Shown here piece by piece: positions 1 to 64,000 of a DNA stretch of 64,000 nucleotides (positions are counted from its first letter, which is position 1; each line of letters starts with the position of its first letter). A program made the translations under genes and the position numbers. Below the pieces are notes generated by a model. That model was not told the origin of the DNA and did not search any database. It saw nothing but the letters and a program-made list of their open reading frames with translations. Origin of the DNA: Diphasiastrum complanatum (Eukaryota > Streptophyta > Lycopodiopsida > Lycopodiales > Lycopodiaceae); NCBI GenBank assembly GCA_029204225.1, contig MU831981.1, positions 29,284-93,283 of the forward strand, given 5' to 3'.

Positions 1-829
1 GTGAAGGAGCCAAAGCCATGAGGTTAGGTGCCAATCTTCCTAAACTTTTTTGGATTTTTTCACATAGAGCACCATGTTTAGAATCATCTATCTCAACAAA
101 ACCAATCAATTATTCAACTAGTTCATAGATGTCTTAGACAACCATAGTTACAGAAACTACGTAGGCATCAAGGACGACATGATTCTGCACTTCAACTTAG
201 TCGATAAGACAAAAGAAGAATAAATAGTATACTATTCACTCTCAAAAGTAGAAACATCAATAATCATTCACACATTATACAATCATTGAGGAGCACAGAG
301 TGTATTAGAGTTGAACGAATGTAAATGAGATTGTTGTAATGAAATCTACTTGTCAGTATACAAGCCTAGAAGAACAATTCAGAACTGGAGGATATTGCTA
401 ATTACATTATTGATGTGATTCATCTAATGCTTTTATGTGCATCTTACTTTGTATATATATATACAATGCATTGTTAATGTATTGGTCGTCAGCCTTTAGG
501 CTGATTGTACAGTAAGGCGATTGTGAAATCTCGGTCGATAGTAGTAACGATAGTCATTGAGACGTGAAGTGTAGTCGTTGGGTTCGAACATCTTCTAAAG
601 ATTGTCTTGCCAATGGTGTCGACCATTGAATGTTGAAAGATTGTCAAGTCGAGGGATTGTCGACAAACTTGCATGTATTTCTGCAGGTTCTTCATCTGCA
701 ACAAGTTTCCGAGTAAACAACTAGGGTTGGGACTCTATTGTGGATACCTGAAAGGAATAGATAGTAATGTATATATAGGCAACTAGATCAAATGGGGTTT
801 GAAGTGGAATTAAATTTCCAACACTCCCC
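1..829. other. No gene seen; probable LTR or flank sequence
   Basis: No coding family recognised. Bases 760-815 (TATATATAGG, then AATTTCCAACACTCCCCC) look like retrotransposon LTR border sequence next to the Copia remnant that follows, but no second LTR was found in the window. Confidence 0.3.
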
Positions 830-1742
830 CATAATTGGAAAAGGTGGTCTTCCTAGATGACAAATTTTATGATTTTAAAATAAAGAAACATGAACCTATT
901 TTTGGCTCAAATAAAAAATCATCGACTATAAATATAAAAAACAACTCTGTCTCGACTCCTCCCACTCCATATAGTGCACCTTGTCATTATTCTTCTAATT
1001 CAAATTACGATGAACAACAAAATGTTCAATGATCAGCTTGAATGATGCATCCACTAAAAAGGTATACTCTTCAAAATTTATGGATAGCAGTAGAAGAGCC
1101 ACTTATTGTTCAAGATGCACTATCAAATGCAGAATATGATATGTGAAATGATGTGATGGATAGTGATATAATTCACTAATCAAGAATCTGACATGGACTC
1201 TTGTTGAACCACCAGCCAAGATCATTGATTGCAAGTGGATCTTCAAGAGAAAGCACACTCTCTCAATTCATGTCAAATCCAAAAATCCAACATTGGAAAG
1301 CACTCAAAAGAGTGATGAACTATATTCAAACAACAAAGAACCAAGTTCTTTGTTATTATGGTAATTCTGCTACAACATTGTGTCTATTCGGCTATTTTGA
1401 TTCGAATTGGAGAGGAGACTTAACACCAAAAGCTCTAATTTTGGCTATTGTTTCTATTTAACTTTTGCATCAATTTTTTGAAATAGCAAAAAACAGAAGT
1501 CAATTTCATTGTCCTCAATTGAAGCCCAATGTGTAGCATCAACACAAGCAACTAAAGAAGCCATCTAGTTAAGACTTCTTCTACGGGATCTAAACTTCAA
1601 ACTAAACAAACCAACTACCATTTGTTGCAATATTAATAGTTGCATTCAATTTACTCTCAATCTTAGATTTCATTTTAGGACTAAACATATCGAAATTTAA
1701 TTTAATTTTGTTTGAGAGAAAATACATTCAAAAAATATAGAG
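830..1742 (+). mobile_element. Copia retrotransposon remnant (pre-RT, RT start, RNase H)
   Basis: Plus-strand fragments in Copia order: VVFLDDKFYDFK and EPIFG (spacer after integrase), then NLTWTLVEPPAKIIDCKWIF (start of the reverse transcriptase), then directly the RNase H region with LSQFMSNPKIQHWKALKR, GYFDSNWRGDL and KQKSISLSSIEAQ. The whole catalytic core of the RT is missing at about 1240, and there are stops and frameshifts. It is a dead internal-deletion copy. Confidence 0.75.
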
Positions 1743-1744
1743 CT

Positions 1745-2440
1745 AAATATTGACTTGGTACTAGTTCAGTCAAATTTCTTCCTTAGTTCTGATGAAATTT
1801 GAGCATAATAGACACATCTGAAAACTCTTGGATGATCTACGAATGATTTTGTACCTGACCAAACCTCTTTAGAATTTTATGTTGATTTCCTTGGTATTGC
1901 AATGATCTGAACATTGTAGGCTGTTGCAATTGCTTCTACCTAAAACTTGTTCGAAAGATTACCAGCAAGTAACATGGCCATATCTTGCTTACTAAACAAG
2001 AGTTCGATTCTTTCATTTAGCTACTTTGTTATGTTGAGGACTGTAGGTCAAAAAATATTGTCTCTAAATCTCAGATTCACTGAGAAAGTCCTTTATAGCA
2101 TTTGAGATAAACTCTCCCCCTCCATATGTCCGTAGGGCTTTGATCTTCTTTCTTGTCTGAGTTTCAGATAGTCGTCTGAATTGTTGAAAACACAGACATG
2201 TTTTTAATTTGTTTTTGATGAATCTGACAATGAAAAATTGTGGAAAATCGTCGATGAATGTAATGAAATACATTGATCCTTCACATGATGGGATTTGCAG
2301 TGAATCAGATGCAAAGCATGAGGTGAGTTCTAGTTGCTCATTTAAAGTTTCCCACACTTTTAGAACATGTTTAAATGTCAAGGGAGGCATAAACCATTGT
2401 CCCTTATTGATCTAAAGTTTAGGAGAAACATAGACCCTTG
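1745..2440 (-). mobile_element. Copia integrase remnant
   Basis: Minus strand. The integrase core reads GSMYFITFIDDFPQF, ETQTRKKIKALRTYGGGEF, and further down EVWSGTKSFVDHPRVFRCVY. Frame breaks are present. It abuts the plus-strand Copia RNase H fragment head-to-head at about 1743, so it comes from a different insertion or a rearrangement. Confidence 0.7.
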
Positions 2441-4129
<1,689 letters not shown>

Positions 4130-5070
4130 TAACTCATCATCTCAAATTCTGATGAAAGCAAAGACTTGGTTTCATGCAACAACTAATCAGAATTGCTGAT
4201 AATTAAAGAATCATCAACATATAATGCTATTATAACATAGGTTGATCCTTTTCGTTTGAGATACACATTAGAGTCTGTGGAACAAGAAGTAAAATTATGC
4301 TGCAACAAAAAGTGGTTGATTCTTTCATACCAGGCCCGAGGAGCTTGCTTGAGGCCATATAGTGCCTTGTGCAATTTACATACCAAATGCTCTTGGCCTT
4401 GAAGGATGTAACCTTTTGGTTGATAAATGAATATGTCTTTTTTTTATATCCGTGAAGGACCGTTGTCTGGACATCCATCTGGTAAATGTCCAGATCCTCT
4501 GCAATAGCTATAACCAGCAAGGTGCGAATAGATTGATACTTTACCACTGGACTGAAGGTGTTAGTGTAACCTATTCCATATACTTTCTCAAATCCTTTAG
4601 CCACCAATCGAGCTTTCCATTGGATACTGATCCATCTGGCTTAAGCTTTAGCTTGAAGATCCACTTAGATTCAATAGGTTTAATGCCTACAGGAGGATTA
4701 ACAAGACTCCAAGTCTTGTTCTTCATCAAGGAATGGTACTTAGCATCTATGACAGCTTTCCATTCGTCTGCATTGGGCATTGACAGTGCTTCTGCAATAG
4801 TGGCAGGTTCATCATGACTGATGAATGCCTGAGGGACAAAATGATCAGGTTGTTGTCGTTGTCTTGCATAACTTCAAACTACATGTGCTTGAGTGGATGT
4901 TTCTCCTAGGTAGATGACAGGAACAGCTTCAGCCTCCAATTATTCCAAGGAGATCCACAAGAGATGGAGCTAGCAATACTAATTTTTGTGGACAAGGAAA
5001 GGCAAGTTGGAGAGGAGATATCTTGTACTTCATTTGTCAAATTTTGTAATGAAGCTGCTTTGAAGTCTAA
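4130..5070 (-). mobile_element. Copia reverse transcriptase remnant
   Basis: Minus-strand RT with frameshifts: [83 protein letters not shown] and the catalytic ALYVDDSLIISNS. It stops at the (CT)n tract at 4004-4124, and the RNase H part is absent. Upstream sequence to about 5070 looks like the integrase-RT spacer. Confidence 0.8.
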
Positions 5071-5795
5071 ATAATGAAATAATGGTGGTTTTCATATTTC
5101 ACAATAACATATCACACGGATTCCAACGTGGGCATCCGATGGATTCTTATAAATGTTTTATTTGATGTGCCGAAATCCGACATCGAGACAAAAATTCCAA
5201 AACTGGACGTCCGATGATCGGGAAATTGTGGTGGAAACCAATTTTCAAAGTAGACATTAAAATCTGACAACTCGACGTGGATATGGCGTGGAATATTTTT
5301 TTTTAAATAAAAATTACGTGTCATCCGATGTGGACGTCGAAATCTGATGTCCACGTCAGCAATTCAAATGCGTGTCTTTGACTTCTGACTTCTGACATCC
5401 GCCGGGCCCTGACCGACACGGACGTCGGATTTCGATGTCTGTGGATTTTTGGAGAATTCACGCGACCTCCTCTCACTCTTTTTTGCAGGTTGGAGCGATT
5501 GAAGGTGAGCTTGGAGCATTTCTTGTGTTTAGAGCTTGGATATTGAAGATTATTTGATGCTTTTGATGCATAGAGGTTGGTGCTTGAAGATATTGAAAGC
5601 TTTTGGAGTTTATGTTTTGCTTTTCTTTTAAAGATAAAGTTTGTTTTGTTTGTTTTTTTGAAAGAAAGTGAAGAGGGGAAAGATAAGTGTTTGAATAGAT
5701 AATGTTAAGTGTTAAGTGTTTGAATAGATAGTGTTAAGTGTTAAGTGTAAAGTAAATGAAGATAGTTTTTTATGATAAATGAATCTTAGATTTGT

Positions 5796-6110
<315 letters not shown>

Positions 6111-6480
6111 TGTATGTGTGTGCGTGTAATAGACTATTATTTTTGAATTGCTTGTGTATGTGACAAAGATATTCAAAAAAAAAAAAAAGAGCAAGAAGAG
6201 CGAACAAGCTTGCACTCAAGCTTCAAGCTTACCAGTCAGTTTATGTTGTTTCAAATTTTTGATTATTTGAATACATTACCCAACATAGTGAAAAAGTCAA
6301 ATGTAATTCATCACTTTCATTTTTTAAAAGCAATGTCATATTTTATCACATACACTAGGAATTAATTAGTATGAAAGAGTGAAATGTAGGTAAATAAAAT
6401 TCTCAATCCTAGGAAAGTGTGTAGCCCTTACTTTTCTCCCATTAAAGGCCAGGTTCTAATCTTTCCTTGAATGGAAAAAC

Positions 6481-6918
6481 CTATACGTCGCAGGGAGGGA
6501 ATATGAGGTGACATCCTGAAATAGGACATAACCGTAAGGTTCGGGTATTGTAATTATGACATTCAACTCTAATTATAATAAAAGTATCGTCATTTTTGTC
6601 ATTCTCATCATCACACAAGTCTTGACACTCATCTGAATCTAGGTCTAAGTATAATCGTAGGTTTTTTATCATGTCTCTTTGATAATGTGAGGTACCCTCA
6701 TATTCAACCTCCTCCTCTTCTAGTTCTATCTCATCCAAATGTGGGGGCCTCAAATTACCCTCAATTTGGCCTTGTACGATCGTAGTAATCTCATCATTTG
6801 AAATTGTATCTTCTTCTCTTGTCATTTCCATATCATTTTCAGGTTCTTCCAAAAGTTCAAAATTGGGTGGTGGTTCGTCATGTGTATCCAATATTACAAT
6901 ATCTTTTCCTTCAAACAC
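6481..6918 (-). pseudogene. Acidic C-terminal ORF of the CACTA element
   Basis: 145-codon ORF rich in Asp/Glu (ELEEEEVEYEG, DLDSDECQDLCDDENDKND) lying between the DUF4216-like region and the 3' terminal repeats. It fits the acidic tail commonly seen after DUF4216 in plant CACTA transposases. Its 3' end is present in copy B at 54.00-54.12 kb. Not an independent host gene as far as can be seen. Confidence 0.5.
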
Positions 6919-8700
6919 ACATCATTTTCTTGTATTAAGTTGGATCACATACCACCATCTTGGGTCTATTCGATATGGATAAAATATAATTTGTCAAAGA
7001 ATTAAAAAAATTAAGTTCGTCTTATAAGATCGATACATAAATAAGACATTGAGAATATTAATGACATTGGATTGTAGAGAATATTAATCACTTGTTCGCA
7101 ATGTCGTGGCAATACTAAAGTGTCATGAGAGTCCATCGATATACATTTTGTTTTTTTATGTCATAAAAAAAGTATTTGTTGTTAGTTTTGTAATCGACTT
7201 CATAAATATGTTGCAATGTGCCGACATAGTCTAGGTCACCCGAAATGACATTTAAGTCTCTCACTAGAACGACTCTCTTGTTGAAAGTTGGTCATTATAC
7301 CACAATCATATGTACGTCGCTTGTTGTCAATTCTCTCAACATGATAATGATGTCCATATGCCCACATGGCAGTGTATGATTTATTCCAAAACACACAAAA
7401 AAAAAAACAAATTTGTGTAAATTAAAGTACTATTTATATATTGAGTAGTACAAAAACAAAACTTCACAAAGACAATACTACACTAACCTTCCATCCACAT
7501 CCACGAACAAATTTCCATTCTAAATCGGTCACTTCTTCTCCATTTTTGGATGCTTTTAGCATCGTATCAAAAATCCATTCACAAGTGCATTTTGAAAATA
7601 AAGGTTCCAAAGGTTCGCCGTTCTCCAATGCTCTCCTTCTTCTTCGATTGATATTTCTTCTTCGTTTCAATGTTATGTTTTTTTCTTTTTTGGCTTCTTC
7701 ATACCTTGAAATCTATTTTTCCAATTGTTCACAGTTATATAATATGAACGTGTCAATTTTCTCTTCTAATTGAGATGAAAGTCTATTTTGCACACCATTT
7801 CCTTGTGGTACTTCACCCTTAACATGTTCATCTTCTTCTTCACACCACATTTTTGGATTTGCGGGATGCAATTGTCAGATTAATTTTGTGATATGAAACA
7901 AAGATTCTTGTACAAGCCAACCTTCTGCAATGCTACCTTTTGGCCTTGCCTGTCTCAAAAAGCCCTTCAAAACTTTCATAAAATGCTCAAGGTTGTGCAC
8001 AAGTCCTGCAATTGATACTTCTTCGACCAAATGCACTAGAAGATGAACTTGTATATCCAAAAAGAAAGTTGGAAAATCTCTTTCCAACAACATACCATTT
8101 CAATCATTTGGATTTTTATGGAATCCAATTCATTATTTTTTATTTCTTTAGAGGAAATCCACCTGCAAGATTGATATAACATTAGGTTATTTAGCACATA
8201 AAAATATTGAAGTAGCACATATTTATACAAGTGTTTAAGAAGATATACAAACCTAATCATCGATGATAAAATGTAAAGCATATTTTATACATCATTGTAA
8301 TGTAACATGAGTTGTAATCCGATGTGGTGAAACCTGCATAGTTCATATACCAAATGTGAGATAAGCTTAGTCAAATGTACTCAAACGCTAAACCCTAAAA
8401 CAGATTCGTATGATTTGATACATACCTAAACATTCACTTAAACCAAGATAGTCATGCATCGTCCACATTAGAATTCCACGACTTTGAAAGAACATGCATT
8501 CCACTTGGATTTGCCTTGGCTTTTGAAAGATAAGGCTTTATCATCACCCTCATTGATGGAGAATTTTAATAGCCTAATTACTTGAAGCTTTTTACTCTCT
8601 AGGGCCATCGACACACTTTCGACTTGATCCAAAGATAGTTCTAATATTATGGCATAAGATTGAACAATATTAGAAAAGTCTTCTCTTAAATATTTAACAA

Positions 8701-9535
8701 CAATTGCACTAATTTATTATTATTAATAGGATTTCTTATACAAACTCTTTATTTAAGTCCTTAACTCTCGAAACAAACTAATTCTGGGCTTCCAAGTAAA
8801 ATAATTGGTCCATGTCAATACATCACTAGATTCCATCAAATAGGCATTCATAGAAGCCATAGAATCAAGATGATAGGGCCCTATTTATCCACCTAATGCA
8901 TGATATCATCCAAAAACATTTGTGATATTACATTATATATCACCTCAGCACTCCAGTGGCTCTAAGAGGCACTTGAGGATTATCAAAATCTTTTTCTTAG
9001 GAGTCATTGTTGTTGGCTATACACATTAAGCGTGTTATTATTTTATCTCCACGAAGAAGACCCGCAAACATACAACTCCTAAGAAGAGTAGTAATCTTCA
9101 AGAAAAAGTTGGCAAAAAATGTCAATGCTCGCATATTTCTCTTTCAGCTTCATCTTTCGCAAATGGCTATAGTGAAGTACGCTAGGTTGATGCTACTATA
9201 ACACAAATTTTAGAGTGAATATCGTAAATACTATTCCTTAACTTTTTGTCCTTGCTCCCTCAAATCTCTCACAACCTTTTGTCAATTCCAATCATTATTT
9301 GCAATGCCAAAAGGCGAATGTCCTCAAAGGGACAGAAAATCAAATGACGATACAAGTGTTGTCTACTTGTGGAATGAAGTGCAAGAATCAGAGTTTTGAA
9401 ACAATGAAACTTTGTGTCTCCAACAATGTTACACATAATTGATTCTCTCAAGTCGTTTGTGTTAGAAATAAATACTAGCAACTATGCTATAGGAGTAATC
9501 CCACTTTGAGATAGTAGACTGGTTGCATTTGAGAA
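8701..9535. other. No gene seen
   Basis: AT-rich, with short ORFs only. Part may be further degraded CACTA sequence, but no motif is readable. Confidence 0.3.
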
Positions 9536-12000
9536 TAGAAAGCTAGATCCTCCTACTCAAGGGTGGTATTTCACATATGATAAACAATTTTTTGCTATTA
9601 CAAATGCACTTAAACTCTGGAGAAGTACCAAAAGGATACGTCAAATTGTATTCATGATGCCTTATGCAAGATTGGAGAAGTTAATCAATTAAGCTTTTCT
9701 AAGATTCAATCTAAGTTGTATCTATCCTATAAATATTTGTGTAAGACCGACATGCACTTCGAATAGATGTCTTGGCAAATAATTCTAGATCTAGCATTAG
9801 GGGAACTTCGGACTCAATATGGCCCTTTAAGAATGTAGAAAGAGAGCATCATTAGACTGCCCAACTTCAATTTCAGGCAGCCACTTTTGAGATAAACCAA
9901 TTACACTAAAATTCAAAATGAAGTGGGTGGGAAACCCAAGGCTGTCCTCGCGCATATGTCATCGCGTCGCATCATGCCTCGCCACATGCGGAAGGCAGGT
10001 GGAGTGAGCACATGTGGAGGAGGAAAATAGATTGCCTCTAGTAAAAGAAGTGTAGCATCTCTTTACACCATTACGTAGATCATGAAAAATTGCACACTTT
10101 TTCTTTTTGGATCACTTCAATCCAACACATAGTTAAAACATTATGGCAGTTTGAAGATTCATACCCTACCTGATATCGGAGCCGAGCGACCAATGACCTA
10201 TTCACACTGAACATAATGCTCTGTTCGCGTGGCTGAGATATTGTAGCATCCGTTTACACCATTGCATAGATCATGAAAAACTGCACACTTTTGCTTTTTG
10301 GATCACTTCAATCCGACGCACGATTAAAAAGTTATGGTAGTCTGAAGATTCATACCTTACCTGATATCGGAGCCGAGCGACCATGACCTGTTCTCATTGA
10401 ACATAATACTTTGGTCGCACGGCTGAGATATCGGAGCCAAGTGACCCATGGCCTTTTCTCACTGAACATAATGCTCTGGTCGTGTGGCTACGATATCAGA
10501 GCTGCGCGACCAGAGCATTACGTTCAGTGAGAAGAGGCCATGGGTCGCTCAGCTCCGATATCAAGAAAGGTATGAATCTTCAGATGGCCATAACTTTTCA
10601 ACCGTGTGTCGGATTGAAGTAATCCAAAACGAAAAAGCGTGCAGTTTTTCATGATCTAAGCAATGGTGTAAACAGATGCTACAATATCTCAGCCACGCGA
10701 CCAGAGCATTATGTTCAGTGTGAAGATGTCATTGGTTGCTCGGCTCCAATATCAGGTAGGGTATGAATCTTCAAACTGCCATAACTTTTTAACCGTGCAT
10801 CGGATTGAAGTGATCCAAAAAGAAAAAGTGTGCAGTTTTTCATTATCTACGTAATGGTGTAAAGAGATGCTACACTTCTTTTACTAAAAACAATCTATTT
10901 TTCTCCTCCACATGTGCTCACTCCACCTGCCTTCCGATGGTGAGGCACGACGCGACACGACGACATATGCGTGAGGACATGGCCTTGGGTTTCGCACCCA
11001 CTTCATTTTGAATTTCAGTGTGATTGGTTTATCTCAGAAATGGCTGCCCGAAATTGAAGTTGGACCGCCACCGTTACAATCTAGCACACATGAAAATACA
11101 CCATTGGGCCATGTGGACATACAACCTTTGAAAAGTCAAAGAAAGCATCTTTATAAAAGGCCCTTTTGGATTCAAGAGTTCCCGTGATGTAATATACTTC
11201 CAATGCAAAATACCAAGATTTTCTTCGAAATTAAAATTCTAAAAAATATTCTATCAAAAATGGATTATTTTTCATAATAAAAAATATATGTGTGCCAGAG
11301 AACAAAAGAACTAGGGCGCAAATATTGCAAGTGTTATGACAGCCCGTGTGCCAAACACCCACGCGCACAAAAACACTCGACATACTTTTCAAAAAAAAAA
11401 AAGGTCGAAACTAAAAAATCAAGTAGAGGCATAACGCAAATGCAACCGATGCATATGTTTTGTAAATGAAACTAAAAGAGAAGGCCATTGACTTATTACT
11501 TCCATTGGAAATTATCAAAAGAAAATGATAAAATATTTTCATGGATTTTGTGATTGGACTTCCTCAAACAAAAAGACAAAATGATGCTATTTGAATAACA
11601 ATTGACTAACTAACTAACACAATGCAATTCATTGTAACATATATCTATCCAAGCTTCTAAACTTGCATTAGTTTTCATGAAAAAATTGTTCATGCTATGT
11701 GGATTGTCAAATGATATTGTTAGTGATCAAGCCAAATTTTGACATATGATCTGTAAGAAATTATAGACCAAATTAAGTCTAGGCTCATCAAATCATCCAA
11801 AGTCGGATGGTCAGACTGAGCGAACAAACGAGTCAATTGAAGATACACTTCATCCACATGTTTCCAAAAAACAAAGATTGGAAAAGGCACCTCTCAATAA
11901 TTCAATTGGCATATAATAGTACGTGTGCCACTTGTTGTAATAAGGGCTATGTACTTGGGCCTAGAGACTCCTACCCTATTAGTATGGATTGGGAGTGAGG
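9536..12000 (+). mobile_element. Gypsy retrotransposon remnant, split by a foldback
   Basis: RNase H motif WYFTYDKQFFAITNALKLWR at about 9570-9630, then integrase pieces after the foldback: DKIFSWIL (about 11530) and the block HPKSDGQTERTNESIEDTL (about 11795-11850), followed by a shifted frame WKRHLSIIQLAYNST. Many stops. Reads plus strand. The sequence at 9861-11063 interrupts it. Confidence 0.7.
9861..11063. repeat. 1.2-kb foldback (long inverted repeat) with nested 190-bp units
   Basis: The left arm begins CCAACTTCAATTTCAGGCAG (9861) and the right arm ends with its reverse complement (AAATTGAAGTTGG, 11051-11063). Centre near 10495, where GCTCTGGTCGTGTGGCT faces GCTGCGCGACCAGAGC with almost no loop. 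Each arm holds about two tandem copies of a 191-bp unit (starts 10051 and 10242 on the left, mirrored at about 10678 and 10870). Arms differ by scattered substitutions and about 60 bp of length. No ORF. Inserted in a Gypsy remnant. Confidence 0.9.
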
Positions 12001-13788
12001 ACTCTTGATCATTCATTATATCTACCTAGGAGAAGTTGGATTGCAGTGCGCATGTGCATAGCCAGAATGAATCTCATCGGAGGTGGGTGATGGTTGAAGG
12101 TGCTGGTGACAATATGGGACATCATTAGTGTTCAAATCTTGCTTGATTCCAAGTTTTAAGCATGGGGCATGAAGGGTGGATATGGATTGGATCTTGCTGC
12201 AAAGTGGATCGTGAGCTTCCTGTTTCTTGTGATCATTGGCCCCTAGTTGTTTTGGGATTTGGACTACATAACCAACCAAATGTCATAGGCAATGCAAGTA
12301 GTCTAAGAAAACAAATACACTAAGCAATGACTTGTATGAACAATATAGCACAATAGCAAGAACATTGCAAAGACAATAATGAGCCAGAACAGAAAATATT
12401 TAGCTTAAGTCTTATCTATTGGGGGAGTATTACAAGGTGTATATTCCCTTTAGTATTACACTCGATAATATTAAAAATGAGAAATATAAGATGAACATTC
12501 TAAGCCTATTAAGTCCACTCAAATGCTCTCAAACTATAAACTTTATTGTGCATGATAAAAGCTATAAGTATAAACATCGCTACTAGTGTGATCATAGTCC
12601 AGGAATGAGGGCCTATCACATGCATACACAATTTCAACATCCATATTCATGGATTGATACAAAAAGGGCATCACTTCATGTTAGAAAATGCAAAAATAGC
12701 TACCTTCAATTGGCTCCTCATGACAGTCCCTGTTAGCCATTCTCATTCCAATATGAGAAAGAGCCCTCTGATCAATATTGATAATGGGTAAATGAAAGAC
12801 TTTTGTGACTTATAAGCCCTTGATAGTTGAGGAACTTATTCTGCAGGTTCCAGAACCTCCCAATATTCCATGATTAGAACTGACTCCCTTGATATGGAAT
12901 CATGAAGCACAGCTTTGATCCACCACCAGTTTAAACTAGCAAAGCTCAATTGAACTAAAGATACTCAATGTAACAATCAAGAAAATACCTCACTGAGACT
13001 GGTGGTTAAAGCTAATCCTACAAACAGTAGTCCTGAAGGCATTTTCCTTGAAGGAAAACCAATATGTCAGAAGCATCTGAGTGCCTCAAGCAAGCAAGTG
13101 CCTCATAAAATGGTGATATTATACATTTCAAGAGCTCTTGCCTCTTGAGGCTCACTGTAAGCATCTATTATACAATCGATGAGACTGCAAAGCTACTGTT
13201 AAAATAAAAAGAGAGTAAATCTGGGGTTCTAAATAGTTATAACCAGCAGGATCTTGTCACTGTAAGAAACAGGGGCGGCGTTTCCCTTCTGAATAGATGT
13301 CAGCATTTTTTACTCCCTGCCACAGCACATGCGCATCTAGTAAAGCGTCCTCAAGAAACCTAATACAGCTCAGACTTATGGCATATGCCTAGCAGCACCC
13401 TTTATGCAATATGTCATTTCTAACCAAATGTATGGCATTATGCACTGTCATACTGCTAACACCTGCTCTGAGTATCAAAGACAACCTCTATTTTGTAATA
13501 GTAGAGATTAGCAGAAGGTCAAACAACTGTTAGTTTGAACTGTATCCTCATCATGGCAGGCTTAATATTCTCATCTACACAAGAATCACTAATATTATGA
13601 CGACGATTATACAATTGTAACCAGATTAAACCAACTAGTTCCAACATGATAAAGGCCGCCACATAATACACGCCAATATATATCATGGAACCACTATTAT
13701 CAGTTAGATAATAATGTACCCTTAAATTGACAATGGGCACTTAAAATATAAATAAGAATGTATTCAAATAAATATCCCAACTATAATA
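12001..13788. other. No gene seen; RAD21 3' flank
   Basis: No domain or repeat recognised. The part next to 13788 must contain the RAD21 3' UTR on the minus strand. No clear polyadenylation signal was identified. Confidence 0.4.
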
Positions 13789-14017
13789 TCAAATTTCTGC
13801 CTTCATCAGCTTTGCTCGTGCTGAGATTTCAATATCGTCAAATGGCCCAGCTTGTTGAACATGGATGTAATCCTTGGTCTTCAGCACCTGTACAGAATAT
13901 GAGATGACCATTAGCTCCTCAACATTTTCAAAAATTTCATCCCACTAGAGTTGACTGCACAGATAAGAATTATCACATCAAGTTTGATAATAGATAAAAG
14001 CCAGGTCAAATGTGGAT

Positions 14018-14099
<82 letters not shown>

Positions 14100-14249
14100 A
14101 ATGTCTCAAAAAACATGCGAGCGGCTTCCTTTCTATTTTTCCCAACAAGCAGCTGCTCTAATCCCAGCTTTGGAGGCCCAACTTCTTCCAAATTCTTTGA
14201 GTTTGTCTCTAAAGCTTGAAAAGTTGCTCGCAGATACTGACTAACCGCC
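13789..14249 (-). CDS. RAD21: RAD21 exons 14-15 (C-terminal winged helix)
   Basis: Exon 14 (14099-14249) joins exon 13 (SVRTR) to [14 protein letters not shown] and [19 protein letters not shown]. Exon 15 (13789-13887) gives [20 protein letters not shown] and ends [10 protein letters not shown], stop TGA. This is the Rad21/Rec8 C-terminal domain that binds the SMC1 head, and its length and motif order are normal for the family. The 211-bp intron begins GTCTCTCT because the exon 14 donor lies at the edge of a CT/TG microsatellite. Confidence 0.93.
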
Positions 14250-14916
14250 CTGCAACACAATATGGATAAACATGATGCCTAGAAATTCATACAACTTTGA
14301 AAAATGTCAAATTACAGCTCCAGTCAAGTTTAAGCCTGCTTGAATGTTGAAACATGATAAAATTTGCTTGTGTATTTGCAACCACGATAAGTTCAGCTGT
14401 ATTACTGAACAAAAAATAATACGATAAGAAAGTAATGAAGAGTTTTATGCGAGACTGCAACCAGCAGGAGAGATGCAATGATCAATGCCTCCATTATGCG
14501 AAGAGGAGACAGAATCACATCATGGGAGACATGGTGCAATTAGTTCAGAAGAACCCATGAATGGGCCAGGAGTGAATGGGGAATCAGTTGACGAGGATGA
14601 GAGACAAACTTTACTAGTGATTTCGAAGTGACCATATGAGTCCTAAGAAATCCAAAGTTCTCAGATCATGTTGGTCCATCTTATATACTCTTGAGAGGTG
14701 TCAAAATCATCATTAGATCCGATCTTAGTTTGAGATCTATTGTCCTTCTTATGAGTGAATGTCAATCAAGGGAAGGGAAGAATCTTTGGTGATAGTAACA
14801 CTCTAGAAAGTGATCTTAAGAAACATAAAAAGCAGTTAGTGCATGGCTTATATCTCAAACCCTAGAAGATATTGACGGCGTGAACAAGGCAGGTTTGCAC
14901 CACAGGGGCCCAGCAT

Positions 14917-14948
<32 letters not shown>

Positions 14949-17900
14949 CATGATTGCACTAAGTGTCTAGCCTAGAAAAAATTCAACTAATGCTTCTACT
15001 TCTATGAACCTTGCTTGTTTGAAAAAGCTTCCAAAGTGGTATTTAGAAATATTGATGATAGTGAACCTTTGAAACAACCTGAAACCAGTGAACAACGTTC
15101 AACTAAGGTTAAGGCAACGACAACCAAAGAGGTCTATCAACTTTGCATCAATGACTATTATTCTAAATAGTGATGAACTTTATACTTATGAAAGCATTTA
15201 AGTAAGATACTCAGAGGAAGGCTATATAGGACGAATATGAATTCATTATAATGAATTTTGGGGAGGTCTTGTGGAGCTTCCTCAAGGTAAAAAGCCTACT
15301 GGAAAAGGTGTAGGTATTATAAGACTGAACTTTCTGCATGGACTGTCCAAACAGATACCAAATGTACTGTATGTCTCGAATCTAATGACCAATTTGTTGT
15401 CAGTCGGTCGTATTACTGATCTAGGACATAAGGTAGAGTTTGGGACAGATTCTTGTAAAATTCTTGACAAAAGCAAGAGAGTTCTTGCACTCGGAAAGAG
15501 GCAGGGATATCTCTATAAGCTCACTCATTGTTGTTCTACGACTGATTGTGCTTTAAGTAGTTCAGTATCTAGTAAAGAGTTGATGTGGAGTTGGAAGTAT
15601 AAATCTCATGCTCCCCTTGGCAAGCATTAAGTATGTCTTGTGGCAAAAAGTTATGCTCAAAAGGAATGTATCAATCATGAAGAAACTTCTGAATCTGTTG
15701 TTAAGATGAACACCAGTTGTTGCTTATTGGCTAGAGCATCCCATATTGATATACTTTCGATTCACATATTGCTCAAATGGATGTTAAATTGTATTTGTGA
15801 ATGGCATTCTTGAAGAAGAAGTTTACATGAAAAAAGGCAAAGATCGTCTTGTTTGAAGCGTCATACAAAAGCAATCTTCAAGTGCTTGGCACTCACATAT
15901 TGATGACTCTCTCTTAAGATTTGGTTTCTTCAGAACTGAATGTGCTACTAATCTCTACATCATGCATGAGGAGGTGAAAATATTCTTCTTATTGTTTTTG
16001 TGGATGACCTGATTATCAGCAACAACAAACACTCCACTCAACAAAATAAGAAGTCTTTCTCTTCAATTTGATATAAAAAATCTTTGTGAACTTCATTTTT
16101 CTCTTGGAATTGAAGTTTGACATCAACAAGACTCACTCAAGCAAAGTATGTTGAAGAATTGTTGAAGCAAGTCCATATGCTTGATTGTAAGCCTATATTT
16201 ACACCAATGGAAGCAAACCTCAAGTTGACTAGCTTTGGTGATAAAGGTCTAACAGAGAGCTAACCATACCACGAGCCTTCATAAAGAAAGATGTCTAATA
16301 AGAACAACATACTATCAATGAGAGCTGGTACAAGCTAAATATATGGATATAATATCTGTATGTTTGTCTATGTTTTATTGTAAAAAATGTCATGTTATTT
16401 CTAGTGGACCTAGTTAGTACTATGTTTCTGGAGGGGTGTGAAAATCTGTGATGAATGACAAGCTTAAGTAAGCCATAATTGTATACTAAATTGCTGTTTG
16501 AGATACCAGAAAGCTTTTGCATGTCTACTGTATCTGCTCTCTCTGAGCTGACTAAGAAGCAAACTCATTTGATAACTTGAGAGAGAGAGAGAGACACCTT
16601 GTTCTGACCGACCATCCACTGTTATCCTGAACTGTCATATCAGGATCATATTCAGGTTCTTCATCAAAATCATCACCCTCGTCATAGTAAAAGACATCGG
16701 CATCTGCATGATTCATAAGATTCATAAGGACATCAAACAAAAACATGGTTGCGTGCAGCCTGATACGACTTACCTTTGCCTTTAACCTTTAGACATTTGA
16801 AGTAAAACGGTAAGTAATTATTTGGCATATAAAACCTAGCAGTCTAGATGGTACTGAACTCATTATATTCTATGGAGGGGAGGGGGAGGCTTGGGGTGCT
16901 ACATGGAATAATCACAAAAACAGACATAATTGAAGCTCTATCAGGTTACAGGGCCCAGGATCTTTTAATTTACAAGGTAGCTTCTTTCCATATCTGTTTT
17001 GGTTGGGTGAGTATTACACTAGCAGATGTGATCAGAGGGATCCCCAGATAGTGTTTTTTTGAATAGATGACCATTCACAATAGAAGAGTACTCTAAAGTA
17101 GATAGTTCATGCAAACAAGGATGTTGAGGGAGACACTCTTGAGAACATCCTCCTATGCAGCTCTTCGCCCCTTCTTACTCTAAGTGCATTTACAAGTTGG
17201 AACCATACACAGTTTTAGAAAAGTACAATCACCACTGGAACACGCAAACCATGGAAACCCAGGTAATTAGTCAAGCAAAGTAAGCTGTACCCAAAGGTCA
17301 CTAATGAGGAGACATAGTTCACCTTCTAGCATTGCAGATTTACACTTACTCGGTAAGTTCCAAGCATAGCAATAGTACCTGTGTAATTTGTGTCTTCAGG
17401 AAAATCAAGAACCTGTAACATGTCAAAAAAAACCATAAATAGATCAGCAAGTACATTCGGTTTACATCAAGCATAACTAGAAAGGAAAAAAGGCCCCATG
17501 TGCTAGAGAGCTACATACTACGCAATCGTCCTATTTCAATGGAGGTGTATGTGACTGTTGTCATATGACATACAAAAAGTAGTACTTTTGAATGAAAAGT
17601 CCACTGAACACGTACTTCTCCAGATGCTTCGTCTTTTGGTTGTAGAAGAGCAGATGGTTCAACTTGAAGCACGGATGTATGATTTTCTTTCTCAGCTTCC
17701 TGAGGTAGTTGACTTTGTTCATGTGCACCTTGTATTGGCACTTGAATATCCTTGTCAAATCCTCGTTGGCTTTCCTTGTCTTTGAGTTGTATTGGCAGCT
17801 CAGTTTCCCTGTCAACTTCTTGCACAGGAATTCGAGATTCTGTACTAGCTTCTTGCACATCTATTTTTATTTCCATTTGAGATTCTTCCTGCACTTGAGT

Positions 17901-20900
17901 ATCCTCACTGGTTTCTTGAGCAGGTAGCGTACATTCTGTGCTAGCATCCGGAATAGGTAATTCAGTTTCCTTGTTAGTTTCCTGAACAGGCTTCTGTGTG
18001 TCCTCATCACTATCTTGCTCAGATGTTTGAATTTCCTTGTCAGCTTCATGCACAGATATCAAAGTTTCCTTGCGCGACTCTTCATCCACCATTTCCACGA
18101 AAAAGTTTTCTGTTTCACTACCGACGTTTTGTGATTCTGGAACCAGTGTTGTAGGTTCACCCGTGGACAATGTTTCACTAGAACATATCAGGTCATTTTC
18201 TAGCCTATGTACAGCTTCCTGGACCACTTCAACAACCTTAGTAGACTCACATGACGTATCTACTTCTGCTCTCAGATCTTCCTCCCCTATTCTAGGCTTT
18301 CCCTCAATCTGACCTTGTACTTGTTGCCCAACATCCATTATTTGTTGTTCAACATCCATGGTTTGAACAGTTTCTGCTTCTATCACTGGTGTAGAAGCCA
18401 AAGCAGGTCCCATCCCAGATGATTCTAAAAGAGCAACTGGGCAAGTAGCTGGAGCAAGTAGCAACAAAAAGCAATACTTCAGTACCCAGTTCAATGCCAT
18501 CAAAGTGAACTTCCTATGGAGATAGTCATTTGAAAATTTTTGCATTATTCGATTTAAAACTACATACACAATGAAAAAACACACACATTGTTGCTCACAA
18601 ATGGCTGCTTCTGAGCACAATGGATCTCTAACTGAGAAGGCCTCTTTTTGTTCTTGCTCATTTTCCATTGCCTTTGAATGAACAGCCTCTGAATCATGAG
18701 ACTCAGCCTCAACAAGCTTAGGCAAAGCAATTGTTGTAGCTGCTGACACCTCTGCTCCTACGCTAACTTCATGTACTATGTCATTGTGTGGCGAATTTTC
18801 AATGCAAGATGCAGGAGAAATTTTTGCTCCACCAACACCAAAAACACGATGATAAAGCTCCCGAATTTCCTCATTCAGACCTGCGCTAACAGAATGAACA
18901 TTAATGACAATCAAGCTATCCAATGAGTCAGAAGACAGATTCAACATAACAGCTGAACTATCAAGTGCCAATAAGACAAGAAGTTGTGAAATAAAAGGAA
19001 AACTTGAATGGAATATTATCAGCAATAAGGTTCTTTTTAAGGTGAAATTATAGGAAAAGAATCAATCCATCATCATTAACTAGCACGTTAAAATTTTAAC
19101 CAGATTAATAACAACAACAACCAGACCGCCTAAACAAAAGAGAATGATTTCCTACGATTTCTAACCCCTGTTCAGCATAAGTTTCCCAGTCTATCTCAGA
19201 AAATTTGATGCACACACATGCAAAAAAAGGCATCACCATACAATGTCCATAAACCACAGAATGTCATTTCGTACCAAAAGCTTTGGGAACATTTGGCTTC
19301 TAAGGTAAGGAGTGTTCAAAAAACTAATTCAACTATCCCAAATCCCAGATGCAGATTCAATTTGTTCTAGTTTACTTCATGTGTTCTTCTTTTACTTGTT
19401 TCATCTAACAATTTCACGCATAGGTTTTGGAGACGTTTATATATGCTCCTACAGTTACCACATACTTGACATGTACTTTTATCTCTCTTGCCTTACCACA
19501 TACTTGACATGTACTTTTATCTCTCTTGCCTTTTGGCATGAAAAAGACATTAATAGAGCTTTCTCTCTCTCTCTCTCTCTCACTCTCACAGTAGCTCTCA
19601 TGGCGCGTTTCATGGCTCCACGTAAGCGTGGGGGAGGTAACTCCCCCCGCTCTCCACCTCATCCAGGAAGCAGCCCCAACGCGACCTCCAGCGTGGCTGA
19701 TTCTAGCGTTTGCAGACCTCCAGCTCCAGCGCTACCATCGGTGGCCTCCAGCGCATCTCCCATTGATGCCTCCAGCGCTGCCTCTATCTCCAATATTGTC
19801 ATCACCTCCAGTGCACATCACCTCCAACGATGCCCATCGTTGTTTTCAACACTGTCTCTGCCTCCAGCAATGCTCCTACCTCCAGCGATGTCTCTGCTTC
19901 CACCTCTGCCTCCAGCGATGATGGAAATAGCTCAAACCCTGTTATGAACATCTCCAGTGCTGCTGGGAACGCCTCCAGTGCTGCTGCAATTGACTCCATC
20001 GCTGGGGGGACAGTCAGTGTTGTCCCTTCCGATCCTTCGTCGTCTGCTGCCTACCTATCTTGCTCTACCAAAAATGCCCCTTAGGGAGACGACATCTACA
20101 CGCCAAGGAAAGCATTTGAGGGGTACCTAAAAGCAGAAGGTGGATGCGCTACGATCCGAAATACAACAGCTTAAGCTGACTATGTCCACTTTGCTCCAAG
20201 ACAATATGGCTCTCAAACAGAAAATCCAGACATTGTAAGGAACGCCATCCCCAATGACAAGTAAAATCGATGAGCTAGAACGTCACCTGAGTGAACATAA
20301 GGAGGCTACAAAAACTTGGGCTTCCTTATTTCATAAAGAAGAAGGTAATACCGCCCATATGTCTACTGTTATCTCAGCTACCATCTCTGAAGAAAAATTA
20401 TGCGATTCCAAAGCTCTCTATGTTCGAGTTCGAGGTGTTCTCGACACTCAAGATGCCGTGAAAGAAGCAAAATCCTTCTTAGATACTACTTTGAGTTTCA
20501 ATACAAATGGATTGGATAATGCTTGGCGTACCGAAAAAGACAATCAACTCTCATTATTCGCTTCAAAACAAAAGAAAAAAGAACCAGTCTAAATTAAAAG
20601 GCACACAGATTTTCTTGGATGAGGATCTTACTTTTATCCAGGTTGAGGAACGCAAGAAAATCTTTCAGGAGGCTAAAGCGTCGGGACACTTTGCTATTTA
20701 TCGGGATGGTCAGGTTCGATATGTGGATCGTGGTCCATCTACCTCTAATGCCTAGGAAGTTGGGGCTCTCAGGCATAGGAGCAGCCTGAGACCCCATCCA
20801 CATCACCCACATCATCTACGTATTGGTCTATGGAATTGTAACGGCATCCATTCTTCAGCAGTTGCAGGAGATTTAGAAGACTTCATAACACAGGGGGACA

Positions 20901-22380
20901 TCCATCTTTTCACTGAGACTCATGAGAGTCAGTTTCAAGGGCTACCAGAGTTTCATGGATTCAGATGGTTTTCGGGAGACTAGATCTGTAGGGGGCAAAG
21001 GTTTTGGTGGAGTTGCATGCTTATACAGGGACTCATTACAGCCTATCATTGATTTGGTTCGACAGGATGAGCATGCATGCAACATGTGGCTTCGATTTCT
21101 TGGCCGTAGTATTGGGCTTGATAGGGATTTGCAGTTTGCTATTTTCCACCGGAGTCTTCAACTTTTGCTGATAGTACGGGTCCCCCTTATGCTGATCTCT
21201 CATAAGATATTTTTCTTTATGCAAAGCGTGGTTATATACTTCTAGCGGGTGACTTCAACGCCAGGACCTCCTCTAGACAGTCAGAGTTTCATACGATCAC
21301 TGATGATCCCTTGAGGATACATGCCACGGATAGTACGGATATGGGGATTGATAGGACATTTGCTGATGATGGTGGCCCGGTCTCTACATATGGTGAGCAC
21401 TTTCTTTTACTAGGTGAGGCCCATGAGCTTGTCATTTCTATGGCAGGGGCCTTTGGGGGTCAAACCGGACTTTTATCGCTCCAGTTTCCTAGAGCTAGAC
21501 AGTGCTGGGGTCCCAGTTTTGACTCGTTACCTGGATAGTGGACTTTCACATTGCCTCCGATTTACACTGGGACAATTCCGAGTTTCCTCACACCAGCTAT
21601 ATGTGGAGACAGGGTGTTTCCAAGGGAATCCCTCACATGAGTAGACTTTGTCAAATGTGCACATTAGGGGAGGTGGAGTCAGAGGAGCATTTTCTTTTTA
21701 GATGCCCCATCTATTATGAGATCCGTGGACATTATCACTGTCTTTTCCGAGATTCTCCAATTACATTGCGCTCACTCATTTCATATGTTGATCCTCGATG
21801 TGTTGCATTGATGCTGCGTGAGATGTTTCTCTTCCGTAGAGATATTTGTCAGAGAGATCGTGATGGATACCATGACTCCCAGCAGACCCAGATTACCTCC
21901 TTTTTCTCTAGGAGACATTCCAGAGCATTGGAGGATGAGTCAGATATCTTATCTCGGGATGTTCACCGTGATCGCCAACAACGTACTGTTTCCAGACCAT
22001 ACACTATGGCTACACAAAGTCTTTGCCTATCTAGAGCTCACATACGCCAGCCCTCCTCGTCAGTTCATGCATCTTCATCATCATCATCATCTTCTTTCTT
22101 TGCTTTTTTCAGTAGTGGTCTTGCGGTGACATGATACGGCCTATCCTACAGCTCAGATGGTTACTGTATAGCATTAGATATATGATTCCCGTTGTACCAT
22201 ATCTCAGACTTTCATGTCTTGAGGGTAGATGAGATACTTTAGTTGTTTATTCTTGTTAGGTTAATATCTAGTTGTTGTTGTTTGATTATGGAGACATTTA
22301 TATGCTCCTTTTAGTATCTATCACACTTGAGATGTACTTACTTTGTCTTATATGCCTTTTGGCATTGAAAGACATTAATA

Positions 22381-22436
<56 letters not shown>

Positions 22437-25400
22437 CCCTTAGCCCATCCTTCCATCGCCCATCCTCTCTCAATGGCTCAGAAAAAGAGATTCTATAAAG
22501 TCCTTAACCAAGAATCCTATTCTAAGCATGCCAATAACAAGCAACACAAGGGAAACGGATGGTGGACAAACCAACCCAACCAATCCTAGATCGAACGGAT
22601 CTAGCCTCCAAGCTAAGGATCAATCTCATTGAGGAATGAGGCATCACACTAGCAGCATACGGCTACCAGTCTCACAATCAAGGATACACTGTGAGAGCCC
22701 AATAGGTATACTTATACCCTCCAAGGCCCATGCACCACTAGTAGTGCACTGTGACACCTCACTGGACACCTCTGCAACCTATCTGGGCCACGTCATCCAG
22801 TTCCCCAATGACTCACTGATAGACCCATACAAATCCACCCCATCATGAGTTTAGGCCTACAAGCATTAATTATGACCTTATACACATAAGGGCCCCAATT
22901 CCCTTATAGTCACAATTAAATTATGGGTTATCATGTAGGAAATCCGCTACCTTCTGAAACCTGATCGTACGAGTCTCTACCGAAATGAGTGATATAGGTT
23001 CAAAGCTATACATAAGTACGCATGGACTATAACCGGTAGCCAAATGCTATAACTCAATCTCCATCAAGGATAACTTCCTATCCAAGGAGATTGCTATCAA
23101 AATATAAATACATATTTCATCTGATCTTCTGATCACGTAGGTAATCCTTCTCTTAAACGATCAAGTATAACTAGAATCTGAACTATGATTCTCAATCATA
23201 ATTCTTCGGATTCTTGTCCCGTGATACCCTAGCATAGGCAACTCAACCAAGGTCATATACTCTTCCCAATGAGATTGCCACTGGAAAAATATGCTCGAAG
23301 CATTTTCTCCCTCACCTAATTTGTTCTTTTCGCCTGACCAATGGTCAGAAGAACTTAAGCTTAGAGTCGTTTCTTGTTTAGCAAATACGGCCGACCAAAA
23401 GTGACCAGTAAACCTTGGATCGCGATCGTTCATATTGTCACTTGGTAATTCGTAAAGTCTAAACAAACGCTCTACAATTACTTGAGCAAATCAGATGCTT
23501 TCATGGTAGTCCTTACCATCACAATTCTTAGAAGACACATTAAGTCCAACTCACTTACGATGCCTATATAAGGTTTGTAATCCAAAAAACGCCCTTACTT
23601 TAGCCATGGCACAAAGTGTCATTCCAAAGCTAGGATCCCATCTAGAATACGTCCAGATTCAATTATTCTTAAGTTCTTATCTAGAATAACTCAAGATTCA
23701 CCGGAACCTCATTACGTGGAGTTCTGACTTTTGGCAACCAACAACTATCCAACTCTCCTGAGTCTTCCAGGATAGCATTCTATCCTTTCCAATCGAGAAA
23801 AGATAAGGCCAAAAGTTCTCGTGTATTCTATGCACATAAACCTTTAAATGAAATCAAACTTGACCCATAAAGGTTGCGACTTGTAAGCAATACATTTCAA
23901 CAATAATATCCATAAGAAAGATTATTTTGTTGATTCAAACAACTAACTCAGAAGTAGCGCTCCTGACTCGGTTAGTTGTATCAGATTTAAAAAATATTTA
24001 AATGTGTAGGTGTGGTACCAAAACACCACATTTAATTTGATTCTAAATCAATTCTAGGTCAATAAGCAATTCTTAATGAGAAATTACTATGACCTAGCGA
24101 GAAATTGTCTCTACACAATTTCTCATCATGCCTATGTTTTAACAACTAGTTTGTGCATGCAAATAAACTTAGTTCAAGGAATCCTTTGTAGATCCACAAG
24201 ATTAAAAGTTTGTACAAAAGGTTTATGATCATAGGATATCTCTAATGATATCACCTGATCTGTACACAATGCTTTCTTAACCAAGAATCCTGTAACTTGA
24301 TTATCCTCTAAGAGAGAATATTTCTCAAAGAGTGCTATTCCACAACCGAAATCTCAACTGGAGATTATCTCAAAAGAATATATTGTTAGCATGAATTTCC
24401 TTCCTTGCATCAACCCACGGATCTCGGTCCTCACTAAGATCAAGTTGATTACCACCAACAAGGAACAGGTTTCAAAAAACCACCATCTTGCAATAGAATT
24501 TCTTAGTTCTGACACAAATCAATCGGACTTGTAATTAGCCACTCTTCTACTACAAGAGTGTTTTCTAATTTCCTAATTCTTATATGTTCAAACCAGATAT
24601 CAAAATATTCTATCGTTTCTAATTCTTGAAATAGGTCTGTCATCTATTCATATGGCTGATTCCTCCTGGAATCTATGATAGATGTTTCTCCTCGATAACA
24701 CTCTTTTCTTCCTACTTCTCCCCCTTTTTAACAGGAAACAACACGAGTTTCCAAGGGGTGCATCTCAATCTAGATTTGCCTTAGGAGAAGTTTCAAAGAA
24801 GAGATCCGAGAAAATCTTGAAAGTCAAGAAAGGTGTTGCATCATCGTAACCAAATACTAATGACCCAACACATTTTCATGAACGACTTATCAAAAGATCT
24901 TCTTCGTTACCAACACTGAGAATTGACCTGTAAATCAAAAAAGGACTTTTTGAAGATTCATGTGAGGAAAACATTTAGAAAACGATTCCATTAACCATTA
25001 CTGTGACATCGTCCAAGGTCAACGGGTAATAAAAATTACCTTCCAAGGAATCACAAGAAAACGGGTTAATTAATGTTTAAGAAATTCACCAATATATCTT
25101 TTGTAAAGAAATAGCTTGTCGGGTTTCCGGTTTTGTAAATTTGAGATATCAATAAGGGGTCATGACCGATATCTCAAATTTCCGGACAAAACACCCGTTT
25201 TATGACCCATAGTATTTGGCATCAATTAGATTTACGGCCTTACTACGGTCAACTGATCCAATTATTTTTAGATTTTCAATTTGGAATTTGCATCCCATAA
25301 ATCGATTGAGATTAAAACCACCGGTACCATTGAAGTTCTCAGGAATTTCACATTCCAACTTCAGTGTACCAATTCCAACTCACTGAGGAATGAGTGGGAA

Positions 25401-26447
25401 TAAACTCATGATTTTTATTGGCTTCACTTATTTTTACTTTCATAGCGAGTAGGTATGCCTCAGCTTCAACCATATCAAAAAACAGCTTTTTTCGTTTATT
25501 TTTAGTCTTTTCCATCTTAGGCTTCAGGGCCGTTTGGCCGTGCGACTTTTTCGCGAGGCAATCATGGTGCTATCATAGGCCTTGGCCACACGGATAGCAT
25601 CTTCCAAAAATTGGAGGATATTCCGTTTGGACTCCTTTTGATAATCAGCTGGCAATCCAAGAACGAACTACCATTGCCACTGCACCAACTTCCTATCAAA
25701 AAGCAATATCTTGGCCAAAAAAAATCCAAAAACTTCTGGACGTAAGTGTCAAATTCTCGGTTGCCCATTTTGCAATTAATGAAGCGAATTTTCAATCAAA
25801 ATCCTCAATTGTGACTAAAGCCTTACAGAATTCCACCAGGAATCAGTCACTGGTTGCACACCACCACGAGGAGGCCTTGCCGTCAAGAAACAACAAAACT
25901 GACAATATCGCTTTTCTTCTGGGACGTTGCGTAAACTAAAATAGCTCGTCCAACGGTTTACCCAGTCTTATAACTTCCGGGCGTTTGAATTTTCTTTCAC
26001 CGGAAAATTTTTTCGGTTTAGTAGCCCAAGTTGTTTGAATTAATGGCTTGTAATTAATTGAAGAGATTTTGCATTAGGCTTATACCAATGAATTCCGCAA
26101 ATGGTGTTTAAGAAATAACACTACCAAAAATGTTCACGCATCAAAATCTAATTCATGCAATTTTTTAAGCCATTACGATTCAATAATTTAACTTAACTGC
26201 ATTTACTGATTCGTAGTCCATTATGACTATTAGAAGCCCATGGAATACTTGAAAAATGATAAAATGAAAAAACTTCCATAACACCTTCAATACCCCTCCC
26301 TCCCCCTTCTACCTAACTTGGCCATCAAACTAATACCTTAACCAAAAAAACTAATGGTTGACTAAAAGTCATATCCCCCCCCTTTCTTTCCCCTCATAAA
26401 CCATATCGGGGCCCGAGCAACAGGATCGCGACCCACTGCCAGCCCGA

Positions 26448-26497
<50 letters not shown>

Positions 26498-29400
26498 GGC
26501 CAAAAGGAGGGAGGTGGGCGCGCGTTTTTGCCCTTCCTTCTAACCCAGCTTCATGCAGGTATTAGGTGGCTGCAAGGCACTGTCAGGCGCAGATTTTGAG
26601 GCTCCTTTCTTCTTCGAAGTTTTTTTCTTTATGTAAGAAGCTTTAGCATAGAACCTTGTTGTTATGGAAGCATCAGGGGCACTTTTAGATCATCATTACC
26701 TTCCTAAAGCCTGAGCCCTGTTTTCTATAGTTCTAAAATGCATACTTTTCATGCAAAAATCACTTTCTACTGCTGTTTTTTGCAGTAAGAAATGCTTTAA
26801 GTCGTTTTTTAGTTTGCTTAATCTTCAATTTGTTTCCACAAATGCATAAGCAATCATTCATTTACAGTTTAGCATGCCTAGACTGCATTATGGCTGAGAA
26901 ACAGGGTAGATGCTGCCCAATTTTTCTCTGAACTAAAAATTTGCAGGTTTGGCCATTCTTCACACAAAATAGGCTTCCAAATGACCCAAACCATCACAAT
27001 AATGGCCTTACTGGCTCATTAACCTGCAAACCACCATTAGTTTGCTGGAAAACGCAACAAAAACCTGCAACTCCATAAAGAATCGCCATGCAAAACCTGT
27101 AAATCATCCACCAACACTCACAACAAGTGGTTAGTCCATTTTTGCATCTATTCTTGCCTTTCTCACCGATTTTAAAGCAAAACCGGTTCCACAAAAAGCA
27201 ATAGACAGTATCCAAAGTCTCATAAACCACCGTTGCAAGAACAAGAAGCCATAAGAAAAAAAAAACCAGCATAGCCTCAAATTGAAACCGTTGCCATCAT
27301 AAAAGTGCTCTTAATGAAGTGATTCAAGAAAACTAAAACTTACTTCCTTATACCAATTTGAAGTGCTTAAAAACCGAATCGATTGTATACCTGGTAGTGC
27401 ACATACCACACAACCGATTGCACCTCAAAAAAGTGATTCTCGGGAAGAAGGATTCAAATTTCCACCATTTGTTGCTTACTCCAAAGATTCCTCAAGAAAT
27501 GTTGAGATTCCGTATCAAACAATGGAAAAATCCCCACACAATTCGAGATTCCTTCTTGAGCACAAATCAATGGCAAAACGTGCTTAGAACTGGCTCTGAT
27601 ACCAATATAAAGTCCTTAACCAAGAATCCTATTCTAAGCATGCCAATAACAAGCAACACAAGGGAAATGGATGGTGGACAAACCAACCCAACCAATCCTA
27701 GATCGAACGGATCTAGCCCCCAAGCTATGGATCAATCTCATTGAGGAATGAGGCATCACACCAGCAGCATACGGCTACCAGTCTCACAATCAAGGATACA
27801 CTAGTGAGAGCCCAATATACCCTCCAAGGCCCATGCACCACTAGTAGTGCACTAGTGAGAGCCCAATATAAGAAACACAAAAACAACAATTAACGCTAAT
27901 GAGCAATCGAAGTGTAGTGGGCATGTCTCGGAATAGGCAGTGGTATCTCCCTCTGACAACTCCAAATATGCTCAGAAATACCACTGCTATGTCAAAAAAA
28001 GCCCAGAACTCTCCCATAGAGAGCCATGACAGCCAGAATGATATCCGATGAAGTCTCTGAATGAGCAAGGAGCGTGGGACAGAATTGAAGGCTTTCTTGA
28101 AGTCTACAAAACAACAGTAAACATGTTCCTTCCTATAATTAGCTTCTTTGATAAGAGCTCGGAGGGTGAAGATATGATCAGAGGTGGAGTAATGAGCTCG
28201 GAGGGTGAAGATATGATCAGAGGTAGAGTAATGAGCTCGGAGGGTGAAGATATGATCAAAGGTGGAGTAGTGAGGTCCCAATGCATGCAATCTCTTGGAC
28301 TCTGCCTCTGTACTTACTGCAGACTGAAGGATGGTGCCATATAACTTCATGAGAACATGCCCAATCATGATAGTGCGGTTGTTACCAGAGATCATGGGGT
28401 CGCCATTTTTATGGATAGGATGGATGATGTTGGTGCACCAAGAGGATGGGAAGCCCGCGACAACGGCGTGGTTAAGGAGAGTGGCTAGGGTGGGAGCAAG
28501 AGTGTCGGCAATGTGGATCAGTAGCTCAGATTCAAGATCCTCAATGTCTCTGGTTCGGTGAGTTTTCAGTTTCTTAATGGCCGCAGGGACCAAATTAGGG
28601 GTAAAGAAGGTAAAGTCAGATGGTCGTGGAGAGATAGAGATAGGTGTGTCTGTGGGTATGGTATCTAGGCTAGCAGCGTAGTCGGTCCAAATACGGAGGT
28701 CGTCTAGGAGAGGGGGTGGGGCACGAGGGATAAACTCAGGCCAAAAGGCACCAGAGGAGGAGCTGAGAAGAATGTCCACAAGTCGTTCTCCTTCACAGTC
28801 ATCATAGGCATATCTTTTACAACGGAGTGTTTGGTTATAAGATTGACGTGAGGAATGAAGGTGATGGGGGGAATGGAAACGAGCATGAGTGGCAGCTTGG
28901 TGAAGGGAGTGGCATTCCTCAACATACCATGGTAGATGGAAAGGGTGAGATGAATGACGTGGTTTGTTGTTATGAGGTTTAGATGGGAAGGCCAGGGAGG
29001 CAGCAGTATGAAGAGAGGTGGTGAGAAAGGCAGCTTGAAATTCCAGTGGACTGTTATGGGGAAAAGAGTGGAGTAATGAGGCAAGGGACTCTTCGTAGGG
29101 TGGTGCATAAAGGGAGTGGAATGTGTATCTAGGTGCACGAGGTAACGTGGAGTGGGATGGGGGTTGAGGGGGCGGGAGGTGGCCAATAGCGAAGGAAAGA
29201 AACAAATGATCAGAGAGACTAGTGGGGGAAATATGAAAACTGTTAATGAGGGGAAGAGGGCATGAACTCGAAGCTGGCCCGTGGTATCGTGAAACTCAAT
29301 CCTGGCATTAAAATTCCCTATGAAGAAAATATGCCCCCGCTTTGTGAACGAGATGATATCCAATGAGAGATCCAGGTAATGTGATCCGATACCCTTAGCA

Positions 29401-29765
29401 AAAGAGGAAGAATCTGGAGGAAAATAGCATCCAGCAATGAAGATGTCCCTGTCCAAGCCGATATCCTGTCCAGTAATACGAATCCAGATGTAACGTGCAT
29501 GCTCATCATGCCTGATAAACTCAATCATCTGATGAAGGGACTCTTTGTAGAGACAAGCCACCCCTCGAAAACCTCGGCCACTAGCTGATCTAGTCTCAGA
29601 TCTGCAGTAGAACGAGGTGGGGGGGGCTTCTTTTGGGAGCCATTGCTGGCTGAAAAGCCGGGGGTCGAGCGAGGGAGGTGGGGTGGGCGAAGGACTAGGA
29701 GGGCGCTGCCATCGCTAGGAGGGCTGCCATCGCTGGAGAGAGGGCTGCCATCACTAGGCCATCGC

Positions 29766-29802
<37 letters not shown>

Positions 29803-32800
29803 GATGTGTACACCAGAATCTGATCCCAAGCATCAAAATGTGGAGGTTCTCCTCAGGGAGAGAAATCAATAAACTACATATCATAGAAGCCCAACCCCTG
29901 AAAGCAGTCTCTTGGTAGTCATGAATCTGCCTCCCTCGCTAGTTTGAGATTTAGAAATAGATTCCTTCAACTCCAACTTAAAGACATAGGTCCTCTGGAG
30001 TTCAAAGTCTCCCCTTTGGGCTAGTGAAGAGGATCTCATTCTTATAACACCATGTGAAATAAGGATCCAGGTGAATCTTACTTATTGCAAGCTTATGGAT
30101 GATAGCACCTCCATGTACGATCCATGTACTTATTGCAAGCTTATGCATGATAAATGCCATGTACAATCCATGACTCCATGAATTTCTTTAGTAATTACTG
30201 ATTTATTATTGCAATAGTGAAAATTTTGACACCACCAAGGGCAAGTAGATGCAAGAGCTTTAAAGTTTCAGTAAAATCAATTCCTCTTTCCAAAAATATG
30301 AAGACAAACCAATCAGTGCAATCAAAGGATTGACCTTTGATGAAGAATAAACATTGAAGCCGCCTAGAAAGAACATTGATTATAAGAGTACTTACCAAGA
30401 AATGATGGCTCACAAAATATTTGTTGACCATGGGCATCCTTTTGCATTGCCCAAATCTCATGCATTGTGCAAGGAGCCTTCTTGCGTATGCGTCGTATGT
30501 CATTAGTATTTGCTTGTTGTTGTCGCATCACCCTGTCAATTTAGGAAAATTAAGAATTTTCAGCAAAAAAAAACCTCTAGGCCTAACACTACTTCCACAA
30601 CCAGCTACATTGCAATGAATCCATATTTTGATGTTTATATAAGTGATTGATTTTGACAAAGTAAGTTCCCAAACAACTTGCAAAATCCTAAGGCAAAGGA
30701 CTTGAGAATCTTGGAAATGAGTTTTAGTAAACATTGGATTACGAACATCACATAACTCGTGTTCTGATCACTAACGTGCAAAATATTCTACGGATATCAA
30801 AATGTGCATTCAGAACGCAGGTATATCTTACATTTCCAACCTCAAGAAAACATGCAATCGTTATTTCATGTTCGTATTTGATGCAGAAAATTCAAATGTT
30901 CAAAAATATCACAGGGGTACTTATTGGCAGCATAATCAATGAAGAAACTTTTAAATGGTCATTAAGGAGGGCTTGGCTTAAATGCATGTGAAGCTCCTCT
31001 ATAAAAAGTCAAATGGACTTCCTTGTCAAAAAAAAATTAATAAAAAATTGCATCAGAACAGTCGAATTTCTATAACACTTTAAAGAGGGCCCTGCGACTA
31101 CAACCTTGTATAGATTATCTTGCAACAGAACACTCTCTACACTTTAAGTCTACAAGTTCACTGTACCTCAACAAAGAGAACCGTAAATTTGTTATCAGAA
31201 TATTTCAACAAATTATTGAAGTAAACAAAAATCTGGTGGAAGACATAAATAGATTAATCAAAGTGAATGAAGAATTGAAAGGTAGAGGAGATAACATTGT
31301 TGCCCTGACAAAACAAAAAATCACAGTAAGCAAGCTGAGACTATTGAAGCACTGAAAACTGAAGTACAACAATATGAAAGTGACATAAGGCTCTAAAAAA
31401 GGAAAGATGCGATCTGAGGACAGAAATGGAGAGGCTCCAAGAGGGGTCAAGACATAACAGGAGAAGGTGAATGGCCATGTGACCCTTAAATGGGTTGGTA
31501 TGACTCATTGAAGAGGCACAAGAGACAAATTCTACATGGGGAAACTGCAACTGTGAGGAGGGAGAACAGACATGGAAGTAATTTTTTCTCCAGCCATTCT
31601 GCATACCACGTTTTGAAAGATTGGAGAGATCTTGCTACATGATCAGCCTACATGTCTTCATTGTGTGCAGGTCTTTTGGCACTCTCCCTCTATAAATGAA
31701 GAGTAATTTTATGACATGTAACTCGTTTTTTATGTGAAGTATGACAAAAACAAATATTTGAAGTCATGAAGCAATGTTCTATTTGTGGATGTCTATGGTT
31801 GATTGAATCTGAAGTGTTTAGAGCCTTGACCATAATCATGAGATGCTTATACCTTATTCTATGCAAATGAGAGTTTACACATGGACTTTAATCTTACACC
31901 TATTAATGATTCCCTGGTCACTGAAAGAAAACCATTCTGATGAATATTCTTCAACACTGTTTGATTCCTTCTTAGAAGTAAGTTCTATGGTTTTAACCAT
32001 CTCTACTTTTTTCCTCTTGTATACATGTCCACAATCTGACTTTGGGCTTTCGTATTGTTGGTCGTAGTTAAGTATCTTAGCTAGATCTGAATAAGTATCT
32101 CAGATCAGAAGTATAATTTCAAACAGCTAGTCGACTCCCAACCCAATGTAGTTTGTCGACGAAGTTCTTTGGTGTGGCGGCTGGCCAGCTATCGAAGGCT
32201 CAATTTGGAAGGACCAAAAGCCAAAACAATCAAAAAACAGCCAATTGGAATCAATTATGGACAAAAAAGGGAGTGAAACTAGCTCAAACATGATAAAAGA
32301 GTGCACAAATGTTGCATTTCTCAATTACTTTCATCCATAAATACCCGTTTTGGTTTTTTCAGATATGTACCCATATAAACCGTATATCAGCAAAAATAGT
32401 TCACAGCTGATAGTATGCTCCTTCGTGACATTCCCATACTCTGACAAAAAAATCAATCTGCTCGATGCTGCCTCTGTTTGGATGGTTCAACCAGCATGTC
32501 CCATTAAAAATAATAAAAAATAATTAAAAAACATAAATAAAAAAATAAAAACTAATCAAAAAGCATTCAAAAACCATCAGAACTAATTGACATATTAAAA
32601 AAAATTGGCATGCTCCGGACCTTGATCAGGCTTCCTGGATCATGTTCTGGCTGGATCACATTCTGGAATGTGGTCAGCATCTATGCTTCATATTAAGCAA
32701 CAATACTTCCCAAGGGTGAAAAATGCTAGAATAGAGCTGCATAAGTAGAGATAAGGACAAGTGCAATATTCAAAAAGAAGATGATACTAGCCCTGATGAA

Positions 32801-35800
32801 GCAATCATGGAGAAACATCATCCACAATAAGAGTGTTACATCCCTGGCTAACTACGGTTAGCCTGGAACCATAGATCCACTTCGTTCTGGAATGATGCAA
32901 TTTGATCTTGTTCCAGAATGATCATTTTATAACGGTTCTGTAAATCTGCATTATTCCGAATTGGCACAATGTTTACCTTTTTTTAAGTTCTTTTTCTGAG
33001 TGGATGTTCATACTGGTGCACATTCTCTTACAGTCCAGCTTTTCTGTCATAATTAGGATCATACACATTGTGCTGCTTGCATGTGTCATATCTTCGTATT
33101 TAAATTCAGCTTCAACCTTATTATAGCTATCTTCCAGCTTTAAGCAGAAATTTATTTACAATGAAATACATGTTGTTACAAGTTTCAGGTTTCTTTCTAA
33201 GTTCACATAAGAAATATCTTTCACATTCTATTTCCAAAAGATTAGTACGCGCTAATATAAACCTTTTTCATCATATATCTTAGAGCTTATTTCACAGAAA
33301 TCTATAAGGAGGCTACCGGTTTCAGAAAAGGGCATGCTACACCAAGACCATCCTTTCAAAAATCATGATCCAAAATATGTAAGTATGTATTAGACCCTGA
33401 ATTATCTCTAGTAAGAGAGCACTACAGCTTCATAGTAAGTGACAGACGTATACATACTCGCCATGCAACACCATGGAGACATCACATATTGGCTTCCTCT
33501 TGCGCGTGGAAGGTTTTGGACCAGGTTTGTGCCGCTTTCGGGCCGGTGTTTCGGATGGGGTTGGAGCTACGTGTATAGCAGGTGTACTCCTTCCTGTCAA
33601 GAAAATATTCTTAATAGCTTACAACCTCCAAATAGGCAAATGAATTGAGATGAGTGACACACAATGTGATGACTGAGTATGCAAAATCTGGGCAGAACTA
33701 ATAATACACATAGTTCCTTAAGAACTGGGATGTAAGAGTCAAAATCCCGTATGACAAGAGAAATTTGATTGTCACAGCTGTAAATGCTTAACCTTGATGC
33801 AATTCCGAAGAGAGGTTTAGAGTTAATGGATAGAAGCATCACTTGATGCTAAAGACTCCTAAGATCATAATCACTCCATGATTTCATTAGAATTTTGGTT
33901 CGAAATGCATGCATTGTAAGGACTTCTAAAAGAAAACGATGACAGACCACATGCAACTGACCTAAAATAGTCGCAAGTACATCATTGTCAGCAGGAAGTT
34001 GCATTGAACTGGGTGCAGAGAAAGGTGATGGTCTAGGAGTAAAACTAAAGTTGCCAGCTCTCATAGGGGTTTCTGCAATAAGTTGAACCTTTTCCACTCG
34101 TGGTATCTCAGCATCCTCTGTAGCCTTATATGAACCTTCCTCTCTTCTGTCCTCTCTTATCTCAGCATCACCTCTCGCTACTTTGTCTTGTGTATAGTCT
34201 TCCTCAAAACTACGATCTCTAACACCAGAAAAAGCATCAAGCTCTTGCTCAGTAACTTCCGCTGCCGATCTTACTTTTTCAATCTCCAAACTCTCCTCAC
34301 ATAAATGCATTCTTTCAGATGAGAGCTGTTTTTTAAAGCAAATCACTTTCTCAGCTTCTGAAACCTCATCTGATTTCAACCCTTCATGTTTGTGAGCATT
34401 TTGACTTGTTAACACCTCTCTTTTGGGGAGCTCCATGGCTGTCAAACTAGCATTTTCCCCTTCACTCATTAACACACCTCTTTGGGGGAGCTCCATAGGC
34501 GTCAAAGAATCCAGATTTTTCTCTCCACTTGTTAACACCTCCCTTTGGGGGAGCTCCATAGTTGTTAAAGAATCTAGATTTTCCTCTCCACTTGTTAACA
34601 CCTCTCTTGGGGGGGGTTCCACTTTTGCCAAAGAATCCAGATTTTCTTCTTCACTAGTTAACAACTCTCTTTTGGGGGGCTCCATAGTTTTCAGAGTATC
34701 CATATTTTCCTCACCACTTGTTAACATCTCTGTTTTTGGAGGCTCCATAGTTGTCAAAGAATCCAAATTTTCCTCTTCCAATTGAACAGGAGATAGAGTA
34801 CTTTTCAATGTCTCTAGATTTTCGGGTTCTCGTGGCATATTTTCATGCTCAGTAAATCCTAGTTGATCCGATTCCAGGGTTTGTACTGCTGTAGAGGACT
34901 CAATGCGATCTTCAAGTTCCATCTGATCGACTCCAACAACTGAAGTAGAAGGCTCGTGATGTTCATGAAGGTCCATCAGATCCAGAGCAATTGCAGGAGT
35001 GGAAGGTTCATGTTGATCATCACAGTCCATCGGTTGAAAGTCTAAAGCATCATCTGCAGGTGTAGCAGGCATCGTCTGGAGGTCCAGAACATTGTCTGCA
35101 GGTGTTGATGGAATAACACTAAACACATTCATTCTGTCAGTAATCTGTTGAAATTTATGATATAATATTATGTAATTTATGTAGCAGCATACTAATTTGC
35201 AACCGCTGGACCCAGAGTTTCAAACCTTGAAATAAGAGTCACCAACGATATCATTTTACTCAAAAAACTTCTTCAGATCCTGACCCAACCTACAACACAA
35301 ACATAACAAATTGGACTTACTCTTCGAACGGTGGGGTTGGAGCTGGGCTTGGGACAAGGTTGCCAGATTTCCCAAACAATAGGTCCTGTATACAATTGCA
35401 TGAGGACTTATCACCATTCCCCTAAGCTCATAAGTTTGATAGGAATCAGGATATAGTCTCAAAAAGTTGTGTCAAGACTATATTATGCAAAGAGCATCAA
35501 CACTTAAATCCATGATGAAAATACATGGCTACAGCTATAGTACCTTCAAAAAGTGCCAAGAAATTCACAACAGAATTACAAAGTACAGAGTATATTTAAA
35601 CCTCATCAAAGTCAAGGCCCATCCTAGCAGCATCACTATCCGCAAACCTTTCTGCAATTTCGATAATAAACATAAGAGCAATCACACTGCACACTGAGAT
35701 AATAATAAGCCTCAGAACTAACCAAAAATGAGAATTGAAGGCAAAATTTAACGACAGCCATCCTAATGTGTAGAACTAAAGAATTGGGTCAATATGCACA

Positions 35801-38800
35801 ATAAGAGTTAAAAAAAGAAAAGAAGAATATGTCAGACGTAGATTCAAGCAATTACCATCAAGCCCAAACTGAGAATCCAGATAAACGCTATCCTCCAGAG
35901 GATCCTGAAGTGTAATTTGTTCCCGAGAAGTGACATGATGATCCACAGAACTGCAGCTCAGTAGAAACAAAATATTTGGCTAAATGCCTTTGTGCTTTAA
36001 ATATTGCCTTTCTTCAAAAAAGAGACTTTCAAGTTTGTAAACAAGGATCAAAGCTATATTCTTTCCATGACAAATTCAAAAATAAAACTAGATTCATTGG
36101 CCATAAACGTCATCAGATCTACCATCTATGGCTGTCAGATTGTTGTCTTGGCCACAAACTGAATGTGACTACATAGCATGCAATAAAGAAGAGGAGCAGG
36201 AGCAGGAAAAGACCTCTTCGCCAGAAGTGAACTTTCTCTTTCGGGAAGAAGTTCAAACTCATCAAGGTCAAAAGTCTCAGGGAGTGTAATAGAATGAAAA
36301 GGAGCAGTTGCCGCTTCTGGAGGAAGATCAACCACTCCCGAATGAAAAGCTTGCTTGATTTTTACTAAAGCCTCACTGCAGTCATGAAATAGATAGTTGA
36401 CCTTCCGGGAATATATTCTCACCACTCCCAGCAACAGATGCCCAGACAAGCGCAGTGCAATTGGTACTTCCGGAAATAGAATAGAGTCTTCAAAAAACAA
36501 ACAACGATTTGCTTTAAGAGACTCGTATAACACTCTAATTCAATGAGTTGGTTGTAGGTTTCAGAAGCCGGAAAAACCATTCAAAGAAACAGCTTTATAA
36601 ATATACCAAATTCAATCAAGCAAAATTATCTAGATCGTGGCCAGCACAACATTACATCACTGACTAAATGATCGATCAAATTCTAAATCACAATTTCACA
36701 TTTTGCTACTCTGATCTCATCACCTTACAGCTTCAAATCAAAATCAGCTGCTGATTTCCCCAATCAGACATTACTTTAGATTGATTGATGACTTGGTAAG
36801 AGGAAAACTAAGATGAACAATAAATTTGTAGAAAAATTGACATGTGGGGATTTGGGACTCCTCACATCCAGCTCAGATGTCTCAAATTTTTTGATAATTT
36901 CTTTTAGGCAATCAATTAACACGAACTGAATTTGGTCAAAATATCTGAAAATCAAGTAAACAAAAAATCAATCCTGCGAGTAGATGCAACTACTCACCCT
37001 GCACAAGCTATCTATGCACATGACTCAAGAGAGTTGCTTACTTAGACTTCAACAGCCCTATGGTTTCATCTTAGCAAAATACTAATCAGTCTTGTTGACA
37101 GAAACAAAGACTGAATTCCAGCATTAACTAACTGAACCATAGAATGCCTTCAAAACCAGAAAGACACAATTTAAAAACAAAGAGTTTAACTAGTAAACAA
37201 AAGCATACTTTAACATTAGCAGCATCAAATATCAAATGAGGAATTTATCAAAGAAACTACGTAATGGTCTTATGAACTTTGTTTCAACATTCAAACTCAA
37301 AATTCATCAAAAGAATCTTTCCAGAGTTCCTGCCAATGCTCAGCAGCAAAAGAAAAGGAAATTAGTTCCTGTCCTCTGACTTTGCACTCTGAAAAATAGA
37401 TGTGCTAGCCTTTTCAAAGATAATTAGCTAATCTACAGATTATTCTACATTTCAGGCATTAAATCATTTCGTCCTAGAAGCAACAATAAGATGGAGTTCA
37501 AATCAACCTGAATTTCTCAACTTAAATATATTGGGAACAAATGATGAGTTGATTAGGACTGACTTTTCTCTCCTTGAGGTGAGGAGTTTGACAGCACAAT
37601 TGAGGACATACAAGAAAATAAATAAATGTATTGAAAGGCTATCTAGTTGAAGAGGCTGATCATATCACATGTCTAAGAATTTTCAAGCACTGCAATTCGC
37701 CATATGGTGGCACTGATTTAAAACACCTCATGTCAGAATCAATGCTTCCTCTTGACCTGCCCCATCTTAATGGAGTCATCTTGGATTCAAAAATAGAAGA
37801 CAACACACAAAACAATGGCTATTAATTCCGTTCAAACGGAATGATCCAATCTCAATGCTTTAAGCTTAGGACTTCAATGATGTCTTTTTTAGCCCTAATT
37901 TGTGAAATGAGCTGTATTTGTCTGATCGATGTGTCGTAAGATGCTAGACTGTGTTTTTCAATGTCCACAAAAGAGCTGGAACTCTCTTTTAGCCCATACG
38001 GCACAATTTTAAGGTTTCTTATGTGTCACGCTCGCTTTTCACATCGGTTTAGCCCTAATTTCTAAATCTTTGATTTTTGCATCGGTTTAGCCCTAATTTG
38101 CAAGGTACTGAATCTTTGCATGGCTTGTGTATGTTTTGCAAGGATTTGAGGAATCACGGTAGCTGATAGGTCACATCGACGCCATGACGGTTGTTGGTAG
38201 GGGCATTTTGGCTGAGGTTGACCTCATACAGGGGGATGTGGCTACGTCTCATGGTTCAAGTGCAGGCAAATGGAGATGCTACCTACCATTGCGGTTTTAA
38301 GTTCACCGGGTCACCCCATTTACTACAATTGACCAGGCCAGATGGGCGGGGCATGGGTATATCAATGTGCAGCGCCGTTACAGATGCTGAGGTAGAGAGG
38401 CTGCGAGAGACATACGACCATGATGGGTCAGCGAGCCAGCCAGCCACTGAGACCAGCACAGAGATTTTTCCAACAGAGACGGCAGAGCTCACAGGTCCAG
38501 GGTGTAGGCCCTAGCCATGCAGCGGGGCCTAGCCACAGAGGGGCACTTGGGCTTTCTGCCACTCCATCAGAGCCCCCACGACCATCAACAGAGTGAGTTG
38601 TTGGTGTCACACCCCTAGAAGCAGGTCCCAATAAGGGTCGGGAGAGAGACACACGACCCGCCATGCCATTAGCAGATGCATCCCCCAATGCCCTGCCTCA
38701 TACCACTACAAGGCATGTTAGACCTCGGCCGCCGGCACACTCACAGCAAAGACATAGGTCGAGGGCACAACAGACTACATTGGACAGAGGGTGGCAGAGG

Positions 38801-41800
38801 CAGCAGCACAAGGCTACCACGAGAGCGATGACCTTTTTTACGAGGCTGCCATTCCATTCGCCATTGTTGACACACGTCTTCAGAGAGATGATGCATTAGG
38901 CGGCAACAACAGATTCCTCATGGGCACCTCTTAGGAGAGAGGTGATACGCACGTGCCTCCTGCGCCAAGAGGAAGAGATCATCACGCGAGAGCTGAGCCC
39001 TATTCGAGCAGCCTGGCATGCGTAGGTAATTTTATCTTTAACGTTTTTCATTTCTCAAGTTTCTTTTGCATTTGTTGCATCTTCCTAGCATGTCGTTACA
39101 ATCTATACGTGCTTGATATGGCAAGTGTGTCTAACCTGTGTCTAACGGAATTTGTTTTGCAATTAGTTGATCCATATTGTCCGACGGATGGACTGAGATT
39201 CGTCACAGATCCGTCGTGAACATCATGGTCTCCTGTCCACTTGGCATCGTGTTTCTACGAGGGGTAGATGCCACCCGTGGTGGTGCAGCCATCATCGCAG
39301 AGTTCATCTACGATGCAGTGAACTATGCCATCTAAGAGATTAGGGCCGAGCACGGGGTTCAAGTTGTCACAGACAACGCCACGAACTGCAGGCAGATGGG
39401 AGATCTACTGATGCACGAGCACTCCTCCATTGTGTGGACACCATGTGCTCCGCATTCTATCGATCTACTAATCCACGACATGTGCGCACTCTCGTGGATC
39501 CATGAAGTATCCTTTCTACACCTTTCCTGTCTTTTATGCTAGTTTTGTTACTATCATTTCCTTGCTTGGCTCGACTTGTAATAATTTTCTGATGGGGTGT
39601 TTGTCTTGCAAATTACTGCTCAGGCCATGCGCGTGTTCAACTTCGTCACTAGGAAGACGCGCATGTTGGCCCTATTTCGTAGCTTCTCGCCCTTGGATCT
39701 CGAGAAGCCGGCACCCATAAGGTTTGGCTACTACTTCATAGTTCTCGAGTGTCTGGCAGATGTGCGAGACCACTTGTGGAGGATGGTGGCCAGTACTGTA
39801 TTCGATGAGTTCAGAGGTCGTAGTGAGGATGCAATTCATTTCTAGAAGACTGTATACGGAGATGACTTCTAGACACAGGCCAAATCCTGCTTGGATGAGC
39901 CAGGTACAATTCCTTACCCCTGTCTGTGCTATGTTTCCATTTCATCTTGTAATTTTGCATGAGAAACGACTAATGATTGTAATGTGTCTTATGTTGTTGG
40001 GTGTTGCAGGAGGCACGAGCTGCTAGACATTTGGCAGCAGAGGTGGGACTATTTCCACAGGCCCATCCACGCAGTAGCCCACATGTTGCACCCCTTGTGG
40101 CACACCACCAGACGAGTGGATGACCCGGAGCTCCACAAAGAATGACAAGAGTACACAGATCGAGTCTATGCAGGGCCAGGTATTACATCGCAATTTTCAT
40201 TTTATCTCCAAATTGTTTTTATAGTTCATACCCGTACTTGTATAGACGTTGACTCGTGGAATCGTTATTTTGCCATCATGTGGGGCTGAGCGCCTTAATA
40301 TCATCGAGGGGGATTGATGAGGTTCGAGAGAGGGATCGGGGTCTTCGGCCATGATCGATGCCAGTGAAGGGAGGACCAGCTCCGTCCAGTGATATGGTGG
40401 GGTTGTTATGAACGCTCCAGCGCTTGGCAGAGAGAGTGCTATCACAGGATTGTTCAGCTTCCGTTTGTAGCAGAATTGGAGCAGTTTTTGGTCCAAGCTA
40501 CACACGAATAAGAGGAACCGGCTATCGATTGACCAATGCAGACGGCTGGTCTATGTGTCCACCAATGCACGGATGCTACGACAATATGGTAGAGATGGAG
40601 GCCTACCTGAGGTTTGTTTGCCCCACCCTTGCTTGCGTTACATGTGCTTCTCGTCATTGCCGCAGACACGACGGGTTAGAGGGCTAGGAGGCAGCCTAGA
40701 GGTAGCGGCAAGAGTGGGAGGCAGCCAGGGGGGTAGCAGACAGGAGAGAGCCAGGTTGGGGTGAGGGGTAGAGGCAGAGGCAAAGGCAAAGGCAAAGGCC
40801 GAGGCAGGGGCAGGAGCAGCGGGACACACAGTCTACAGACATAAAGCCAGTGCATCACCACCACCCACGTCAACGTCATCATCGGACAGAAAGTTCCTAT
40901 TTCATTCTAGCACAGAGTCAAATGACTTTGACTACCAGTCAGAGGAGACAATGACTAGATGATTTGTATCATATTATTGTTATCATTTCATTGTCCTGGA
41001 AGTTTGTTGCCTTGCAGCACGAGATTATATATGTTCATATTTTTGCACATGTCATTCCAAAAGTGTCTTCAAGTACTGTTGATGATGATGTGGATGGATC
41101 TAACATTCTTGATGTTGATGTAAAGGGTCCTACTTTAGATGGTGATGATGATGGGCCTTCATCAAGTCAAAACCCAATGAGAACATCAAGGGAAAGACAA
41201 GTACCTTCAAGGCTCACATATGATGAAAAAGGGTAAGCAAGTAGTTTCTGGAAATTATGTTGCTTTCCTAACCTCTTTGGATGAACTTACAAGTGTAGAT
41301 CAAGCAAGGAAAGAAGAGGAGTGGATCCTGTACGAAAGCAAAAGTCAAGTCACCAAGATCTAGTTATTAATCAATCTCCACAAAAAACAAGGGAGAGGAG
41401 GCTGGGCGCCCAACTCTAAGAGAGAGAGAGAGAGAAAACAACAACAAGAGCAATGGAGAGCAATGCTTAGCCAAACTGTAAAAATGGAATACACAATGAG
41501 CATCTAAGTACTCTACCTGGATGTGACCAAATGCCACCAAACCCTAAGGTTAACCAATTACTAAATGTAGGGCACCCCCAAAAGTCAAGATAGGGCCCCT
41601 AAACAAAATTAGACCCCTAAGGACCCACGAGTTAGTACATGACCAAAATTGGGTCCAACTGAACTTAAGACAAACTTAAGATGGCCTAAATAACTAAATA
41701 CCCATGGTTACACAAATCTCGACCTTTTGAGTCAAAGTAACCTCTTGATTAACTTTAGCATAGTCATTTATTTTTAACACCCTCCTTAAATGAAAATGCA

Positions 41801-43743
41801 AAAACTGAAATCTTCACTATGTAACAAAACCAACATGTGGTATCAAATTTAAAACTTTGCATAAAGCTTCAAATCTGACTCTAGGCAATGCCTTAGTGAA
41901 GAGGTCCGCAATATTATCCTCCGTAGGACAATATTCAAGTAAAATGTTGCCATCATGAAGTCTCTCCCGAACAAAGTGATAATGGATCTCGATGTGCTTC
42001 GTCCTCGCATGAAAAACAGGATTCCGTGCAATGGCAATAGCACTTGACTATCACTCAAGATAAGAGTGGCTGAGGGCTCGCCCAACTTCATGTCAACAAG
42101 TAATCTTCTCAGCCATAAACACTCTGTTGTGGCTGAAAATATCGCTCTATATTTTGCCTCACTAGAAGAAGTAGCAACAGTGGGCTGCTTTTTACTTGAC
42201 CACGAAATTGCAGAATTTCCATAGAAAAAGCAATGTCTAGTGTCTTGATCTCAACCCAATCCGAGTCACTAAAACCAACCAAACATGCATCATCACAAGC
42301 AGGAAAAACCAGTCCATGACTTCTTGTTCCTTGAAGATATCGAAAGATCCTCTTCAACGCTTTCAAATGTGATGTCATCGAGGCATGCATGAATTGACTC
42401 ATGAGTGAGACATTATAAGAAATGTCCGGTCTTGGATTACATAGGTAAGTGAAGACAGCCAATAGCTTGACAATATAAAGTAGTGTCAAATGATTCACCA
42501 TCACCTTGACTACTTAATTTCAGACCGGTCTCCATAGGTGTAGCAACCGGCTTGGAATCTTCCATCTTGAACCACTTCAAAATCTGCCCAATGTAGCATT
42601 TTTGAGAGATGAAAATTCCAGCCCCTTCTTGTACAAATTCAAGACCAAGATAAAAGTGCAATAGGCCTAAATCTGAGGTTTAAAAAACCATACCAAGATC
42701 AAGTATTACGGCATCCATCTGCTGCTCATTACTTTCCGTAATAATAATATCATCAACATAAAGCAAAATAATGATGATATAATCTGAAGTATGCTTGACA
42801 TAAAGAGTAGACTCGCTAGGACTATTAGTAAACCCTCGATCACAAAAGTAGGCATGTATCTTTTGATACCACATCCTCGGAGCTTGCTTCAATCCATAAA
42901 GTGCCTTCTTGAAAAGACAAACTTTATCTTCTTGGCCTTCAACCAAAAACCAGCAGGTTGTTGAAGGCACACTTCCTCATTGAGATCACCATTGAGGAAT
43001 GTTGTCTTTATGTCAAGTTGCCGCAAACGCCAACCAAAGTGGGCAGCCAAAGAGGTTACTACCCTCACGGTAATCATCCGAGTAGTAGGAGAAAAAGTCT
43101 CCTCATAATCAATCCCCTTTTGCCGAGCATAGCCTTTGGCAACGAGCCTTGTGCCTTGTACCTTTCAATGGTATCATCATTTGCCTTATACTTGATTTTG
43201 TATACCCATTTAGAACCAATTGCCTTTTCCCCATGAGGAAGATCAACAAGAACCCAAATCTGGTTCTTCATAAGTGAGTCATACTCATCTTGCATCGCAT
43301 CCTCCCAACATTTTACTCCCTTGGCATGCTCATAGAAAACAGGTTCTTCTGCAACATCTCCATGAGACGTAAGAGCAAAATCTGAAAAATCAGCATAGTC
43401 CACTGATTTTGTAGAGGCACGTGTCTTTCCATCATAAAATGAACTTACTTTGTTGTCCCCTAAAGTCGACAACAGCCACCGTGGGACTGTTTTGGGCTGT
43501 CCAACAGCCATGTCTCTTCTTACAATTTGCTGTCCAAGATCCTCCGACACCGCACTTGGCTGTCCAAGATCTTCCAACCTTGTTGTCCAACAGTTCCTGC
43601 AGGCTGATTATGAGCAACAATGGGCGGTTCTTGACGAACATTAGGTTCTAAACTTGATTTTGTGTTTGAGGTTTTATCATTAGGTCCACTAAAGATTCAT
43701 GAAGGTAGACTTTGGCATTTTCTTTTTTTTTTTTTTTTTTTGT

Positions 43744-43806
<63 letters not shown>

Positions 43807-45426
43807 GCTATGTAGTTACTAGTATCTACTATCATCATTCATGTATGTCAATTGCATAAGTTTTTGCTCGCAGCTTAATGCAACCAGACTACCAGTCTCG
43901 ACTCTTAATTTCAATGCACAAACATGTAGACAGATCAATGCACGTGCAACAAACAATAGTTAAAAGAAACAATTCTAAATGGTTTTAACCAGTTAGGATT
44001 AAAACCAGCGAGGCCCAATATGAATCAGTTCAAACTGGACAATCGGTCCAATTTGAACAACCGATTTGAATCGTCCAGAAAACATCGTAGCATAGCAGCT
44101 AGATAGTAACTAAAACCATTTCTTAAGACTTACACATCAGAATCCAGATTGATAGCAGGATTGATCATTGATCAGCAATGACTCCCGAGTGCTCAGTGAT
44201 TGTACTCAGGCTTCCAACAAATCGGCCTTCAGAGTTCAAGTGGACCTCTAGAGTCCAAACGTTGGACAGCCAGACTGCCAGCAGCCACGCTGCAATTTGC
44301 GAGCAGGTGGACAGGACTGGGTTGAACTTTGGGATCTAGCCTAAGAATCAGCAGTGAGCACCATTAGCATGGATGAATACTTCAGGGAGGACTAGATCCA
44401 TTGAAGGGCCCCATTTTCAATATAAGCTTTTGGAATTTTCTAGCTAACTCGCACATGGATACTTTCTCAAACAAGCCAACAGCCCATAACCTTATTTTTC
44501 TGGAAAGGTTCAAATAAGGTTTTCAAGAGTATGATAAATAGAGAGGCTATTGCTGAAACTGCAGTTGATTCTTCTAGCTCCTGAGCTCATTTTAGGTGGC
44601 CAATTTACAGTCTTTGTAGGGATCTGCGACTATTGCACATCAAAATTGCTGATCATTCAGTATTTCTTAGATGGAGATTACTTGATATTCATCTCATGTT
44701 GCCGAGATGTGTTTACATGATCCCATATGTGTGAATGTGTTCATAACTGCGAGTATGATGTCAAGCAAGGGGTCTCACAAGCAACTGTGCCATGAAATTT
44801 GTCATGCCGATTTGCAACGTGAACTTCTTGCTTCAAATGGAAGAGGAGGTCTTACATCATGTAACAAGAAATTCTAAGATGAAGAAGATATTTACAATCT
44901 AATAGATACGGGATGATTCATCTAAGAAAACAAACAGAGCCTTCAAGATGCTCTGAAAGGTATGAGCCCTTTGGAATGCAAAGAGACTTTCCACCGAGCA
45001 TTCTAAAAGGCTGTTTTGAATTTACTAGATCACAGAATTGATTAGGCTTTATGTTGTCCATCTTTGTACATAACAACTTGTATTTAGAATTACTTGAATA
45101 CTTAGCCCTCACCTTTCATCGTAGACCCTTTCTATGGCTAAGACCTTGTTTTAGGATTCAATGTGTCAAAAGTTCATGTGACATGATTGAGTTTTCAAAT
45201 ACTGAATTTTCAATGGCCTGCATTTAAATTGGCGTACTCAAAAGAAGAAACTGTTAAATCTAATCTGCACATTTAAGAAATACTCAATCAAGAATCACCT
45301 ACCAACAGACATTCCAATATTGGTTTCTGTGACTTGATTTCTACGCAATTTTCGCTCCAAGTGAGCTGCAATCCAGATAGTCCCTAGTGGGCCCTTTTTG
45401 GCTAAAATGAACTGCGAGTAAAACAT
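13789..45426 (-). CDS. RAD21: RAD21/SCC1-family cohesin subunit (alpha-kleisin), 15 coding exons
   Basis: Kleisin subunit that closes the SMC1-SMC3 cohesin ring in the nucleus for sister-chromatid cohesion and DNA repair; separase cleaves it at anaphase. Exons in order: 45303-45426, 36214-36487, 35856-35950, 35602-35651, 35321-35385, 33962-35133, 33458-33593, 30396-30532, 18599-18880, 17616-18448, 17350-17412, 16775-16787, 16598-16703, 14099-14249, 13789-13887. All junctions are GT-AG and phase-compatible; the sum is 3600 nt, 1199 aa plus TGA. The N-terminal kleisin domain (residues about 1-125) shows [18 protein letters not shown] and [19 protein letters not shown]. Then come the plant-type block [26 protein letters not shown], a long acidic centre with repeats, and the C-terminal winged helix [15 protein letters not shown] + [12 protein letters not shown]. 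Introns 1, 8 and 13 carry transposons. Plant RAD21.3/SYN4 is somewhat shorter (about 1000 aa by memory), so the paralogue assignment is open. Least certain: the exon 9/10 boundaries and exon 12. Confidence 0.9.
14015..14097. repeat. (GT)n(AG)n microsatellite at the RAD21 exon 14 donor
   Basis: (GT)n 14015-14041 then (AG)n 14041-14097. On the gene strand this is (CT)n then (AC)n, beginning within the 5' splice site of RAD21 intron 14. Confidence 0.95.
14980..16300 (+). mobile_element. Copia remnant in RAD21 intron 13 (antisense)
   Basis: Plus strand: the pre-integrase region [39 protein letters not shown] and [10 protein letters not shown] (15271-15530). The integrase core is missing and RT follows at once: [20 protein letters not shown] and [12 protein letters not shown] (15640-15750), then VDDLIISN-like and [19 protein letters not shown] up to about 16290. 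Stops and frameshifts throughout. A (CA)n tract lies at 14914-14946. Confidence 0.8.
16775..16787 (-). CDS. RAD21: RAD21 exon 12, candidate 13-nt microexon
   Basis: Thirteen bases between a TCTAAAG acceptor and a GTAAGT donor, coding VKGK plus one base. Without it, exon 11 (ending in phase 0 at a GTAAGT donor) and exon 13 (starting with two bases of a codon) do not join in frame. With it, the junction reads [19 protein letters not shown]. The downstream intron is only 71 bp. A competing solution is a weaker donor (GTGTAA) for exon 11 and no microexon. Confidence 0.65.
17616..18880 (-). CDS. RAD21: RAD21 exons 9-10 with an optional 150-nt in-frame intron
   Basis: Exon 9 (18599-18880) starts [15 protein letters not shown] and is joined in phase to exon 8. 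Exon 10 (17616-18448) carries an acidic array of degenerate 12-13-residue units built on [15 protein letters not shown] and QEASTESR. The 150 bases between them (18449-18598) have GTGAGC and CTCCAG borders but also stay open in frame. Their translation is hydrophobic and unlike the neighbouring acidic sequence, so I treat them as an intron. Alternative donor GTGTGT and alternative acceptor GCCCAG (exon start 18436) are also possible. The exon 10 donor is GAA/GTACGT. Confidence 0.75.
19425..19582 (+). mobile_element. LINE 3' tail (copy 1) ending in (CT)n
   Basis: Matches the 3' end of the LINE at 22270-22434: GGAGACGTTTATATATGCTC, CTTGACATGTACTTTTATCTC, GCCTTTTGGCATG, GACATTAATAGAGC, then (CT)n at 19561-19582. 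A 38-bp segment (TTACCACATACTTGACATG...) is duplicated in tandem. The body of this copy is absent upstream. Confidence 0.7.
19583..22434 (+). mobile_element. LINE (non-LTR retrotransposon) copy 2, RT core deleted, antisense in RAD21 intron 8
   Basis: ORF1 starts MAPRKRGGG near 19613, runs through an Ala/Ser-rich stretch of CCTCCAGCG repeats with a frameshift, then coiled-coil [19 protein letters not shown] and a C-terminal block [16 protein letters not shown] with [14 protein letters not shown]2 starts with the endonuclease: [35 protein letters not shown] and GDFNARTSS (20815-21280). The reverse transcriptase is missing. The C-terminal zinc-finger region [20 protein letters not shown] lies at 21650-21720. 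It ends in GACATTAATAAAG and (CT)n 22384-22434. Confidence 0.85.
22435..22493 (+). mobile_element. LINE copy 3, 5' end only
   Basis: Immediately after the (CT)n tail of copy 2 comes a CCCATCC-rich leader and a start MAQKKRF, parallel to MAPRKRG of copy 2. It is cut after about 60 bases by the Gypsy LTR. Confidence 0.55.
22494..22750 (-). repeat. Gypsy 3' LTR (shared part)
   Basis: About 257 bp matching the 5' LTR with few differences, for example GGAAACGG versus GGAAATGG and CAAGCTAAGG versus CAAGCTATGG. LTR sequence probably continues beyond 22750, where the 5' copy is cut off. Confidence 0.8.
26452..26493. repeat. (AG)n microsatellite
   Basis: Pure AG dinucleotides in the leader region of the Gypsy element, followed by ATGGCGGCC. 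Confidence 0.95.
27606..27853 (-). repeat. Gypsy 5' LTR (truncated)
   Basis: Pair of the LTR at 22494. It abuts the primer binding site at 27592-27604. At its upstream end the phrase CTAGTGAGAGCCCAATATA recurs 60 bp apart (27792 and 27852), a small tandem duplication at the junction with the minus-strand LINE. Confidence 0.8.
27872..29768 (-). mobile_element. LINE copy 4 (minus strand) with endonuclease and reverse transcriptase
   Basis: Same family as copy 2. The 5' end abuts (CT)n (29769-29801 on the plus strand as AG). A short ORF1 start runs into the endonuclease [33 protein letters not shown] and NFNARIEF. After a frame change the reverse transcriptase reads [36 protein letters not shown] and [20 protein letters not shown]. 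The RT then jumps to the C-terminal region ([15 protein letters not shown]), so the catalytic YxDD part is deleted. It abuts the Gypsy LTR at 27.87 kb. Confidence 0.85.
28155..28271 (-). repeat. Three 39-bp tandem copies inside the LINE RT
   Basis: Unit starts GAGCTCGGAGGGTGAAGATA (plus strand) at 28155, 28194 and 28233. In frame it repeats the 13 residues [13 protein letters not shown] three times within RT domain 2. It keeps the frame open. Confidence 0.95.
29769..29801. repeat. (AG)n microsatellite at the LINE 5' end
   Basis: On the LINE strand this reads (CT)n directly before the element, like the tracts preceding copies 2 and 3. Confidence 0.95.
30533..33457. other. RAD21 intron 7, mostly unrecognised
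   Basis: No RAD21 coding sequence. At 31075-31450 the plus strand shows a broken coiled-coil reading ([37 protein letters not shown]), possibly a gag-type remnant of an unknown element. The rest is AT-rich without recognised motifs. Confidence 0.4.
33962..35133 (-). CDS. RAD21: RAD21 exon 6 (acidic centre with six 21-aa repeats)
   Basis: Largest exon, 390 full codons. It opens with acidic Pro/Thr-rich repeats ([33 protein letters not shown]). Six tandem units of about 21 residues follow at roughly 34401-34775 (protein residues about 323-447), with the frame [13 protein letters not shown]...REVLTSG. It ends in the conserved block [15 protein letters not shown] and the residues VLATILG, which lead into exon 7 ([16 protein letters not shown]). 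The acceptor is CTGACAG just before 35133. An upstream AG (CAACAG) would put a stop in frame. The donor GGTCAG ends the exon after the first G. Confidence 0.88.
36214..36487 (-). CDS. RAD21: RAD21 exon 2 (core of kleisin N-terminal domain)
   Basis: Strongly conserved block: [45 protein letters not shown] and [18 protein letters not shown]. The acceptor is TTTGAAG at 36488-36489. The donor is AAGAG/GTCTTT at 36214/36213, not a strong consensus, but the two leftover bases (AG) fit the first base (T) of exon 3 to give Ser before [10 protein letters not shown]. Open reading continues past the donor for a further 79 bases, so a longer readthrough form would still be open there. Confidence 0.9.
36540..38185. 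other. RAD21 intron 1, unrecognised part
   Basis: No coding domain or repeat seen between exon 2 and the hAT remnant. Confidence 0.35.
38190..40760 (+). pseudogene. hAT transposase pseudogene in RAD21 intron 1 (antisense)
   Basis: Plus strand, collinear with a plant hAT (DUF659) transposase. A BED-finger-like N-terminal region lies at 38200-38520, then [11 protein letters not shown] (38830-38880), DUF659 with [28 protein letters not shown] and [15 protein letters not shown] (39222-39500), [20 protein letters not shown] and [13 protein letters not shown] (39620-39760), [20 protein letters not shown] (about 40029-40090), and the C-terminal dimerisation motif [12 protein letters not shown] (40425-40465). 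The last part has a frameshift to [11 protein letters not shown]. In-frame stops show it is dead. Intron-like GT-AG gaps (for example about 39024-39164) separate some blocks. No terminal inverted repeats found. Confidence 0.8.
40960..41340 (+). mobile_element. Copia fragment (spacer before RT)
   Basis: Plus-strand reading with an acidic linker, [20 protein letters not shown] and then [20 protein letters not shown], which is the region just before a Copia RT. It breaks off where the minus-strand Copia LTR-like sequence begins. Confidence 0.6.
41345..43640 (-). mobile_element. Copia 3' half (RT, RNase H, probable 3' LTR), sense in RAD21 intron 1
   Basis: Minus strand: [78 protein letters not shown] and the catalytic [11 protein letters not shown], then [20 protein letters not shown] and RNase H with [30 protein letters not shown] and LVGFSDSDW (about 43540 down to 41850). 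Frameshifts between blocks. A purine tract AAGGAGGG is followed by TGTTAAAAAT at 41779 down, a plausible 3' LTR start; its end near 41345 is inferred. The upstream half is missing. Confidence 0.8.
43740..43806. repeat. (TG)n(AG)n microsatellite
   Basis: A T-run, then TG repeats to about 43781 and AG repeats to 43806, inside RAD21 intron 1. Confidence 0.95.
43860..45302. other. RAD21 intron 1, 5' part, unrecognised
   Basis: No coding domain, LTR or inverted repeat recognised. Confidence 0.35.
45303..45426 (-). CDS. RAD21: RAD21 exon 1 (start codon, kleisin N-terminus)
   Basis: Encodes 41 residues beginning [15 protein letters not shown], the invariant start of plant SCC1/RAD21 proteins, which contacts the SMC3 neck. 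The ATG at 45426 is chosen because the family begins at this Met with FYS. It ends with SV plus one base (G) at a GTAGGT donor. That base joins AC at the start of exon 2 to give the conserved Asp of SVDSILFPE. Intron 1, which follows, is 8815 bp and carries the hAT and Copia remnants. Confidence 0.93.
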
Positions 45427-46720
45427 CTTTAACCTTTTGCCAAATAGCCGTCTGTTGGCTTTGACTACAGCCTTCTGCCTGTCTCAAATTATCCAGTCAC
45501 TGACAAAAGAAACCAAAAAGGAGGATGTGGTAAAGCTGTTTTAGGGACTAGGCACTTGCAGTTGAATATTCCCAGTACAAATGCAAAACATAGCTCATTC
45601 ACATCTTCCCCCAATGTGGCACAATCGTTACCATAGATCTCTGAAAGTTTCAGCACTCCCAGATGATTCTCTTTGATCTGATCTTCTTCCTGACGCTGAT
45701 TCTTCCTCCTGAACCAAATCCTCTGAGTTTCCTACCCTACCGAGGTCCTATAATTATCATGGCGTGCCGAGACTCCAAGTCTATCTAGCTTGTGGCATCT
45801 TCACACAGGTCTCAGGTCCCATCTTCAAAATGGTTGACACGTTTGTGATCTTCAGCCCTTCAACATTTTTCTTTCTCAAATCAGAATCTTTGTCATGAAT
45901 GCGCTGATTCTTTACTTTGATTACAGTAAGTGTGCTGGTGTGCCAAAATTAGTCCACCCAGAAAACCCAAAAAACTCATGCTTGAGGGTTCCCCTTCAAC
46001 GCAATGAAGAAACGGTCACCTGCATTTAAATTTACAACAGTAACGTGTGAGAATGGTGATACTAGGAGAAGCCATTTTTCACAAAGCCTGGTTGCAGAGG
46101 TTACTGTCCAACAAAAGATACCAACAAGTGAAAGCTCTCACAGGGAAAAAAAAAACAAAAAATAAACGCCAAGTGAGATGGTACGAGAAAAGACCCAACT
46201 GGGCCAAAAAGAAAGCACAGGAAAAATTAGCAGCTAAGAGGGGAGTTTGAAGCCAAAGGAAACCAACCCCATCACCAAATTTTGAGCTTTCAAGACGAAG
46301 AGAACAAAGGGTTGGGAAGAAACATAACAGCACCAAATCAGGTCCCCAGAGCTGGGCCTGACCCGAAAGAGATCCATGATCAAAAGGATGCTTACCTCAC
46401 AAAAAAGAGACAGAAAAGTTGAAAGTCTTCAGCAATCCCAGAGGCTTTTGCACAATGAGATGGAGCTACAGTAGCTTGAAAGCAGAAAAGTGATCATCAG
46501 ATCAAACCCACAAACCCAAACAGAAGCAACCAAATTTGCAAGCCAGGAAGCTGAAGAGCTTCCAGAGCATGAAAACCCACAACACAAAACCGAGAGATGA
46601 GATCAGATCCAACAGCCTTCTCCTCCTGCCTTTGCTGTGTGCCTGTGCTTTGCTGAGAAAAAGAGCTCAAAAGAGCAAAAAAAGAAAAAGAAAAAAAAAA
46701 GAGCAAAAACAAAAAAAAAA
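45427..46720 (-). other. RAD21: RAD21 5' UTR with probable leader intron
   Basis: A purine/pyrimidine-mixed leader-like stretch on the minus strand (about 46396-46720) ends in GTGAG/GTAAGC at 46396. Possible acceptors GACAG or GGCAG lie at about 45475-45481, which would leave a 50-base non-coding piece before the ATG. This predicts a leader intron of about 0.9 kb. Upstream, at 46680-46730, the plus strand is A-rich. No TATA box is obvious. Transcription start is inferred only. Confidence 0.5.
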
Positions 46721-46899
46721 AAAAACAGCTTTGTTCTTGACGAGGTCACAGGGTCACTTGCTGGCAATTCCGACCAGGCCTATTTAGCGTGCACAGGGAC
46801 CCCTTATTGGATCGTGGGTGACACGTGTCGACCTACTATAGGACAGCTTTCAAACTCCTTTTCTCTCCACTTTCATTATTTTGAACTTCCTAATATGCA

Positions 46900-49800
46900 G
46901 CTTTTGGGTGGGATACAAGTCAGCCCCCCCCCCCACCCTCCACGCACAAAAAATGAGTGTGTTTTCAACCTTGCTTGGCAATCGTGGATTGGGCGCTACG
47001 AAGTGCTACGGAGGTCCAAAGAGCTAGGGGCTAAGGACAAATAAAATTGTGCGAGGTTTTCAACTGGACGTCGCCCCAAGTGCATAAAAGAAAAATCATA
47101 GGTTTAACGAAGCTAACAACATTCGTTGCATGTTGCCTACATTATATCTAGTTCTTGAGACATGATAAGAGAATGGAGGCTAAAGTGGCTTGCTATGTGC
47201 ACACCACAGCTGAAAATATGTTCATCACGTGTATGTGTATCGTAGAAGGTGTATTGTAGAAGGATACTAGAAAGTGACTAGCCACCTACCTATATGGCCC
47301 ATGGGCGTGAATGAGATATATGTACAAGAAGCATATAGCAGCCGATTATGGGCATGGTGGGGCCAAGCTCAAGCTCAAGATGAATGCTTGGGCCCTAGAA
47401 GTTGGAAGCTCATGATAGCAACTCTCAAGCGCACCACCATATTTGGATTAGAGTGAGGGACAACGGTGCCATGGTAGTCGCGATTGCATGTACGCCTCCA
47501 TGAGAAATGCTAGTTGGTTGCTTGGAAGTTGGGAGTGAGGATCTTGGTCACAAAGATCTAGGTTTATATATGTATAGGGCTACAAAGATTTTGTTGTTTG
47601 ACTTCCTGCGTAAGTATGTACTATGGACCGACATTGAAGATTTAATGGCCAGTTTCCATATGGAATCCTCTTTTACAATATGATTGAAAGGCAAGAAAAT
47701 CTTGTGAACACAAACCAACACTCGAAAGGAAAAAATGTCAAAAGCGTGGTTCTAAATGGCAACTTGAAGAGTGCACACCAACTTATTCTAAAAGTTCCAT
47801 TAATAGTTTATCTATAAGAATGTTGTAGGATAAAGTCAACATTCTCACACTTTTTAGAGCCCAAACAACTACCATTTCATGCATTATGTATCAAACGTAT
47901 ATATGATAACACAAGGTTGGAACAAACCATACAATTCGTCAATATATCGAGGAAAATTGCCCTACAAACTCAACAACCAAGAAAAAATCTTGTCAATCGG
48001 CTCATCGAGCACACAAATTGTGAACTTCATAAAAGAGCTAAACACTCTCATTAACATAGCACTATACCTCAAAAGAAATTTTTACAAAACCAAAAATTCT
48101 AAGAGTATAATAAACTCAACGACTAGATTTGAAAGCAACTTGGTCTCATATCAAACTAAGGCTTGACTTATGCAAACGTCGGTATTATAGAATAGCTTCA
48201 TTTTCCTTCAACATCACTTGTAGTGTCCCAAAACTATGAATCCAACTTACAAAACCTTGTCTTTCCTAAAACACTTATTGCAAGCCGATTTTGCACCCTA
48301 ACCAAACTTTTGCCATCCAAATGCATAATTGGTCCTGTCATTTGAGTGATTACATCATTGGACAATAATTTGATCCTTCTAGCTTTTGATTGATCTAGTA
48401 GTTATTTAAGAAGTATATTCTTCCGACAAGCTCCACATTCCTTCAAATTTTCAAATTATCTTTTGTTGATGTATGATTCTAAGAGAACAACAATAACTAG
48501 ATTTGTTATATCGCCTTAATTATACACCTTCTAGATATAGTCCAACTCGAGAAAGCACATGACTCATCCATCTCATGAGATTTGGAAGAAAAAAAAACTA
48601 CCTACGTTACTTAGCTAAATGTTTACCTATACAGCGCAACTAAAAATTTAAGAGTCTACTTGAACTCTTAGTAAATATTATTTCTTCGCTTCTTCCCATG
48701 CAGACATTTGAGTGTTAAATTTTTCTAAAGTTTCTTAATTCACTAGAATGAGCTTTAATGAATCATATGTATTCTTAAATATTCAACTAAACATGTAACT
48801 GAAAAAAAAAAATCAATTTATGGAAGTCAACATATTATGAAAAAAATGTTCGGAGAACAAGAAAAGGTGCTTCCATTCTCCCAATATGCCATCTTTCTTG
48901 AACAACCGCTCATCGTTGATTGATAATAAACTTAATCGATTGATCCTGACACTATCCTAAAACAAAAGGGCCAAAATTTGGCTAGAAATATTGGTAGGAA
49001 GGAGGAAACTTGACTTGTTAGTGAAAGAATAGAGAAAAATATTGACAATAATTTAGCATAAATCTGTAGCCTTCAAATTCCACCTTTCAAAATGGCATTT
49101 GAACACAAGGTATACATTTTACTCATAAATAGTCATTTATTGTTGATAAAATTCATCTTTTCATAATTCAAATCTATGTTTCTCATTATCATGTTGCATA
49201 ACTATTATGGTTATATCTCTCGCTCAAAATGCAAAACATAGATTTATTGAGTGGATTTTTCATTTGATAGTCTGTAAGGACATTTTTGAGCTTGAATAAA
49301 AAACAAAGAAGATTTGAAAAAAAGCAAATGTGAGCCTTGGTATGAAAAGCTCCAATTTGGGCTTCCATATGTACATTGAAGAGCCCAAGCAATAGCATGC
49401 AACTAAAGGCCTTAGCCGCAACTATTTTACTTTGTGCACAATTTGGTGGTGGGGTCGTGCCAATTGTTGAAGGGCCTCCATGGGTGGCGGATGTATGTTC
49501 CAATGGCACTTTTCCAAATTTGAATACCTATTCTCATTGTCATTTTTATACATGATTGTAAGTTGGAATTTTACGATTATTTAAGTAAGTAATGGATTTT
49601 TTAGAAAAGAAAAACATTGTGCATATCCAAAAAAGCCTTGCCATAATGGTTGTATTTTAGATTTTTTTTCAATGAAAAATGACCAATTGCTTTTGATTTA
49701 ATTTTACTCAATGACATCATTTTATTTCAGTCATTTTGCATGACACAATTGTTCGAGAAATTTGGCATAGTAATCAACATTTTTTTGCTCTCCGTGAGTC

Positions 49801-50312
49801 CTAATGTTTGTTTGAATCATGCACATGTGTAGCAACATAACCAAATTTAAAAAGGCTATTCTAAATCTTGTATCAAACAATTTTATGAATGCAATCGACA
49901 ACTTTCATTTCATTTAGTTGGTATGGTAAGTTTAGTTAGTATTTTACAACGTTAAACACACCTTGGTGGTTATCCAAGTGTGTAAAAATATAATGAGTTT
50001 GCAATGATGAGTTAGATGACTTTGCATTTTGTTGTGAAAGTGGACTAGAGAATGATCAAACAAACATATCTAAGACAATTCAACAGGAGCATTCATGAAT
50101 AATGTGATTCGTCACAACATTGTAGTCTTTATGATTTCGTTGCTTCAAACCATATAATGAAAGGAAAATTCTATGCCTAAATACTTACTTATTCAATACA
50201 TAGAAGAGTCTCAAATTGTATATTGTGAATAATGAAGTCACAACATGCTCTTATGAAGATAAGATGTTATTATTCTTGGATATTCCTGCAAGAACTACTA
50301 GACCTTGTGTGT

Positions 50313-50345
<33 letters not shown>

Positions 50346-51125
50346 TACACCTAGTTATTCCATAATCCTCAACTACAAAAGTTGGCACTTATTGATGCTC
50401 ATTCAGTGTTCATGATTGGACATCATCTAATGCTCATCTTTTGTCTTTGTGTTTATTTCAAATGTGATTCTTAATTTATGAATTTGGTGATAATAATATT
50501 AAATGCCCCAAACCATGTGTGTACACATGTTTCTAATTTTTTCAAAAGTTGGATTTATGAACTATTAAATTATAATGGTCTAGTTTAGACTAGTACAAAA
50601 AAGGTATACCAATGCTTATGCCTTATCTATAGATGAATATTATACCATTAAATGTCACTACCACTTTATTAAGTTGTTAATAGAACGTCGACCGAAGAGT
50701 TCTACATAGACACAAAAGCGATATATAGCTTGTTTTTTGGGACATTTTTCATATGTAATACCATGGCTCAATGACACATTTTCATCAATGGGAGACAAAA
50801 TCTTATTGATAAAATTGACACTTGCAATTCAAATAGATATCACTCAACAAAACACAACATTGTCACAACTTTTATGAGAATCTCTAAACTATTGGAGCAC
50901 TATACAATTTCATTGGGCAACAAATTTGTATGTTGATATGTCAGTACCTTATATCTTGCTCAATGACACTTATTTGGGATTTCTTTTAGGTGTTGTAAGT
51001 TTTTGGGTCCATTTACGTTATTAAGCAATGTTTGATGGGTTGAAAAACAAAACTTAATCATCAGGTGCTCATTTGAACCTTGGGCCATTTTTTAAATATA
51101 TTTAATGCTTCTTTTTCATATATTT
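46900..51125. other. Intergenic, AT-rich, no gene seen
   Basis: Only short ORFs without domain motifs. A (TG)n tract lies at 50307-50345. Some low-level transposon decay is likely but not readable. Confidence 0.35.
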
Positions 51126-51129
51126 ATTT

Positions 51130-51161
51130 ACACACACACACACACACCCACACACACACAC

Positions 51162-51194
<33 letters not shown>
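51130..51194. repeat. Palindromic (CA)n-(TG)n microsatellite
   Basis: A (CA)n run (51130-51161, with one CCC break) passes directly into (TG)n (51163-51194), so the two halves are reverse complements with almost no loop. Confidence 0.9.
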
Positions 51195-51197
<3 letters not shown>

Positions 51198-51660
51198 AAA
51201 TAAAAACATAAATCAAATATGTAGATAAAATTTCAAATTTGCCAACTATATATCTTATGTTGTCCATACATAAGCCATGCATACCCTATTTATCGACCCT
51301 AATGTAGTTGGTTTGGATGTACACCTTGTTGGCCCTTATAAAGTTGATATATTGGCACAACTGATTCTATGTTTGAACAATATCAAAACTAGTTATTTAT
51401 TTGAAGAACCATTTTTCATTGTCAAACTATGTCTAATTTTGAAGAAATTATTTCGATCCTAACCAAAGTATTTGAAATCTATAGATAGAGTGCACTTATA
51501 TGGATTGTAGTGTTTATTTTTTCACAAAAAGTGTTATCAACAAAAAAAGAAAAATCTACCTTTTGCCAATTGTTTTCAGGTTAAAACAACTTTTTTCAAT
51601 CGATTATTGTCCAATTCCTTATGTCTTTGATCAAAAATCTTTTTTATATGGTAGTATATA

Positions 51661-53074
51661 TGTTGGCCTAAGTGGGAAGCCCGACTTGCCGAGTCAACCG
51701 ACTATCGTCGAGGACCGACTATCCCGACTATATTGACTATCGACAGCAACACGCTCGACTCCGAGCAATCGAAGCCCTCGCACGCCCACTTCTTGTATTG
51801 TGCAACTACTTGGACAATGACAACATCATCCATGATCTACTACAGACGGCGCAAAGACTCCATGCCACCTTCTTGTACATACTGTTAAAAATTCACAATT
51901 CTAGCTTGACTAGTTTTGGTCATATGACTTGTAAATAGTTAGATGGTCATGATGTGGCTTGTCACATGTGCCAAATAGCATAGGATTCCATTCATAAGGA
52001 TGTTCTCAAGTAGACCTAAGTGTTAGAACCTTTGGAATGAGTCCAAATTATGCTTAGATACAAGGGAGAAAAAATAGGAGCTATTTTTGGTAATTTTTGC
52101 ATTGTTGAGGGATCTCCAAGATTCCAACCCTAACTTAGTAGGGATGAAAGATCCACCAAAATTAGCATTAGGGATAGGTTTAGGGCTACTCATACCTGCC
52201 CAAAACCGTGATGGATCATGTATATATAGGTGATGATATCTCACCAAAATCAATCAAGCAATTTCATGTTTTTTCTCTCATAATGGTGCAATTGCTCTCT
52301 ATGTTCATAATTGTTTGAGTACTTGTGATTACTAATGATTATAGGATTGAATGTAGGTCTGGTGTACAGTACTCAGACTGTGGGAGGCCGTACTTTCACA
52401 CGTGTGAAGCCTTCTTCAAGGATTTGGGCCATTTAGTGAGGTTCAAGCATAGATTTTTGATGGATTTTGATGGTTCAACTTGTGCTAATCTTATGAAATC
52501 ATAATCTATTGTTTCCCTCATCATTTCAAGTGTTTTAGGATCCTTATTTGCTGTAATTTTTACACATACGTCTGTACAATTGTAAATTGTATACAGAGAT
52601 AGTAATTGTAATCAATAAAATATACATAATTAGAGACAGACAATGTAGATGCTTTCACGCATCGATTCTTTCCTTTCAGACTGATTGTCAGTAATAAGCT
52701 CATAGCTTTTACAGAGCAAAGTTAGCTTCCTGAGCACGCAGTTTCGCCCGCTATTGTCTTGTGCTCATAGCATCAATCTGACTTGTATTTCTATACATTA
52801 ATCTGAATCAATTATTGTCTTGGTTTTGCATTCAGAGTTTTTGTAAGACTTGCATGTTTTGCTATTTCGTTTTATGTCTGACTCTCTTATTGCTTTGTCT
52901 GTCTGCTCTTCCGCTTCCGCAAACAACCAAAAAATTAAGCTCTGATTTGTATTCACCTATTGTTGTAGTAGTGCACGCACCAAGGTAACCAGTCGACCGC
53001 CGCTTCTGTGCGGTAGTAGGATCATCCCGATCCGATTATTCGACTGTCGGTCCACCACAGCCAATTCCCTAACA
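51661..53074 (+). mobile_element. Probable solo LTR, about 1.4 kb
   Basis: Begins TGTTGGCC and ends CCTAACA. Inside are a TATATATAGG box (52219-52228) and AATAAAATAT (52614-52623) spaced as promoter and polyadenylation signal of an LTR, plus G/C-rich CCGACTATCG-type repeats near 51700. No internal retroelement sequence follows on either side. No clean target duplication is visible, so the call is moderate. Confidence 0.5.
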
Positions 53075-53222
53075 TGTCTATGTGGCCAAATTAGTTTTGT
53101 TGGATAGTTGATGTACCATTGAGCTGTAGGCTATGTTGTATTTTTGGTGTACTATTTGACTAGGGGATTGCCAAATTTTGGGGGAAAAAAAAAGAGGAAA
53201 GAGAGAATTGTTCCTCTCAACC

Positions 53223-53308
53223 CATCTTGGTGTTATGGGTCAAACTTACATACACCAAGTGCAACTCATCTTGGTGTTATGGGTCAAACTTGCATACACC
53301 AAGTGCTA
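53223..53308. repeat. 44-bp tandem duplication
   Basis: CATCTTGGTGTTATGGGTC...CACCAAGTGC occurs twice with period 44 and one or two differences. Confidence 0.85.
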
Positions 53309-53799
53309 ATTGCATCCATTAATTTGGTGATATCAGATGGTGCACAAAAACTTTCTATCTGTTGGGATCTTTCTTAAACTTAAAGCATTTGAAAAAATAA
53401 TAAAAAGCCACATACTTACGAAGGAGATTACAGAAGGTCCAATGATGTGATTCTTATTGATCAATTTTAGCCAGAATCACCAAAATTTTGACTAAAATAC
53501 AATCTCAATCCATTATTGACCATATAAATGGCATGTGATAATTAGAATCTATCAGAATGACTAAAAACTAGGAAGTACTATCCTTAAAATCATTAACATT
53601 TAGTATGTTCGATGAATTCCAAGCTAAAATAGTGAATACTAGCTGAAAAACTGTAAAAAGTCATAAAAAAAATCTAGTAGTTTGCAGTTACCGCTATGGC
53701 ACCATTCAAAAAAATTGCTAGTTATATAAATCTAGAAATTGGAGATGTGTTTTTGAAATGAAATTCATGATGAAGAAAAATATTTTGGGCCAATTTTTT

Positions 53800-55762
<1,963 letters not shown>

Positions 55763-55785
<23 letters not shown>

Positions 55786-56355
55786 TACTATTTTCATTTG
55801 ATCAATCTCTTTTCTTGTACTCACTATGATTTTTTGCAATAATCCACTATTATTTTGTAGATTTTCATTTTCTTTTTGGAAAACCTCATTCTCTAGCAAT
55901 TATATTCGTATAATATTGTCTTTTTGAGCACAATCTGAAGATATACGTCTAATTACATCCTCTAAACAATGGATTCTTTCCATGGAAAATGTGTTACCAT
56001 ATTCTTTTAATCTTTTACAATAACCTAGCAAACCATTCTTTCCATGACAGTCAAAATATATCAATTGAGTAGCAAAAGAAAATTTGGGATGCTGCATGGA
56101 ATATGGATCTTTAGGATATAATGTCTCGTCTACCCAAAGGTCCAGATTTGCTTTCCCGTCAGCCCTATAGCGCAAACAATTATCAACTGATAAGCAAGAT
56201 GCTTTGACACCTCTTTTAATCAAAGGAGCATATTTTTTAGGAAGATCTATATGGAGATGAAATTTTTTCATTGTAAGAAGAAGAAGTAGATTACGATCCA
56301 ATATCAGTTCAACAAAAAAATAAATAAATGAAACATACTCAACGCCTTTATACAT
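55763..56355 (-). pseudogene. Broken ORF of unknown function with a C-terminal coiled coil
   Basis: Minus strand, about 190 codons in one frame with a single TAA at about 55900-55905. The first part contains LHIDLPKKYAPLIKRGVKA, CLRYRADGKANLDLWVDE and QLIYFDCHGKNGLLGYCKRL. After the stop the frame continues as a heptad-like coiled coil (ENEVFQKENENLQNN, KEIDQMKIVLSKKHNN) and runs into the CACTA copy B terminus. I do not recognise the family. It may be a truncated host gene or an unclassified element protein. Start Met chosen tentatively at MKKFHLHI (about 56271). Confidence 0.45.
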
Positions 56356-56399
56356 TTCACATACCAGTTTATCATTTCACGTAGCACTTGAAGAATGAG

Positions 56400-58190
56400 A
56401 TTGATCTTTGATTCAAATGTTGTCATGCCGCTCAGTTTTTTATTTTTGAGTTTTGACTTTTCTCAATCCGTGTATTTTGGTTGCGCTCTTCTTGTTTCAA
56501 ATCTTGCCATCTCTCTTTTCTCTTGAGAGATGTAGGCATTTTATGTAGCATTCAAAGATGGTGACTGCTAATTGATGCAAATGTTAACGTCCATCTATTT
56601 TTCCTCTAGTTCGTTCAATCTATAGTGTAATGTAGTTGGTGCTCTTCATTTCAATTCTTGCCCCCACTCTCTCTTCTCCCAAGAGTTATTTCTCCCGAGG
56701 CATGATTTTCCCGAGAAAAGCCTTAGTTAATCATGACTGTGACCATGACTGTAACCAAAGCGGTTTTGTATTTGAACTACTATGGGCAGACACTTCTTAT
56801 ATTATAATTTTTAATTTTGACGAATTCGTCCATCCTACGTGGCATTTCTTATAGGGCCCTTTTGTACTCAGGAACTCTTGTAATGTGTTTTTGAATATTA
56901 TATCCATCATGTGCAAGGGAATCGGAATAATTCTTGATGTGGATAGCCAGTCACTCCAGTGTATGTGATTATTCGTTATGCCTAGTCATTCCGGACTTGG
57001 TCGTTAAGATAATTAATAATCATATGAGGACCCAGACCTTTATTGGTTCTATATTGAAGATGGTTAACAGATGCCTTTTGGATTACCTGTTGCATTTAGA
57101 GCTTTATTACTCATATTTCAGTTAGAATCCGAGTTGGAGAATATTCTTAAATCCAGTATGAAAAGATTACAGAATGATTTTTATATTTCTTGAGTTATGT
57201 TGGACATAAACTCCAGTACCCTTCAATGATTAAGTATGGATTTGGATTCCAATGAATTATGATTGACGAATCATAAGAATCTGAATATTTGTGATTGACG
57301 GATCATAAATGGATACTTAATTATGGTTAAAGGATTATAAAGGAATGCAATGATTCTTGAAATGTGTTGAGTAATTTTTGTTCTATGAGCTAGTGATTTG
57401 AGAATGAAGTGTCTCGCAGACATCTCGTAAGTAACTGGTTACTTGTGGAGAGATTGTTTATTTTAGTGGATGGTATTCTACTACAAATTATGGTCTGTAA
57501 ATGCTTGTCTACAAGTTTCAACCTTCATCTCCGGTTATGGAGGAGACAGACAATCTATTAAGATTGAATGATTGCTTCTTCTTTTTTGGCATGAGATGCT
57601 AGAGAATAAGAGCACTTAACTTCGGAGAGTATCTGGATTACTCAAAGTTGAGTTAGAATCATTTTTATCTTGATAAATCTCCTTGAGATTTTAGTAGGTT
57701 GGATGACAATACTTTAGAATTCGGTGTTCTAGGAGTATTTGTATCAAGAAGCATTTATGAATTGTCTACAAGAAATTATGGATAGTTGTAGACTGTGATT
57801 ATTTTTTCTTTAACTTTGATCTCCTGAGATAGAGTATCAATAGTAATGAAATGCATGTATGGGGATACAATATGCTTTTGCATGGGTTCATGTACTAGAA
57901 AAGCATAAAGCAAGTTGCATGGGGATCCTAAGGGGAATATTCTCTCTTCTTGGAGAGAATATATACAACAGGAACTCGCCCATCTCCTGATTGGGTTTTC
58001 CATATTCATGGTAGAATTCATTGCCTGGTTCTCTCCTCTACACCTGCATCCTATTCCCTAGTACGAGAGAGATGCTATTGGAGATTGATCGGTAGCATCT
58101 GCATGGTTGGGTGGTTTGGCTCCACGATCATTCCTTTGTGTGTGTCATGTGAGTAGGATCTAGGAAGGGCAATCATTACACTAAGGGTTA
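56400..58190. other. No gene seen
   Basis: No recognisable coding domain. It probably includes degraded internal sequence of the minus-strand Copia element whose 5' end lies at 58.2-59.65 kb. Confidence 0.3.
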
Positions 58191-58199
58191 GAACCCTTG

Positions 58200-59653
58200 A
58201 TGTAGACTTAGACTCATAAACTCTCTTCAAGGTGTCTCAAGCCTCACTAGATGAAGTACACTTACCAACTTCCTTGAGAAATTCATTTGTCACATTCATC
58301 TTGATCACATGAAGAGCTTTCTTTGCTCTCCTATCATACCTCAATTGTTCTTCACGTGCCAAAGGTCTCTCCTCCCACCTACAACAATGTCCATCAACTC
58401 ATTCGTCTCAAAGAGAGACTCCATTCTCACCTTCCAAGTTGGATAGTTGTTTGAGGTAAGCCTATCATTGCTCTCCAACATGAAGCCTCCATTTTTAGCC
58501 ATGTTGTAATGATTTGATCTTCGCTTTCAATCAGTTCCAATGCACTTAGCACTCTCTTGAAAGTTAACAAATGAATCCAAGAAGAGTTCACAACGATATG
58601 AAACCTCTCAAATCTCTTTCTTGCACAAAACTAGCCAATCCAACACATAGAATTGATGACACTTGATCTCAATACATGATCACCTACAATATCATGAAAT
58701 TTTTCACTCTCCTAAGATTGAAACACACTCTTGAAAAGTCCAGCAACTTCAAAATCAGGAGATCCTATCAACTTTAGGATTTTCACAAAAATGCATATAT
58801 TGAATCACACAAATTCTACATACAAAAGCTAGAAACTTGATATAGAATCTTGAAGAATGATGTATCCTCTTTCTTATGCAATAAAACTCATCATAATCCA
58901 ACAAGTAGGGAAGGAAATCGGCCTACTACAAGTGTTTTGACCTAAGCTGAGCGTTGGATCACAAAGATCCCTTTTCTACACTTGGAAATGCTTGATTTTG
59001 ACAAGGAACCACTCTAGCACACTCTAGAATTGATGGCGCCTCCAAATCACTTACTAGAATTGGCTTCTCCTCCAAATATAGCCTGCAACAAAGCTCTGAT
59101 ACCATGTGAAAAAATCTATTTTAAATGACCTGATTATGCCCCTTGATCTTTGGCAAATTTGGAGAGCACACTAGCTTCATTACCGATGTGATAAATCGTG
59201 CATCAACTACACATAGAAGATGAAAAGTCAATAAAAACTTGTCATAAACACTTAAATATGATATTCTATTGTCTCTGTCCGTACAAAAGTCATACAATAT
59301 CAATACTCACACGTGTGGATTCATATACATAAGAAAAACAACATTCTACACAAATTCACTATATCACCACCAAGATGCAAGAGATTGATTTGTGGTCTAA
59401 TTATTCTTGTAATAGTTGTAATAGAAGCTAACTAATCACAAACTCGATCACTATTAGAATACAAACATAATTTGTACTTCAATCGGTTGCGAGATCAAAT
59501 ACGCAAATGTTGTCATGAAATCGATATTGGGTGTCAAATGTTGAGAGTATGGACATTGAAAGTGTATCTAATTTGGTTTCTAGTTCATTTATGAAGACTA
59601 ACAATCAGAATCCACATTATCATCGGATTTGCTCGAAAGGGAAAAATCAAACA
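58200..59653 (-). mobile_element. Copia retrotransposon, 5' LTR, primer binding site and gag start
   Basis: Minus strand. The gag opens at 58502 with MAKNGGFMLESNDRLTSNNY, PTWKVRMESLFETNELMDIV, then frameshifts near LWHVKNN. The primer binding site TGGTATCAGAGCTT lies at 59091-59104 (initiator Met tRNA). The adjoining LTR ends TTCACA at 59105 and may begin TGTTTG at about 59653; that border is inferred. No matching 3' LTR or pol found downstream, so the element is truncated. Confidence 0.65.
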
Positions 59654-59746
59654 CTTCTTATTCTATTAAGTAGGAAGTTGTAAGTCACATTTGTTTCATC
59701 AATGACACGTGAATCTGACAAAGAAATATTCCTCATGCAACAAGGA

Positions 59747-59925
59747 GGGGGGAGCGTATTCTTCACCCTATCTGACATGACAGAGGTGGGGAAGAGATGA
59801 TCCAAGGGTAAAAAGTGGGATGCTATCATCTCACCAGGAAGCATCCCACTCTCATCACCCTTGGATGCATTGGAGCCCACCTTTATCATGTCAGACAGAG
59901 GTGAGGAATACGCTCCCCCCTCTCC
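59747..59925. mobile_element. MITE with long terminal inverted repeats, possibly Mutator-type
   Basis: The left end GGGGGGAGCGTATTC...CTGACATGA is mirrored by the right end (TCATGTCAGACAG...GAATACGCTCCCCCC); arms are about 80 bp around a short centre near 59833. The 9-bp direct repeat CAACAAGGA occurs at 59738-59746 and 59926-59934. No coding capacity. Confidence 0.75.
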
Positions 59926-59934
59926 CAACAAGGA

Positions 59935-60589
59935 GCATGTCATGACGCCACCTAGCCCTAATAGTGTAAAATTTTTGCCCACCATGCCACAAAACCCTTG
60001 CCCTCTCCACCCCTAAAATGCTCACTGCTAACACGACTACAAATCTCTTGCCCGTGCAACCGCCATGTAGCACCAGAGATCGGAGGCACCATCTCCCCTT
60101 ACTCCCATAATATACATCGATCGTGGTCTCTCACATTATTTACAGTGATTGTAAAAATATTTTAAATCTCACAAATTGTAAATTCCCACATATGCATGCT
60201 TCAACAACATTCTATTTTTATTTATTTATTTAATATCCTCTCTTTTTTTATTGCTATAACATAATTTCACTTATTATTATTATTTATTTTTCTTTTTGTT
60301 TTTTTGTAAGTATTCTTATTATTATTTCTTTTTCTTTTTGTATTTTAGTTTTGCTCTCTTTTATTGACTTCTTCTTGAGAGGAGGGGGGGGGCGGGGGGG
60401 CGGGGCAGCAATGGAGGGGCTTAGTCGCACTAAATATTGAACGCCCAACCGCCTGGATTCTCTCCACCTGGCACACTTGCCACTTGGTGAATTTTCAATG
60501 GTTGAATGTATGAAACGTGGCAGGACCTGGACGGTTGTGCCAAAATCCATCCAACGGTGGAGGGCTTTCAAGATCCCGTACTATTAAGA
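59935..60589. other. Intergenic region upstream of the aldolase
   Basis: No gene. T-rich stretch 60220-60360 followed by a G-run (60380-60410). The aldolase promoter should be within the last few hundred bases, but no box is certain. Confidence 0.35.
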
Positions 60590-60779
60590 TACGAGGAAGT
60601 ACAAACAGTGTTGAAGAAGAAGAAGAAGGAGTCTGTGTTTCCTTTTCTACTGCTCTTCTGCTGATCGGAGACGAAGATAGGGTTTGGATCGTCGTCTTTG
60701 CGCTTCAATTCTGCTGCTGCTGCTGCGATTTGAGGGATCAGAAGCATAATTTTGTGTGAATTTTGAGTGTTTGATCCAA
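60590..60779 (+). promoter_or_regulatory. FBA: Aldolase 5' leader
   Basis: About 190 bases before the ATG contain GAAGAAGAAG and CTGCTGCTGCTGC stretches typical of plant leaders and no long ORF in frame. I see no clear TATA box between 60400 and 60600. The G-rich tract at 60380-60410 is low complexity. The leader limits are inferred. Confidence 0.4.
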
Positions 60780-63608
60780 ATGGCTGCAACTGCAGCTTTT
60801 GCCGTGAAGCAGACCATGAGTTTTGGCATGGCTGGTGCCCCCTTCCTAGGGCACACTGTAAAGCTCTCTGCAATTGGTGTTGGCAAAGGTGCGCATGCGC
60901 ATCCCGCTGGGCTTGCCATTGTGAGGGCTGGAGGATATGACGATGAGCTTGTGAAGACTGCTGTAAGTTTTTGTGCCTACTAAATTAGTTCATTCTGTGA
61001 ATAGTCATGCAGATTGTTTCGTTCTCGTTTGGGTTCAGGAATTGATTTGAGTTTTGCATAAGCATGTGTGATCAGATCGTTATGGCAGTGGAGTTCATTC
61101 CTGGTGTTTTTTTGCATGTTGCATAGCACTGCAATGGCAGAATAGTCACAGTATTGACGTTTTCCTCTGCTTGTTTCAACTTGCAACGCCTGTAGACGAC
61201 CTGTCAATAATTGTCTTCATAGGCAGATCTTATGAATTATGTTGATTTATGATCTTAGTATGTCTCAAACACATGCATATGCTGATATCAGATTCAAAGT
61301 CATAAGAGCATGCGCTAGATTGTGATCTTATAATGGCTTTGTCACATCTATTTATGGCATGTAATTACTTCCAGCCACGTCTGGAATGATTAAGTGTCAA
61401 TAATGAATGTCCGCTGGTGCTAGCTTGGTCGAAAATGTCCATAGCGCAAAGATCTCTTTCATTTTGGTCGCAAATTCTATGAAGCAGATCAGTCTTGTCT
61501 CAAATAGTTAATCGTCAACGATGAATGATCCATTGCACGTAACTTCGTCAAAACTTTGAGGATCTTTTTTATCTTAATCGCAATTATTGAAGCAGATCTG
61601 ATCAAGTGGTTATCATTCTCTACAATCACCTATGATTATTTGAGATCTTGCCGCAAAATTGCTGACAAGAGTTTTTGGCTATTTTTCAGAAAACCATTGC
61701 TTCTCCGGGGCATGGCATACTGGCCATAGATGAGTCAAATGCCACATGCGGCAAGCGCCTATCCTCTATTGGTTTAGAGAATAACGAGACCAACCGTCAA
61801 GCTTTCAGGCAGTTGCTCATAACGACACCCGGACTTGGCGAATATATTTCGGGTGCCATCCTCTTTGAAGAGACCTTATATCAGTCAACAACTGATGGCA
61901 AGAAGTTCGTAGATGTTCTTGTGGAGGGGAACATTGTCCCAGGCATCAAAGTGGACAAGGTTAGACTACCTATTCTTTCCTTGAGCTTGCTACTACTATT
62001 GTTTCTAGTGTTTCGTATTCAAACTTCATATGTAGACGTTACTGAGCTTTGAGTAGGCATAGGAGTCTTACTTTATCTACCCTTGGATCTAGAATGACAT
62101 GCAGGAAAAAACTGATGTTTAGTTCAAGTAAACTATCGTGCACAAAGAATCGTATCATTCTTGCTTCATCTGATTATCCACCAGAGATTGTTCCTGCCAT
62201 TCTTTAAATGTAATGTTAGATTCACAACTTGATGCTGTGGTTAACACAATGCAAGAACTGTGGTTAGCACATGCAAGCCATGCCCTACTCAGCTGAACAT
62301 CACTTGCAAAATTTGTGAGGAGTGCTGTGATGGCAATTCAGGAAATGTCTAACGAATTGGAATGCAAACCTCATCTTCTTGCAGGGTCTTGTGCCTCTGC
62401 CTGGATCAAACAACGAGTCATGGTGTCAAGGTCTCGATGGACTGGCATCACGCTCAGCAGCTTACTACAAACAGGGTGCAAGATTTGCCAAATGGTAAGT
62501 CGATTTCTGAGTACTGCTTGATTTAGCACCGTGTATGCTCCCATTTCATTAAAATCCTGCCCTGAGAATCATATAAAGATGACCATTTCTTATTTCTCTC
62601 ACTGCGTTTGGCAGGGCGAACCGTCATAAGCATCCCAAACGGACCATCAGAGCTTGCTGTGACTGAAGCTGCATGGGCCCTTGCACGTTATGCTGCCATA
62701 ACTCAGGTGTGTCATTAGGATGCACGTGCACATTTTAAAATCTGCTTTGCAATGGGGGGAGGTTATCAACCTAAATGCAAATAGGAAGCTCAGTAGTGCA
62801 TTTGTGAGCCAATCATTTTCGCTTTGCTTGCTGCTCACGCTTTAAGTAAAACCTGTTGAACAGGACAACGGGCTGGTGCCCATTGTTGAGCCTGAAATCC
62901 TTCTAGACGGAGATCACACAATTGGCAGAACGTTGGAAGTGGCTGAAAAGGTCTGGTCAAGAGTTTTTTACTTTCTAGCAGAGAATAATGTTCTTCTTGA
63001 AGGCATACTTTTGAAGCCAAGCATGGTCTTACCTGGTGCGGAGGCAAAGGAGAGAGCAACACCTGAACAGGTGGCAGAGCACACTCTCAAAGTCTTGAAA
63101 AGAAGGGTGCCTCCAGCTGTTCCAGGGATCATGGTATTAGCGCAATTTTTTCTGAGCATTGCTAACGATTCCAGATTGGAAATGAAATTTTGTTTGTTGC
63201 CCCTGAAATAATGTGTGTTCTGCAAGAAAACCTGCAAATTGTAGCGTTATACCCCCCCCCCACCCCCCCCCCTTTCAAGGTCATCAAAAGATACAGTGAA
63301 TTTTACTAATGATGAGTTTTTGGTGGCAGTTTTTATCTGGAGGGCAATCTGAAGTGGAGGCAACCTTAAATCTAAATGCCATGAATCAAAGCCCCAATCC
63401 ATGGCATGTCTCTTTCTCATATGCACGTGCTCTCCAAAACTCTGTCCTAAAGGCATGGAAAGGGCAACCTGAAAATATAGAGGCAGCTCAAAAAGCATTG
63501 CTCAGCAGAGCAAAAGCCAATTCTTTGGCTCAGCTTGGAAAGTATTCAGCAGAAGGAGAAGCCGACGAAGCCAAGGCTGGCCTTTTTGTGAAGGGTTACA
63601 CATACTAG
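60780..63608 (+). CDS. FBA: Plastid class I fructose-1,6-bisphosphate aldolase, 6 exons
   Basis: Cleaves or forms fructose-1,6-bisphosphate (and sedoheptulose bisphosphate) from triose phosphates in the chloroplast for the Calvin cycle. Exons: 60780-60962, 61690-61959, 62385-62494, 62616-62706 (see the junction note), 62864-63133, 63330-63608; 400 aa. Residues 1-50 look like a transit peptide ending near [14 protein letters not shown]. Exon 2 holds [15 protein letters not shown] and [13 protein letters not shown]. Exon 3 holds [17 protein letters not shown]. Exon 5 has [14 protein letters not shown] and the Schiff-base lysine in EGILLKPSM (about residue 269). The last exon has [20 protein letters not shown] and the C-terminal KGYTY. 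An in-frame GTG at 60756 was rejected as start because the ATG at 60780 gives a normal transit peptide. Its length is typical of the plastid family. Confidence 0.95.
62485..62626 (+). other. FBA: Aldolase exon 3/4 junction with one surplus G
   Basis: Exon 3 ends AAATG before GTAAGT (62495) and leaves two bases of the Trp codon. The acceptor TTTGGCAG ends at 62614, so exon 4 by the AG rule starts at 62615 with GG. The conserved reading [12 protein letters not shown] needs only one G (start 62616). As written, canonical splicing shifts the frame by one. All other junctions of the gene are perfect, so a base-calling error in the short G run is the simplest explanation. Confidence 0.75.
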
Positions 63609-64000
63609 ACAGCTAGTTTAGACATTCTGAGCAACTTTTCTTGATCTCTAGAGCTGTTCTTCAAACAAGCCACGAAGATAGATTGGAGAACTTAAAATTG
63701 TGCTGTGCAAAAAAATTTACATCTGCATTCACTTTCTTCAATTCACAGTAGAAGTACTCTTGCTATCACACCAAATAGTACCTTTCCTTGTAAAGCCTTT
63801 GTAATTTTTGTTTGGGTTTTGCCAGACACGACGACTTACAGTAGACTTGTGATGTCATCTTCACGCTTGCTGTAGGTATTTTGCTGATATAAGTGCAATC
63901 AGCACTGATTAGGTTATCTTAAAACAATTTATTGAAGCTTACTTCCACCTTTATGCTGACTTCCACCATAAAGGATATCAGAGTTAAATTTCTACTGTGA
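63609..64000 (+). other. Aldolase 3' UTR and flank
   Basis: Follows the TAG stop. AT-rich with no ORF or repeat. There is no canonical AATAAA; AT-rich stretches around 63770-63815 could serve for polyadenylation. Nothing else is recognised up to the end of the window. Confidence 0.4.

Follow-up and report, generated by a model that had tools for sequence, protein, structure and literature searches.

Within a 64,000-nt stretch of the Diphasiastrum complanatum genome (the window, which is part of contig C463 in an assembly that totals 1.745 Gb in 5,176 contigs), the ends of LINE retrotransposons repeatedly coincide with (CT)n microsatellites. The question raised by this locus is whether the elements seek out CT tracts when they insert, carry CT as part of themselves, or meet it by chance. 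The evidence set out below makes it likely that this LINE group prefers (CT)n/(GA)n tracts as its insertion target. The CT found on the 5' side of the copies is mostly pre-existing target, with older tails as its commonest source, and the preference is not strict.

LINE copies and CT tracts in the window

The elements are a group of non-LTR retrotransposons (LINEs) with an APE-type endonuclease and a reverse transcriptase (RT). An RT of the RVT_1 type is present in an ORF piece of locus L024 (E=9.4e-20, 71.6 bits against a cut-off of 29.6). The endonuclease lies upstream of the RT in an ORF piece of L027 (Exo_endo_phos, E=2.3e-12, 47.6 bits against a cut-off of 24.5), where the RVT_1 match that follows it is just under the cut-off (E=5e-6). 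The copies also display the hallmarks of LINEs, namely frequent 5' truncation, a fixed 3' end and the absence of LTRs. No RNase H match followed the RT in the five ORF pieces scanned, which are broken. The tail pattern had 0 matches in viral_contigs, protein queries against viral_contigs and genome_contigs confirmed no relative, Rfam and tRNA scans of the window returned no matches, and the best hit of a PDB sequence search had an E of 0.69.

The tracts lie at LINE ends exactly where the first-pass annotation had placed them, with CT at 19562-19581 and 22384-22434 and GA at 29768-29800. Copy 1 (19425..19559, forward strand) is the 3' end of a 5'-truncated LINE, a fragment of ~135 nt that contains a 38-bp internal duplication (tandem repeat 19455-19532) and lacks CT on its own 5' side. 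It aligns to the tail of copy 2 with a score of 40 against a shuffle mean of 17.4, and none of 2000 shuffles scored as high. The two 3' ends, which had been read as finishing in the same sequence, are thus homologous rather than identical: the terminus of copy 1, GACATTAATAGAGC (19546-19559, forward strand), differs by one mismatch from that of copy 2, GACATTAATAAAGC (22371..22384, forward strand).

A forward-strand CT tract (19560..19581) forms the boundary between copy 1 and copy 2. Copy 2 (19582..22383, forward strand) has an ORF1-like start, endonuclease pieces and a C-terminal CCHC-like region, with domain matches below the cut-off (Exo_endo_phos E=0.03, zf-RVT E=0.024). Its RT is missing, and a related copy, L020, has ~1.5 kb extra at the point of the deletion. 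The 3' hairpin of copy 2 lies at 22344..22374 (forward strand) and is followed by the second CT tract (22384..22434, forward strand). The next 59 positions (22435..22493, forward strand), termed copy 3, comprise a pyrimidine-rich leader and ATGGCTCAGAAAAAG and could represent the 5' end of another LINE; this identity is weak, as 73 of 2000 shuffles scored as high against the 5' region of copy 4. Between copies 3 and 4 lies an LTR-type element on the reverse strand (22494..~27870), with terminal repeats that are 94% identical and a primer-binding-like site. We considered whether the 3' end of copy 4 continues past this element into 22435-22497 and rejected the idea, since 201 of 2000 shuffles were as good.

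Copy 4 (27897..29767, reverse strand) is internally deleted and retains the endonuclease and a partial RT, again with matches below the cut-off (RVT_1 E=1.2e-4, Exo_endo_phos E=0.027). A tract at 29768..29800, which reads as CT in the orientation of the copy and as GA on the forward strand, stands at its 5' end, and a homology search recovered no LINE upstream of that tract. Copies 2 and 4 both have internal deletions, with the RT lost or reduced, and they share 66% identity across 300 aligned columns, which places them in different subfamilies. The elements had been described as a single LINE family with three 5' ends after CT and with copies 1, 2 and 3 lying head to tail. They are LINEs and CT does separate the three copies, but more than one subfamily is involved, copy 1 is a short fragment, and the ~60 nt of copy 3 make a doubtful LINE 5' end behind a real tract. 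The window array has a second instance on contig C13 (99.6% identity over 3049 columns), which is an allele or duplicate.

Fifteen CT/GA tracts of at least 12 nt occur in the window, 12 of them away from these LINE ends. At this tract density, the probability of a random 5' junction falling 0-4 nt past a CT tract in the right orientation is p = 0.00047, so chance does not account for the CT at the 5' ends of the window's LINEs. The first-pass annotation's further idea, that the family could seed CT tracts in the genome, finds no support in this count.

The conserved 3' end and its tail

To see the elements elsewhere in the assembly, we searched with the tail both with CT (best 40 of 1498 candidates scored) and without it (best 40 of 1509). 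Twenty long loci (L009-L028) and as many short ones (L029-L048) were read; as the best-scoring loci, these 40 are biased toward copies that resemble the query. A second sample consisted of 20 further 3' ends, hand-chosen among 102 places in the genome that match an extended 24-mer of the 3' end exactly (control, 0). The 24-mer is found on 22 of the contigs C1-C23, with none listed for C20. Collapsing duplicates by eye and with BLAST left 29 + 20 = 49 independent loci.

At its 3' end the element has a hairpin whose stems covary, then GACRTTAATAAAGC, then a tail of pyrimidines that often reads (TTTC)n and passes into (CT)n. TYTCTYTC directly follows 70 of the 102 exact 24-mer ends. Of the 49 independent tails, 30 contain CT runs of 16 nt or longer and 41 have at least eight pure pyrimidines; among the eight that fall short of this, seven are rich in pyrimidines interrupted by single purines, while L048 lacks a tail. 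The tails vary in length and make-up. Many are (TTTC)2-4 followed by CT or ordinary DNA (short (TTTC)n tails leading into ordinary DNA are seen in L029, L057, L060 and L072), which points to a UUUC-like tail on the RNA. The long (CT)n tracts often belong, probably, to the target rather than to the element. The proposal that the family carries CT as its own tail therefore survives in altered form: the tail is pyrimidine and often (TTTC)n, and much of the long (CT)n is probably the target's.

The hairpin was examined in 35 of 36 distinct tails; the row left out was a duplicate of another, set in the wrong register. It has two stems, in which 93.3% of cells are paired and 16 double changes occur. 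None of 500 shuffles had as high a covariation score, a number that is not a probability because the tails are related. Sliding the stem partners by +2 gave a covariation of 0.143 against 0.157, but only 61% of cells were then paired. An earlier count on 16 of 36 tails, hand-picked and with some broken stems excluded, gave 88.8% paired and 13 double changes. The fold z-score was -4.0 for the end of copy 2 and -1.1 for a comparable stretch of copy 1. A 3' hairpin that covaries and leads into a simple-repeat tail is the UnaL2-like (stringent-type) arrangement, and on sequence grounds the hairpin may be what the element's enzyme recognizes.

Insertion sites and the origin of the arrays

Full-length 5' ends were located with a CT-blind pattern for the leader of one subfamily, which returned 10 places, six of them independent. 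Four of the six lie on perfect CT runs of 12-64 nt: L014/L020 (12 nt), L019/L079 (25 nt, in non-LINE DNA), L051 (50 nt) and L077/L078 (48 and 64 nt). The other two are L075/L076, which has a 9-nt CT within a 35-nt pyrimidine run (a tail), and L010, which has a 10-nt CT run after the end of another LINE's ORF2. All six independent ends thus lie on CT or pyrimidine, where the first-pass annotation would have counted mostly non-CT flanks at full-length 5' ends against its proposal. In four of the six, the tract is the tail of another LINE.

CT at both ends could also be element-borne: both the 5'UTR and the tail would be CT-rich, insertion would be random and the arrays would be joined through CT homology. 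Pyrimidine-rich 3' tails are indeed found in nearly all copies read, and the 5' endpoints of L019, L077 and L075 lie within a few nucleotides of each other, so the 5' CT may be partly element-borne. The full-length copies nevertheless start differently, with CACGCGCGCGGTTCC, GTTCC, GCTCC, GCGACTCC, GCAGTGATGG and TGTGATGG, and L051 and L010 meet CT ~13-16 nt deeper in the leader than L019 and L077. CT does not, therefore, look like a fixed 5'UTR, and we rejected the idea that it is merely that. 5'-truncated copies, moreover, meet CT at unrelated points of the element, and the empty site described below has CT of its own. Taken as a whole, the element-borne account is very improbable.

5'-truncated units begin on a LINE tail, or within ~20 nt of one, at 13 independent junctions (L011/12, L024/25, two in L026, L032, L033/38, L034/35/41, L040, L044, L053, L061, L067 and L074). 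Their truncation points are many and range from ORF1 through the 3'UTR. At L032, L034 and L040 the tail at the junction is short and (TTTC)n-like rather than a long CT.

The 5' junction can be read in 18 main units, and in seven of them it falls on 12 nt or more of uninterrupted CT (binomial 1.6e-19 at the window tract density). One of the seven, L027, shows recognized LINE homology only from ~100 nt past the tract; without it the count is six of 18 (binomial 2.0e-16). We accordingly rejected chance CT density as the cause of the junctions, on this test as on the window's own. Two more units (L010 and L050) are on 10-nt CT runs, and nine have a non-CT junction (L013, L015, L018, L021, L022, L023, L028, L049 and L054). 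The left flanks of L018 and L021 are high-copy repeats (199 and 2390 first-look candidates, respectively), whose copies end a few nucleotides short of the L018 junction in most of those listed, and at or within 5 nt of the L021 junction. Since the flanking repeat stops at or just before the junction, these two of the nine are probably later repeat insertions, and we set them aside as non-CT targets.

One site can be compared with its unoccupied state. At L050/L030, near 26.92 Mb on contig C1, a 5'-truncated LINE with CT on both flanks sits inside an LTR-type repeat that has unoccupied paralogs. When joined, the two flanks match the repeat family, and the join is spanned in 36 of 40 rows. Of 14 unoccupied copies examined, eight could be placed by motif; five of these (L085, L090, L091, L092 and L097) have a CT or pyrimidine tract at the insertion spot, and in three the tract is not intact, being broken in L083 and L086, which are alike, and shortened there in L095. 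The empty-site evidence comes from this one site. No clear non-CT target-site duplication was seen in 20 loci or 12 boundaries, where duplications of CT would be invisible.

In the first sample, 23 of 40 loci have a same-strand LINE in the 480 nt after the tail and one has an opposite-strand LINE; after duplicates were collapsed, 15 of the 29 independent loci have a same-strand neighbor. The second sample gave 7/20 against 1/20. Across all 49 independent tails, there are 22 neighbors on the same strand versus two on the opposite one (sign test, 1.8e-5), in a count that drew some of its reference sequences from the same set of loci and began the 480 nt where the CT tract stops for long loci but at AAGC for short ones. 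Fourteen independent loci have no LINE in the 480 nt; L013 and L023 have one within 1 kb, and the other 12 have none in the stretch read (L009 is the window's own array). Their positions show both the head-to-tail arrays and the placing of copies at the tails of older ones, and insertion at such tails would give arrays with a single orientation. Some neighbors within an array come from diverged subfamilies, with ~70% DNA or ~40% protein identity.

Long CT tracts are difficult to assemble and some arrays are carried by small contigs, which raises the question of whether unrelated LINE copies were falsely joined through CT. Such an artefact is hardly credible, given that junctions with short tails (up to ~30 nt) exist at L032, L034 and L040 and that the same arrays recur at other places in seven groups (window/L009, L011/L012, L014/L020, L015/L016/L017, L024/L025, L075/L076 and L077/L078).

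An array could also arise in a single event, by template jumping, if the RT left the 5' end of one LINE RNA for the tail of a second, and CT would then not have to be a target. As this would produce, the upstream units do have an intact 3' terminus, and those downstream have 5' truncations at many positions. In two places, L048 and L015 near 7560, a tail-less LINE end is joined straight to another LINE; CT targeting does not predict these joins, and they may have come from template jumping. As a general account we find it unlikely, since CT also marks 5' junctions in non-LINE DNA (L019/L079, L050, the first unit of L010 and copy 4 of the window), the empty site has CT, and some adjacent units belong to diverged subfamilies.

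Preferential insertion into CT, which the first-pass annotation had offered together with reinsertion into older tails as a source of arrays, fits what was found on both counts: copies begin on CT at many element positions, some of them in non-LINE DNA, the empty site has CT, and the CT tract used most often is the tail of an older LINE. As for mechanism, the endonuclease would nick the GA strand, the pyrimidine tail of the RNA would pair with the exposed GA primer and reverse transcription would begin there, and the new tail would keep or renew the CT target for the next insertion. We put forward only tentatively the fuller proposal that the RNA's pyrimidine tail sets the target through pairing with the GA strand, that many diverged subfamilies share this self-renewing site and that they thereby build joint head-to-tail arrays genome-wide.

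Comparison with known retrotransposons

If this reading is true, a large genome harbors a LINE group that has a simple dinucleotide as target and makes its own landing sites, providing a natural test of whether pairing between a LINE tail and the nicked strand sets the target. It accounts for the coincidence of CT microsatellites and LINE ends here, and it bears on repeat annotation and on microsatellite markers. No account of a plant LINE that targets CT repeats turned up in the open-access papers searched, subscription papers being outside the scope.

Zepp, a LINE of green algae, goes for poly(A) tails. Copies of Zepp and Zepp-like LINEs are described as entering existing copies and forming arrays rich in 5'-truncated 3' ends (PMC8226300; PMC3446292). 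Our elements are similar in their tandem arrays and in the apparent arrival of new copies at existing ones, judged here by position. They differ in that Zepp is described as having one cluster per chromosome, at putative centromeres, whereas the 24-mer end is spread over nearly all of C1-C23, and in their mixture of subfamilies within arrays and their pyrimidine tail.

The 3' end invites comparison with plant L1 LINEs, for which stringent recognition of a conserved 3' hairpin with compensatory changes is described (PMC3747384). The hairpin is shared, but the (TTTC)n/(CT)n tail is not: in the same account, poly(A) is the terminus of nearly all L1 elements in flowering plants and (TTG)n or (TTGATG)n that of all RTE elements, while a Chlamydomonas SINE paired with RandI has a (CTTT)n tail (PMC3747384). 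RTE elements of Lepidoptera have microsatellite 3' ends, one of them CTT/CT, and many 5'-truncated copies (PMC2887409). They resemble our elements in these short simple-repeat ends and frequent truncations, and differ in being reported as not sequence-specific and as having ordinary target-site duplications (PMC2887409). Hebe, as far as its description goes (PMC2861651), is only loosely related.

Further parallels in behavior are the non-LTR elements described as targeting simple repeats: Dong (TAA), TRAS (telomeric repeats), Togen (TG, in fish) and some HERO elements (PMC4640811; PMC2887409). Like them, the elements studied here insert into a simple repeat. They stand apart from those descriptions in favoring CT, though not strictly, and in finding much of that target in the tails of earlier copies.

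Protein-coding matches around and beyond the LINE array

On the minus strand, a Rad21_Rec8_N domain match (36138-36539), taken together with two acidic ORFs (33852-35219 and 17514-19061), suggests a cohesin RAD21-type gene extending over 17514-36539. The array of LINE (non-LTR retrotransposon) copies and (CT)n tracts at 19425-29801 would sit inside an intron of that gene. Elsewhere in the window, a match to class-I fructose-bisphosphate aldolase at 61666-62049 is probably an exon.

Other repeats in the window

Two diverged repeats form an inverted pair at 5100-7551 (minus strand) and 53802-55773 (plus strand), with an identity of ~64-92% depending on the segment. Each copy contains several long CT tracts, and a search of the pair for LINE homology found none. 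A Copia-type RT, identified by an RVT_2 match on the minus strand (4004-4640), stops abruptly at a CT/GA tract of 121 nt. An imperfect 1.2-kb palindrome (88%) occupies 9861-11063 and has 191-bp and 65-bp repeats inside it.

LINE loci elsewhere in the assembly

One locus, L027, appears to be chimeric at 3600-4122, where the 5' region of one LINE subfamily is fused to the body of another. At L064 (contig C6, ~9.037 Mb), the 3' flank is similar by eye to the LTR-type repeat region that carries the 5'-truncated L050/L030 insertion, and the locus may therefore offer a second empty-site comparison.
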